Assembly: GCA_037043015.1 (NCBI GenBank)
Contig: CM073326.1
Location: forward strand, 992,001 to 1,056,000
Reading direction: 5' to 3'
Origin: Bryum argenteum
Taxonomy: Eukaryota; Streptophyta; Bryopsida; Bryales; Bryaceae
DNA length: 64,000 nucleotides
Position 1 is the first letter of the stretch, and the number at the start of each line of letters is the position of its first letter. Of this stretch, positions 1 through 64,000 are shown in pieces. The position numbers and the translations under genes are program-made. The notes beneath the pieces were generated by a model. That model searched no databases, was not told where the DNA came from, and saw only the letters and a list, made by a program, of their open reading frames with translations.

Positions 1-577
1 ATATCTCTAGAAGTTGTAAAAGCACACAACCAAGCGATATGACACAATATTGATAGTCACCTCATGCTCTTTTCAACCAAAATTCAACCAATTACTTTGT
101 GCCCTTTTTACTAATGAGAAAAATATTCATTTTATCACTTGTACATTGTCTATATAAAAATATCGCTCCAATCTTCCCTTTCATTGCACTTCCTTTGTCA
201 CATGATGTATGATTGATTAGCTCTTTCAAATTTACCCTTATATATCCAACGTTATCGCACATAGGGAGTACTTACTTTACACATGTGAATCTGGAACACT
301 TATTTGTTACGTTTCATTTTCTTTTAGTCATAATTATATGAATGCTACTCCTTACCATTTACTTTTTGGAATAAGGTTCCACTCCAAATAATGTGTTTTT
401 TTTACTCACTATCAAATTCCGACGTTGTTCTCAAGGTGATGAGGTCCTAGAGGCATGAAATTGGACAACAATTACTTTGTAATCATGTAAAATTTGAAAT
501 AACCTTTTCTCTCTACTTGAATGGTATGATCTTGCATGGAATGACAAGACCTCCTAAGATTTCGCATGTGACTCCTG
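1..577. other. AT-rich stretch, no gene seen
   Basis: AT-rich sequence with stops in all frames. No recognisable coding, RNA or terminal-repeat signature was found. Confidence 0.5.
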
Positions 578-1365
578 ATCTCTTATATATATTAACACAT
601 ATAGTTTATGTTTTTATGAGATCATGATGTGGGGCACCACAGGTCGGATTGGGCCGCATGAGGTGTTATTGGAAGTAGATTTTTACGTTGGGGTGCGGGC
701 AACAATCGAATCGCAATTCGGGTCAATGGATCCCAAGGTGTTGAATTTCAATAAATTTGCTTATAAATAATGGAATTTATTTGTATAAGTGTTGCAATGC
801 CGTGTGGGTGTACTAGTCTCTCTATATATTAAGGGACGTAGTTTATTTGTAATTATGTTTGTTTAATTTGTAATGATGTGATCTCAAGGATGGCACATCA
901 CATTTGGCTGCATAAGGTGTCGTTCGAAGGGAATATTTATGTAGGGATGTTGGCAACAATTAGATTGAAGATTGGGTAAATGGATCTCAAGATATTATAT
1001 TTCGAAGTATTTGTGGTTTCAAAAGTTACTAAAAATTACATAAATGACCTAATTTTAGATCAGGTATAAAAATTAAGAGAAAATCACGTTCTTCAAATTA
1101 CCGGAACATTTATCAACAATAGAAAAGTAGACCTACAAGCTTAGAAACCCATCTTTTCAAGACGATAGCTAGAGAGGGGCATGCCTAAAGTATCCATGCA
1201 GGCGTCGCAAATAGTTTGTTTTGTTTTGTGAGTGAGTGGGTGAGTTAGTTACATTATAATCTTGGGAATCGCCGTTCAGATTGTTATTCATGAAGTGTTG
1301 TTGGAAACAAGTGTTTTGTAGAGGTGCTGACAACAATCAGATCACGAATTGGGCCGATAGATAGA
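578..1365. repeat. Three diverged direct repeats of about 236 bp
   Basis: A segment containing a GGTGTTATTGGAAG-like block, a GGCAACAAT block and a GGGTCAATGGAT-like block occurs near 640-740. It recurs near 885-985 and, more diverged, near 1270-1365. The first two copies are also preceded by the same TATATATTAA...TAGTTTAT stretch, so copies 1 and 2 are tandem with a spacing of about 236 bp. No coding potential is seen. The origin is unknown. Confidence 0.5.
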
Positions 1366-1684
1366 AATGACCATAACCGTTCAAATTGATAGTCCCTCAC
1401 ATGATCATGATTTTCAAATGAACTATAACAACTATATATATGCAATTTTGTGGTATTTTTGATATTGGATTTGATAGGATGATGCTTCACTAAAGTACTA
1501 AAAGTTATATGAAATTTTTGGAGCTATAATATCCTCTTCTTGTTTAAGCTGTAGAAACCTTGACTCAGTCCAAGGTGGTTTGGAGGTAAGGCATAGATTG
1601 AGTGCAAGTGGTTTGGTTTTGGACAATAGTTCCTTCAATACAAATTTTTTTATAATGGAAGTATTCAATGATTGTGAGAAAATA

Positions 1685-1910
1685 CAATTTAGCTCAAGTC
1701 GAGCTTAATATACTCACAGATTGGGTACTTTACTGGAATTGGATAGAAGAACGAATCGTTGGTACTTTCAAATAGCCATATCTTACTCAAAGTTTGTCCA
1801 AATTGGGCATACGAGGTATTGTTTGAAAATACCAACGATTAGGTGTTTTGTCGAGTTTCAGTGAAGTACCCAATTGGTGGGTACATTTAGCTCGACTCAA
1901 GCTTAATTGT
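1685..1910. repeat. Foldback (inverted repeat) with arms of about 90 bp
   Basis: The left arm (about 1685-1777) begins CAATTTAGCTCAAGTCGAGC. The right arm (about 1820-1910) is its diverged reverse complement, and both share a GATTGGGTACTT block and an ATCGTTGGTA block. The loop is short (about 42 bp). It has the form of a small foldback MITE; no clear target duplication was identified. Confidence 0.6.
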
Positions 1911-2325
1911 CATTGAATTGAGAATTTGAATAGTCCCATTATAACACAATACGTGTTCTTTGTAAAAGTTTTGGAAATCTCCATCATTGTAATGCTATTA
2001 CTTGAGCCAAGATTTTTTTTCAGCAAGATTTTGGGTACAAGGGTGTTATTGAGAGAAAGGTGAACAACTCTCTAGTTGGAGATTTTGTCATTGTAGTAGC
2101 TTTGTTAATATATTATCCACTTTAAAGTGAAATTAATGAAAGTTTGTAGTTTGACTTGAGTACTTGTACAATTTGATCTTGCAATTAACAAGGCTTGTGA
2201 CTCAAGATTTGGTCCACATGACCTCCAATAAGTTCACATGACCTTCAATTGTATGGTTGAAATCCAAATAGCTTACCTTCGTTTTCATCAGTGACCCTTT
2301 TTAAGGAATTTTTTTGGCTAGAAAA
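1911..2325. other. Intergenic, no gene seen
   Basis: AT-rich sequence. It shares short stretches with the right part of the TTAA F1 family (for example TGACTCAAGATTTGGTCCAC followed by ATGACCT), so it is probably a decayed fragment of that repeat. Confidence 0.35.
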
Positions 2326-2564
2326 CACTACAAGAAAACCATGGGTTTCACAACCAAAAAGTGACTAACGTGACTTATGATAGTCATCTTAAAGCCATCA
2401 TTATCATGGTTTGTAATCACATAATATGTGATATGTGACCACAAACTATCATTACATGACTTTAAGATGACCATCATAAGTCATGTTTTTAATTACATGT
2501 GACAAGTTGCTCGGGACAATATGACTATAGCCATAGTCATAAAACTCATGTTCTTCTTGTAGGG
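2326..2564. mobile_element. CACTA-type foldback MITE (239 bp)
   Basis: It starts CACTACAAGAA and ends TTCTTGTAGGG, the inverted terminal pattern of CACTA/En-Spm elements with one mismatch. Internally a TGACTTATGATAGTCATCTT block is repeated in inverted form about 110 bp later, so most of the element folds back on itself. A clean 3-bp target duplication is not visible (flanks AAA and AAT). No coding capacity. Confidence 0.6.
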
Positions 2565-2589
2565 AATAAGCTAAGATGTACAGGTTTTA

Positions 2590-3660
2590 AATTAGAAATT
2601 CATGAAAGTTGAACTTATTCTAGGATCAAATGGTAGACCCTTTAGAGAAGATCAAAAATCCCGCTTCAAGAATCAAGATGTGCATTCTCACCGGATTGGC
2701 GAGCTTTCAGAGATGGTGAGGCAGGGCTCCTCCACAGCAATCAACTTGGTTCATGATCGACTTTGGCTTTGGAACACTGGTAGGGTAATTAGTTTTTCCA
2801 CCACCTCATAGGGGTCCATAAAAGTCGTTGGCTAGCGGTGCAATGCTTTGCGTTTTCCAAAGTTTAATGTGCTGGCTTGTGGGTATCTCGCATGGCGAGC
2901 TCACAAAAAAGAGAGTTGGTGGAATCTTTGCGGTTGGAAATGTACAAGACTTCATTCTTAGCAATGTGGACAATACTAACAGGCTGTAGGCTACGAGAGT
3001 TGGACAAATTTGCTTCTTTGGATTTTATGCAAAAGAATGGAAGTGGCAGAAGCAATGAGTTATACTATATGAGAACTTCTTCAACTCCATGGCTAAGAGA
3101 GGGTATCGAATTATCGTTGGGGCTCAATGTAAACTTCTTCAATTTAACTCATAAATGGCTCGCAGGGTTACTGTCATGGTCGGCGGCGCAGTTTTCTAGA
3201 AATTGTGGCACATATGGACTCCTAGGGAGATATCTTGTATTGTCTAGTAGATTATTGCAAATGGTCTTTCTATAAGGGTCTGGCGGCAGCATATTAGGCA
3301 AGACGATTTGTGCTCTATATGCGGTGTAGGTATTCTGCAGATGGCGGAGCATGTCCTTTACAGTTTCCTGGTGGTCACAAGGACTTGGGAGCTCCTTCTA
3401 ATCTTGTGTAGCTTGGCCAATGCTCTTCTAAGTCTCCAGATTTGGCACTTAGTGTTATTTGGTGACCTTGGCCCGCCCAACCCAACATTGATGATGATGA
3501 GGAGGTGTTGAACTAGGACGTGAGATCTCCATGCGCAATCAATAAGAAGACGCTTGGCACGTTATAGAATCAATGCTCATGTAGAGCATCTAGAGGAAGC
3601 AATGAAAACATGACTTAGGATCAGGTATTTTTAATTGAGGAGCCGCTATGTTCAAAGCAT
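2590..3660 (+). pseudogene. Decayed LINE (non-LTR retrotransposon) 3' end
   Basis: Plus-strand frames show a degraded match to the zinc-binding region that follows reverse transcriptase in plant L1-type LINEs. Around 3200-3370 there is a WxP-containing stretch, then a segment ending CSICG, then AEHVLYS; this resembles the usual C-x2-C...EH pattern with the second half altered. Stops (for example two adjacent TAG codons near 3241-3246) and frame changes break it throughout. The reverse transcriptase and endonuclease domains are not recognisable, so this is a 5'-truncated dead copy. Assignment rests on motif resemblance only. Confidence 0.45.
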
Positions 3661-4162
3661 GGAAGCTAACGTTGCATGTAGGGATGTGGGCCCAAAAGCA
3701 GCTGTAGTATTATAAGCGAAAGGGTGATCCAGCTGCCATGTAGAAGTTTTCTTTAGTATATGGTGCCACGAAGATGTGTTTGCATTAATCGTGCAAGGTG
3801 GCTCTAATGGCATGCGGCATAGTGGCACCCCACTGCGAGTTGATGTTTAAGGAATTTAAGAGCTTTATATTCACTACACGGATAGATCGCAACACTAACT
3901 AAAGAGCTGCTCTTAGGTTCTCTTTGCCAGCCTACTTAAATTGAGCTCAAGGTGGATATGGGGTATCGCCTCCTCCGGCACTCTGCTCATTGACGTGTAA
4001 CACGGTGCCAATGGACACAGGAGAACCCTTGAGTTGCTTCTTGACGAGGCGGATGTCATAACTAAGTTGGTTGAACAGATGGTGGCGCGATTTGTTGATG
4101 ATGAGGACAAGTCTCTTCTGCCACACGTGTAAGAGCACGTGGAATTGTGAGGGATCAAAGGG
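3661..4162. other. Intergenic, no gene seen
   Basis: Only short open frames on both strands, none recognised. It may include the trailing part of the LINE remnant. Confidence 0.4.
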
Positions 4163-4376
4163 TTAAATATGATATTGTTGCCTTAAATTTTTACTAGGTG
4201 CTCCCTAACTTATAAAGTGTATGTAATAAAATTAGTGAAGTCAAATTCCAAATTTAGAACCTTCATTTTAAAAAGGCATTTTAGATTTAGTAGTTTTTAT
4301 TTTTTTGAATTATATTCATAACCAAATCTGTACTGAAGTGACCCAAGTCAAAAGTTTACGAATTTCACAAGAGCAG
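4163..4376 (+). mobile_element. TTAA F2 element, left half (split by the gypsy element)
   Basis: It contains the F2-family landmarks: a GGTGCTCCCT-type block, AAAGTGTATGTAATAAAATT, CAAATTCCAAATTTAGAACC, and TGACCCAAGTCAAAAG. The same order occurs in the copies at 26118-27041, 30153-31110 and 34188-34769. It stops at the AGCAG target site of the gypsy insertion, and the rest of the family sequence resumes at 23738. The outer left terminus is decayed. Confidence 0.65.
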
Positions 4377-5158
4377 TGTTACCCGCTACAACACCGCGGG
4401 TATCATCACCGAAGACCAAGAGCCACGGAAGACCAAGACTTTACAGCATCCACGGGGCTCGAGGCCGGGGCACAGTGTGCAGAGGACCACGAGGATCGAG
4501 ACCGCGGACACAGGCAGTTAAGGCCGAAGAACAGCGCAGAAGGGTTAGGTTTTATTATAAATAGAGTTAGAGTTATACAATAGGGAGCTCTCTGTAAATG
4601 CACGAATGTAGTGATAGCCGCGAGCACAGTGTTGCGATCTTTGTACTCCTTTTGGCACTCACGATTCAATGCAAGCAGGACTCAGTCCAATTCTACTCTA
4701 ACCCCATTTCTACTTGTACTCTCCCCTCCGCTTCTTGCTATCCTAAAGTCTAAAGTCCTAACCCCTGTGACGTCCGTGGCGCCGTGAGAGTCTGTGTCGA
4801 GGCCGTGGGTCTCAGCGTGTACTACGTGGTCGCGAGGCCACCTCGCGGAGTCACTGCGGACAGCCTTGAAGAGATCCGTGCTCCTGCCGTGGCCGAGGAA
4901 TTGCACAAGGGAAGAACGCCGAACAGCAGGCTAACCCTGGGACTCAGCTTAACGAACACCGTCTCGCCCTCGAGGGATTGGCCTGCCCCGACAGAACTAA
5001 TCACAGGGTGATTACGGCCCCAGTCAACGACTGCCTTGTCATACCTGGACCGTGGTTAAACAAGGTGGAAGCCCACACACCCCGGTTCTTGCCCGTCCAG
5101 CAACCCCAATTGGCACCCCTCGCACCTCGGGCACCTCCATACTGTACCCCGGCTAACA
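4377..5158 (+). repeat. 5' LTR (782 bp)
   Basis: TG...CA-bounded terminal repeat with short inverted ends (TGTTA/TAACA). It matches 22814-23732 except for three visible transitions and the MITE inserted in the 3' copy. It is GC-richer than the surrounding DNA. Confidence 0.93.
4556..4563 (+). promoter_or_regulatory. TATA box of the 5' LTR
   Basis: TATAAATA lies 179 bp into the LTR in a locally AT-rich patch, upstream of the GGGAGCTCTCTGTAAATGC region. It is the best candidate pol II core promoter of the element. The transcription start is not determined. Confidence 0.5.
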
Positions 5159-5161
5159 TTT

Positions 5162-5180
5162 TGGCGACCATGCTGGGGAT
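5162..5180 (+). other. Primer binding site
   Basis: TGGCGACCATGCTGGGGAT begins three bases after the 5' LTR. It has the TGG start expected of a site complementary to a tRNA 3' CCA end. It partly resembles the tRNA-Asp type site used by many plant gypsy elements, but the tRNA is not firmly identified. Confidence 0.6.
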
Positions 5181-5193
5181 GGAGTGCTGAGGT

Positions 5194-5203
5194 AGAAAAA
5201 AAA

Positions 5204-5241
<38 letters not shown>

Positions 5242-5260
5242 AAAAAGAGAGAGAGACAGA
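5194..5260 (+). repeat. A/G-rich leader tract
   Basis: A nearly pure run of A with scattered G lies between the primer site and gag, in the untranslated leader. It is a likely site of slippage and assembly error. Confidence 0.7.
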
Positions 5261-5298
5261 AAGAGAGATTCTTGGCCACGAGCTTACGGGGAGGGAAA

Positions 5299-5757
5299 AT
5301 GCCCCCGAAAAGACACGCCGCGGAAAAAGCCGTGGAGAATATAGTTGCAGATATGGAGGAAATCGTGCAACATGAAGATGAGACCAGAGAACTACTTCTA
5401 TGGATGAAGCAGCAGATGACGGATCTAGCTGCTCAGAACGAGGCAACGAATGCCAAGTTAGAACTACTCAGCCTAAAATATCAAGACATCCAAGGCAATG
5501 TCACACCCGAGGTTATCGCTTCCACACCCAGGAGTGTAGAAGAACCAGCAGACGCAGTGAGATCGGCAACCATACCCAGGGGGAACAATGCCGCGGCCAG
5601 CTCGAGCACCTCGGGAATGCCCTCACCGGCACCTCCAGCGGCACCCACGGGGGTACCCACTATGTCACACAACCCAGGGGGCTCTGACACGTACCATACC
5701 CAGTGTTCGATGAGTCTGGGGATCCAGATTGGCACATCAGGAGATTTAAAGTGGTAG
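5299..5757 (+). CDS. Gag N-terminal ORF of the gypsy element
   Basis: This is the first ATG-initiated frame after the leader (ATG at 5299; the frame is open from further upstream but without ATG). Residues 1-60 are charged and heptad-like, predicting a coiled coil, followed by a Pro/Ser/Ala-rich linker. Such a region precedes the capsid domain in plant gypsy Gag. The frame closes at 5757, whereas the capsid-like sequence continues in another frame open from 5688, so the two frames overlap by about 70 bp and do not join without a -1 shift or an indel. It is either a recently mutated gag or a recoding site; a mutation is simpler. Confidence 0.7.
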
Positions 5758-8700
5758 CACGCACGAACGGCATTTTCCATGCCACGGATCTACAGAACAT
5801 TTTTGGTACCACGCTCCAAGGGAATCATATTAACTGGTACATTGACTTCGAATCCGAACACAGCAATGCCAGTTGGGAGGATATGGAACGGAGTTTTTTG
5901 CACAAGTTTAGAAAACTTAAATCAAGTTCGGAAGTCCTCCGAGCGCTAGGATCGATCACGCAATCCACAAACGAACCGGTGGATAAGTTTTATGACAGAT
6001 TTAAGCAGTTGGCTGATAAACTTAGCCAACGACCCGCGGAAGAATATATGTGCGAATGGTTCAAAAAGGGATTGCTTCCATGGATACAGCAAGGTATCGT
6101 CATCCGTGGGGTAAAGACGCTGCCAGACATTCTCTCCGCCGCCAATGACATTAGTCGGGAACTCCTCGCCCTGAAACAGACACAAACACCCATACTACCA
6201 CTACCCTCGGTGCGACAAGATGCCAGGGGGACACCCCCGTTGTGTGAAACTTGCGGAAAAGCACACCATGGGAAATGTTGGTACTCTAATACCACCCAAT
6301 CCCAGGATCACAGACGATCCAGAAACACCACGGCCGCGGTATACCCCGAGGAGATCAACGTGGACGCTTTTCAGCCAGGTCGTTCGGACGCTTGCTGGGA
6401 GTGCGGGGGTTTGGATCATCGACGGAGCCAATGCCCCGTATTCAAACAAAAGTGGGCACAGGGCCGAAATAATAATACCCCAGGGCCTCCAAACACCGGT
6501 TCCGCGGCTCATAGGAGAGGAGGAGTCACGCTGACTGAAGTCCACGGCCAAGAAACAAACGTATTCACGATCTCGGCCGCCGCGGTGACTACAAGGTCCA
6601 AGGCTATTCCACCAAACCACGTGGTAGAGCACCGGAAACCATTCCCGGAACATCATTGGGAACGACTCCACAACATGAGGACAGATATAAAAAGGGATCT
6701 GGAAGCGGAACACCCCGACATAACACGTACTACGGACCACACCTTGCAACAAGTGCTGGACACCACCAACGTAAGCATCACCCTAACAAAACTATTGCAG
6801 ATTAGCTTCGAGCTACAACAATATCTGCAACGGGCTGTGGTGATCGAAGCAAAACCCGATCCCACGTGTGTAGAGGTTAACGCCACCACGATGGACCCGG
6901 ACGCTGCAGTGATCCACGTGCAATTAGGAGGACAGACGTTAACCAACGTCCTCGTCGATGGGGGGTCTGGCGTGAACGTCATGAGCAACCACGTCCGACA
7001 GGCCCTCGGCTTACCACAACCCCGAAGCGCCCGTTTTATTTTACGCATGGCTAACGACGCCCCCGTTACACCGTTGGGAATCCTCACCATGGTTGGAATT
7101 ACAATACACGGGGTATCCACACCGGCGACATTCGTAGTGATCGAAATGCCACACGACAGCGAATTCCCAGTAATCCTTGGAAGACCTTGGTTGCGAGACA
7201 TGCAGGCCATCCATGACTGGACCAAAAATCAGATCCGCATTCAACGCCACGGAAAGACCGTGATCATACCCGTCGACAGTTGCCTGACTCGCGCCAAGAC
7301 AAACCAGATCAGAACCTCCGCAGGAACCAACTGGCCGGAGGAATTCACAAATGAACAGGAAGCCTTAGTACTCCACGTCCATCCCAGCTTAATATCCGTG
7401 GCCGAGATTCAGTTAGCCGCGGTAGAAGAGAAATTGGATATACCGGAACACTTCACTCGAGAGATAGCCGGGGACGTGGTAGTGAATGCTGTCCCCGCCA
7501 AAAAGGCACTGCATCACGAGACCATCACGGGTTGGACGCACGGGGCCAAGGAGAGAGTACAGCTGGTCAACCTTGGGACAATAGAAGACCCCAAGTACAT
7601 CAAAATCAACACAGATGCACCCCCGGACATCAAGCAGGCTGCCATAGCCCTGTTCCACGAGTACAAAGACATATTTGCGTGGAACCACGAGGACTTAAAG
7701 GGTATCCCCAACGCCCTGGCAGAACACACCATCGACCTCATCCCCGGTGCAACCCCGGTGCAGCAACGACGGTACAGGATGAACCCAAATTATGCCGCTC
7801 GAGTCAAGGCTGAATTGGATAAATTACTCCATGCCAAGTTCATCTCCCCCGTGGATGCAGCGCCGTGGCTATCCCCCATGGTTATCATTCCCAAGAAAAA
7901 TGGTACGTTGCGTATTTGTGTGGATTTCAGAAAACTCAACGCCGCAACAAAAAAGGATCACTACCCGTTACCATATATGGAGGAGATCATCGATGAGGTT
8001 GCCGGACACGAGATGTACTCGTTCCTCGATTGTTTCTCGGGATATTACCAAGTGGCCATGGCCGAACAAGACAAAGGGAAAACAGCTTTCTCCACAGAAT
8101 GGGGACCTTATCAATTCGAGCGTATGCCCTTCGGGGCCAAAAATGCACCTATGACATTCCAACGTGTTATGGAATTGATTTTCAGACCATACCTCAAACA
8201 ATTTTTCCGAATCTACCTGGACGATGGAACCGTTTATGGCAAAATGAAAGACCACATCTCTCACCTCAGGCAAATCTTCCACGCATGTCGGGCCAACGGG
8301 GTAAGCCTCAACGCGGATAAATGCATGTTCCTCTACTTCGCGGGGGTTATCTTGGGGTACATTGTGTGCAAGCACGGCAAGCTCCCCGACCCTGAGAAAA
8401 TAAAGGATATTCTGGGCATGACGTCGCCAACAAACCAAAAGGGCGTACAACGGCTCCTGGGCTTAGCCCAATTCAACCGAATCTACATTGAGAAACTGGC
8501 CCACATCACCGCCCCGATCACTGCGCTGAATCATGCCAAATATACATACCCACGGGACTGGACACCGGAGGCACAAGCAACACTAGAGAAGATAAAACGT
8601 GCTTACTCCAATGCACCAATACTTATTGCCCCGGACTGGTCGAAGCCGTTCCACGTCCACACAGACGCATCCAACATTGCCGTGGGGGTGATGTTAGCCC

Positions 8701-11318
8701 AGAACATAAACGGCAAACACGACCAACCCGTGGCCTACGCTAGTCGCCTTCTCAACCAGGCAGAACGAAATTACTCCACCACGGAACGCGAGGCCCTGGC
8801 AATGATTTACGCTGTCAAAAAGTTCAGACACTACCTCCTCGGGAAGAAATTCCGCTTCATGGTCGACCATCACAGCTTGTCATACCTAGTCAATCAAACC
8901 TTGGTCACAGGGAGGGTGGCTCGGTGGATCATGATACTCCTCGAATACGACTTCGAGGTAGTATACGTTCCAGGGAAGAGACACATTGTGGCAGATTACC
9001 TGTCCAGGGACACTAACACTACCGCGGAAGGAATAGATGATTCCTTCAACGAGGCATATGTACAAGCCACACAAATAGCCACGAACCCCGAGGAAAACAA
9101 GGCAGACTGGAGGGCCGATATCATCCGATACCTCACCACGGGCAACACCCCCGTGGACGCAATTGGAACTCGCAAAATCAGTTTTGTACAAACGACACTG
9201 CCATACACCGTGGTCCAGGGAAAGTTATACAAACGGGGACCAGATCAAGAAATCCGGTTGTGTGTACCAGCTGACCAACAGCAGCAGATCATCACACACC
9301 TTCACGACGGACCCGCGGGAGGACATCAGGGCTCCGATACCACGATCAAAAAGATCCTCTCAGCCAAATATTGGTGGCCAACGCTCCACAAAGATGTAAT
9401 CACATACATCAAGAACTGCCACGCCTGCCAAATATCCACGCCAAATTTTCAGCACCAAGGCAAAGTACCAATGAAGGCAATACCACCCCTGGGACCATTC
9501 CAACGATGGGGGTTAGACTTCGTGGGCCCAATAAAACCAGTTACACGCCAAGGATACAAATATATCCTTGTAGCCACGGATTATACCACAAAGTGGGTGG
9601 AAGCCAAGCCTCTGCGAACTAACACCGCGGTCGTCACGGCCTCGTTCATCTACGAGAACATAATCACGAGGTTTGGATGTCCACTGGAGATCATATCAGA
9701 CCAAGGTACTCACTTCGTGAACACCGTCATACAAGACCTCCTTGACAACCACGTAATCAAGCATCGAACCAGCACTGTGTACTATCCCCAAGGCAATGGA
9801 CAAGCGGAATCGACAAACAAAACATTAATCAACATGCTGAAGAGATTCGTTCACGCTAATCAAGCAGACTGCGATGACTGTTTACCCGCAGCGCTCTGGG
9901 CGTACCGCGTAGTCATCAAAACCGCCACGAAAGCCAATCCATTTGAAATGGTTTACGGCACCCAACCACTACTACCTACAGAATATATTGTGCCGACATT
10001 CCAGACACTACAGCCCAGGGATTATACCCCGCACAGGGTGTTGGCCGCCCGCGTCGGGGATCTACACTACCTCGAGGAAATTCGAGCCCTGGCAACATCA
10101 AATATCGTGCATAAACAAGCCCTGGCCACCAGGCACTTTCAAGGCACACAGCCCCCGCGGGTATTTCAGAGGGGTGACCAGGTACTCTGGTGCCCCCGAG
10201 ATCCGAAACTCAAACGCTCCAAGTTTGAGTCAATCTGGCACGGCCCCTATACGGTGCAATTGTCCCTACCTAACAATACCGTTCTCCTCGTGAACAGTCC
10301 AAACTACGATCCCCACGCCACGATAGTCAACGCTGCAAAGTTGAAACACTATCATACGCAAACGCCACAACTCACGACAGCCCTGATCCTGCAAGATATC
10401 CACACGACGTTAGCAGCCGAGGCACGTAACGAGGAAGAAAACACTGTGGACCCAGCCCCCACAAGAACACAGTCCACGGAAACCGAGGACACGCAACCCG
10501 AGGAAGAAAGTAATGCAGGCAGCAAGGAGCGCGAGGCAGAAATCCGGGGAGACAAGCACGAGCACATCCACACAGAACCCGAGGCACGAAAATCCACACA
10601 GAACACCGGGGAGCAGACACAGCCGCACGGGGGAACCAGGGCAGAAAAATATATGGGCACCCCTTGGGACTTAGCTGCACAGGGAATCTCACCCGTCTCG
10701 GCCATGTCGATGCCCATGCCATACACATACATCAGCCACATACATGTGTACCATGGCCATAACCCGGGGAGTCATAGTCACAACCTTACCCCCGAGGCAT
10801 GGCAGATTGAAGACATAATTACCCCCCTGGGTACTCCCGAGGCATCATCACAACACACTTTAAAAGCGGACACCGCCGCCACAGACAAGACCATAATGAC
10901 CACGCTCGCATCACAGCAGCCAGCAAGAGCATATAGGCCGAGGCAGCCCCCGGTGAGCGCCCTCATTCCTTCGCCATTGCCACACTCACCTCAGCGCAGC
11001 AACCTCTCTCCGCGCAACATCTCTGCCTTTTCGCCCCCGCACACTCCTCTTCCTTGTTTGGACCCCTCGGTGCAGGTTCCAGCGGTCATGGCGCGCGGTG
11101 CTCCCCGGGATCGCAAGCCCCTGTACGTACCCCGGCAGATCGCGGAGTGGAAGAAATACCCCGATGTAGAATGGCTCACGGAGGCAGGATTGTTTCGATA
11201 CGCAAACCACCTCCGTGAGAATATCGATTTAGGTCGCTGCCAAGCGTTCATCACCTCGATGCGGGAGAGGCAGCAGGAGGACCCCAGCAACAGGGACGTG
11301 GCCGGGGTCGTAGAATGA
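5688..11318 (+). CDS. Gag-Pol polyprotein: capsid, zinc knuckles, PR, RT, RNase H, integrase
   Basis: One uninterrupted frame of about 1,870 codons; it has no ATG at its start and must be reached from the upstream gag frame. In order: a retrotransposon Gag region (about 5700-6200); zinc knuckles near 6241 (CETC...HGKC) and 6391 (C-x2-C-x4-H-x4-C); an aspartic protease with the active-site motif DGGSG near 6957; reverse transcriptase with the catalytic YLDD near 8214; RNase H with HTDAS near 8660 and a downstream DHHSL; integrase with HHCC near 9300-9430 and the D, D, E residues near 9580, 9697 and 9805; and a GPY-type module near 10240. After integrase comes a Glu/Thr/Pro-rich linker (about 10400-11080), then in the same frame the start of the extra ORF domain. 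All catalytic motifs look intact. The product would copy and integrate the element. Confidence 0.92.
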
Positions 11319-13253
11319 GTCCTCGTGCGGTACTCCCCGAGGTATTTGTATCAGTTCTTTGGGTGGGATGGCACGGGGGTCACCAGTTGGATACCGCGGA
11401 GTAGCTTTCCACAGCCAGACACCACGGTATACACCCACGGGTATCCAGCACAGGGAGACGGCAAGTTTGACGTCTACGAAATCACACGCAGCAACCCGAA
11501 GATGCCGACCCCTGGTTCGGTAGGATCCGTGGAATACTAAGCCAAGTCTTTTTCCGAAATGACTGTAATGCAGTGCACCCGGATCAACTTGCATTGTGCA
11601 TAATGGCGGGCCGGAGGGAGAAGATTAACTGGGGAAAGCTGGTCGACAGGAACGCGGTGAGCCAAATACAGGGCCACGTTCACAACGATGCGTACGAAAG
11701 TCCCATCGCCCCGTTCTTGACACAATTCATCGGGCATTTTCTGGATTACCACAAGGTAAACCACCACCCATGGTCCATGGGCACATTTTTGGATGTGCAA
11801 CGCGAGCTGGCAGAGTCCGCACACACGAAGGCCACGCCGACACACCGAGGCAAGAGGCCACGCACTGAGGAAGCCGGTGTAGACGAAGGAGGCCACATGG
11901 AGGTGGCCAGTACATCCACCGCCACACAGTTCGGCCCACGCACCACGGAGTTTGAGACAAGGAAACGCACCGTGGAAACATGCATGGAGGAAATGCTCAA
12001 TTTCCTCCACGCCACCGAGCAGCAGCAACAGGCAGCCACGGCCAAGCAGAAAGAATGGGAGATTCGGCACAAGCGCCACACTGCTCAGCTCGTACAGACC
12101 ACCCAGGCCGCGGCTCACAAAGCCATGGAGGATTATAAGCTGGAGGTTCAGCGTCAGAATGACCAACTCCAAGGGCAGCTGACTTCCCTGCAAAATCAGC
12201 TCAATACGAGGGATTTGGAGTTACAGGCTGCCACGGAGAAATCCCGGTCCTTTGAAGATCAGAGCACCAGGGATCGTGAGAGGATCGAGAGATTGGACCG
12301 CCAAACAGCCGAGCTCGTAGCTCAATGCAAGGCTCTAACCGAGGAGTTGGCTCTCAAACCCACGACCCCGTCCTCAAACACCGTGGCCATGGACTCGATA
12401 CATCAGCAGCGTCAGGAGATCGACAATGCCCGTGAGAATTTCGAGACCAACAAGGTGGCATGGACGAACCACGCAGCCCGAGTAATTGCCACCACGGCAT
12501 ATCAGATGCTACGATCCACGTCCGAGGACCCCCCCGCATCATTTCTCGATCAGTGCATTGGTGACGCACTGATAACCCTGGAACTGGAGAACTCGGAAAA
12601 TACATGGGGCAGCCAGGGGGACCCCTTTCTTGGCGAAGACGAGGAGGAGACACAGCCCCAGCCCATGGAAGAACCGAAGCTGACACAACCCCGGTCACAG
12701 GCCCACGAGGAGGATTACGACAACGTACAGGAGGAGGACATCCGCGTAACACAGGGCCAAACCGAGGACAGGGGCATGGATAGCAACCCCGGGGAAGAGA
12801 TGTATCGATATTCGACACAGATAGAAGAGGAGAGAGTAGACATACCCGAAGGTTTTACGGATCAAGAGCAGACTCCTCACCAGTCTCCCCGGCATCATAC
12901 CTCGGTGAATTCGCCACAATATCACCTCCCGGTCCTGTCACCACCAACACAATATGAGTCTCCAGTAAGGCAGAACCCCGATGGCACATACCCATGGCCG
13001 ACGCGAGCGGAGTCCCCACTATCCCCCTCAAATCCCTTGCCCACGTTTTCACCATTGCGAGTAATACCATCACCGATATCCCTCGCAAGGCACAGGCAAA
13101 TTATCCTCCAAAAGGAGGAACAGGAAGGCTGGAACGTGGAAGACGGGGAGGAGGCCGGGGACGAGTCCACAGAATCCATGCTATTCGTGCTGCGATACTT
13201 CCACGAACACCCCGATCTTGCTGCTCACTATACCAATTCCGAGGCAACTGGAC
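11088..13253 (+). pseudogene. Extra ORF (aORF) after integrase, broken, with coiled coil
   Basis: From an in-frame ATG at 11088 the polyprotein frame enters a new domain (a [10 protein letters not shown] stretch, then RYANHL). It is interrupted by a TGA at 11316, resumes in the same frame to 11540, and then continues in a different frame from about 11498. The content (RYLYQFFG, then DPWFGRI, then DQLALCIM...KINWGKL) resembles the 'putative plant transposon protein' domain common in plant gypsy elements; that resemblance is from memory. From about 11950 to 12480 the protein is a long Gln/Glu-rich coiled coil, then Pro-rich. At 13253 it is cut by the hAT-like insertion; the frame resumes at 22554. 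Function unknown. Defects seen: one stop, one frameshift, one 9.3-kb insertion. Confidence 0.6.
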
Positions 13254-13465
13254 CAGGGTTGTCTTATTAGACACAATTTTGGGAATGTCTGTCTGATTTG
13301 TCGTATTGGACATGTCTGTTAGACGTCGAGTCGACGAAAATGTCGACCGTACCAAAAATTACATAGTAAAAAACTTGCTGAGATTTACCTTGAGGTAAAA
13401 AGCTATTTTCCTACGTGGCGTAGGGTTGATAATGACGTGAAAAATCAAAATACACGTCACAGTGG

Positions 13466-13724
13466 GCGACCGCCGGTTCGCGACCGCGCCACGTAGGACT
13501 GGACCGGCGGTCGCGTCATCTAGACCGGCGGTCGCCTTCTCTGGACCGGCGGTCGCCTTAGCGACCGACGATCACCCAGGTCGACCGACGATCGCCCATA
13601 AGCGACCGACGTTCGCCCCTAGGCGACCGCCGATACAGCCGATGGGCGATCGTCGGTCGCTAGGGCGACCGCCGATCCAGGTGATGGGCGAATGTAGCTC
13701 ATAGGGCGACCGGCGGTCTACCTT
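13466..13724. repeat. GC-rich GCGACCG motif cluster 1
   Basis: About a dozen tandem-like variants of GCGACCGCCGGTC and GCGACCGACGATCGCC in both orientations. Many are self-complementary around GATCG or CCGG. These GC-rich islands contrast sharply with the AT-rich bodies beside them. Confidence 0.8.
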
Positions 13725-14180
13725 CTTCGAACGAAGGACATGAACTTTGAAGAGCCATAACTTTTTCATTCGGACTCCGTTTTTGACGAAATCACTTGGG
13801 TTGGGTCCCAAATTAAGTCTAGTTTATGTCGTAAAAATTTCAGACCCATACAATTAAGTATGAAAAAATGGCATGCATTTTAGTGAAGGGAGTACTTGTT
13901 TCTTGGGTTTTTAAACATTAGGCATGTTTTACCATTGTTAGCCTATTATGTGACATCAAAAAGGTTTTTGCATGATGTGTTTTAGACAAGTGTGATCTTT
14001 AGATGCATCCCACAATCTTTGTAGTTGGAAGTATTTTGATCCAGATAATTTTAGTATTGGCTTTGCAATGATATTTCTAGGATGAAAAAAGTGAAAAAGT
14101 GGATGATTTTTGAAGAGATAGATCTCCTTCAACCATCGTTAGATTTTGAATTTTTATTTTAAAATGGATTCCAATTACAG
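13725..14180 (+). repeat. F1 repeat body, copy 1 in the hAT-like element
   Basis: It runs from TTCGAACGAAGGACATGAAC to GGATTCCAATTACAG. It contains the landmarks AGCCATAACTTTTTCATTCG, GGGTTGGGTCCCAAATTAAG and GGCATGCATTTTAGTGAAGG. The same landmarks, more diverged, appear in the TTAA-flanked F1 elements at 32623, 35189 and 43458. Confidence 0.85.
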
Positions 14181-14187
14181 AACGTTC

Positions 14188-14295
14188 ATGGGCGATCGCG
14201 GGTTCCGCATGCGCGACCGCGGGTCCTGCATGGGCGACCGCGGGTCCCGCATGGGCGACCGCGGGTCCCGCATGGGCGACCGCCCGGTCCGCTGC
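14188..14295 (+). repeat. 21-bp tandem array
   Basis: About five units of ATGGGCGACCGCGGGTCCCGC, the first diverged, follow F1 copy 1. The mirror copy at about 20720-20815 has fewer or altered units, so copy number differs between the inverted arms. Confidence 0.8.
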
Positions 14296-14339
14296 AACTG
14301 CAGTTTGGGGCGACCGGCAGTCTGGAGGGGCGAGTGCAA

Positions 14340-15345
14340 AAGAGCTCCCGCTCTTGCTCTTGGATCCTCTTTTACGCAATCCCTCAATCTCTCATATTCA
14401 AATTTCAAATTCATCGCTTCAAGCATCTTCTCCGTTCCCCCTCATTTCCCTTAAATCTCCCTTCATTTTTCATTCTCCATCTTCTTCAAATTTCATATTC
14501 TCCGCTTCTTCACATTTTCCATAATGAAATGAAAATGATTGTCATGGTCATGGCTTTTGGCCAAGACTTGGGAGCATGATAAATGAAAAATGAATTTTTG
14601 AGTGCCTTGGACACTCTTCTGGTGCAAGATGGATTTAGACATGTACAAGTTTAATCTCAATTTTAAAATAAAATTCTCATCATTCTCTCTTTTACCCTCC
14701 CCTTTTTCTTCATTTTCTTTTTAAATAATTGTACTCTAGCCAATCAATGATTTTTTTGAGCCTCATGGTCTCCTTGATAGTAGTTGAGTTGAGGCATTTA
14801 CCTCCACTCAACTACAATCAAGGAGACCATAAAAACATTATCCATTATGGATAAATTAGCATACTTTGGGGACTTTGAAGTTAGTGATCATTCTCCTTTC
14901 ATCAAGGGTATTGTAAAGCCAAATGGTCAATCTTGAGGGTCCACAATGTAAAGTGAGCCTAAGACAAGTAGAGTAAAGGTACGCTTATTTCAAGTTCCTA
15001 TAATGTCTTGGTAGTAAATACAAGTGTTGAAAACATCTTGGTTGTCATGATATTTAAGTTTGATTTATTCATCATAATATGGGCAAGTGATATCAAATAC
15101 TTGCACGTCATTCACAAATAATGGGTTAAATATTACTATGAGTAATTGGTTCATTAGAATGTTTGTAAATGGTTATTGTTGTCGACTTATAATATTTACC
15201 TTCATATGGTGGTCACTCAATTTTTGCCAAATCTATAATATGTTATATATCACCCTTTAATTTGACAAGCAACTTTTTCCCTCACTTGTTACTAGGATAT
15301 ATGCACGAACCTCTTTCTCTTAATTGTATTAGAAGGCGTTAATAC
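14340..15345 (+). other. Unique AT-rich block of the inverted arm, no gene
   Basis: Contains pyrimidine-rich sequence and a perfect-looking short inverted repeat around 14765-14830 (CAAGGAGACCAT and ATGGTCTCCTTG). There is no convincing ORF. The mirror image lies at about 19640-20680. Confidence 0.6.
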
Positions 15346-15384
15346 TTAACCCGCCAAAATTTTCAAATGCCTCCCGCCAATGCC

Positions 15385-15529
15385 TCCCCCGACGATCGCC
15401 CATGAGCGACCGACGTTCGCCCCTAGGCGACCGCCGATACAGCCGATGGGCGATCGTCGGTCGCTAGGGCGACCGCCGATCCAGGTGATGGGCGAATGTG
15501 GCTCATAGGGCGACCGGCGGTCTACCCTC
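15385..15529. repeat. GC-rich motif cluster 2
   Basis: Same GCGACCG/CGATCG motif family as cluster 1, immediately before F1 copy 2. Confidence 0.75.
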
Positions 15530-15980
15530 TTCGAACGAAGGACATGAACTTTGAAGAGCCATAACTTTTTCATTCGGACTCCGTTTTTGACGAAATCACT
15601 TGGGTTGGGTCCCAAATTAAGTCTAGTTTATGTCGTAAAAATTGCAGACCCATACAATTAAGTATGAAAAAATGGCATGCATTTTAGTGAAGGGAGTATT
15701 TGTTATTTGGGTTTTTAAACATTAGGCATGTTTTACCATTGTTAGCCTATTATGTGACATAAAAAAGGTTTTTGCATGATGTGTTTTAGACAAGTGTGAT
15801 CTTTAGATGCATCCCACAATCTTTGTAGTTGGAAGTATTTTGATCCAGATAATTTTAGTATTGGCTTTGCAATGATATTTCTAAGATGAAAAAAGTGAAA
15901 AAGTGGATGATTTTTGAAGAGATAGATCTCCTTCAACCATCGTTAGATTTTGAATTTTCATTTTAGAATGGATTCCAATT
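15530..15980 (+). repeat. F1 repeat body, copy 2
   Basis: Same landmarks and orientation as copy 1. It is followed by the F1 tail (15981-16118) with GAAGATATATTGAAGATAAG and a GCAGTTCTTATCATTGCAAG block. Confidence 0.85.
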
Positions 15981-16118
15981 AGAGTGTTGTATTGGTGATA
16001 GAAACCTCGATTCATTCGAAGATATATTGAAGATAAGGTATAATTTGAGTGCTAGGGATCTAGGTTTGGACTATATTAATTACTTTATAGAATATTTGGC
16101 AGTTCTTATCATTGCAAG

Positions 16119-17514
16119 GTTACTATTTGAGCCATAGGGAAGTCCAAGATGTATAGGGAAATAGAGAGGAAGAGTAGTATTTATACTTTGCCTGGACCGG
16201 CGGTGGCCTGAGCAACCGACGATGGCCTATGTGGTTGAATTTATATGGGGATATTTGAATTGCGGGGTTTGAAGCACGGGGGGCATATGTAAATATATAA
16301 GCAAAAAGGGAGTGGAAGGGGTGTTGATAACTTTCCTAGGTGATTCGTATTGTGTAAAAAATATGGTATAAATCTTAGGGGCATAGGACGAACAAAAGTA
16401 TTTTTCCCGAATTTCTAAAAATTAAATAGTCATGTGAAAGTAGGCGGTGTGCGCACATGCATACGAAAACAAAGTGGGGAATGTAATTTGAACATTTGGA
16501 CTACACTAAATAGGTACATTAGTGTTAGATTTTTATAAGATTTGAAAATGCTACAAGTTTTTACTTTTGGGATAAAAATTTAACCAAGAGTATCGATTCC
16601 AATACTATGTAAGGATCCCCATCTTCACCATTGTAGAGGGTACAAATATTGACTAATAGTAAAAACTTATAGCCTATTTATGTAAATTAGTGTATCTAAC
16701 ACTAATCTACCTATTTAGTGTAGGTAATATGGATCATATAAAAATGATGGAACCATCAAAAATATTATAGGACAACATGTACTATTTTTCCCAAATTAAT
16801 ATAGAATTTTTGAAGTAGAGCTTTAAATAATAGATAAAAAATAGTTAAATGGAGAGAAAAAATATTTTAAAAAGAATTGGACTATGTAATAACTACCTTA
16901 TGAACATGATGGAGCTATGAAAAAGAATCGTTGGAGTAAAGGATCTATAGGTTGGATTTTGGTTGGAAGCACTTAGAAACACCAAAACTTCAAAAAATAA
17001 GAAAAATTAGATAAAGGGGGTAAGAGGATAATTTAAACCCTTACACTACCTAATGATGACCCTATGGAAATGATGGTGTTATTTAGAAAATCGTGGGGAT
17101 ATGTCACCTATAGGTCATCATTTGCTTGTAAGTCATTTGAATGAGTAGAATATTGAATGATATACGGAAAATAGATTTGTGGAAAGAGATAACGATTTTA
17201 AAACTTGTGTTGACTAAAAAAGACCTTATAAAAATTATGGAAGAACAAAATTTCCCGTAAAAGAAACGTATCTACATGTTATGATTTACTTTGACTTTGT
17301 AGGATGCTAAGTAATAGAGGAAGTTATACTAAAGGGGGGAGGAGGTGGTTTTATTATTTTCTCTAACCGTATTAAATATATTAAATCATGAAAGAAGCCA
17401 CATGGAACTTGGATTTACATGGAAGGAAATACTTGGTGTTAATTTGATTCAACCTTGGCATGGTGTAGGTCTATAGGATACTTGGTGTTAACTTCATTCA
17501 AAACCTCCAAATCC
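16119..17514. other. Central unique spacer of the hAT-like element
   Basis: About 1.4 kb of AT-rich sequence not mirrored elsewhere in the element. It holds one inverted pair (ACACTAAATAGGTACATTAG near 16503, with its reverse complement near 16690). No coding region is seen. Confidence 0.55.
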
Positions 17515-18095
17515 CGCGCCCGCCAATACAGCGGATGGGCGATCGTCGGTCGCTAGGGCGACCGCCGATCAATGAACGATCTTGTGGATGAGGGCGACCG
17601 GCGGGTCACGTGATGGGGTGCACCAAGGAGATTAGTGTCCGCGAGCCTCCTCGCACCCTCCTTTGGGGCGACCGCCGGTCAGCGGCGATGGGCGATCGTC
17701 GGTCGCTAGGGCGACCGCCCGATCGGCGAACGATCGCGATGGCGAGGCGACCGGCGGTCTACGTGATGGGGTGCACCAAGGAGAATAGTGTCCGCGAGCC
17801 TCCGCGCACCCTCCTGCTGGGGCGACCGCCGGTCCAGGCGATGGGCGATCGTCGGTCGCTAGGGCGATCGTCGGTCGCTAGGGCGACCGCCGATCCAGCG
17901 AACGACGGTAACAGGGCGACCGGCGGTCTACGCGATGGGCAAGCACCCAAGGAGAAAGTGTCCGCGAGCCTCCGCGCACCCCTCCTGATGGGGCGACCGC
18001 CGATCCACCCGATGGGCGATCGTCGGTCGCTAGGGCGACCGCCGATCCAGGTGATGGGCGAATGTAGCTCATAGGGCGACCGGCGGTCTACCCTC
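17515..18095. repeat. GC-rich motif cluster 3 with about 150-190-bp direct repeats
   Basis: The largest motif cluster. A block reading GATGGGGTGCACCAAGGAGA followed by a GTCCGCGAGCCTCC stretch occurs near 17618 and 17763, with a variant near 17935. Each is embedded in GCGACCG motifs, so this is a short higher-order tandem array. Confidence 0.75.
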
Positions 18096-18550
18096 TTCGA
18101 ACGAAGGACATGAACTTTGAAGAGCCATAACTTTTTCATTCGGACTCCGTTTTTGACGAAATCACTTGGGTTGGGTCCCAAATTAAGTCTAGTTTATGTC
18201 GTAAAAACTGCAGACTCATACGATTAAGTATGAAAAAATGGCATGCATTTTAGTGAAGGGAGTATTTGTTATTTGGGTTTTTAAACATTTGGCATGTTTT
18301 ACCATTGCAAGCCTATTATGTGATATCAAAAAGGTTTTTGCATGATGTGTTTTAGACAAGTGTGATCTTTAAATGCATCCCACAATCTTTGTAGTTGGAA
18401 GTATTTTGATCCAAATAGTTTTAGTATTGGCTTTGCAATGATATTTCTAGGATGAAAAAAGTGAAAAAGTGGATGATTTTTGAAGAGATAGATCTCCTTC
18501 AACCATTGTTAGATTTTGAATTTATTTTTTAGAATGGGTTCCAATTACAG
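18096..18550 (+). repeat. F1 repeat body, copy 3
   Basis: Same landmarks as copies 1 and 2, with slightly more differences. With its tail it faces the inverted copy 4 across a short spacer (about 18700-18890), making an inner hairpin. Confidence 0.85.
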
Positions 18551-19027
18551 TGTTGTAATGGTGATAGGAACCTCAATCCATTCGAAGATATATTGAAGAT
18601 AAGGTATAATTTGAGTGTAAGGGGTCTATTACTGGACTATATTAATTGTTTTGTAAACTAATTGGCAGTTTTTATCATTGCAAGAGTTCTATTCGAGCCA
18701 TAGGGAAGTGTAAGGTGTATAGGGAAATAGAGAGGGAGAGTAGTATTTATACTTTTCCTATGTATTTTATATGAAACATGATTAAAAGTTTTGGCCTATA
18801 AGATGAAGGTAAGTAGTTTCTATTAAATACCTAGAATTAATTAAATTTGTTGAAATGGGGTGTGTGTATAAAAGGAGGGAAGAGATGATTCAATAATGAT
18901 AAAAACCGCCAAATATAATACAAAGTAATTAATATAGTCCAAGCCTAGATCCCTAGCACTCAAATTATACGTTATCTTCAATATACCTTCGAATGAATCG
19001 AGGTTTCTATCACCAATACAACACTCT

Positions 19028-19475
19028 AATTGGAATCCATTCTAAAATGAAAATTCAAAATCTAACGATGGTTGAAGGAGATCTATCTCTTCAAAAATCA
19101 TCCACTTTTTCACTTTTTTCATCTTAGAAATATCATTGCAAAGCCAATACTAAAATTATCTGGATCAAAATACTTCCAACTACAAAGATTGTGGGATGCA
19201 TCTAAAGATCACACTTGTCTAAAACACATCATGCAAAAACCTTTTTTATGTCACATAATAGGCTAACAATGGTAAAACATGCCTAATGTTAAAAACCCAA
19301 ATAACAAATACTCCCTTCACTAAAATGCATGCCATTTTTTCATACTTAATTGTATGGGTCTGCAATTTTTACGACATAAACTAGACTTAATTTGGGACCC
19401 AACCCAAGTGATTTCGTCAAAAACGGAGTCCGAATGAAAAAGTTATGGCTCTTCAAAGTTCATGTCCTTCGCTCA
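19028..19475 (-). repeat. F1 repeat body, copy 4 (inverted)
   Basis: Mirror of copy 2. It lies next to GC motif cluster 4 (about 19482-19625). Confidence 0.85.
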
Positions 19476-20823
19476 AGAGGGTAGACCGCCGGTCGCCCTA
19501 TGAGCCACATTCGCCCATCACTGGATCGGCGGTCGCCCTAGCGACCGACGATCGCCCATCGGCTGTATCGGCGGTCGCCTAGGGGCGAACGTCGGTCGCT
19601 CATGGGCGATCGTCGGGGGAGGCATTGGCGGGAGGCATTTGAAAATTTTGGCGGGTTAAGTATTAACGCCTTCTAATACAATTAAGAGAAAGAGGTTCGT
19701 GCATATATCCTAGTAACAAGTGAGGGAAAAAGTTGCTTGTCAAATTAAAGGGTGATATATAACATATTATAGATTTGGCAAAAAATTGAGTGACCACCAT
19801 ATGAAGGTAAATATTATAAGTCGACAACAATAACCATTTACAAACATTCTAATGAACCAATTACTCATAGTAATATTTAACCCATTATTTGTGAATGACG
19901 TGCAAGTATTTGATATCACTTGCCCATATTATGATGAATAAATCAAACTTAAATATCATGACAGTCAAGATGTTTTCAACACTTGTATTTACTACCAAGA
20001 CATTATAGGAACTTGAAATAAGCGTACCTTTACTCTACTTGTCTTAGGCTCACTTTACATTGTGGACCCTCAAGATTGACCATTTGGCTTTACAATACCT
20101 TGATGAAAGGAGAATGATCACTAACTTCAAAGTCCCCAAAGTATGCTAATTTATCCATAATGGATAATGTTTTTATGGTCTCCTTGATTGTAGTTGAGTG
20201 GAGGTAAATGCCTCAACTCAACTACTATCAAGGAGACCATGAGGCTCAAAAATCATTGATTGGCTAGAGTACAATTATTTAAAAAGAAAATGAAGAAAAA
20301 GGGGAGGGTAAAAGAGAGAATGATGAGAATTTTATTTTAAAATTGAGATTAAACTTGTACATGTCTAAATCCATCTTGCACCAGAAGAGTGTCCAAGGCA
20401 CTCAAAAATTCATTTTTCATTTATCATGCTCCCAAGTCTTGGCCAAAAGCCATGACCATGACAATCATTTTCATTTCATTATGGAAAATGTGAAGAAGCG
20501 GAGAATATGAAATTTGAAGAAGATGGAGAATGAAAAATGAAGGGAGATTTAAGGGAAATGAGGGGGAACGGAGAAGATGCTTGAAGCGATGAATTTGAAA
20601 TTTGAATATGAGAGATTGAGGGATTGCGTAAAAGAGGATCCAAGAGCAAGAGCGGGAGCTCTTTTGCACTCGCCCCTCCAGACTGCCGGTCGCCCCAAAC
20701 TGCAGTTGCAGCGGACCGGCGGTCGCCCATGCGGGACCCGCGGTCGCCCATGCAGGACCCGCGGTCGCCCATGCAGGACCCGCGGTCGCGCATGCGGAAC
20801 CCGCGATCGCCCATGAACGTTCT

Positions 20824-21276
20824 GTAATTGGAATCCATTTTAAAATAAAAATTCAAAATCTAACGATGGTTGAAGGAGATCTATCTCTTCAAAAATCATC
20901 CACTTTTTCACTTTTTTCATCCTAGAAATATCATTGCAAAGCCAATACTAAAATTATCTGGATCAAAATACTTCCAACTACAAAGATTGTGGGATGCATC
21001 TAAAGATCACACTTGTCTAAAACACATCATGCAAAAACCTTTTTGATGTCACATAATAGGCTAACAATGGTAAAACATGCCTAATGTTTAAAAACCCAAG
21101 AAATAAGTACTCCCTTCACTAAAATGCATGCCATTTTTTCATACTTAATTGTATGGGTCTGCAATTTTTACGACATAAACTAGACTTAATTTGGGACCCA
21201 ACCCAAGTGATTTCGTCAAAAACGGAGTCCGAATGAAAAAGTTATGGCTCTTCAAAGTTCATGTCCTTCGTTCGAA
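20824..21276 (-). repeat. F1 repeat body, copy 5 (inverted)
   Basis: Mirror of copy 1. It lies between the shortened 21-bp array (about 20690-20822) and a GC motif cluster (about 21285-21465). Confidence 0.85.
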
Positions 21277-21670
21277 GAAGGTAGACCGCCGGTCGCCCTA
21301 TGAGCTACATTCGCCCATCACCTGGATCGGCGGTCGCCCTAGCGACCGACGATCGCCCATCGGCCAGATCGGTCGTCGCTGGGGCTTAACGTCGGTCGCT
21401 CATGGGCGATCGTCGGTCGCTCATGGGCGATCGTCGGTCGCTCAGGCGACCGCCGGTCTAGGCAAAGTATAAATACTACTCTCCCTCTCTATTTCCCTAT
21501 ACATCTTGGACTCCCCTATGGCTCAAATAGTAGCCTTGCAATGATAAGAACTGCCAAATATTCTATAAAGTAATTAATATAGTCCAAACCTAGATCCCTA
21601 GCACTCAAATTATACGTTATCTTCAATATATCTTCGAATGAATCGAGGTTTCTATCACCAATACAACACT

Positions 21671-22124
21671 CTAATTGGAATCCATTCTAAAATAAAAATT
21701 CAAAATCTAACGATGGTTGAAGGAGATCTATCTCTTCAAAAATCATCCACTTTTTCACTTTTTTCATCGTAGAAATATCATTGCAAAGCCAATACTAAAA
21801 TTATCTGGATCAAAATACTTCCAACTACAAAGATTGTGGGATGCATCTAAAGATCACACTTGTCTAAAACACATCATGCAAAAACCTTTTTGATGTCACA
21901 TAATTGGCTAACAATGGTAAAACATGCCTAATGTTTAAAAACCCAAGAAACAAGTACTCCCTTCACTAAAATGCATGCCATTTTTTCATACTTAATTGTA
22001 TGGGTCTGCAATTTTTACGACATAAACTAGACTTAATTTGGGACCCAACCCAAGTGATTTCGTCAAAAACGGAGTCCGAATGAAAAAGTTATGGCTCTTC
22101 AAAGTTCATGTCCTTCGTTCGAAG
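21671..22124 (-). repeat. F1 repeat body, copy 6 (inverted)
   Basis: A third inverted body with its tail (21470-21670) outside the main inverted arm. It is followed by the last GC motif cluster (about 22130-22400) near the right terminus. Confidence 0.85.
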
Positions 22125-22553
22125 AGGGTAGACCGCCGGTCGCCCTATGAGCCACATTCGCCCATCACCTGGATCGGCGGTCGCCCTAGCGACCGACGAT
22201 CGCCCATCGGCCAGATCGGCGGTCGCCTAGGGGCGAACGTCGGTCGCTTATGGGCGATCGTCGGTCGACTGAAGCGATCGTCGGTCGCTAAGGCGACCTT
22301 GATCCAAGAAAGCGCATCACGGTCTAGATGACACGACGCCGCCGGTCGATCCCCTACGGCGCTGATCGCGAACCGTATTGCTTGGTGTACATGCCGCGTG
22401 GCGCACCCACGTAGGATGCAACGTGGGCGGGTAAATCCAGGGTAAAAAAAGATTCTGTAGATTCTATTAGACATTCTGAGGCTCAATGTCTGTCTGACAT
22501 GTCGTGTCTGTCTGACGTCCGTCAGTGTCTAGCAAGACAACCCTGAACTGGAC

Positions 22554-22768
22554 GACAATGCCCGGCATGCAATCGAACCCTGGGAGGCACGGTGTTTGAT
22601 GTGTATACCCACGCACTTAATTTCCGTGGCAACCACATCCTGATGCATCGCGCCGTGGCCGAAGCACTTCGGCGATTGTACAACGGTGAGGAGCCCCCTC
22701 GCAGCGGCCACCAATTTCCTCGCGAACAAGCCCGACCGAACAGGAGGCCCGCCCCCACGCGTCGCTAA
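22554..22768 (+). pseudogene. C-terminal part of the interrupted extra ORF
   Basis: Directly after the right target duplication an open frame continues the ORF cut at 13253, ending at TAA 22766. It starts with a CPAC (C-x2-C) motif and ends in a basic, Pro/Arg-rich tail. A following His/Cys pair is not obvious, so a zinc site is only possible. It shows that the hAT-like element landed inside coding sequence. Confidence 0.65.
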
Positions 22769-22799
22769 CCCAGCAATTCGCGGACGAATTGCACTCTGC

Positions 22800-22813
22800 G
22801 AAGGAGGGCAAAA
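22800..22813 (+). other. Polypurine tract
   Basis: GAAGGAGGGCAAAA abuts the 3' LTR. It is purine-rich with one C, as expected for plus-strand priming. Confidence 0.7.
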
Positions 22814-23732
22814 TGTTACCCGCCACAACACCGCGGGTATCATCACCGAAGACCAAGAGCCACGGAAGACCAAGACTTTACAGCATCCACGGGGCTCGAG
22901 GCCGGGGCACAGTGTGCAGAGGACCACGAGGATCGAGACCGCGGACACAGGCAGTTAAGGCCGAAGAACAGCGCAGAAGGGTTAGGTTTTATTATAAATA
23001 GAGTTAGAGTTATACAATAGGGAGCTCTCTGTAAATGCACGAATGTAGTGATAGCCGCGAGCACAGTGTTGCGATCTTTGTACTCCTTTTGGCACTCACG
23101 ATTCAATGCAAGCAGGACTCAGTCCAATTCTACTCTAACCCCATTTCTACTTGTACTCTCCCCTCCGCTTCTTGCTATCCTAAAGTCTAAAGTCCTAACC
23201 CCTGTGACGTCCGTGGCGCCGTGAGAGTCTGTGTCGAGGCCGTGGGTCCAGTGTTTTTTTTTTGGACGAGTGTCACCCTTGTTGGCTTAAAGGCAGTAGC
23301 CAGTTTTTGGAGGGAGGAAGTCAGATAGGTCAGATTTCTGACAATCTGGCGAAATTTCGCCAGAAAAAAAACCACTGCGTGGGTCTCAGCGTGTACTACG
23401 TGGTCGCGAGGCCACCTCGCGGAGTCACTGCGGACAGCCTTGAAGAGATCCGTGCTCCTGCCGTGGCCGAGGAATTGCACAAGGGAAGAACGCCGAACAG
23501 CAGGCTAACCCTGGGACTCAGCTTAACGAACACCGTCTCGCCCTCGAGGGATTGGCCTGCCCCGACAGAACTAATCACAGGGTGATTACGGCCCCAGTCA
23601 ACGGCTGCCTTGTCATACCCGGACCGTGGTTAAACAAGGTGGAAGCCCACACACCCCGGTTCTTGCCCGTCCAGCAACCCCAATTGGCACCCCTCGCACC
23701 TCGGGCACCTCCATACTGTACCCCGGCTAACA
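22814..23732 (+). repeat. 3' LTR (919 bp, 782 bp plus a MITE)
   Basis: Same ends and sequence as the 5' LTR. It carries the 129-bp hAT MITE and its 8-bp duplication. A matching TATA box lies at 22993-23000. Confidence 0.93.
23249..23377. mobile_element. hAT-type MITE inside the 3' LTR (129 bp)
   Basis: It begins CAGTGTTTTTTTTTTGG and ends CCAGAAAAAAAACCACTG, forming inverted termini. The 8-bp duplication CGTGGGTC flanks it (23241-23248 and 23378-23385). The 5' LTR has a single CGTGGGTC here, i.e. the empty site. A perfect 18-bp palindrome CTGGCGAAATTTCGCCAG lies at 23346-23363. No coding capacity. Confidence 0.9.
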
Positions 23733-23737
23733 AGCAG

Positions 23738-24003
23738 TCTCTAAAATTTTCAATTTTTGTTTTTTTGCATTGCCCAAAAAAGAACTTTGGGGAGCTAAAT
23801 TTCGGATGTTATGATCTCTCAAATGGTAAATATCCAATGATCAAATTTTGGAACAATAACTAAAATAGACTTGGGTACAAGATCTTACGATTAAAGGTTT
23901 AAACTAAGGAAAAAGAATTGGTTCACATCCCCGGAAGTGGATAAAGTTAGGGAAACGCACTATAAAGTTTCAAAATCCCAAAAACACACAAAGGGAATAG
24001 GGG
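23738..24003 (+). mobile_element. TTAA F2 element, right half
   Basis: Continues the F2 sequence cut at 4376. Landmarks are CCCAAAAAAGAACTTTG, GGATGTTATGATCTCTCAAA, ACAAGATCTTACG and CCCAAAAACAC, as in the copy at 34188-34769. The outer terminus is decayed. Confidence 0.65.
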
Positions 24004-24541
24004 ATAAGTACACACAGATCATATGAATATAGAATGTATATACTATGACGCAGATGAAAGTGAAGATCATTGCAAAGAGTAGTTTGCAGGATGAGAAATG
24101 CAGGGCTGAAAAGATGATGCAAATGTTTGTGCTCTCAAAGAGGCACGAAGTCATCCCAAATGAATGATAAGTTACTCGTAGGAACAGCTTCACATCTCAG
24201 CGTTGGGGGCATCTGATCCAGAAATCATAAGTTAGTGCATAACATAAGATAGTGCATAGCATTCTCACATTCTCAGGTATGAACGAAGTGCAGAGTGGAA
24301 ATAATGCAGGGGGAGCCAATGCACACACCCCTCCCATACTGTCGTGCTCGATGACTTTCAGAGGAAAAGGACCTCCCTGTGGTGGCCCTGTACTTGTAAC
24401 TGGGATACAGTGACTGTGCGAGCAGCTCCACAGGTGTCAGACTACCACACCCATTCGCTGCTTCATTCCAAGCTTACCTCTGTGGGATACATGGGGTCTA
24501 CTCCATTGTACCTCGTTTTCGATGAGCGTTCACCCCCTCTA
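24004..24541. other. Intergenic, no gene seen
   Basis: No recognised gene or terminal repeat. Short ORFs only. Confidence 0.45.
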
Positions 24542-25004
24542 AGGTAGGAGCTGTGAAAACCGTCCAGCCCCAGAAACCGCACAATAGGTTCAGGGGTAGG
24601 GTCTGTAGAACCGTCCACTTTGGGAACCATCCACTGTTTTTAAGCTCAAACTGACCGGTTTTGGGAACCATCCACTGTTTTTAGCTCCCACCATGCATAC
24701 TGAACGGTTTTAGACAACTCCTATGTCAGTACGTGAACCTTTTTTAATTTGTTTTAGGACATTCAATCCACTGTTTCCGGAATACAACCTTGCAAAAAAG
24801 CCAGCACTCTATGTTCGGGTAGTGGGACTCCTACGACTCCAGATTCAATAATTCATAGGAAATTATAGGATTACTCAAAAAATGTTTTTTTTTCGGAGAT
24901 GGATTTGCACTAGCTTTGCAGACCATCAAAAAATAATTAAAATTTTACACCACTATTCCAAGTATGCAAAGCTGAAATTCGGACGGTTTTCACCACTCCT
25001 ACCT
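24542..25004. mobile_element. MITE with 25-bp inverted ends and TA target site (463 bp)
   Basis: It starts AGGTAGGAGCTGTGAAAACC and ends with the inverted form (GGTTTTCACCACTCCTACCT). TA is duplicated on both sides, suggesting a Tc1/mariner-like MITE. A GGGAACCATCCACTGTTTTT block is directly repeated inside near 24620 and 24665. No ORF. Confidence 0.65.
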
Positions 25005-25678
25005 TAACTCCTTCAAAACCCACATTGGGTTTCTGAGATTCTTGGCAACTCATTTGAATGGCAACTCCTTTAGCAACCCCTCTTGCCTGACTACATTAAG
25101 CCAGTATTTCAGTCTACATGTTGAAAATATCCTAAATGCCCGGAATGTTGAGAAACGACATTTTGGACGACAAGCAAGAAACTTTAGAGTGTCATAATTC
25201 CTCCCTCCTGACTTTGTTTTGGGCTGAATTACTTGGATTGAGTCCCAAGTTGAGTCTATTTGTGTGGTGAATTTTCAAATGCATACAATGAAGTATCAAT
25301 CAATGGCATGCACAATGGTGAAGGCAGTTTTTGTTTTCGAGTGTTAAAACATGAAACATATTTTACCATTGCAAGCTAATTATGTGCAATCCAATTTAGT
25401 ATTCCATAGGTATTTTTTGCATGACCATGATCATGAGATGATGTCAAACGGCTTTCTAGTTGGAGTGTTTTTATTATCCAAATATGTGTGGCATTAGATT
25501 TTAGGGTTTTAGGGTTTAGGTTTCCAAGATGCAAGAAAGACATGGTCACATGGCATGCACTTTTGTGCAAGGGATCTTATTTTGGGACTTTTTTTTCTTT
25601 GTGATTTCGGGGCAGTTTTCACCATTGCAAGGCCATTATTGCGTAAAAATATTTTTTGTAAGCTTTCTTTTGGTTTAA

Positions 25679-27213
25679 CCCCTAAATGGTTTGACTCATT
25701 TGTAGTAAAATGAACACATCCTCAAAAGCATTGTCATAGGTGGAGGTAAAAGTGTGTTATCCAAATCTCAACCGTACAATCTTGTCGTAGACATATTGAA
25801 CATCATGTGGGTCAAATTTTGAGTCATGAGGCTTCATAGATTGCGAGATCATAATGTATTAATACTCAAAAATGATCACATAATTTCATCATTTTCACTT
25901 TAAAGTGAAAATGCTACCATTAGACTTATTGCAATGAAAAAATCACCAATTAGAATGTTGTTCACCTTCATCTCAGTAGCATCCTTGAACAAAAAAAAAC
26001 CATGAGAAAAATTTCTTTGTGCAAATTATGGCCCTGCAATGGTGAAAACTGCCCTAAATTTTACAAAGGAAAAAATGTCTAAAACTAGGCTGCTGTCACT
26101 GAAATGCATGCCATTAACCCCTAAAAATCCAGGAAAGCCGATTCGGTTTTCTGAGATTTCGGGCAGCTCATTTTAAGCATTTAAACTGATATTTTTGCCT
26201 AAGATTTTTATTGGGTGCTCCACATACAGTAATGTGTATGTGGTAAAATTTTCAAAGTCAAATTTTAATTTTATAACCTTCATCTAGAAATTTTAGGTTT
26301 CAAGTCCAAATCGGGCAGTTTAAAATAATTTTTTTTAATTTTTTTTATTTTAGAAATATGTTCATTACCAAATTACTATTCAAATTCCAATGTGTCCGAA
26401 GTCAAAAAGTTTACCAATTTTACAAGGGCAGCCTCCAAAACTTTCAAAAACAATCTTCACAATTTCTAGTAATTTTACAATTTTTCTTTCAAAAATTGCC
26501 AAAATTCGAGATTTTGGATTTTTTCCAAGATTTTTTTCAAAATTCACATTATCATAAATGCACCTTCTCACCGTCGAGATTTTTCTCAAACTAAATATAT
26601 CATACGTGGTGCTTGTTTTACTATATGGTTGTTTTTAGACCTTCTTTCATAAAATATTTTACATTAAGGTCAAAAAGTGGAATTGGTCTCTAAAATTTTG
26701 CATGAGCATAACCAACTTGATTACCTACATGAAAAAAAATGAGGGAAAAATATTTGGAATAACAATCATCAAGTTGCCCTTGGCACCATTTAGACAATGC
26801 CTCTCACGCAGTGGCAAAAAAAAAGTGTTGGTCAAACTTTGATTGTTATGATCTCACAAATGAAAAACATCCAACGGTTGAAATTTTGACCAGTCCTTTG
26901 TATACAAGTTAGGTACAAGATCTTACGGTTCAAAGTCTAAAACCAGAAAAAAAAGTTTCTCCATTTCCCCATCTCCCAACGAAGGTGAAAAATGGCAGTT
27001 TTTGGTTCTGGAGGTCGAGGAAACCCCTGGATTTTTAGGGGTTAATTCATACTTCATTGTATGGGTCTGAGATTTTCATTAAATGAACTAGACTTGATTT
27101 GGGACCCAACCCAAGTGATTTCGTCCAAAACGGAGTCCGGATGAAGAAGTTATGGCTCTCCAAAGTTGGTGTCATCCAAAATGTCGTTTTTCGACATTCG
27201 GCCCGCTTAAGGG
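25679..27213 (-). mobile_element. F1 TTAA element (middle, inverted, interrupted)
   Basis: Flanked by TTAA at 25675-25678 and 27214-27217, with left end CCCCTAAATGG and right end CGCTTAAGGG. The body is the F1 sequence in reverse, including AGTGATTTCGTCCAAAACGG. It is itself interrupted at 26114 by an F2 element. Without that insert it is about 0.6 kb, an internal-deletion form. Confidence 0.75.
26118..27041. mobile_element. F2 TTAA element (inner, 924 bp)
   Basis: The 16-bp termini CCCCTAAAAATCCAGG and CCTGGATTTTTAGGGG are perfect inverted repeats. Both sides have TTAA (26114-26117 and 27042-27045). No ORF. Outside it the F1 sequence GCATGCCAT...TCATACTTCATTG joins up as in uninterrupted copies, so the insertion site is well defined. 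Confidence 0.88.
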
Positions 27214-27774
27214 TTAAGGGGGTTATTGAGGTAATGGTAAATACCTTTCTAGTTGGTGCCTTACTCATTGCAATAAGTCTTCTAGTAACAATATGACCTT
27301 TGAAGTGAAAATGATGAACTTTAGCAGAAAAAAAACCACTACTAATGCGTTACGATCTTGCAATCTATGAGGCCTCATGACTCAAAGTTTGACCCACATG
27401 ACCTACACTAAGTATACTACAAGGTTCTTTGGTTGAGATCTAAATATCTCACTTTCACTATCACTAATGGCACTCCACACACAATGTTGTGTTCAAAGTA
27501 AAAAGACCTCTCGGCATTGAGGAGTTAAGCAATCTCTTTAAAAGGTAACAAAATGCACATTTTATGACACATTCAATTTCGTCTCCAAACCCGTTGGGGC
27601 AAAATTTGAAAGCCAAAAAGGCGACACACACGAAGGGACAATCTCTCACAAAGTCGTCACATAAATCTTATCATATTCCACATGTATAGGCGACTAAAAG
27701 CATGCACTTTCAAATTGTTTACGTAACTTCCTAGAAATACTTGCATCAAAATTCCTTGCAAAGATTGTGAATAG

Positions 27775-30178
27775 AAGCAACGGCCCCTCCTATTAGGTCA
27801 AGCATATTAGGTGGGACGCAAGTAGGAAGCTTGGCCGAGATCGCTGCACTTCAAAATCCTAGGTTTAGCAAAGATATCACCGTCAAACCAGAATTCCTGC
27901 CACAAGCAAATCTGCAATTAACAAATGAGGGAGTTACAGCAATTTCCCCTCTCAAGAACTCAGATTCTTTAAGTTCTCCTCGTGCAGTAAAAGCATATTC
28001 CAAAAGAGTATCTCAGAAACCAAGAAACTCGAAATCTCGGAGATCTCAATTAAAGAAATCGAAATCATATGATGGGATTTCGACCATAAAATATGCTACG
28101 TTGGAGGAAGAAAATGTGGTAGACGAGATAGACAAAATAGCATCGTTATTCTCTGGACCAACGGTGGAACAAATTCAGTCAAATTCACCGGCATCGATCC
28201 AACGAACCGAGAAGGCATTGATAAGAGAAACTATTCAATCAACAAAGCAAACACCAAAGGCTGTCGAGAAGAGTGAAGGCACTGTAAGGAAACAGAAGAA
28301 TGTGCCAGAAGCAGAAGCAGAAGCGGAGGAGGGCTTACAGTCGACTTCATGTCTTGGACGATATATTGCAAGGAGGTTAATCGAAGTAGGGGTAGCAGAT
28401 GTATTTTCAGTGCCCGGCGATTTCAATCTGATCTTATTGGACCATCTGATAGCACAACCAGGACTGAATAATATTGGATGCTGCAATGAACTCAATGCCG
28501 GATATGCTGCAGATGGCTATGCACGTTGTCGTGGAGTCGGAGCATGTGTTGTTACATTTACAGTCGGCGGATTGAGTGTTATCAATGCCATTGCTGGTTC
28601 TTACAGTGAAAACTTGCCTGTTATCTGTCTAGTGGGGGGTCCCAATAGTAATGACTATGGCACCAATCGTATTCTGCACCACACCATTGGTATTCCTGAT
28701 TTTTCCCAAGAGGCTCAATGTTTTCAACAAGTTACATGTTATCAGGTTCTCTCCTTTCTTTCAGGATGCTTACTTGTGTCATGCTTTTGTCGATCGCCCA
28801 AATCTTTCATGCCATTACACGATATATTATACTCATTCAATTTCAACTAAGTGGCTATTAGATCATTCAAATTATCCTTTATAGACAAAATACATCAAAT
28901 AATATAGCTATCACAGAAATTACAGTCACTCACTGCATGTTTTAGTAAGCTCAAAATTATGTTTCGCATCACACTATTGAGTCAAATCACTATCTTAAGT
29001 AATTCATGTTATAATTCCCTTGTAGGGGTTGAAACCTATAATACGTCTTACATTTTGTTGTTCGCATATATTTGTGTTATAACATAATCATATATGTATT
29101 ATTATAACTCTCTACAAGGACAAAAAAGATTCAATGTAGACTATATTGTACCAGGCAGTAATAATGTGTATGGAAGATGCACATGAACTTGTGGATAGAG
29201 CATTTTCTACAGCTTTGCAAGAAAGTAAGCCTGTATATATCAGTGTCAGCTGCAACTTAATCGCCTTACCACATCCTTCGTTTGACGAACATATTTCGCT
29301 TACTATAGTTTCGAAGTAACACACATTCTTCAAACTGACACTAGAGTTGTGGCTTTATAATAAATGTATAGATATGATCAAAGTCTGAAATGCGTCGTCA
29401 ACTCAAATCTGAACCTTAGCATGGGAGTAGCAAAGACTATAGAATAAGTATGTATGATATAAAAAGCATGTATTGCAGTATAGATGGATGGATCAAAACT
29501 GAAATGTCGCACTTGAAATGTGAGCAGAACAAGCAATGCAGATTGTGTACGTGCAGCCATAGCAGCAACGGTGACGAAGTTGAAGGCAGCTGCAAAGCCC
29601 GTCTTGATAGGAGGTCCTAAACTGAAGTTAGCTAAAGCAAATGAAGCATTCTCAATATTTGCAGAAGCATCTGGCTTTGCTGTTGCAACCATGCCGTCTG
29701 CCAAAGGTCAGGTCTCAGAGAATTTATCCAAATTCATCGGTACCTATTGGGGAGCTGTTAGCTCTCCATTTTGTATGGAGATCATAGAATCATCCGATTG
29801 CTACATTTTTGCTGGACCTATCTTCAATGACTATAGTTCTGTGGGTTACTCATTGTTATTGAAAAAACCCAACATGATCATATTAGAACCTGATAGGGTC
29901 ATTGTCGGAGATGATGAGGAATTTGGGTGTGTGAACATGGATGATTTTTTACTTGAACTTGCAAAAGTGGTGGTGATGAATACAAGTGCATATGATAATT
30001 ATACAAGACTTTTCGTGAATCATGGTGAAGTTTCTAAATTTGATGTAGCTGAGAATGCTCTCCGAGTCAATACGCTATTCAACCACATACAAGTAAGATC
30101 TTTCTTGGTTTGAAGACTTTTTTGACATGAATGTTATAGGTCTACATATTAACCCTGAAAATCTAAGAAAACCGAAAT

Positions 30179-30233
<55 letters not shown>

Positions 30234-33200
30234 CATTCCTGGCATCCTAGATGAAGGGCTTAAAAGTTAGATTTTCGCCTAAATTTTTTAATGAGTGCTC
30301 CCTATACTGCAAGGTGTATGTAGTAGAATTTGCAAAGCCAAATTCTAATCTTTGAACCTTCATTTAAGGAATTTACTTTAAAAGTCCAAAACATGTAGTT
30401 TAAATTTAGTTTATCTTATAATTTCATTCATGGATATATGTTCATTTCTAAATCACTAGAATTCCCAAGTGTCCCACGTTAAAACCTTTACCAGTTTTAC
30501 AAGGGCAACCTTCAAAATTTACAAGAGTAAGCTTCACCTTTTTTGGTAATTCAAAAACAGTTCAAAATTTGAGATTTTGGAGATTTTTCAAAAATAGTTT
30601 CACAAAAGACCAAAAACTTATAGAGCTACCTACCCACTATTTATCTTTTTCCTAAACCAACTATAATGAACATGATGCATGTTTTACCAAATTGTTGTAT
30701 TTATAACTTCTTCAGGAAAAAGAAATTGCATGATGGGTCAAAAAGCCAAATGAGTCACCCAAAATTTACATGCATGCTCAACTTAGTTGTCTACATGGAA
30801 AAAACTATATGAAATATGTTTGGGGTAAAAATCTTCAACACCCTCTCTGCACAAAGTAGAATATGGCCTATGAGTGCCAAAGATCGCCCAAAAATGGTCC
30901 TGCATAAACTCTGAATGTTATGATTACAGAAATGGTGAATATTCAATGGTTTAAAGTTTACATGGGAGTGTTATTTGTAAGAAGGTTTGAGATCCTTTAG
31001 TTAGAAGTATACATACGGATGATTAACTTTGAACATACCTCAATTCCAACAAGGTGATAGAAAATCGAGGTTTTTGGATTAGGTCTTTCAAACGTATGGA
31101 TTCTTAAGGGTTAAATATGTAAGTTCTACACAAACATAAGGATAGATCAATGTTATGGACATATGGATGTTAACCACATATTTTCACATATGTATTTAAA
31201 GATTTCTTAAGAACAAACACACAAGTACTAGACTATGATTAGGAGTGCAAATCTAGTTGTCAATGAATTACTAGTTGACAAGACTTGTATAATAGAATTT
31301 AGCAGTCCAACATCAAAACGACACAACGATGAATCATTATGATTATTATTATATCATATGGATTTAGTCGAATGGGAACGGTTGCACTCAATCAACCTTA
31401 TACCAGTATCTGATGGTTACATTCTAGATCTCGTTAATGAAATTCATTGCCCTGTAACACGTAGTTTTATGAATATATTCCAGTGCTATATGATACAATA
31501 TAAATACAATATACTTATGATTCATTTCTCATCCATTCTAATTTTATTGTGATAGGGAATGCTGACAAGTAATACAGTTTTAATTGCGGAGACAGGAGAT
31601 TCATGGTTTAATTGCCAAAAACTCAAGCTTCCTGACGGTTGTGGGTTAGCGTTTATATATAACTAACTTATGCATTGCATATGATAATGTGTTGAGTAAA
31701 TTCAGATGATTTTAATGTATCCACTTTTAGGGTTTATAGACTCAATTTGAAGATCTTCATGGTAATTGTATAACAAAGTATGTAACCTGTTATTTGGGAA
31801 GAAGTGCACTTTAACCCCTGAATTTCCTTGTTGCAAAACGGTCTAAGTCACAAAATTTGACCTTCCTTTAGGTTAAGCATAAAATATCTCAATCTAAGCA
31901 TTATTGAAAAGATTCAGCCGTAAGATCTCAAATTTTACTAAACGTTCTTCTCACATACCAAATTTGAACCGTTCATTCTTCCTCATTTGTGAAATTGTAA
32001 TGGTCAAAGTTGGTTGAGTGTTTCTCCTGTGTGAACCTCCAAAATGCGTTTTGGGTTTTGAGGAAAGTTAGGGGTTAAAACCTGAAACTTGTCCACAATA
32101 GATATCACATAGAACAAGTCTAACAGCATATGCAATGCAATCCTACGGCCTCCTCGAGCGGGTTATTTTCAGTGGGCCTTGTGTTGGTAATTACCAGAGC
32201 TTCTGAGAATGATGAGAAATAAATGATGATAGTTATATCATGAATTACCCTCACTTTCTAATCACACCCTCAAAGGTATGAATTGCATTTGCTCTCATTC
32301 GTAAGGACTGTATTGACTTGTATGCCACTTCAACAATTTTTGAACATCTACGTATTGTTCACTTGTTAAATTATCTTTCTACTTTCTAAAACTACGTTAT
32401 TTAGTTCTTTTTTAAAAGCTATTATCTTTGAAGTGGTACAACAAGGAATTATTTGGTTTTTGGCTTAAATTTCTCAAAAAAGCTCAATGCATAGTCATTA
32501 CCACATACCATACAGAGATTATTCCTAACAAAAAAAAAATCAAACTAAAAGAAAAGTTTAAGCTTCTAAGATCAAGACCGTGAACTTTATCCTTTGTATT
32601 TCACCAAAGCTTTGCAACTTAACCCCTAAACATGACGAATGTCGAAAAACTACATTTAGATGAAGGGCAAAATTTTTGAAGAGCCATAACTTCTTTATCC
32701 AATGTTCGTTTTGGATGAAATCACTTGGGGTGGGTCCCAAATCAAGTCTAGTTTGTGTGGTGAGATGTCAAACTCATCTAATGAATTTTGGTTGAATTGC
32801 ATGCATGAGTGTCAAACATGGGGCATGCTTTACCATTGCAAGCCAATTATATGATATCAAGAAGATGTTTCACTGAACTCTTCTATACAAAGGTTAAGAT
32901 GAAAACTAAAACTTTCTAGTTGGAAGATATTTTTATAAGAATGCTTTTGGTATTTGAATTGCAATGATGTTTTTACAAAGATAAAAGTGAAAAATTGGAT
33001 GATTCTTGAGGAACTATATCTCCTTTATCCACCGTTGGATTTTAATTTTATTTTTTGGTATGGAGTCCAAATAAATTCTAGTTTTAGTGGTAGAAAACTT
33101 GACAAAATTTAAGATGTATTGAAGATTAGACATAGATTTAAAATGCAAAGGGTTGAGTTTGGATCACTTTTCCTTTGTAAAAGTTTTGGCGCTTTTCACC

Positions 33201-36200
33201 ATTGCAAGGCAAAATCCAACGGTGGATGAAACAAAGTCAAATTCCAACGGTGGATGAAGGAGATATAGCTCCTCAAAAATCATCCACTTATTCACTTTTT
33301 CAGTGTAGAACCATCATTGCATATCCAATACTAGAGTTATTGGATCAATAATCTTCCAACTAAAAAGATGTTAGCCTTCATCTTTAGATCATAATTTTTT
33401 GAAAAGATCCATTAAAGAATTCATAAAAAAGTCATATAGATTTCCCATAATTGCCTTACAATGATAAAATACATGCCCATGCTTGAAAACTCAAAAACAA
33501 GTATTGCCTTCACTAAAATGCATGTCATTTATTTATACTTCATTTTAGAGGTTAGAATCATTTATAAAATAGACTTGATTCGGGACACAACCCAAGTGAT
33601 TTTATCCAAAATAGACTCCGGATGAAGAAGTTATGGCAAATCAAAGTTTTTGCCTTTCATCCACAATGTCATTTTTCGACATTCGGCATGTTTAGGAGTT
33701 AAAAGTCAGAACGGCTTTTTGCAATATGGAGCAACTTAGATGAAGGGTCTAATTAAAATATTTTGGATAATATTTGGTGTGAATGCGGCAATACATACAA
33801 GGTGTTATGTGGTAAAATTTGCAAAGCCAAATTTCAAATTTTGAAATCTGTTTAGACAATTCTTGGGTTGGAAGCCAATATGGGGCAATTTAAACTTTTA
33901 AAGTTTTTTTTCTTATAGAATTCATTCATAACCAAATCATTACCTAAATTCCCAAGTGACTTAAGTTAAAACTTTTACCAACTTTACTAGGGTAGCCTCT
34001 AAAACTTTACAAAATCTAATTTCAAAGTATTTTGTAATTCTCCATATTTTCAATTAAAAAGTTTTCAAAATTAGAGAATTTGAAAATTTAAGGAAAATAG
34101 GTGCCGCTCAAAAATCACAACACATAAAGGGACCAATTCGCCATTGATTTCGTTAAACCAAATACAATTACTGTGATCCATGTTTAACCCCTAAAGATCC
34201 AAGAGGACCAAATCGGGCTTTTGCTATTTTGGGCAGCTTAGATGAATAGGTTAAAAGTAATATTTTTGCCTAAATTTTTTAATGGGTGCTCCCTATACTG
34301 CAAAGTGTATGATTGTGGTAAAATTTACAAAGCCAAATTCCAATTTTTGAGTCTTCTACAACAATTCTTGGTTTGCGAGCCGAATTGGGGCAGTTTAAAT
34401 TTAGTATTTTTTTGAAATTTTTTTTTGGAAATATGTTCATGACCAAATCACTACTTAAGTTCCAAAGGGCCCCAAGTCAAAAAGTGTACCAATTTTACAA
34501 GGGCAGCCTCCAAAAGTGTCAAAAATAATCTCAACAATGCCCAAAAAAACTTCGTAGACAAACTTTGGATGTTATAATCTCTCAAATGGTAAACATCCAA
34601 CGGTCAATTTTTATATCAGTTACTGAAAATTGGCTTAGGTACAAGATCTTACGGTTGGAAGTTAAGAAAAGAATAAAAAAATTGTTTCGCACCCCTTGAA
34701 GTGCATAGAGGTAGAGAATTGGAGTTTTGAGGTTTTAAGCTCCCAAAAACACCCAAGGATCTTTAGGGGTTAATTAATGTTTTTATAATTTCATCTAGAA
34801 ATGAATTTGCACGAAGGTTTTAACCCTTAAACGTCTAAGGTGACCCAAGGGGTCCTTTTCCAACAGAATCTTCTCTCTAGCTCTCAATGTACTCAACTTT
34901 TCACTTATATTGTGATGTCAAACTGGTCACCTTCTTCTTATGCATTCAGAAAGTGAAATTTTACAATTCAAATCACAATTTGTATGAGTGATTTTGTGCT
35001 TTGAAAGGATTGTGGTAGGTAGGTTGGGGTTGTACAATACTTGTAGGAGGTTGCAAGCTCATCATTGATTGGATCATTCATGATGCCCAAGTTCAAAAAG
35101 TGCACTATTCATGATGCCCGAGTTCGAAAGATGTTGTGATCCAATACTGGGCTGCCTAAATCCGTATAGCCTGACGTTTAAGGGTTAACCTCTAAACAGG
35201 CCGAATGTCGAAAAACGACATTTTGGATGGAAGGCAGCAACTTTGAATAGCCATATCTTCTTTATCCGAGGTCCGTTTTGGATGAAATCACTTGGGTTAG
35301 GTTCCAAATCAAGTCTAGTTTGTGTTGTAAAATTTGCAAGCCCATACAATAAAGTATGAATCAATGGAATGCACTTTAGTGAAGAGAGCTCTTGTTTTTG
35401 GGTTTCCAAGCATGGGGCATGTATTACCATTGCAAGCCAATTATGTGAAATTTAAAATAGTTTTTCATGATTTTTTTTTCATGGTCATGATCTGAAGGTG
35501 ATTCTTAACAACTTTGTAGTGAGAAGTTTTTTGATCCAAATGATTTTGCTATTGGATTTGCAATGATGTTTTGTCAACAGAAAAAGTGAGAAAATGGATG
35601 ATATTTGAGGAGCTATATCTCCTCCATCCACCGTTAGATTTCAACTTAATTTTTTGGGATAGCCTCCAATTAGAGTCTAGTCTAAGTGGTAGAAACTATA
35701 ACAATATCAAAGATGTTTTGAAGATAAGGCATGAAATTGAATGCAAAGGGTCTAGATTTGGACTATTTTTCCTTTGTAAAATTTTCGGCAGTTCTTACCA
35801 TTGCATGGCTTTTATTTGAGCCAAGGAATTTTTTTGATGAATTTTTGTTGGGTAAAGGTTGGGTAAAGGACTTATTGAGATGAAGGTGAACATCTTTCTA
35901 GTTGGTGATTTTTTCATTGCAATAGGTATATTGGTAGCATTTCCACCTCAAAGTGAAAATCATGAAATTTTGCAGTTTGTTTTTAGTATTAATATGTTAT
36001 GATCTCCCGATCTATAAGGCCTCATGACTCAAATTTTGGTCCACATGATCTTCGATAAGTCTATTACAAGTCTGTAAGGTTGAGATCTTAATATTCTCTT
36101 CATTTTCATCTATGACGATTTCTATGGAAATGTGCTTTTCTGCTAAAAATAGGCTGGGACGTTTAGGGGTTAAAGCGAAATGAGTCTCTTAATTTCAGCC

Positions 36201-39058
36201 TGGGCATTTTCAACTTAGTTATCTACATGGAAAAAAATATAAACAAAATGTATGGTGTAACAATCACCAAGTCCTCCTTTGCACAAAGTGGACTATGGCT
36301 TCGGAACAATGCCCAATAAAAGTATTGCATCAACTTTGAATGATATGATCTCACAAATGGTGCAAATCCAATGGTTGAAATTTGCAATTATATTTGTGAT
36401 AGTAGTCAAACTTGAGATGCTATTGTTCAAAGGACTAAAAAGAATATAAAATAAGATAAGATTCATACCCCCATATTTATGTAGTGGTAGAAACACGCAA
36501 TCTTGAGTTTTTGAATTCTCAAATTCAAAGAGCTATAGGGGTTAAAAACTCGATTTTAAATAAGTAATACATTATTGTTAAGATACACATTTACACATTT
36601 ACATTAATTTAAACAAGTCTATGCTAATAATGTTCTTTATAATGACATCATATGTCCATATAAAATATCTATGTACAGTTATGAATTTCAAATGCAATAT
36701 GGCTCTATTGGATGGTCGATTGGAGCTTTACTAGGTTATGCACAAGCTACTAAGAAGAGGTGTATTGCTTGTATTGGTGATGGTAGCTTTCAGGTTGTTT
36801 AAGATTTTTTGAAATAAAAATAGAAATAATAGAAATGATAGAAGTATATACATAAGGAAATTTGCGAAAGTGGTACTCAAACATCTCATGTTTATAAAAA
36901 TGATTCTCACCTTTCCAACTTATAAAAATGATTTTTTTTTTCTTTTTATAAAACTTCAATTTCTAGTCAATTTCTGCGGCAACTAATGAAATGCAAGTAA
37001 ATACTAGAGCTTAACAGTCAATAAACGCAGTTGATCTCGAGTAGATTAGTCCTTAGTTGTGGTACCCTAATATTTCCAAAGGCTCCCATTGGGATATGAT
37101 CACATTCAAGTGAGACTACATTTGGAAGCTAGTGTACATATTATCTCAAAATATACCAATATATCGGTATATTCGATGCCAACGATATATGGTATTGAAT
37201 ATACATGTTATCATATTGGTATGAACATCCATTATTTTCCTTTTTTGGTTTGATCACGACATTTAAATACTTATCATTAAACCACTTATAGCAATCATAC
37301 AATTTCATTATAAAAATTGGTCGCTCTAAAGGACTTAGTTAGTAGATTATTCTACCTTAAGGATTCTAAACTTTTTATGCAAGAAATAGGTCACAGCTCA
37401 AGATTTATCAACAATGATACGCAATCAACAATATAATATCATTTTTCTGATTAATAATGGAGGATATACAATTGAGGTAGCAATTCATGATGGTCCTTAT
37501 AATGTGATAAAAAATTGGAATTACGTCGGAGTGGCACAAGCTTTTGTCAATGGTAGTGGATCATTATGGACCACAAGGGTAATAGACCATCCTTCTTCTT
37601 ATATTACTTGTGTATCATACCTTTTCTAATTTAACCCCTATGATACATTGCTATTAAAAATTTAATAGTAGAAAAAGTGTCTAAAAAGTTGTTTAGAATT
37701 ATGTATATTTAGTGACACAAGAGCGCTTGTACTTTTATATTCTTAATGACATGATGATCAACTATCACATCATTTACGCTTGCTCTACTTTCTACCGTCA
37801 AAAAGTCAAAAAATCTTATATTTTCTTGATACTTTGTCCCAATTTGGATTGAGATTTATCACCAAAACTTCCCCCAAGTATCCACATTTGGGTTGACTAA
37901 TTGGTAACCAAAATTAAGTATTTGTTTGAGAATAGAAATTTTTAGCTATCCCACCTAGGTCCTGAAACTAAAAAAATCACCATATTTAGAAGATATGTCA
38001 ATTTTATTCAAAAATGACTTTCTCACAAAGTTCTTTAAATATTCTACATTAACCAAAATTTTGAAAAGGAGGGTAAAATTTGATATCTTTTGTAGGGTGA
38101 ACATTATGATCTCATTCTACAAGAAGTCTAATGCTTTAGATTTGGTGCTTTAGGTATATAAGAAGTTAATTGCAACCCTGAGTGCATTTTGTGTTAGGAT
38201 TTTGGATTTTAGATGAATGTCTAAAACTTCAAAAACTTGTAACTTCTTCATATACAATCTCATTTTGACAAAATTTGTTAGGTTGGATCCAAATTAGGTC
38301 TACCTTCACTTCCCATAGTAATTTTTAAAGCCCAAAGTGGGCTTTTGTGATTTAGGGCGACCCATTTGAAGAGGTTAAAAGAAATATTTTAACCTAAGAT
38401 ATTTTCTAGATGCTCCTTAAACTACAAAGTGCAATTGGGGAACTTTGGAAAGTGCAGTACTCTACAAGTATCTACCTTTACATGACGTGTTTTTAATTTT
38501 TTTTTCTAAAAAATTTAAAAATTTAAAATTTTCTTTAATTTTAAGGAAATATTAATATCAATGGGTTTTAGATCGAGCACTATAGACCCTTGAATCAATC
38601 ACCTGTATTGAGAAACAATTACCTGAATGTATGAAAGCATTTAATATTAAATTGAAACTTTCATAGTTTTCTTTGTCCAATCATACAATAACTAAATTTA
38701 GTTCTTATTGCAAACTTCAAAATAAAAGTGAATACATTATTAATAGACCATAATTATGATAATGTATTCATTTTAATCTACGATCTTTGGTCAAAATTAT
38801 TTTATCAATATAGGATAGAAATGTGAGAATTTATTGTCAAATAATCAACAATAAGTATCCGAATCACAACAACTATAGGTAAGTAATGAAGAAGAATTGG
38901 CTATAGCAATAAAGAACATTCAAGAAAAAAATGATATGTTGTGTTTTATAGAAGTAATATGCCACAAGGATGATACTAGTAAAGAGCTTCTAGAATGGGG
39001 GTCTCGAGTTTCAGCTGCCAATAGTAGACCTGACCAGCAAAGCTATTCGATGTTTTAA
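27775..39058 (+). CDS. PDC: Pyruvate decarboxylase (ThDP-dependent), 7 visible exons, 5' end missing
   Basis: Converts pyruvate to acetaldehyde and CO2 in ethanol fermentation, normally in the cytosol. Exons: 27775-28745, 29155-29315, 29528-30092, 31556-31644, 36679-36793, 37390-37578, 38879-39058 (TAA). All six introns are GT-AG and phases agree; about 755 residues are visible. Landmarks of the family: the catalytic Glu in [14 protein letters not shown], the HH pair in LHHTIG, a [13 protein letters not shown] segment, and the ThDP/Mg motif GDGSF...INNGGYTIE (exons 5-6). It ends with the usual [18 protein letters not shown]-like plant terminus. Similarity to plant PDC is near-continuous from residue about 190. 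The first about 190 residues are unusual: Ser/Lys-rich and not found in typical plant PDC. There is no in-frame ATG in exon 1 as visible, so the start lies in an unidentified upstream exon. Intron 4 is 5,034 bp and packed with TTAA elements. Confidence 0.92.
30153..31110. mobile_element. F2 TTAA element in PDC intron 3 (958 bp)
   Basis: TTAA at 30149-30152 and 31111-31114, with termini CCCTGAAAATCTAAG and GGATTCTTAAGGG. F2 landmarks are in the same order as 26118-27041. It contains a 53-bp poly(T) run at 30181-30233. Confidence 0.78.
30181..30233 (+). repeat. Poly(T) run, about 53 bp
   Basis: Pure T homopolymer within the F2 element. The exact length is uncertain because such runs are error-prone in sequencing. 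Confidence 0.8.
31815..32074. mobile_element. Short TTAA element in PDC intron 4 (260 bp)
   Basis: TTAA at 31811-31814 and 32075-32078, with termini CCCCTGAATTTCCTTG and GAGGAAAGTTAGGGG. The interior matches part of F2 in reverse orientation (AACCGTTCATTC, TTTGTGAAATTGTAATG), so it is a deletion derivative. Confidence 0.75.
32623..33698. mobile_element. F1 foldback TTAA element in PDC intron 4 (1,076 bp)
   Basis: TTAA at 32619-32622 and 33699-33702. The left arm starts CCCCTAAACATGACGAATGT. The right arm is the diverged inverse ending GACATTCGGCATGTTTAGGAG. Each arm of roughly 0.5 kb carries an F1 body, so the element is a long inverted repeat. Confidence 0.8.
33703..34183 (+). mobile_element. 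Truncated F2 fragment
   Basis: F2 left-side landmarks (AGCAACTTAGATGAAGGGTC, GGTAAAATTTGCAAAGCC, GTGACTTAAGTTAAAAC) without a recognisable right terminus. It is bounded by the F2 copy at 34188. Confidence 0.55.
34188..34769. mobile_element. F2 TTAA element in PDC intron 4 (582 bp)
   Basis: TTAA at 34184-34187 and 34770-34773. Termini CCCCTAAAGATCC and GGATCTTTAGGGG are a perfect inverted pair. F2 body, internally deleted relative to 26118-27041. Confidence 0.85.
34824..35184. mobile_element. F3 TTAA element in PDC intron 4 (361 bp)
   Basis: TTAA at 34820-34823 and 35185-35188, with termini CCCTTAAACGTC and GACGTTTAAGGG. The interior is unlike F1 or F2 and is therefore treated as a separate sub-family. 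Its right TTAA is also the left TTAA of the next element. Confidence 0.75.
35189..36169 (+). mobile_element. Full-length F1 TTAA element in PDC intron 4 (981 bp)
   Basis: TTAA at 35185-35188 and 36170-36173. The left end CCTCTAAACAGGCCGAATGT is followed by AAAAACGACATTTTGG. The right end is GGGACGTTTAGGGG. Together with 43458-44460 it defines the about 1-kb non-foldback form of F1. No ORF beyond about 80 codons. Confidence 0.8.
36174..36541 (+). mobile_element. F2 right-half fragment in PDC intron 4
   Basis: F2 right-side landmarks (TTATCTACATGGAAAAAA, TATGATCTCACAAATGG) ending CTATAGGGG|TTAA at 36542-36545. It begins directly at the TTAA shared with the F1 element. Confidence 0.6.
37630..38878. 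other. PDC intron 6, repeat fragments
   Basis: Contains a lone TTAACCCCTATGATACATTG at 37631 and F2-like fragments around 38320-38520 (AAAGTGGGCTTTTGTG, GAAGAGGTTAAAAG). No gene seen. Confidence 0.45.
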
Positions 39059-40240
39059 GTATGATTTTAGCATATAATATCCTAACGTCTGATTGGTACA
39101 TATAATATTGTAAAATGCATCATTATTTTACCCTGATTTACCCTAATTACGTGTAAATTTTTTTTCAATACCCATCATAGTTGTCATATATAGTTCACTC
39201 TCTTAAATTAATTAAGCTTCCATATTTTGAAATAATCCAATTCATATAACAACATGACAACATAAGATTTACAATATTTTCTATCTTCTTCATTGTTTGA
39301 ATAAATTAATGAGATCCTCAACCTAAAAAAAAAAATCATCATACAAATACAAAGCCATTTAATTAACTCTACTTTTATATTTTTCACAATATTAAAACAT
39401 CCCGAGCTTCAAGGGACTATAGTAGATATATATATATGTAAAACTCTAGGAAACAAAAATTTCATGCCCCATCATTGGCGTTTGGAGGGTGAAAAGTAAA
39501 GACGTTCTAATATTAATGGTAGTTTGCCCTCAAACCAATCGTAAGTCACCTAATTATGAACCAATCCCAATTATCCCAGTCTTATAAATAATATCTACCA
39601 CAGAAGTGAATACTCCATTTGATGTACATGGTCTTCCTTGATACATGGACAATGCTAAAATGATATTGTAGAGATTGAGGTGATGCTATTATATAGGTGA
39701 AATGTGCTAATACAAAGGCATGAGGGGTGGTATTACAAAGAGGAGGCCTTGAAGATATGGAGGTAGGAGGATTATATCATAATTGCCGGATATAACATTG
39801 TAGAAGTTGAAGGGTGACAAAATACTAAAGGGAAAGATTAAATTGACATGATTTAAAATTTGTTGTGATTTGAAGAAATTGTGAAATTGTAAAAAGTATT
39901 AAAATCTAATTATAGATTTTGAATTCAAAAAGGTGACATGTACCTCAAGGGCAGTCTTGTTCATAGTCTCGTTCATTTAATTGTATGGATGAGTAGTGTG
40001 TGACTAGAGGATCAAAGGTTGCATATAGGAAGTTAAGCAAGTTGAACTAGTCACTTCGAGTTTTTTAACGTAGAGGTGACACTAAGAGTAGTGCCTCGAG
40101 GTTAAATATACTTAAATTAGTTAATATGTAAAAGTTTTAAAATCATTGACAAATTATTATTCATTGTTAATATCTAAAAGTATTAATCTGTTTAACCTCA
40201 AATTATACTTAAAACCCAATACTAATCTTTGCGATTTTGG
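39059..40240. other. 3' flank of PDC, no gene seen
   Basis: AT-rich, with a short ATATATATATAT run near 39430. It should include the PDC 3' UTR; no firm polyadenylation signal was chosen. Confidence 0.45.
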
Positions 40241-41160
40241 TTGTCTTAGAGAAACTCAAAATTCTAGATTCTAATAGCATTCTCAAGTCCCAACGGACTG
40301 GTTAACGAGACAAGACTGATTTAGCCACGCAAACGTTCATTTCCTTTTCCAACTAGTGTAGCTCTACGACCTGCCACATTTTGCAGCCCGCTCGAAGAAT
40401 CAGCTTGTGATAGCGAGCGGCCACACCCTTAGCTACCCATCCAATTTCACTCAAACGAATTGTTTACTTTACAGTAGCTTGACTTTTATGGATTTCATGC
40501 CGCCTATTGGAAAACCTCAAAACTTTTGGACTTTGGGCATTCCCAACAGACTAGCCAAAGAGACAAAAACTAGAGAAAGTGTGGGGTCTCTTGTAGCCAA
40601 TATTTTTGGCGTAGAAATAAAACAATCTTCTTTTAAAATGGCCAAAATTGCAACATTGTGGTACCTGCAACATATTCACTTCAGAGATGCCAGCCAATTA
40701 GAAAGTGGAGACATGGCCTCGTTGGCAACGCAATGGGCAGATGTCGGAGTGGCATGGACCGAGGTGGCAATGGCCATGCGTACTTGTGTTTGTTGCTCTA
40801 ATGAGCGCATTCTTAAAATAGACTTTTGTGCGACATATTTCTATACACCTCCCTCCCCAAGTTCAAAAATCTGGTAAAATACCTCAAGTTATCCAGATTC
40901 AACTTGTTGTGAGATACCAACCACTATTTGGAATGATGGTACTTAGGGTGATGGTACTTGCGGAGGGAGTTCTAGCATGGTGGAAGTTCACAACATGGCA
41001 AGAGGTCCAATGTTGACCTCCATTCCACGTGGAGATGCTGCCATCACTATTTGCAAGGTTGATACAAGTACAAGGTTGCCTTCCTCTCTTGGCCACCTTT
41101 CCCGCCAAATGAACCGGCGAATGTGAATGTGCAAATTTCATAGTTGCTACCTTAGTTTTA
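40241..41160 (+). other. Unrecognised region with a 130-codon open frame
   Basis: A plus-strand frame is open to 40877; its first useful ATG is at about 40489. A CCCAACRGACTRG-type block occurs twice (near 40286 and 40542), each followed by GAGACAA. The composition is more GC-balanced than the flanks. The product is not recognised, and no splice-consistent continuation was found. It could be a decayed element or gene fragment. Confidence 0.3.
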
Positions 41161-42082
41161 GTCTTTCAAAGAGTCTCATGTTTTTACTTAGATTTGCATG
41201 TTGTTTTTTATTTTAAAATATGGCTTTGCAAGATGTGACCAATACATGATAGGGAAGTCCGTATGTAGTGTTAGAGAATAGATTTGCTCTTGCTTTGAAG
41301 AAGGATGTTCAGATTGAAACACGACGATCTAGATTGAAGTTTTTTAACATTGAAGGATTTGGAAACCACCAATATTGATTTGTGGTTGGAGGCAACTTGT
41401 ATCCGATAAATTCTTCAACAAGAAAGCCTCCACCGCTTCAAACAATGAAGAGCTACATGGAATTTCTTTGTCATGGTAATTCTGGAATTTTGGATAATGT
41501 AATCACCTCATGAGCACATGTGATCAAGTGAGGGCCTTCCAAGAACGATTGGAAGATAATACAAGCGTATTGTTGTTAGAGAACTAGGGAATTGCAGGAA
41601 TCTATTGTGTTTCTGTTAGAGGAAGTGCATGTTGCGAATAGTCATTGGACACAAAGTGCAGTAGAGATTGCAACATTAAATTGGGAATCCGATCTACTCA
41701 AGTGCAGATGTTTAGCACTTAAAAGAGAGTTGCAAAAGAGTGAAGATGGTTTTGAGATTAAACTTCTCAGTGTTTTGAGGGTCAAATTGTATTTTCGAAA
41801 GTACATAAAATTGAGGCTCTTCACATTCTAGCTTGTGGGTGAGTTGGAAATATGTATTTGCAATTCTTACCCTAAGTAGACCTGATAATCCTAATGAAAT
41901 GCTCGAATATCTACATTGAGGTATGCTGAAATTTAAAAACAAGGGTTAGTCATTGACAATGATAAGAACAATGAAGAACTATTGAAAATTCAAATTTTGA
42001 GAATAAATGAGCAAATTCCACAATTGTGGGTAAAATTCAGCATGCCTTGATAGTGCTTTTAGGCTCTGACCGCAAGTATTTC
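41161..42082. other. Intergenic, no gene seen
   Basis: Short ORFs only, none recognised; a 79-codon frame at 41592 is not supported by any motif. Confidence 0.4.
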
Positions 42083-42086
42083 TTAA

Positions 42087-43000
42087 CCCTCAAATGCGTC
42101 AAATGTTGAACTTAATCATTTTAGATGCTAACCCAAAACTTTGAAGAGCGAAGAATAAAGCATGTTGAATTCAAAGGGTTGGTCAAGGGTCCTACCACTA
42201 AAACAACACTCTAATTGGAATACATCCCAAAAAAGAAAGTGAAAACTCAACGTCTGATGAAGGAGATATAGCTTTTCAAAAAACATGAGTTATTTCACTT
42301 TTTCCCTTGTAGAATATCATTGCAAATCGAATACCAAATTATTTGAGTTATAATATTTGAACTAAAAATTTGTCAAGTCTCATCTTATGCAATGAAATTG
42401 ATGAAAAAATATTCTTGATTTCACACGATTGGCTTACATTGGAAAACATGCATTATGTTTGAGAACCCAAAAACAAAACATGCCTTCACTAGAATGTTTG
42501 CCATTACTTCATATTCTATTGTATAAGTATGAGAATTTATACCACACAATCCAGACTTATTTGAGACTTAACCCAAGCAAATTCATTTGAAACAGACTTT
42601 GGATGAAGAAGCTATGGCCCTCCAGAGTTGCTACTTGTCATCTTTTATGTTGACTTTCTAGTTGAAAGTTTTTTGATCTACATACATTTGGTGTTAGGTT
42701 TGCAATGATGGTTGAGCATTAAAAAAGTGGAAAAATGAATGATTTTTGAGGAAATGTATCTCTTGGTTCAACGTTGGATTTTAACTTTATTTTTTGGGAT
42801 TGATAAAATTTTAGTGTAATTTTAGTTTAACCTTTACTTCAGCAAAGATTTTTTTAAGGGTAAGGCATAGATTTGTGTGCAAGAGGTTTAGTTCTAGACT
42901 AATTCCCCTTTGTAAACTTTTTGGCAGTTTTGACAATTGCAATACTATTCTTTAAGCTGAGGTTTTTTCCTTCCTGAATTTTTTTGGTTTGAGGGTGTTT
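42087..43000. mobile_element. F1-type composite (foldback) fragment
   Basis: It begins after TTAA (42083-42086) with CCCTCAAATGCGTCAAATGTTG. An F1 body in reverse orientation (to about 42640) is followed by one in forward orientation (from about 42650). The right terminus is not found. Confidence 0.55.
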
Positions 43001-43453
43001 TTGAGATGGAAATTTATAAAAAGTGTGGGCTGATTATGCAAAGAAAATTTTTAGAAGATCATTTCAAAATTGCAAAAAAAATGAATATTGTAAAAAAGTG
43101 GGAGTACTATGCGGTAGATGGTGTATACAATATTTATAACTTGTTATGTAATATTACAAAGCATAAGTCATTTTTTGCCATAGAGTTGTAGTATAGTGCC
43201 CTCCAAATGTTTACAATCATAGCAATGAGAGACAGTATACCTTCAACTTTCAAATGACCACCATAGTTGTAATATCTATCCAAATTGCAAATTATGAAGT
43301 ACATAAAAAATGTAGTGCACTTTTCTATGCCAATACATGAAAAATCTCTAAAAAAGGTACAAAAAATGTCCATTTTATATCTCTAGTATATTTTAAATTA
43401 CTCTTAAGAATCTACCTTTAGCTGTTACGAAGTTCATTACATGGTGAGGTTTG
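43001..43453. other. Intergenic, no gene seen
   Basis: AT-rich sequence between two F1 elements; nothing recognised. Confidence 0.4.
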
Positions 43454-43457
43454 TTAA

Positions 43458-44460
43458 CCCTATACGTCCTTGGGGTATTTTTAGCAAAAAACCCATTTCT
43501 GAGAAAATTCTCATATATTCTCATAAAAATAAGCTATTCTCATCTCAACCGAACAAACTTGTACTAAACTCATTGTAGGTCATGTGGACCAAAAGTTGAC
43601 TCATGGGACCTTATAGATTGCGAGATCGTAACGTTATAGTGCACAAAATAGGCTACAACATACCATCATTTTTACTCTAGAGTAAAAAAACTACCAACAT
43701 GAAATTCACAATTAAAACATAACCAACTAGAAAGTTCTTCATTTTTATTTCAAAGACTCTGTTACCAAAACAAAAAAAAATAAAAATAAAAATAAAAATA
43801 AAAAATAAATAAATAAATAAATAAATCCAAAAAATATCTTGGCCCCAGGCATAGCCTTGCGATGGTGAAAGCTGCCAAACATTTACGAAGAAAAATAGTC
43901 CAAAACTAAAACCCTTGCCCTCAAATCCATGAATTTTCTTCAAAATATCTTTGATTGGGTCAAGGTTTCTACCACTGAGATAGACTATAAATAGAACCTA
44001 TTTCCAAAAATAAAGTCGAAATCCAACGGTCGATGAAGGAGATGTAGCTCTTCAGAAATCATCCAATTTTTTTACTTTTTTCATCATAGAAACATCATTG
44101 CAAATCCAATGTTATCCGGATCAAAAACATTTCAACTACAAAAATGTTTGGATGCATCTAAATATCATACATTAGTAAAAAGATCATAAAAGTTATATTG
44201 ATCTCTTATAATTGGCGTGCAATGATAAAACATGCCAAAGGTTTGAAAATCCAAAACAAAAGCTGCCTTTGCTAAAATGTATGTGATTTATCCATACTTC
44301 ATTGTATGAGTTTGCAGGTTCTACTAAACAAAATAGACTCAATTTGTACCCAACTCAAGTGATTTTGTCAAAAACGAAGTCCAGATGAAGAAGTTATGGC
44401 TCTTCAAAGTTTCTCCCTTCATCCAAAACGTTGTTTTTCAACACTAGGGACGTTCAGGAG
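43458..44460 (-). mobile_element. Full-length F1 TTAA element, inverted (1,003 bp)
   Basis: The left end follows TTAA (43454-43457) with CCCTATACGTCCTTGGGG. The right end is CACTAGGGACGTTCAGGAG, followed by a mutated TCAA. The whole F1 body is present in reverse, with an (AAAT)n microsatellite at about 43777-43830. Confidence 0.75.
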
Positions 44461-44778
44461 TCAAGGAGAGTATTGAAATCTAATTAAGAACCTCTTTTGA
44501 TGCCCTTTACATATATGTAGCTCAAATTCACAAATATCAAATTGAGTTGGCATAAGAAGCCTTGACGATGTCTCTTGTTAAAAAAGTAACTTACACATTT
44601 TAAAGTGCAATGATTGCTCATGGATTTTTCTTGCAAATGAGGCTTGATCGGCATGAAAGAGATAGTTTTGATAATATTTACTACATTTTGGGCACTTTGG
44701 TGATAGTTTCAAGGAATTTGGTTATTTGACATGGTAGTTATGATTTTTTGAAGTTGCTCTTGTTTATTGAAATACTGT
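44461..44778. other. Intergenic, no gene seen
   Basis: Nothing recognised in this AT-rich stretch. Confidence 0.4.
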
Positions 44779-45200
44779 GTGGTGCTTACAACCACAGTTC
44801 ATCCAACTATGGTGAGGGATTCTTGGACCTCATTATGGGTACCTCAAAGCCAGGCACGACAAGCCTTGGCTAGGGCTTGGGCCCCCAATGAGGAGGTCGT
44901 GGGTTTTATTCCCCATGCCGGCGCGGTGCTCACCACTATAGTCCACCCAACTATTGTGGGTGGCCTTTGAACCTTGTTGTATGGATACCTCAAAGCCCTT
45001 TGGGGGGATACTATGTCAAGTATCTTCAAGGCACTAGTAACTAGGCTAGAAACTAGCATAGTTATAGTGTCCACCCTCGAGAGGGGGAAGTAGTATTGTT
45101 CGAATTTCCCCTTGTCCGGTGGCCATCGGGATATTAGCATTACAAACGGACACTTCATTCACGCCGGCCCCTTAGAAAGGGACCGGAGTTTCTATCTATC
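44779..45200 (+). mobile_element. tRNA-derived SINE
   Basis: A pol III-like internal promoter is visible: an A-box-like TGGCTAGGGCTTGG at 44867-44880 and a B-box-like GGTTTTATTCC at 44902-44912 (consensus GGTTCGANTCC). The spacing matches a tRNA. A non-tRNA body follows, ending in (TATC)n at about 45193-45205. A partial body copy (44781-44850: GGTGCTTACAACC...ACCTCAAAGCC) precedes the head, so the locus is a partial direct duplication. Confidence 0.55.
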
Positions 45201-45206
45201 TATCTA

Positions 45207-45415
45207 CCTCAAAACCTTTTGGAGGGATACCATATTGGGTATCTCTAAGGCTCTAGTGGCTAGGCAAGAATTAGCATAGTGTTCACCCTGAGGGGTTAGT
45301 AGTCCATTAATGTAATGACCTTCAGGCACACATCTAAGGATAGGTTGAAAGAACACTCTGTTCACACCAACCTCTAAATAGGTTGGAGTTTTTCTTCTTC
45401 TAGATAATATGTTCA
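45207..45415 (+). mobile_element. 5'-truncated second SINE copy
   Basis: Repeats the body of the preceding SINE from CCTCAAAACCTTTTGG through GGATACCATATTGGGTATC to a GGTTGGAGTTTTTCTTC tail, without the tRNA-like head. It is diverged from the first copy. Confidence 0.5.
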
Positions 45416-46330
45416 ATAAGTGGTGTATTGAAATATATTTTCAAATATTATTGGAATTCCTTCAAGTGATGGTGTAAAATACTACATAATTCCTCTAACA
45501 AAATATGTAGTTAGCAATTTGAATCATTTCTGTGAACAGGGGGATTATGGGAAATCTAACGCACCTTATGGTTTTTGAATCGGGCACTGAAAACACCGAT
45601 GTGAATCCTACACACTGTGTGGTTTTCAAATCGGATCATTTTTGGGTTCACCTGAAATTTTTTGAAGTTTTCAATAAAATTGCATTGAAGACATAAAAGT
45701 AGACCTGGCTGTAGTGTGGGGGTCAAGGTATTCTCTATTCTCCGGAATAGCTCATTTTCAAAACTCTCTTTCCTTTCAACACTTGCACCAACACAAATTG
45801 CTTCTTTTTCGTTTGCGATTCTTTTTGCTTGTTACGTGAAGTTCTTCGTACAAACGGCACGTCAGCCTAATCCACTCGAGATCCACTCGAGATGAATCTG
45901 AGTAAGAACTCCATACACATTTGAAACAGCTGGCTTGGTAATTTACGAATCTAAAGTACAGTACAGACCCTGTCACTTGTAGCCACTTCAGGTATGAAAC
46001 ATGACCGCAGCACATCAGGCTCCTACACAAGCAGCATTCGCAACAATCTGCTCCATCCCAACATATAAATATATATATCTGTAGAAGGATCGTGCCACTG
46101 GGATACTAGGCTTGGATCTTCGCTTGTCAGAACTTCCACTCTGTCCAAGCCAGGACTCTGATTCGTCCTAATCATGGGCTGAGCAGCGGTGGCATTTAAG
46201 GATACACATATCTACGTGTGCTGCAACGTCGGTGCGGAACTCTCTCACGTTTGGCCGTATTTCGCGATCTCTCAATACATGCTGGTTGTACTTCTCCAGA
46301 CTTTTCCCATGAAATTGAACAAGGGAAATA
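45416..46330. other. Intergenic and 3' flank of the ARM/TPR gene
   Basis: No gene recognised. The part nearest 46330 should be the 3' UTR of the minus-strand gene. Confidence 0.45.
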
Positions 46331-49300
46331 TTAGTACGATGCATTTTCATATTGCGGACCTAGGAGGTCTCGAAGAGTTATTCCCTTAAACACAGGGTGA
46401 TTCCGTGTGCTCAGCCGCTTCTCCCCAGTCTTCGACTCCCGCCCTGCTTCCTCGTTGTAGACTGTGTCCTTGAGGTCAGCTGCAATATCTTCACTCTCGC
46501 TTGCAGTCTCCCACTCCGATTCGCCATCTCCATCATCCTCGATCTCTTCAGCCTCCAGTTCTTCCTCCGAATCCACACCACCACTCTCGTCATATTGAAT
46601 GTCCCCATGTTTGACAGCAGCATCCTTGAATAGCCAGGATGCTTGCATCTGCTTCTTCACAAGGCGCTCCACATAATCGGGCACTTTGTTACCCGACTTT
46701 AAATCAGATTCAGTTGCCGATTGCTGGGAGCACTCATTTATGAACATGATTGCATCCAAAAGGCTTTCCTTGTGTAAAGACAGCAGCTCGTATGCCTATA
46801 TGAACAGAAAGCGGTCAGCAGTGTTACGTTCAGTACGCCAATAATCAAGCATCTGAACATTCTCTCCTATAGATTGAATTCAATGTAGAAGGGCTGCCTG
46901 ACAGGAACGTAGGATAAGCCGACGATTGAGACAAAGCCAGCACAACGAAGTAGAGTAAGTTGGAAACAGGAGCCCGTCTATTATCATCACTGCTGTAGGA
47001 AACCAAGGGGAGAAATAGTAAATAATATACCTGAGCTCTTCTCCACAAACTTCTGCTGTGGCGGTTGACTGGATTGTGAATCGATAAAGCTCGAGTGGTG
47101 TCACTTATAGCTCCTTCCGCATTATGAAGAAGCAGGTGACATTGAGCCCGGTTACTATGTAGCACAACCCTCTCCTTCTTGGCTCTCACGGGACACAGTG
47201 ACAGTGCCTCGCTGTACTTCGCTGCAGCACCACTGATGTCACCAGCTGAAAATTTGGAGTTGCCTTCTAACTTAACAACAAGAGCCGCAGCTTGCTTAAT
47301 TTGTAGGTCCTCCTTTGGCACAGTTCTTTCCCACTTGGTTTTCTTCCGTAGTGATGCAAACTCATCCAGCAACTGCCTTGTCCTTGTTGAGACATGTGCT
47401 GCTACCGTCGGGGAAGGATGAGAGATGTAGTCTTCCAGCAGCACACTCGTTAAGACCTCCCCCAAGCGCTTGTGCTCTCCAAGACTTGGTAGCTCTGCTA
47501 AGTCTACCAGAGCAACTGCAGCTTTGTCCAACACCTACCAGCTCAAGTGTAAGAAGGACGATAACATGTTCTAATTAAAACTTGACACACATGATATAGA
47601 GTGAACTGAACAACTTTGAGCCGATAGTGTCATTTAAGGGACAGAAACGAGGAGAGAGTAGAACAAATAGGAACATAATGGCGGTGAAACCAAGAGTGAG
47701 CAGCCAGATTGTGGAGCTAGACCTACACCCCGGCCCAACGATTTCATTTACTCATTCCTGATTATTGGTAACGCTTCCAATGTAATAGACTGTAATGAAC
47801 CTACAATACCGATATTGAAGTGAACCAGCTTCTGAGCTTAAGAGAATATAGTCCGTTAACCCAAAAAAGAATAAAAATTAAATTGACGGTATTAATATGG
47901 TAGACTATTCACCTTCAGCCGGGTATTTGGATCCTGGAGCAACCACACCAGACAATCGACTGCCATGTATTGCCAATCGTCCGATGATCTTGCGATGTTG
48001 CATAGAGCCTCAATTATACCAGAACACTCAGCTACCGGAATCCTTCCCAGTCTCTGGTGACATATTGTGCGCAAAACGCCTACACCTGCAGGTGAGTTCT
48101 CATTGACAAGCCCTCCCCACATACATGGGAGCTGTTCTAAAAAATCTGTCTGACAAATGGTTGGCAGAAAGTCTTCCTTGAACGCAAAACAGTTGATAAG
48201 TTGTAGTGACCAGCACTGCAACTGGCTAGCCCATTCCTCTGCCTTTCGTGACTCCATTTCGAGTCCACCCATTCCTCGTGTCAGAAGGTCACAATGGTAA
48301 CTCATGCGCTTGTCCACAAATTGCAAAAAGTGCGTGTAGACAATCTCGAGTGCATCGATTGCCAGCTGAATGGAGAGCTCCAGTATGTCCCGATGGGCAG
48401 CTACAGCTGGAAATGTGCTATCGTAGGTGGCCAAGTGACCGAGCGCCCGGACTGCTACTCGCTGCTCGACCCAGGTAAGGCGCCCCCTCAAAAGCTCCAC
48501 CAGCGCAGGGATCACACCTGTAAGCACCAAGCACCATATTCAACCAGTGGCATGGTGACGCTCAAAAATGCCAACCATGATATTTACGACCGCATGAAAC
48601 CAGAAGTATACCAGCGTATATCCACAGAGAACCCAACAATCAGATTACAAACGCAGGCCTCGTCGTTCCAACCTCTCTTAAGTCGACCCTCAACTTCTCA
48701 ACCTGATAACAAGCAATACGCCGAGAGCTTCAGCAAGCCCGGTAACTGCATCCGTGGATAAGCCGACGCCAAAAAGCAACAAATGCAGAAGTAAATACCT
48801 GCCCGGACAGCTTGCCCTGCAAATTCTTCCATGTTCATGGTATAAGAGCCGATGATGTGCGCAGCATAATAGGGAATGTAAATATTTTGGTCCTGCGCTA
48901 ACCAATGCCGATCTTCAATGCCTTTCCAGATGAGCTGAGCCATGCACTCGAAAATCCCGAGTTCGATAAACTCCTGATCATTTGGATGTGCCATGGCGGT
49001 ATTCCAAAGCCCACTGATAGCAAGAACCTGAAAAGAGGATAAACAGTTCAAAAACTTTCGATCATCCTCGATCACAAGAGAAATTGTCACAGCCATCTCA
49101 ATGCCCATGCAGTGATGATAGACCCCGTAGACAGTCAATGCCAGCGCAGCAAGAGATTCAAGAGATTCAATCAATTACAACAAAGAAGTTGAGGTGTCCT
49201 AAAACAAACAAAAAAACTCCACAACAACAAGATCTATGAGAGATTGGTGTCTTGCGGCGTACCTGACCATCTTCGTTCTGTGATGGCAACTCCTTGAAAA

Positions 49301-49397
49301 ATTTGGCAACATTAGCTCGCCGCTTAGAAGGATTGGTCTCTTTCATAACACAGAAAAAGCAGCCCGGATAAGGGCAATCGGGCGCATGTCTCTCCAT
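46331..49397 (-). CDS. Plant ARM-repeat/TPR protein, complete, 5 exons, 645 aa
   Basis: Exons on the minus strand: 49397-49263, 49027-48799, 48517-47913, 47534-47031, 46795-46331. All four introns are short (235-378 bp) GT-AG and the lengths sum to 646 codons including the stop. The N-terminus starts MERHAPDCPYPGCFFC, followed by an alpha-helical armadillo-like region (for example a GLWNTAMAHP segment, and RGRLTWVEQRVAVRALGHLA). From about residue 415 come TPR-like helices (KQAAALVVKLEGNSKFSAGD, then YSEAL...NRAQCHLLLHNAEGAI). The C-terminus is acidic (Glu/Asp-rich). This matches from memory a conserved plant-only family present as one or few copies; its biochemical role is not established, and the domains suggest protein-protein scaffolding. 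Upstream ATG-like frames before exon 2 are intronic: the acceptor at 49028 gives the conserved junction. Confidence 0.9.
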
Positions 49398-50665
49398 CTT
49401 GAAATAATTTTATATCAAAGCTCTGGAGCTGCATCCATAAACCATCACAAGCTCCGGATCATGTCCAGAGTCCACATGCAAAATGAACGCACAACGCACA
49501 ACTGCTTAATGAAACATACGAGAGGACGAAATGGGCTTGCAATGCCTGTCCAACGCATAGCCTGAGAAAGGAGCAGCAGAAAAATTCCGTACACCCGAAC
49601 CTCAATTCGGGACAGTTGAAAACGATCATGGCCATGGTCAAAGCATTATTCAGAAAACCTTGAAAATCTCAATAATGACTTCGCCTCGTTTTCTATTACA
49701 GTTTAACAATATTGGAAAAAGTATTAAATTCTTACAAGGGTAGCAGCAGGAACGAGAGAAAAGGTGCAAAGGGATCTGATACCCGACAATGCCGACTAGG
49801 TCGCGAGACTCCCGATTCAAATATCTCTCCGAAACATGATTAGAACCACCGCAAACAACGGGGCGACGCTGATCCCTGGCTTCAGACCTGTACTTAATCG
49901 GCACTACGTAGAGCAAAGATTGTTCAGATTGCAAAGAAAACATCGGCAATCCCCGGTAGATCGGGACTGATGATCAACGCAACAAATCCGGAACCGGAGT
50001 CCCAAGCTATGATATCATCCGGAGCTGGAAGGGGGCTAGGGGCATAGGGAAAGCGGATGACGGGTTGAGGGTGAGCTTTCCCAGGATAGAAAGCTCGGCA
50101 GCCCTAAAACAGAAGGAAGAGCACCTTTCTCCGTTCGGACCACCACTTCCACCGGCAGTGAGCAACTTCCACTGAAAAATGGAGGTGTCACTTAAGAGAA
50201 TGCTATGCTCCACTGAAATCCAGCTCCCAGAGGTAAATCACGTGGCTTAGGTAATGGGACACCTGCGGCCAGCATAAAGCGTAACCCTAGGGGTAGGTGG
50301 AAACTGTAAGACATGGCGGAGAAACTCTAGAAGGGACAAGATGGCAAAGCAGGAATTGCAACAGATAGATAGGGTCCCGTCTCTTGTTTCTCTACATAGT
50401 ATTATCCTTCAAAAACGTAAAGCCCGAGAATGTCACAGGAGCCCTGGTCCAAGACGGTCATGGTGTTTGTCGAACCTGATCACGGCTGAAGCGCCAAACA
50501 GCAAAGCCAGAAAATGATGACCTATCGTACGCGACGTATTGTGGGGCCGTTCCCGCAGCATAGCATGGATTAACTTACCGAAGAGAGCGACGATGGGCTG
50601 ATCTCCCACGGCAAGCAACGCGGAGCAAACCGGAAAACGGAATCCCCGGGTCCTAATGAGGGCAC
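49398..50665 (-). promoter_or_regulatory. 5' UTR and promoter region of the ARM/TPR gene
   Basis: GC-balanced, low-repeat sequence that ends abruptly at about 50665, where AT-rich repeat-bearing DNA begins. A TTATTTCAAG sequence directly before the ATG could be the acceptor of a leader intron. No single core promoter could be picked with confidence. Confidence 0.4.
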
Positions 50666-51369
50666 ACATACATAGTCAAACATGAACTTTTTTCTAAATT
50701 GCATCTTTACACAAACCCTTGCATATTCTCAAAATTTTATCATAATTCCAATTCATATGATGATGCCCAATTTGGTGCTCAATTTATTTTTCTATATATT
50801 CATAAAGTCTTGATTGAACTTTGTATAGTGTATGATTGTATAAATTCAAGCGTAGAAAGATCCAATTTCTTTTTACTTTAAGATCTCAATTTTTTTATTA
50901 AAATGAAGATAGCATGTATAGTATTTACAAGGTCCAACATGTACTAGCAAAATAGAAGGTCATGAACACTACTACGCCTATTAATAAGCACCTCAATTTC
51001 CCTTATTTATGCGCTTGAAACACATTTTAGTCTAGAAAAGAGTAGCACACATTCTATACCTAATATTATGCCTATTTTTTAAAGAGATACACTACAAGTA
51101 GTTGGTCGTCTCTTTTGATAAGAACTTGACAAAATACTGTTAATTGTCTTGTCAATATGCAACTTGATTTGGTCACATAATTGACACACTTTACTCATTT
51201 TGGCATCAATTCGGATATCAATACACATAGGATACACATGCCCCGTTCCTCAAAGCCACACTCGATTTACTTTGCCATGTCATCATTTGCATCTTAGTGG
51301 AATCTTGGAAATGGTGGTGTGGTGATGATGCAAGCAAAATTAAGAAACTAAGGTCTTCGGATGAATGCC
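50666..51369. other. Intergenic, no gene seen
   Basis: AT-rich; nothing recognised. Confidence 0.4.
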
Positions 51370-51759
51370 GTCTACGGCGTCGAATAACAAACAAAGACAT
51401 GCTTCATGTGCATTTTCGTCAGGATGACGACGCAGAAAGCAAAACGTGGGTGTTGCGACAGATTCCTTGTTAAAACTGCAGCGTTGATTTTGGAAGAGCC
51501 GTCGAGACGATAAAAAACGAGGATGCAGTTCTCCGAGTAGCTCCCCTTCGGAGCCATTGGAATGTCCTCTTCTTTGGATTCAATGCTTGAATACACGTGT
51601 TTCATTGAAAGAAATCACTCCCAACAATTGGACAGTGAAACATCTTAAATTCACGACAGCACCGGTAATGCTGCAATGAAAATCGTACCAGAATTCATAC
51701 TGTTGTAGGAAGCTTGACTTGGCTGATTGAGAAGGCGGGCCTGACACAGTCAAAATTCA
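51370..51759 (-). other. Unrecognised minus-strand open frame downstream of the RPS23 pseudogene
   Basis: A 77-codon ATG frame (51605-51372, minus) is more GC-rich than its flanks. Its product is not recognised. It may be part of the same retrocopied or chimeric block as the pseudogene. Confidence 0.25.
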
Positions 51760-51990
51760 GAATGCAGGCACATTCATGACGTCCGATAATGCAAAGCGTG
51801 TCCCTTACAACCGTATCCAACAATCAGAACTTCATCGTTCAATCTCCTCGATGTAGTTCAGGCAACCATCGTTGGGCACGAATGCCGCAATCTTCTTTCC
51901 ATTCTTAATAAGTTGCATCTTGACGCAATTACGACAACATTTGGCTGCTTCGCCTTCATACGACTACCACCACCAAGGGAACATCCGCCT
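51760..51990 (-). pseudogene. RPS23: Ribosomal protein S23 (uS12) retropseudogene fragment
   Basis: On the minus strand, 51918-51844 encode [20 protein letters not shown] and continue NYIEE, a diagnostic block of eukaryotic uS12. Upstream is a degraded KQPNSAIRK-like stretch. Downstream a 4-base insertion shifts the frame before the NDEVLI-like segment, and the rest decays. No intron interrupts the block, so it looks like a processed copy. The functional protein shapes the 40S decoding centre; this copy cannot. Confidence 0.85.
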
Positions 51991-52028
51991 TACCTCGCCA
52001 ACAAATTCCTCGAAGATTCCATCCAGCA

Positions 52029-52437
52029 CACTAGTAGAAAATGGCACTAAAAGTGAGGGTTGTAAAGACTTGTCCGGAATGAAACAGAGTCCTTGCTCTA
52101 ATTCTATTTCTAATGACATCAATATAAATTATTATATTTGTCACTTTTTCTTGGATTTTTTTGTTGTGATTAGCATGCTACAGCCAACTGGATTAATCAA
52201 AAATTCAAGAAAAAGTGACATTTGTAATAATTAATTTCTGATGTCACTAGAAGCGGATTCAAGACGGGCTCTCTATGTTCTTACGAACAAGTCATTACAA
52301 ATTGTTAACTAGGAGTTGATTGAACTTTCCATAAATATTCAAAATGACATAATACAAGTGTATCGAGTAGCACATGTCAATTTAGACAATTCACTGTCAA
52401 CTTTTGGTCGTTTGTGTACACCTATTTCCTTGTAGTG
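52029..52437. mobile_element. CACTA-type foldback element (409 bp)
   Basis: It starts CACTAGTAGAAAAT and ends ATTTCCTTGTAGTG, imperfect CACTA-type inverted ends. The flanking triplets are GCA and ACA, a near target duplication. Inside, TTTGTCACTTTTTCTTGGAT and its inverse (AAGAAAAAGTGACATTTG) form a hairpin. No ORF related to transposase. Confidence 0.55.
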
Positions 52438-53520
52438 ACAAGAATTGAGCTAGTTTCTTTTCATTTTTAGCGTGTCCAATGGTGCCGAGTATATACAAGA
52501 ACAATTTGAGTTCAATTAAGTTACCTCCTTTTTATTCTAGTGTCTATGAAGTATACATGAACGTATACACGTCTATATTTATTTATTTTAAAATAGAATA
52601 TAAAGTTGTAGTATAGTCCCCCAAGATAGTTCTATCAATGGCCAAGAGAGTTCTACAACCCCATGTCATATTACTATTGACCTATTGAAAGCACTATAAC
52701 ACTTTTCTTCAACCCTTCTCAAACATAAGATAGATGCAATATGGTTTTAGTTTTAGTATCATTTGCGCAAAACACTCATTCTCCTGTAAACATTCCTACA
52801 ACCACTTCACTTTGTCACAAAACCTTATTTGAAAGTTCTTTCCAAGTCGACCACTAATTTTTTGCAATTCCTCATTCATCACGTATGCCTTCTACAACCA
52901 TGACCTCTACTCGTTTCTAAATTAGGACAACACAAATGCTATAGTGGGTGCGTTCTACTCCCTTGACCTTCTTGCTACCTCTTCCATCTCACAAGCCGCT
53001 ACCCTTGGGAGATCCAACCTTACTATCAACTCAATTGCTTTTGTAATTTTCGCACCAGAAGCTTGGAATCCGAAAGACTAGAGATTCAAGACACCTCTAC
53101 ATAGTGTGAAAGAACCATGAGTACCGTGTCCGCGTAATAATGCTGAGAAAAGCCACGTGATGTACAGAAGGTTTCGAAGTCTTAACGCAGAGGTGATCCC
53201 TTTGATACCCTTACATTGTTGTTGTCTTGTATCCTCTAGAGACATGGATCTCTACCAGCTAGTTAGAAAATCCTACATACGCGGCTCTCTCTCCTTTATC
53301 TGAACAAGTAGCAAGACAAGCCTTCCAATTCTTTCAAAAGATAAAATAATATAATGGTTGAGTATATAGGTTGTAGGCACTGCTAGAAAATCGGGGTCCT
53401 TGTTATAGAATTTTATAATTTTTTTTAATAATAAATGTACCATGTGACTAGGTGCTCCCGTGACTTAACATAGTTTGAACAATGATGAGTCTTATATTGA
53501 TTCTTTGCTAGCTACACTAC
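52438..53520. other. Intergenic, no gene seen
   Basis: AT-rich with short ORFs; nothing recognised. Confidence 0.4.
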
Positions 53521-53524
53521 TTAA

Positions 53525-53750
53525 CCCCTAAACGTCCTTGGGATATTTTTGGTCAAAAACTTATTTTTGAGAAAAATGTTGTAGATGAATATTATGATAA
53601 GCTATTTAGATATGAATGGTACAAACTTGTTATAGACTTGTTGTAAATCATGTGGGTCTAAACTTGACTCATAAGATTACTTCCAACTACAAATGTGTTA
53701 GAATGCATCTAAATATTACCCTTATATAAAATAAATTCATAAAAGACATC
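53525..53750 (-). mobile_element. Truncated F1 TTAA element
   Basis: Begins TTAA|CCCCTAAACGTCCTTGGG (TTAA at 53521-53524), like the inverted F1 copy at 43458. It jumps to internal F1 sequence (TTCCAACTACAAATGTGTTA) and stops without a right terminus. Confidence 0.65.
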
Positions 53751-53813
53751 ATTGTGCACATTTAGAAACAAAGAGTTGGAGAAGATCAAAGCGTAAGCGT
53801 AAGGAGACAATGT

Positions 53814-53880
53814 AAGGCGGAGTGTTGAGAGGTTTGATGAAGGCGGAGTGTTGAGAGGTTTGATGAAGGCGGAGTGTTGT
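53814..53880 (+). repeat. 26-bp tandem repeat, about 2.5 copies
   Basis: Units AAGGCGGAGTGTTGAGAG plus GTTTGATG start at 53814, 53840 and 53866; the first two are identical and the third is partial. Confidence 0.85.
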
Positions 53881-54960
53881 GTGGACGCCAAGGATCTACC
53901 TTGAATGTTGTCAAGAACACATTTGATGTGAACGGTTATAGACGCTAGAGTAGGAGGGAAGAGGAGACATAGTTGTTTGGTCCCGAAAATAATAGATCCC
54001 ACATCTATAACTTTAGGTCTGACTTCCAAGGCTGGAAATTTGAGTAAACTACAGTACGGAGCAGAGCGCATACTTTGAAGCAGTCTAACTCCGACCTCAA
54101 CCCACACCTGCACCAACAATTGACACTTTAAAGACAATCTATACTTCAAATTTTTCTACACACTCTAGCTTCACTCCGTTCCTCAAGCACTCACAATACT
54201 ATTCCACCCAAAGGTCGCACGACCATTTAGCTCTCCCCTCTATCTTCAGCAAAGTGCACCATACGCCAAGCTGCCCCATTGCCTTGTTGCTTAGCAAATA
54301 CATGAACAACAGCAAGCGCAAACAAATCCTCAAGAGGTATGCAACTACTCCTCTCTGTATTTGCAATCAAAATCTCCCATTTCTTTTTGTTTATATCTAA
54401 ATCATACAAATGATCACACCTTGTGTAATGTTTGAGAGATGTATGCTTCCAAGAGGGGTAAAATATTCATCTCCAAGACTAAGATATTATAAAACAATAT
54501 TCTATCGCTACAATCCCAACACATTGACCACATTGTATTCATCTACATTCTACATCTATTTATCAATACCTAACCTTTCCATGCTTGAATTATCACACTA
54601 GGATGACAAGTAATCACAAGAACTCTCAAACGGCTCCTTTAGTACCTGACATTAAAATGGAAGATGTCATGACTGACAACAAGCGCACAACGCTTGAGCA
54701 TGTCAAACCTTGTTCTCCTAGAATTAGTTAGTTAGCATTTTAGGGTTGGTTAGGTCTAAATTTTTTAGCTATAAAAGAGAGTGTGATCTTACGGTTCTCT
54801 TCAGTCTTAGGATGATGAGAGGGGAAGGGCTTGTAGGCTACCTCCTAACTAGACCTAGTAACCGGATAGGAACCGGACACAGACCTCAACCCTTATGACT
54901 TAGACTGGTACGGTTCCAAACGGGCTACATTTACTAGCGTCAATTTCTCTACAGTTTATA
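53881..54960. other. Intergenic, possible decayed LTR
   Basis: Short ORFs only. Around 54720-54960 a TAGCTATAAAAGAGAGTGTG promoter-like stretch followed by GC-richer sequence has the look of an LTR, but no partner copy was found in the window. Confidence 0.3.
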
Positions 54961-57480
54961 CTCTATACTCCTTTTTGCCGTTTGCGCTCCTGCGGCTGCA
55001 GAAGTTCGAGTTTCGAAGCTGATTGCAGATTCAGAAGAGAGCGACTTCCCCATAGTAGATAAAAGGGCGTGAGGGAGATGACAAGGGCAAAAAGACGAGT
55101 GTTGCTACCCATGCCTTTGGTCAAGTCAAACCCGCGCTGGCTCCAAGGAATGACGATCATCTCCAAGAAGGTGTTACACAAGGTGCTGGAGAATTCGATG
55201 AAGCATATTGACTTGATCAGAGACGTGAAGAACATGGGATGCGCCAGATTCACCAGAGTAGCTTAGGACGTTGCCAAATATGGTTTATTGCGTAAATTAG
55301 GCACAGTGGCGAGCAGAGGAGTCAGTGCGACGTTTTCCAATCACCTTGTCCGGGGGAAGTAGCAAAACTGGGATTTGCAGACGTAGACGGAGATTTACGG
55401 CCTTGACCATCACTTTCAAGGTCACAAACCCTCTAGAGGGGATAAGGAGCTAAGAAGGAAGTTCCTGACTCCCCTCATAAAGAGGAAAACATGCTCTACC
55501 TACCGGTACAGCAAACATGACACAAAAGCCACTACATTGCAAAAAATGCCTAACTTCAATATGTGTAACCACATAGAGAGGCCTTTATTTAGAAGAAAAA
55601 GATAAAATAGGAAGATCCACAATCTAAATCTGGATCTAGATTTGATTTGAGATCTGGATCTGGACATGGACCTCGATCTAGACCAAGATGCAAAGTACGA
55701 TGGAATGACAAGTCGGGTAGGTTAGATACGCCGGCAAGTCGGATCGATTTGTATAGGTCGTATCGACAGGTACTCCTAGGTCGGGTCGATATGTAAATGT
55801 CGAGTCGGCTAGTACTGTCGCGTCGACTAGTAGTGCCACATTTGGTATCAATTACTAATGGAACACAAGCAGTGTCAGGAATGGTACTGACTACTATGCA
55901 TGATAATATCTTATTAACATCCCCGAGCAATAAAAATGGCTACCGAATAGTCAAGTGCATCAACCAGAGCGAGCCTCACGTGCTACTTATTCTCACGTTC
56001 ATCCTCAGCCCGGATAAGCTAAACACCTACACCTTGAAGCTGGCAAAGGAGATACTAGAGTCTTAGGCCAAGAGAGGGAGTGCAAGTGGAGCCTCATTCT
56101 AGAGGACGTTCTTACCCAGGAGGTGGCCAAATTCGGCGGGGTTGAATCATGTCATCTTGTTTTTTTTCAGTACCACCTCTATGCAAAATTTGATTGTCTA
56201 ACAGGGGTTGAAATAGGCGAATACAAGAAGATGCTAAAAGAAGGACTCGAGACCCTCCCCACCTACGCGGATAGCTAGTTGGAACCGGATACCAATAAAG
56301 AGTAGGAAGTAGCGCCTTCAACCGGATAGGCGGGTTCCTCCTAGAGAGTAACGACACTTTGACCGGTGGAGAAAGGGGTACGCGAGAGAACTAACTAGCA
56401 GCCTGAGCAAGGAGCCCGATGGCAAACCGGAGTAGCGGGGTACACGTCCAAGCAGGGATTAGTCAGGGTGCACGGAGGAGGGTGTCCTCCTAATGGAGGG
56501 ACACTATATCAAAACGGAAAGAAAACAAACGACTCTCGAGGACATGGGAAACTGGTAAGAGAGGATCTGGAAGATGGAGGAGAAATACGGCTCTGATCTA
56601 GACGCACAGTTGGAGAAGGAGGAGAGGAATTAGAGAAGACCGGACTGGCAGGCAAAGCAGCATAGGAATTCTCCTCGGCGCTCCACGCCGCAATTCCAAA
56701 GGCAAATTTGAGTAGAAGCATATACCACCCATGAGTAAAGGAAACCGGATTTGGACGGTGCCTTACCCGTCCGAGAGCTCATTAGGGAGGAGGATCTTGT
56801 GGCACTGCCGGAAGAGCCGAGAGAGAGGCCTACACAAGTAACAAGGTCTTCTGGCAGAGCCCAACAAGAAGCTGAACCGGGTAGCAAAGCAGCCCAAGCT
56901 AGTAAAAAAAGGAAGAAAAAGGAGGTTACTGCCAACATTGATGGGCCAGCTAGAAAGACGAACCGGAAAAGGAATCCAGAGGAGGCTTCACCTCTACCCA
57001 AGAAGGATGAGGAGTTGAAGTTGGACAAGAAATTCCACCTACTTGCAGAGACCCTACGAAAGGGTAAGGCCAACCTATATCCGGTCCGGGAGGTAATCAA
57101 ACGCTTACGCACTCTCCAACAAACTTGCAATCCCATGTTGTATTCCGGGTTGGTGCAAGAACTACAAAAAGAGGTAGAGACTATGCGGAAAGAGAACCTT
57201 CTGGTGACCACCTCATATGAAGAGGGGACCCTCCCAATGCTAGAGGCGCAATGAGAAGTGGAGGAGGTCGTGCCACTATCCGGGAGTTGTCTTGCCTGGA
57301 GCGGGAAAGTTCCGAGAGCTAAGAGAGCTCTTCAAGCACTCTTTGGAATGGATGGAGAAGTGCAAAAGTATGCACCGCTTTGGGATGGATGAATGAATGA
57401 GCAGGAAGACAAGGTCTCTGCACAGGTGGTCTATAAGGTTGAAGAGTTCTCTAACTTGTTCAATCCCGTGCAACTCGACT
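54961..57480 (+). pseudogene. Broken retroelement-like coding region
   Basis: About 2.5 kb of markedly GC-richer sequence with several short plus-strand frames. The longest (56751-57254; no ATG at its start) is Lys/Glu-rich and predicts a coiled coil, with a RKGKANLYPVREVIKRLRTL stretch. Short repeats such as ACCGGATA recur. No RT, protease or integrase motif is visible. It may be a gag or accessory ORF remnant of an LTR element, or a dead host gene; not recognised. Confidence 0.3.
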
Positions 57481-58883
57481 ATAACAACTCTTAGTAAAAA
57501 TCAAATACAACTCATCAATTGTCTCTGAACTCTTCAAAACTCTTCATGACGTGTATGCATGACCAAGGGACCTATCACAAATGATCGCCGCACAGACATA
57601 TGATAGTCGTTTAATAGTGTTTAGATAAAAGCACCAGTATAGGACATACTTAGACTTTTGGGACATGATAACTTTTGAGGACAAAAAGGTTCACAATATG
57701 AAGAACTTTTTTACTCAATGTAATTTGAATTTCCAAAATGCATAAGAGAACAAGAAAATACGCAATGTAAATCAAATTCGATCTCCAAATTTTGAGATAT
57801 CTTGCAATGTATTCTTTATTATAATTTCAACCTTCTATTGAGAAACGTCTTACATGTTTCGGGAAACAAGTCTTTTAGAGAGATAGTATCAAGAGATATT
57901 AATCAACGTTCAAATTTACTTTCTAGAAGAAAAAAAATAACCGTCAAACGTGCTCAAGAGTAAGGAAACAAGGAATGAGTAACTTTTTGATCTCAAAAAA
58001 CAACTGATAAATTTTGGAAATCCAGATAATGCTTTCTTCAACTTGTCTAATACAAGAGCGTTACCGTTCTATCTGATACCGCCTTATCCGGATATCATAT
58101 ACCACATACTACATCTTATTTTCATTCACTATGCCCATGTATTTTGCATTGTGTAATATAAATGTACATTGTGCACCATATGCTATACAAAATTATTTAT
58201 ATATTGGCTACACACCAAAGATATGGTTGAGCACTTATTAAACAACGACTAAGAGAAGCTCACAAACGACAAAGCCGCTCCAAAAGTCCTTTTGCCTTTG
58301 GCTCAAAATCCTAAAAGCAATCCTAAAAGCAAGACAAACATCATTCAACAAATGAGAATATGTTGACTACTTAGAGTCGAACATGAAATATTTATTGGCA
58401 AGTGCTTTGAACATGCACATATGATCTTGTAGGTTTTCAAATGAAATTGAGTCTCATGTAAATTACATGAGGTTTCCCCATCATACTAAGTAGATAATTC
58501 TTAGTGCTGACATATATTAAGTTAGTGATTGGTGCAAGAACTAATAAAAGAAATCTCACCTCATGATGAAACTAGGGACATTATGACCTTCTGATCAATC
58601 TTCATATATTCAACTAAAATTTATATATACATCTTAAAATGTCAAGTGCTAAAGGAAAAAAAGGAAGCATATTGGTTCCTATGCGGAAAAAAAAGGCAAG
58701 TCTTTCATAATATGTTAATTCAAGTTGACCTATACCTAAATCAAGATTAATTATATTTTTGTAGATACTCAATGAGATTAATACAAACCTCTAAATTTTT
58801 TTGAAACATGATAATATTATATTATAAAAATGTAAAGTTTGATTTAAGTCTAGTTGTATACTTACATATTTGAGATTATTCAG
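57481..58883. other. Intergenic, upstream of TTC29
   Basis: AT-rich; no gene recognised. An open 28-codon segment at 58884-58967 bounded by AG and GT could be an early TTC29 exon but does not match in phase. Confidence 0.4.
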
Positions 58884-59383
58884 TTTCGAAAGCCATCCGT
58901 TGCAAAAACGGCAATCAAATGTGGAAGTGCTATCATAAGAGGTTTCCAAAGTGTTGTCTACACTAATGTAAGCTCTGTATATATTCTATTCTAAGTGATA
59001 TGCTATATTTATGGTAATGAGTGAATTTAAAACTTACTACAGTAAAATTTTCACGACTAGCACTTCTATTGTAACTTCAATAGCTTACTTCTAAAGTTTA
59101 AAGAATATGTGCATACACTAAATATAGCTATGAAATACATTCTGAAACATCAATTGTCTTATCCACATTCAATGACAATATTGAATCTACTCTACTAGAT
59201 GAAACATAACCCTCAGCAAATTGTGTTTAGTTGGATATTGCAACAACAAAAGCAGACCTTGGTTTGACAGATATTAAAATTCATGTGTGGCAACAACTAG
59301 GCATTAAAATATTGAGTAACGGACATCCAAAAGCTTACATTGGTACGGTAGTCCTCAATATATATTAGGAGTATAAAGTACAG

Positions 59384-62300
59384 TATGTGAAGTTCATGAA
59401 TTGTTGGCTCATATTGGTATTGATCTCAATAGCAACTTCCGAATGTTGTGTGTAGAATTTTTTGAATTAACACACCAACCACAACCTCCTGCTCCTTCAC
59501 CTGACTATGTTGATCCAAAGGATGTTGTGGGAGCCAAACGAGTAAGCTATTAAGCTTTAGAATTGGATATCATATAAATTTGAACAAGCAGTATACATAT
59601 TGTGCTTAATGATCATGACTTCAGTGAGGATTTTCCCTACCATTTATTTCTAATTCTAAAGTAAATATGCATAAACTTGTTTCCTATAAAGAAAAAAGAA
59701 AATACTACGAAGAAGAAAACTGACCTTTTCTTTTCTTTTCTTGTCAACATCGTCAATTCTTCACAGAATACTTATGTCATTACAGAAATAAGTCTATAGT
59801 TACAGTTAATTGATGCAGATACACTCAATCCGCTCAAAACACACATGGAAAATGCTGAAATGGGACTTCGAGAAGGTGGGCAATTGGCACTCTCAATTTG
59901 ATAGTCTATTTTATTTCAGAGAAGGAACCTTCTCTATTTGATATCCCAAATTTCCATACAACATGTAAGTGGTTGAACTGATAATTGATATTTGATAATC
60001 ACATTAGATAAAATCTGAATCCGTCCATTGTTTCAAAAGATGTGAGACTTCAATATCTTTGCAATAGAAAACTATGAGAAAGTATTTTGGGCAAATTATG
60101 GAAGTGCCACACTTCTTGAAGAAGTTAAAGATGATAAACAAGCTTTATTCTACTTTTGGAGAGCATTTGGAGCAACGAACAAGACCAAAATTCCCGAACA
60201 TATTGCAAAGGTGCATGTAATATACTACTTGTACATGTTTCATTGATATTCTATGTGCTAGAGAACATCTGAGTCTACAGAATGTGGCACTTTTCAATCA
60301 CCCAAAAATTCACGTAGCTTATTGAGACTCACGAAGAATTAGAGTTTTACGTGAGATAGTATTGACCATTATTGGGCATTACAAAACTGTACTATGGGTA
60401 AAGTAATCGAATTTTTCTTCATCACTACTTCTTCTTCTGAGAAGTGATGGAGGACTTTCCATGACTGGTGGTATTTTTAAGCGATTATCAAACAAATTTA
60501 ACTCCTGAAGCTTTTTGCGACGACCCAATTAGAGATTTGGGTTTTGGTCAACTCAGATGAAGTAGCAAGCTTCACACTCTCATTTTCGAATCTCTATGGG
60601 TGTAGAAAATTTAACCCCTAAATTTCCTTGTGTTTTTGGAGCTTGAAACCTCAAAAAGTGCAATTTTGTACCTCTATGCACTCCCATGAATGTGAACGAG
60701 GTTTTATAACTCTTTTTAGACTTCCAAACATAGTATTTTACAAATAAGCCTATTTGTAATAATTGGTTCACAAATTGATCGTTGTATGTTTATCATTTGA
60801 AAGACCATAATATTCAAGATTTGTGCAAAAGTCTTACTGAAGATTCTAAAAACTTTGAAGCTTGCTCTTATAAAGCTTGAAGGTTGCCCTTGTAGAATTG
60901 GTGAACTTCTTAACTTTGCTTCCTTTGGAATTCAAATAGTGATTTGGTTAAGAACATATTCCCAAAAAGAAATCAAAAGAATCTTCAAAAAAAGAGTTTT
61001 TTTTTTTTTTTGTCTGCTTAGAGTGTGAAAATTGAAATTTTCACTAAAAACTCTAAAATTGGAATTTGACCTTACAATTTGTTACACACACTTCGGAGTA
61101 TATCATAGTATATAGTATAGTATGTCATTGTTAGAAATATGACATGCACTTCAGATATGTATCAATGATGAAAGCGTCCACGAATGATAGATGTAAGAAG
61201 AATATTCTTACTTTATACATTTGGTAAAGAGTTTGTGTACCTTCAAAATGTTGTGTAATTGAAAGCATGGATTATAAACATGACTTACGTGACATGATTT
61301 TCAAGCTTGTATCCTAGAATCACATGGAACTGATATGGATGTTGTGAATACATGAAAAAGGCAAGATTTGCTTTAGGAAGGGTTTACTGGAAATTGAAGA
61401 ATAGTCATCACGCAATTCAAAATTACGAGGATTTTATCGTAGTAGCAAAAAGCAACAAGAATATTGCTGGGACAGTGGAAGCTGCTGCAAACCTTTTAAA
61501 AGTATGATCCTGGGTGGATGTTGAAGCCTTTGTAAGCCTTGAGTTGGATAGAATTATGGACTTTTTCACATGCTTTGTGTTAGAAGTTCTTCTTACAAAA
61601 GCATGCTTCTTACAGATTCATATCAAATGTGGCGAACAATTCAAAGAGAATGACGATTTCCTGTCTAGTATAGAATGTTATGAAAGAGTAAGATTTCTCT
61701 TTCTTTCTTTCTAATACTTTACTCTAAGAATGAGAATTACTGCAAATTACACATAAATTTCTCTCAGGAAGACTGTCTCGTAAGCTCTGAGAATCCTTAG
61801 GATATGATCACATCTATTTCAAAGGTTGCACACAGAAAATGAGAGTGACATTTGATATACATTAATGAACAAATCAATCTGCAGCCTCATGAGTTTCTCT
61901 CTTCGGGTTCTTTTATGTGAAGAAAAATACAACTCTTCTGCATATTACTCTAGATCCGTTACCATATTTGCATTATATACAATACATAACAACACGAAAT
62001 GAATAATAGATTATGTTTCATTAGATTATGTTTGTATTACTTTTTTCGGCATGGTTTTTGTTTCCACGTGGACTACATTCAATCTCATAGCCACAAAGAT
62101 CTTGTAAATACTTCACCACTTAAATTCTTGAAACAGTGATCACATCCATGGTACTTTTCAGAAATGTACAAGCACAACCTTTTCAAGAAAACAAGTTGTT
62201 ATAATCATGATTCAATATGAAATGAATTGAATTGATATTGGATCCAGAAGTTTGCAGGCTTTAAAATCAGCTCTCTTAGCACAAAATTGGATAGAAGCTG

Positions 62301-62666
62301 GCGAAACGAGATATCAATTGGGATTGTTGTACATAAAGCTCAAAAATTATGATAAAGCTCTTCATTATCTCACTGAATTTAATAAGTATTGTGTGGAAGT
62401 GAAAGATTTGGTAATGCTACTCTTACTATTACTATGCTAGTCATAGTTTTTATTTACATGAAGTTTTTATTCCTCTTTATTGAGTAATGTATTGCTAAAA
62501 GAAATTTGATCAATGTTCAACTATTGTTGATTATTTATAGGTGGGCCAAGGTAAAGCTAATGCTGCCATGTCAGAAGTTTTTGAGGCACAAGAGCAAGCA
62601 TCTGATGCTGTTGCTCATATGGAGAAATACCTTAGCATTGTGGATAGCGTTGGCCTTCTTACCAAG
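59384..62666 (+). CDS. TTC29: TTC29-like axonemal TPR protein, 7 internal exons, both ends missing
   Basis: Exons: 59384-59541, 59806-59875, 60068-60210, 61361-61501, 61616-61687, 62258-62410, 62541-62666. Phases agree across all of them (about 287 residues). The order of segments matches animal TTC29 from memory: a VHELLAH...FRMLCVEFFEL region, a THMENAE segment, then a TPR array (ARFALGRVYWKLKNSHHAI; YQLGLLYIKLKNYDKALHYL; ANAAMSEVFEAQEQASDA). Animal TTC29 is about 475 aa and acts in sperm flagella, linked to intraflagellar transport and dynein. Here it implies motile male gametes. The start exons are unresolved; the 3' exons lie beyond 64000. The acceptor at 61361 has a weak pyrimidine tract. 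A generic TPR protein is the alternative, but co-linearity favours TTC29. Confidence 0.8.
60615..61085 (-). mobile_element. F2 fragment in a TTC29 intron
   Basis: TTAA at 60611-60614 followed by CCCCTAAATTTCCTTGTG, then F2 landmarks in reverse (GCTTGAAACCTC; AATTGGTGAACTTCTTAAC). The right terminus is missing. It contains a poly(T) run near 61000. Confidence 0.6.
61688..62257. other. TTC29 intron, nothing else seen
   Basis: AT-rich intron between the 61616-61687 and 62258-62410 exons; no repeat or gene recognised. Confidence 0.4.
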
Positions 62667-62881
62667 GTTGATACCTTTTATTGTGATGCACTTTATTTTT
62701 ACTTATATAGAATGTCTTCTTGTTACTAATATTAATATTCATCATGATTCAAAATGGAGGTTTATCAAGATTAATGTCATCACACCCAAAGCATATTAAT
62801 TATGCCACCATGAAAATATACTAAGATATATAACACATATTTGATGGGCTTTTTCCAAGCTTTTTCTCCTCTAACCCTTAA

Positions 62882-63193
62882 CCCCTAAAGATCCACGATG
62901 TTTTTGGAGCTTGAAATCCCAACACTAACCACTATGTACTAATGGGGGTACGTCCAATATTTTTGGAAATTTTTGATAATTTCAACCGTAGGATCTTGAA
63001 GTAGACTACCATGTGTAGTAGTGTGAAAATTTTCAACCGTAGGATCTTGAAGTAGACTACCATGTGTAGTAGTGTGAAAATTTTCAACCGTTGGATCATC
63101 ACTAGATGTGAGATCATAACATTTGAAGTTGACTGTAAATTTCTTTTTGCCTTGATGGTAAAAGCCGAATCGGTGGCCGTGGTCGTTTAGGGG
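62882..63193. mobile_element. Short TTAA element in a TTC29 intron (312 bp)
   Basis: TTAA at 62878-62881 and 63194-63197, with termini CCCCTAAAGATCCACG and CGTGGTCGTTTAGGGG (imperfect inverted). It contains a 51-bp tandem duplication and shares its right TTAA with the next element. Confidence 0.75.
62981..63090 (+). repeat. 51-bp tandem repeat, two full copies plus a partial
   Basis: Units starting TTCAACCGTAGGATCTTGAA at 62981 and 63032 and a diverged TTCAACCGTTGGATC at 63083. It lies inside the short TTAA element. Confidence 0.85.
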
Positions 63194-63197
63194 TTAA

Positions 63198-64000
63198 ACT
63201 CCCAAAATGTTGAAAACCGACGTTTTGGATGAAAGGTAGAAACTTTGGAGAGCCATAACTTCGTCATTCAGAGTCCGTTTTGGACAAAATTACTTTTTTT
63301 GGTACCAAATCAAGTCTACTTTGTGTCGTAAGAATCTCAGACCAATGTATGGAGTATGTTAAATGACATGCATTTCAATGAAGGGCATACAAACATTAGG
63401 CATGTTTTTACGATTTTACCATTGCAAACCAATTATGCAAAATCAATTTTAGTTTTTTATGAGTTCTTTACATGGATACGAGCTTATGATGACAGGTGAG
63501 AGGTGCTATCATTCCATCATCCACCATTGGATTTTTAAAATCTTATTTTTAAAAAAATAAAAAAATAAAAAAAATAAAAAATTGGGATGGGTTCTAATTC
63601 AAGTCTAGTTTAAGTGGTAGAAACATTGACCCAATCAAATGTGTTATGAAGATTAGGTCACAATTTGAGTGCAAGGTGTGTGGATTTGGGCTATTTTTCC
63701 TTTGAATTTTTTTTGACAATTTTCACCATTGCATGGCTATTATTTGAGCCAAGAATAATGTTTATCAAAAAAATTTGTACAATACCTAGTGTTATTAAGA
63801 TGAATTTTGAACAACTTCCTAATTGATGAATTTCTCATTGCAATAGGTTTGTGAGTAGCATCTCAACTTCAAAGTGAAAATGATGAAATTTTGTAGTCTA
63901 ATTTGAGTAGTAATATGTTATGATTTGACAATGTATGAGGTCTCACGACTCCCAATTTGTTCCACATGACCTAGAATAAGTGTATTACAAGATTGTACAG
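63198..64000 (+). mobile_element. F1 TTAA element, runs off the window
   Basis: Follows TTAA 63194-63197 with ACTCCCAAAATGTTGAAAAC, then GACGTTTTGGATGAAAGG, GAGCCATAACTTC and the F1 body in forward order through the CAAAGTGAAAATGATGAAAT tail. The right end is beyond 64000. Confidence 0.7.

Follow-up and report, generated by a model that had tools for sequence, protein, structure and literature searches.

A transposase-less foldback element belonging to a giant, high-copy hAT family in Bryum argenteum

In this study we demonstrate that a 9,292-bp element, located in a stretch of 64,000 nucleotides of Bryum argenteum DNA (the window), lacks a transposase and belongs to a young, high-copy hAT family whose members share their ends and 8-bp duplications. 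The structure of the element, of its full-length relatives and of their motif arrays suggests that it is probably a non-autonomous foldback offshoot of a giant hAT, with a palindrome that arose by inverted duplication and with arrays that are bound by an element-encoded protein.

Results

Limits and ends of the window element

The features that delimit the element are as follows.

13254..22545, no strand: whole non-autonomous element, 9,292 bp, from its exact ends and duplication
13246..13253, + strand: left 8-bp target site duplication, AACTGGAC (exact sequence match)
22546..22553, + strand: right 8-bp target site duplication, AACTGGAC (exact sequence match)
13254..13489, + strand: left end module E5, with a 10-bp terminal repeat at its start (module comparison)
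22299..22545, + strand: right end module E3, with a 10-bp terminal repeat at its end (module comparison)

The left end, CAGGGTTGTC, starts at 13254 and the right end, GACAACCCTG, stops at 22545, each occurring once in the window, and AACTGGAC is found in the window only at the two flanking positions. The E5 module shows 93-99% identity in 20 fetched copies and in the full-length copy at L039, although some of these matches end at position 218. Overall GC content is nearly equal inside the element (0.409) and in the rest of the window (0.401). The longest stop-to-stop frame of the element has 160 codons, and a tblastn search of the window with 11 transposase and cargo frames of a full-length copy gave no match at 1e-8; the window copy thus yielded no transposase. 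These results bear out the inverted ends, the exact 8-bp duplication and the lack of a transposase that the first-pass annotation had described.

A giant hAT family

By searching the assembly with these ends, we identified 161 left ends, allowing up to 3 mismatches, and at least 40 right ends, 11 of the 40 right ends having no listed left end among the matches listed. As had been anticipated for a genuine family, the search yielded numerous copies whose 8-bp duplications differ and, inside same-ended copies, an interrupted transposase with DUF659 and hAT-dimerisation domains. Perfect 8-bp duplications flank 25 of the 29 elements checked, namely the window copy, all seven copies with an exact right end, the full-length copy at L039-L041 and 16 of 20 large end pairs; among these 20 pairs, two match at 7 of 8 positions and two have no duplication. 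The sizes of the 29 end pairs among the matches listed range from 3.8 to 48.9 kb with a peak at 19.5-20.0 kb (7/29); in elements larger than about 24 kb, other insertions may have become nested at a later time. Transposase remains are present in 8 of the 20 fetched copies and F1, the repeat body described below, in 11, while neither was seen in L013; L039 adds a further transposase. Elements of the hAT superfamily are typically a few kb long and have one gene. The large size pointed out earlier is no peculiarity of the window copy, which belongs to a giant hAT family with a size peak near 20 kb. This parent family had been overlooked in the first reading from the sequence alone.

The full-length copy read across L039-L041 is about 20 kb long and has a transposase and about five further genes. 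Its transposase carries the Pfam domains DUF659 (2e-40) and Dimer_Tnp_hAT (1e-5) and is split into three frames, and stops also interrupt several transposase frames of other copies. A public relative of 1,060 aa shows 93% identity to the first frame and contains both domains; relatives of the transposase are found in plants. Comparison of transposase frames between copies gives dN/dS values of 0.37-0.62, matches below 75% identity and pairs below 60 codons having been dropped from the dN/dS sets.

Several features place the family in the hAT superfamily. Besides the 8-bp duplications, the elements have short CAGGG-type ends (CAGGGTTGTC / GACAACCCTG), a consensus that characterizes the short terminal inverted repeats of hATs, and a transposase with the dimerisation domain occurs in same-ended elements such as L039. 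The window element has the make-up of a Ds-like derivative, with ends common to the transposase-bearing form, no transposase and filler inside. An N-terminal BED-type zinc finger is frequent in hATs but does not define them; with the limits applied, neither L039 nor P0001 gave a PF02892 match. By eye, Cys and His residues are seen near the N-terminus of the transposase. KDZ (Zisupton-like) elements also make 8-bp duplications; this assignment was rejected, as only DUF659 and Dimer_Tnp_hAT pass the cut-offs in the transposase frames when all Pfam models are used. A Polinton identity of the giant form was ruled out by its hAT transposase. When viral contigs were scanned with P0001, none of 19 pattern matches was confirmed as a relative. 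Among the matches listed from open-access papers, we found no hAT family with this make-up, and the whole word 'hAT' is absent from the texts of a giant-transposon review (PMC6431247) and of the review PMC13317346.

CG-rich motif arrays

The hexamers CGACCG/CGGTCG occur 65 times in the element (7.0 per kb) versus 4 times in the rest of the window (0.07 per kb). Arrays of at least three motifs number eight inside the element and none elsewhere in the window, which substantiates the GC-rich clusters previously noticed between the F1 bodies. All eight were located by motif scan and have no strand.

13467..13712: CG-rich motif array, left subterminal
14193..14316: CG-rich motif array
15393..15516: CG-rich motif array
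17540..18082: CG-rich motif array, 23 motifs
19490..19612: CG-rich motif array
20687..20809: CG-rich motif array
21290..21452: CG-rich motif array
22137..22348: CG-rich motif array, right subterminal

Arrays are found close to each end of the full-length form and upstream of every one of its six genes. Counted by gene, an array is found 147-376 bp upstream of 6/6 starts, the gene starts being estimated, and the nearest array downstream is at least 381 bp away in all 30 gene-end rows (6/6 versus 0/6, Fisher p = 0.002). Because copies inherit their array positions, only six independent genes enter this comparison. The longest distance upstream (376 bp) almost reaches the shortest one downstream (381 bp). 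It is a serious possibility, if not a probable one, that the arrays are transposase-binding or structural subterminal repeats that were spread by rearrangement and have no regulatory meaning upstream of genes. Other hATs also have repeated subterminal motifs, for example Ac (excerpt of PMC3260210); arrays also lie between the modules of the gene-less window element, and the internal array L039:7954-8396 has no gene directly downstream of it. What argues against such an explanation is the presence of arrays upstream of all six full-length genes at distances that are retained in other copies.

Accessory genes

The further genes of the full-length copy are C1, C2, C3 and C4, which are paralogues of one another and all contain an unrecognised domain, and a kinase-like gene, K. 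A RING-like frame, whose score falls below the Pfam cut-off, adjoins C4, with a stop between the two in both copies read. In a second copy, L083, C4 consists of several frames and K is a single frame of 530 codons, which one stop splits in L040; in its right half, L083 runs colinear to L040 with 92-93% identity. C1 and CC are present in 8 of the 9 transposase-bearing copies (8 fetched plus L039), and the gene order is kept in those parts of other copies that were read. The public relatives P0070 and P0073 retain many conserved positions of the accessory domain, which P0073 unites with a RING in one protein. AlphaFold models of the domain are poor (mean pLDDT 41.3 and 44.8), and its profile gave 0 matches among solved structures at E values up to 1.

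We consider it unlikely that these genes are passively captured host genes, a Pack-TYPE cargo outside the biology of the element. Kinase and RING domains are indeed common in hosts, several frames are broken, and selection between copies is weak, with pooled cargo dN/dS of 0.39-0.86 and values weakly below 1 for C1, C3 and CC. Passive capture, however, fits poorly with a gene set and gene order common to most transposase-bearing copies over the stretches read, with the mutual paralogy of C1-C4, with the conserved positions in both public relatives and with the domain fusion in P0073.

The foldback and its F1 bodies

The interior of the window element consists of the following parts.

13541..16113, + strand: left inverted arm (element 288-2860), 98.5% to 18895-21461
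18895..21461, - strand: right inverted arm (element 5642-8208), 98.5% to the left arm
13664..14180, + strand: F1 body 1 (module comparison)
14184..15383, + strand: module T, left, with 72-78% identity to parts of L040:1063-1717 in the full-length element
15468..16183, + strand: F1 body 2 (module comparison)
16228..17933, + strand: module C, about 90% to L039:6672-8411 of the full-length element
18034..18749, + strand: F1 body 3, left side of the core palindrome (module comparison)
18754..18898, + strand: module M, spacer of the core palindrome, with the U-turn junction, common to 12/12 F1-type copies, at its right edge
18895..19537, - strand: F1 body 4, right side of the core palindrome (module comparison)
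19622..20818, - strand: module T, right (module comparison)
20822..21338, - strand: F1 body 5 (module comparison)
21470..22185, - strand: F1 body 6 (module comparison)

The longest inverted arms of the window element are 98.5% identical over 2,575 aligned positions. Their measured length of 2.57 kb agrees with the earlier estimate of about 2.55 kb, and all six proposed F1 bodies, three forward and three inverted, were located. L026, the fullest F1-type copy read (12,080 bp), forms a palindrome over almost its whole length, with arms of 5.5 kb (421-5949 and 6165-11699) at 97.9% identity over 5,558 bp, so that arms make up most of both elements. In L026 the palindrome extends beyond F1 itself into the flanks, and the window element seems to have arisen from such a palindrome by deletion. 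The U-turn junction, with an asymmetric spacer of 215 nt, is present in 12/12 F1-type copies examined, letter-identical in 9 and with a point difference in 3; in 3 of the 12, its orientation with respect to the ends is reversed. Since the junction is the same in all of them, the foldback predates the window copy. In L012, no second arm beyond M was seen in the stretch read. Judged by sequence, modules C and T match the giant element and not the host.

F1 relatives elsewhere in the window show 69-77% identity in long matches. Among four that were aligned, one at 35.2 kb has the inverted ends TTAACCTCTAAAC / GTTTAGGGGTTAA, and the other three have one such end each, or degenerate versions; neither end is present in the F1 copy of the window element used in the alignment. 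The ends of these relatives support the view that F1 belongs to the body of a TTAA-ended repeat. Across elements, 46 F1 copies differ by 2.6% within and 3.7% between elements. The nearest F1 neighbour lies in the same element for 25.1 of the 46 copies, compared with 3.4 after shuffling (at most 10.75 over 2,000 shuffles), and F1 copies inside one element thus resemble each other beyond chance. The first-pass proposal of a non-autonomous hAT-type element with a host-repeat body amplified by inversion is therefore supported, but its 'mosaic of two transposition systems' goes too far: the aligned F1 has neither of the TTAA-type ends, so that nothing points to a second system of mobility.

Repeated transposition of the TTAA-ended repeat into the element in both orientations, in place of capture and inverted duplication, would agree with the many F1 relatives in the window, one of them with both TTAA-type ends. 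This origin is nevertheless very improbable, given an aligned F1 copy without either end, the closeness of the 46 copies compared with a distance of 22-24% to two window relatives, and flanks in L026 that, like F1, are palindromic. Long palindromes are difficult to assemble, yet a local assembly artefact or a chance heap of host repeats is hardly credible in view of 161 left ends, 25/29 perfect duplications that differ among the F1-type copies checked, and one junction shared by 12/12 copies at different places.

Discussion

The non-autonomous offshoot of the giant hAT proposed here may have originated when a deletion derivative of the giant form took up the body of a TTAA-ended host repeat (F1 plus M). 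A single inverted duplication, possibly through strand switching in the repair of an excision gap, would then have produced the palindrome, and the copies of 2.3 to 9.3 kb, including the window copy, would be shortened palindromes. The transposase of the giant hAT would mobilise the offshoot in trans through the shared ends. An element-encoded protein, either the transposase or a member of the paralogous C1-C4 group, would bind the CG-rich arrays, and the bound protein might turn on or de-silence the whole element in concert with transposition.

The VANDAL elements of Arabidopsis, members of the Mutator superfamily, offer a comparison for such a role. In the excerpt of PMC5735166, VANDAL motif arrays are described in terminal and intergenic non-coding regions and in introns, including upstream of one gene, and their binding by an element-encoded protein, VANC, leads to loss of DNA methylation. 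VANDALs differ from the giant hAT in superfamily and in motif, and binding in the giant hAT is what we infer. We speculate, with considerable reserve, that the giant hAT lineage independently evolved a VANC-like system, in which C1-C4 would recognise the arrays, lift silencing and coordinate the expression of six genes; the gene-less palindromes would retain and multiply the arrays so as to draw these proteins to themselves, as parasites of their parent. Young members of about 20 kb with some five accessory genes and an array ahead of each gene, an arrangement unusual for hATs, would suggest that cut-and-paste hATs can become multi-gene regulons, and the family may provide a second, independent case for the escape of transposons from silencing. 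The graded foldback series from 2.3 to 12 kb, with one junction, could also make the birth and decay of a foldback readable step by step.

The ends of Ac are short and of the CAGGG type, as in the window family. Maize Ac/Ds, especially Ds2 with its filler, likewise shows 8-bp duplications, full-length and end-keeping non-autonomous forms and subterminal motifs, and in the portion of PMC3260210 on Ac, the Ac transposase binds hexamer repeats that lie in the outermost 200 bp at either end. Ac itself, as that portion describes it, is 4.6 kb long with one transcript and has its motifs in the terminal 200 bp (PMC3260210). Unlike Ac, the full-length form of the present family measures about 20 kb with about six genes, carries internal arrays and has a giant palindromic derivative.

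Foldback elements such as FB and Galileo of Drosophila have very long, repeat-built inverted arms and are linked to other superfamilies; the window foldback differs from them in belonging to a hAT family with 8-bp duplications. Another large hAT-named transposon carrying a further gene is the 14-kb ToxhAT of wheat-pathogenic fungi (excerpt of PMC12506042). Compared by description, ToxhAT is fungal, whereas the giant hAT is high-copy and has an accessory gene set. According to the part of PMC12730594 concerned with it, hAT7 of rust fungi is a hAT with a TET/JBP dioxygenase, an accessory gene linked to DNA methylation, and differs from the present family in its 7-bp duplications and its other accessory gene; the dioxygenase can be read as having a counter-silencing role. 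Pack-TYPE elements, including those of rice and maize hATs, are also non-autonomous with foreign inner sequence and contain pieces of coding genes (excerpt of PMC8903248), whereas the window element contains a repeat body without a long frame, 160 codons being the maximum. Unlike Pack-TYPE elements, moreover, it has a full-length relative with a gene set of its own.

A hAT family with palindromic copies

The window element belongs to a hAT family whose copies have their ends in common; its F1-type copies share one U-turn junction, include shorter forms of a single palindromic plan and carry copies of the host-repeat body F1 that are alike within an element. The first-pass annotation had described it as hAT-like, and this description stood, with 10-bp inverted ends that are each single-copy in the window, an exact flanking 8-bp duplication AACTGGAC and three forward plus three inverted F1 bodies, while its interpretation proved incomplete. 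The element is real and unlikely to be an assembly artefact. Its longest arms span 2,575 bp at 98.5% identity, and its density of CG-rich hexamers is 100 times that of the rest of the window. It is enclosed by a retrotransposon flanked by a 5-bp duplication, AGCAG.

Window features
13254-22545: hAT element
4377-23732: Ty3/gypsy-type retrotransposon; frame 5688-11318 encodes RT, RNase H and integrase domains
4377-5158 and 22814-23732: its LTRs, matching in two pieces (99.4 and 99.8% identical), the right one with ~130 bp more than the left
32619-33702, 35185-36180, 42181-44465, 63184-63997: repeats of up to ~1 kb, 67-76% identity
27771-28850, outside the element: open frame; thiamine pyrophosphate enzyme domain (5e-27) at its N-terminus

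Because the hAT element sits inside a retrotransposon that is itself recent, as its LTR identity of 99.4-99.8% indicates, the hAT insertion should be the younger of the two.

When the fetched copies were searched for modules defined on the window element, the core palindrome, F1-M-F1' (M is the spacer, F1' the inverted F1), was found in the window and in 10 of 11 fetched F1-type copies; in the remaining one, L012, F1 and M are present and the second arm was not seen in the stretch read. All 12 have the same U-turn junction, letter-identical in nine and with a point difference in three; relative to the ends, L012, L020 and L026 carry the core in inverted orientation. Positions 421-11699 of L026 form a near-perfect palindrome whose arms are 97.9% identical and separated by a spacer of 215 nt. 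We infer that L026 is the copy closest to the ancestor, and the others can be read as shortened forms of this palindrome.

Sizes of F1-type copies (all but L026 read as shortened forms)
L026: 12,080 bp
Window element: 9,292 bp
L027: 7,554 bp
L015: 7,308 bp
L024: 6,966 bp
L018: 4,653 bp
L019: 4,528 bp
L011: 3,085 bp
L020: 2,255 bp

F1 is similar to the body of a repeat, one window copy of which (at 35.2 kb) has inverted ends, TTAACCTCTAAAC...GTTTAGGGGTTAA, that we take to resemble plant telomere repeat units. Across 46 F1 copies from 12 elements (at least 490 aligned positions, without the last two of L026), divergence is 2.6% within and 3.7% between elements, and the two window relatives compared differ from element F1 copies by 22-24%. 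The nearest neighbour lies in the same element for 25.1 of 46 copies where 3.4 would be expected (at most 10.75 in 2,000 shuffles), and this excess points to exchange between F1 copies within one element.

Copies in the genome

Allowing up to 3 mismatches, the genome contains 161 matches to the left 50 bases, against none for a reversed-pattern control. We fetched the 20 copies with the best-scoring left ends after the window (20 of 40 among the matches listed) and read one further copy, L039-L041, in full. Perfect, mutually different 8-bp duplications flank all seven fetched copies whose exact right end lay in the piece; L039-L041 has CTAGAAAG. Among 20 larger pairs of listed ends, 16 have perfect duplications, two match at 7/8 and two have no match, so that perfect duplications number 25 of 29 overall, window included. 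Pairing 40 right ends with 100 left ends among the matches listed, at most 60 kb apart, gave 29 pairs, 3.8 to 48.9 kb long, and left 11 right ends partnerless. Seven of these 29 measure 19.5-20.0 kb, one of them without a matching duplication and one at 7/8. A perfect duplication, GTATGCCA, flanks the 48,935-bp copy, whose middle may contain nested insertions.

Of 99 left ends that match with one mismatch or none, 39 lie on contig C1 (17% of the genome; binomial p about 1e-7), as do many of the hAT-dimerisation matches listed; our guess is that this contig is rich in repeats or a sex chromosome. Five other hAT transposases of the genome (L032, L034-L037), 37-45% identical to that of the giant element over the matched parts, represent related families.

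The giant form and its genes

The full-length copy L039-L041 occupies 19,905 bp (contig C1:8237005-8256909). Its transposase, on the minus strand, is split into three frames, with DUF659 (2e-40) and hAT dimerisation (1e-5) domains. The public protein P0001 (1,060 aa) has both domains, is 93% identical to the first frame and, judged by eye, continues through the second and third. Further genes were counted by grouping adjacent frames.

Genes of the full-length copy and distances to CG-rich arrays
Transposase: array 187-220 bp upstream, 381-404 bp downstream
C1: 244-319 bp upstream
C2, with a coiled part, CC: 374-376 bp upstream, measured from a truncated frame
C3: about 147-149 bp upstream
C4, adjoined by a RING-like frame (zf-RING_2 at 5.8e-5, below its cut-off): 160 bp upstream
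K, protein kinase domain (1e-9): 235-245 bp upstream, 446-447 bp downstream
Other genes: 554 bp and more downstream

C1-C4 share a domain with 29 invariant positions in five aligned sequences, for which we found no Pfam match above cut-off and no solved relative. Public relatives are few among the at most 8,000 candidates scored per search, one for C3 alone and four for the domain profile, including P0073 (816 aa), which combines domain and RING in one protein. In L083, another family copy, the right half is colinear with L040 at 92-93%, in the order C2, C3, C4, RING-like frame, K; K is a single 530-codon frame there and is broken by one stop in L040, C4 is broken in L083, and both copies have a stop between C4 and the RING-like frame.

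The 20 fetched copies comprise eight with transposase remains, 11 with F1 and one, L013, with neither in the stretch read. Including L039, gene C1 and CC keep their order in eight of nine transposase-bearing copies. The transposase of L025 is interrupted, with the remainder displaced beyond the fetched piece, and L016 is without the first transposase frame. Relative to L039/L040, the three transposase frames give a pooled dN/dS of 0.37-0.62 and the cargo frames 0.39-0.86, values that make purifying selection plausible for the transposase and do not prove it for the cargo.

The inner modules C and T of the foldback copies match the giant form, C at ~90% identity to L039:6672-8411 and T at 72-78% to parts of L040:1063-1717, which suggests that the foldback copies descend from the giant element by rearrangement. 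Module mapping did not find F1 or M in L039 or L040. The F1-type copy L022 (C5:14000614-14010580) has a piece of K on its left and C3 and T pieces after it; it is an insertion into, or a rearrangement with, another giant copy.

CG-rich arrays and comparison with known systems

Arrays of CGACCG/CGGTCG/CGATCG lie near both ends of the full-length form and upstream of its genes. With gene start points estimated, an array lies within 350 bp of 22 of 28 start rows versus none of 30 end rows; the six start rows beyond that distance are three C2 cross-hits on gene C1 and three C2 rows. Since the copies share ancestry, we used an independent comparison by gene, which gives 6/6 versus 0/6 (p = 0.002, with the cut-off set after the data were seen). 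An internal array, at L039:7954-8396, has no gene directly downstream. The arrays are candidate targets of an element-encoded protein, the transposase would act in trans, and the U-turn may arise by strand switching in gap repair.

The family is of hAT type, and its accessory gene set and array layout were not found in any hAT family among the open-access literature matches listed. For the element, the nearest described analogue that we found is Ac/Ds, with motifs in the terminal 200 bp (PMC3260210), whereas the giant hAT form also has arrays upstream of its genes. For the arrays, it is VANDAL/VANC, in which a protein of the element binds arrays of motifs in non-coding DNA that is terminal, intergenic or upstream (PMC5735166); those of the giant hAT form lie near the ends and upstream of genes, and their binding is putative.
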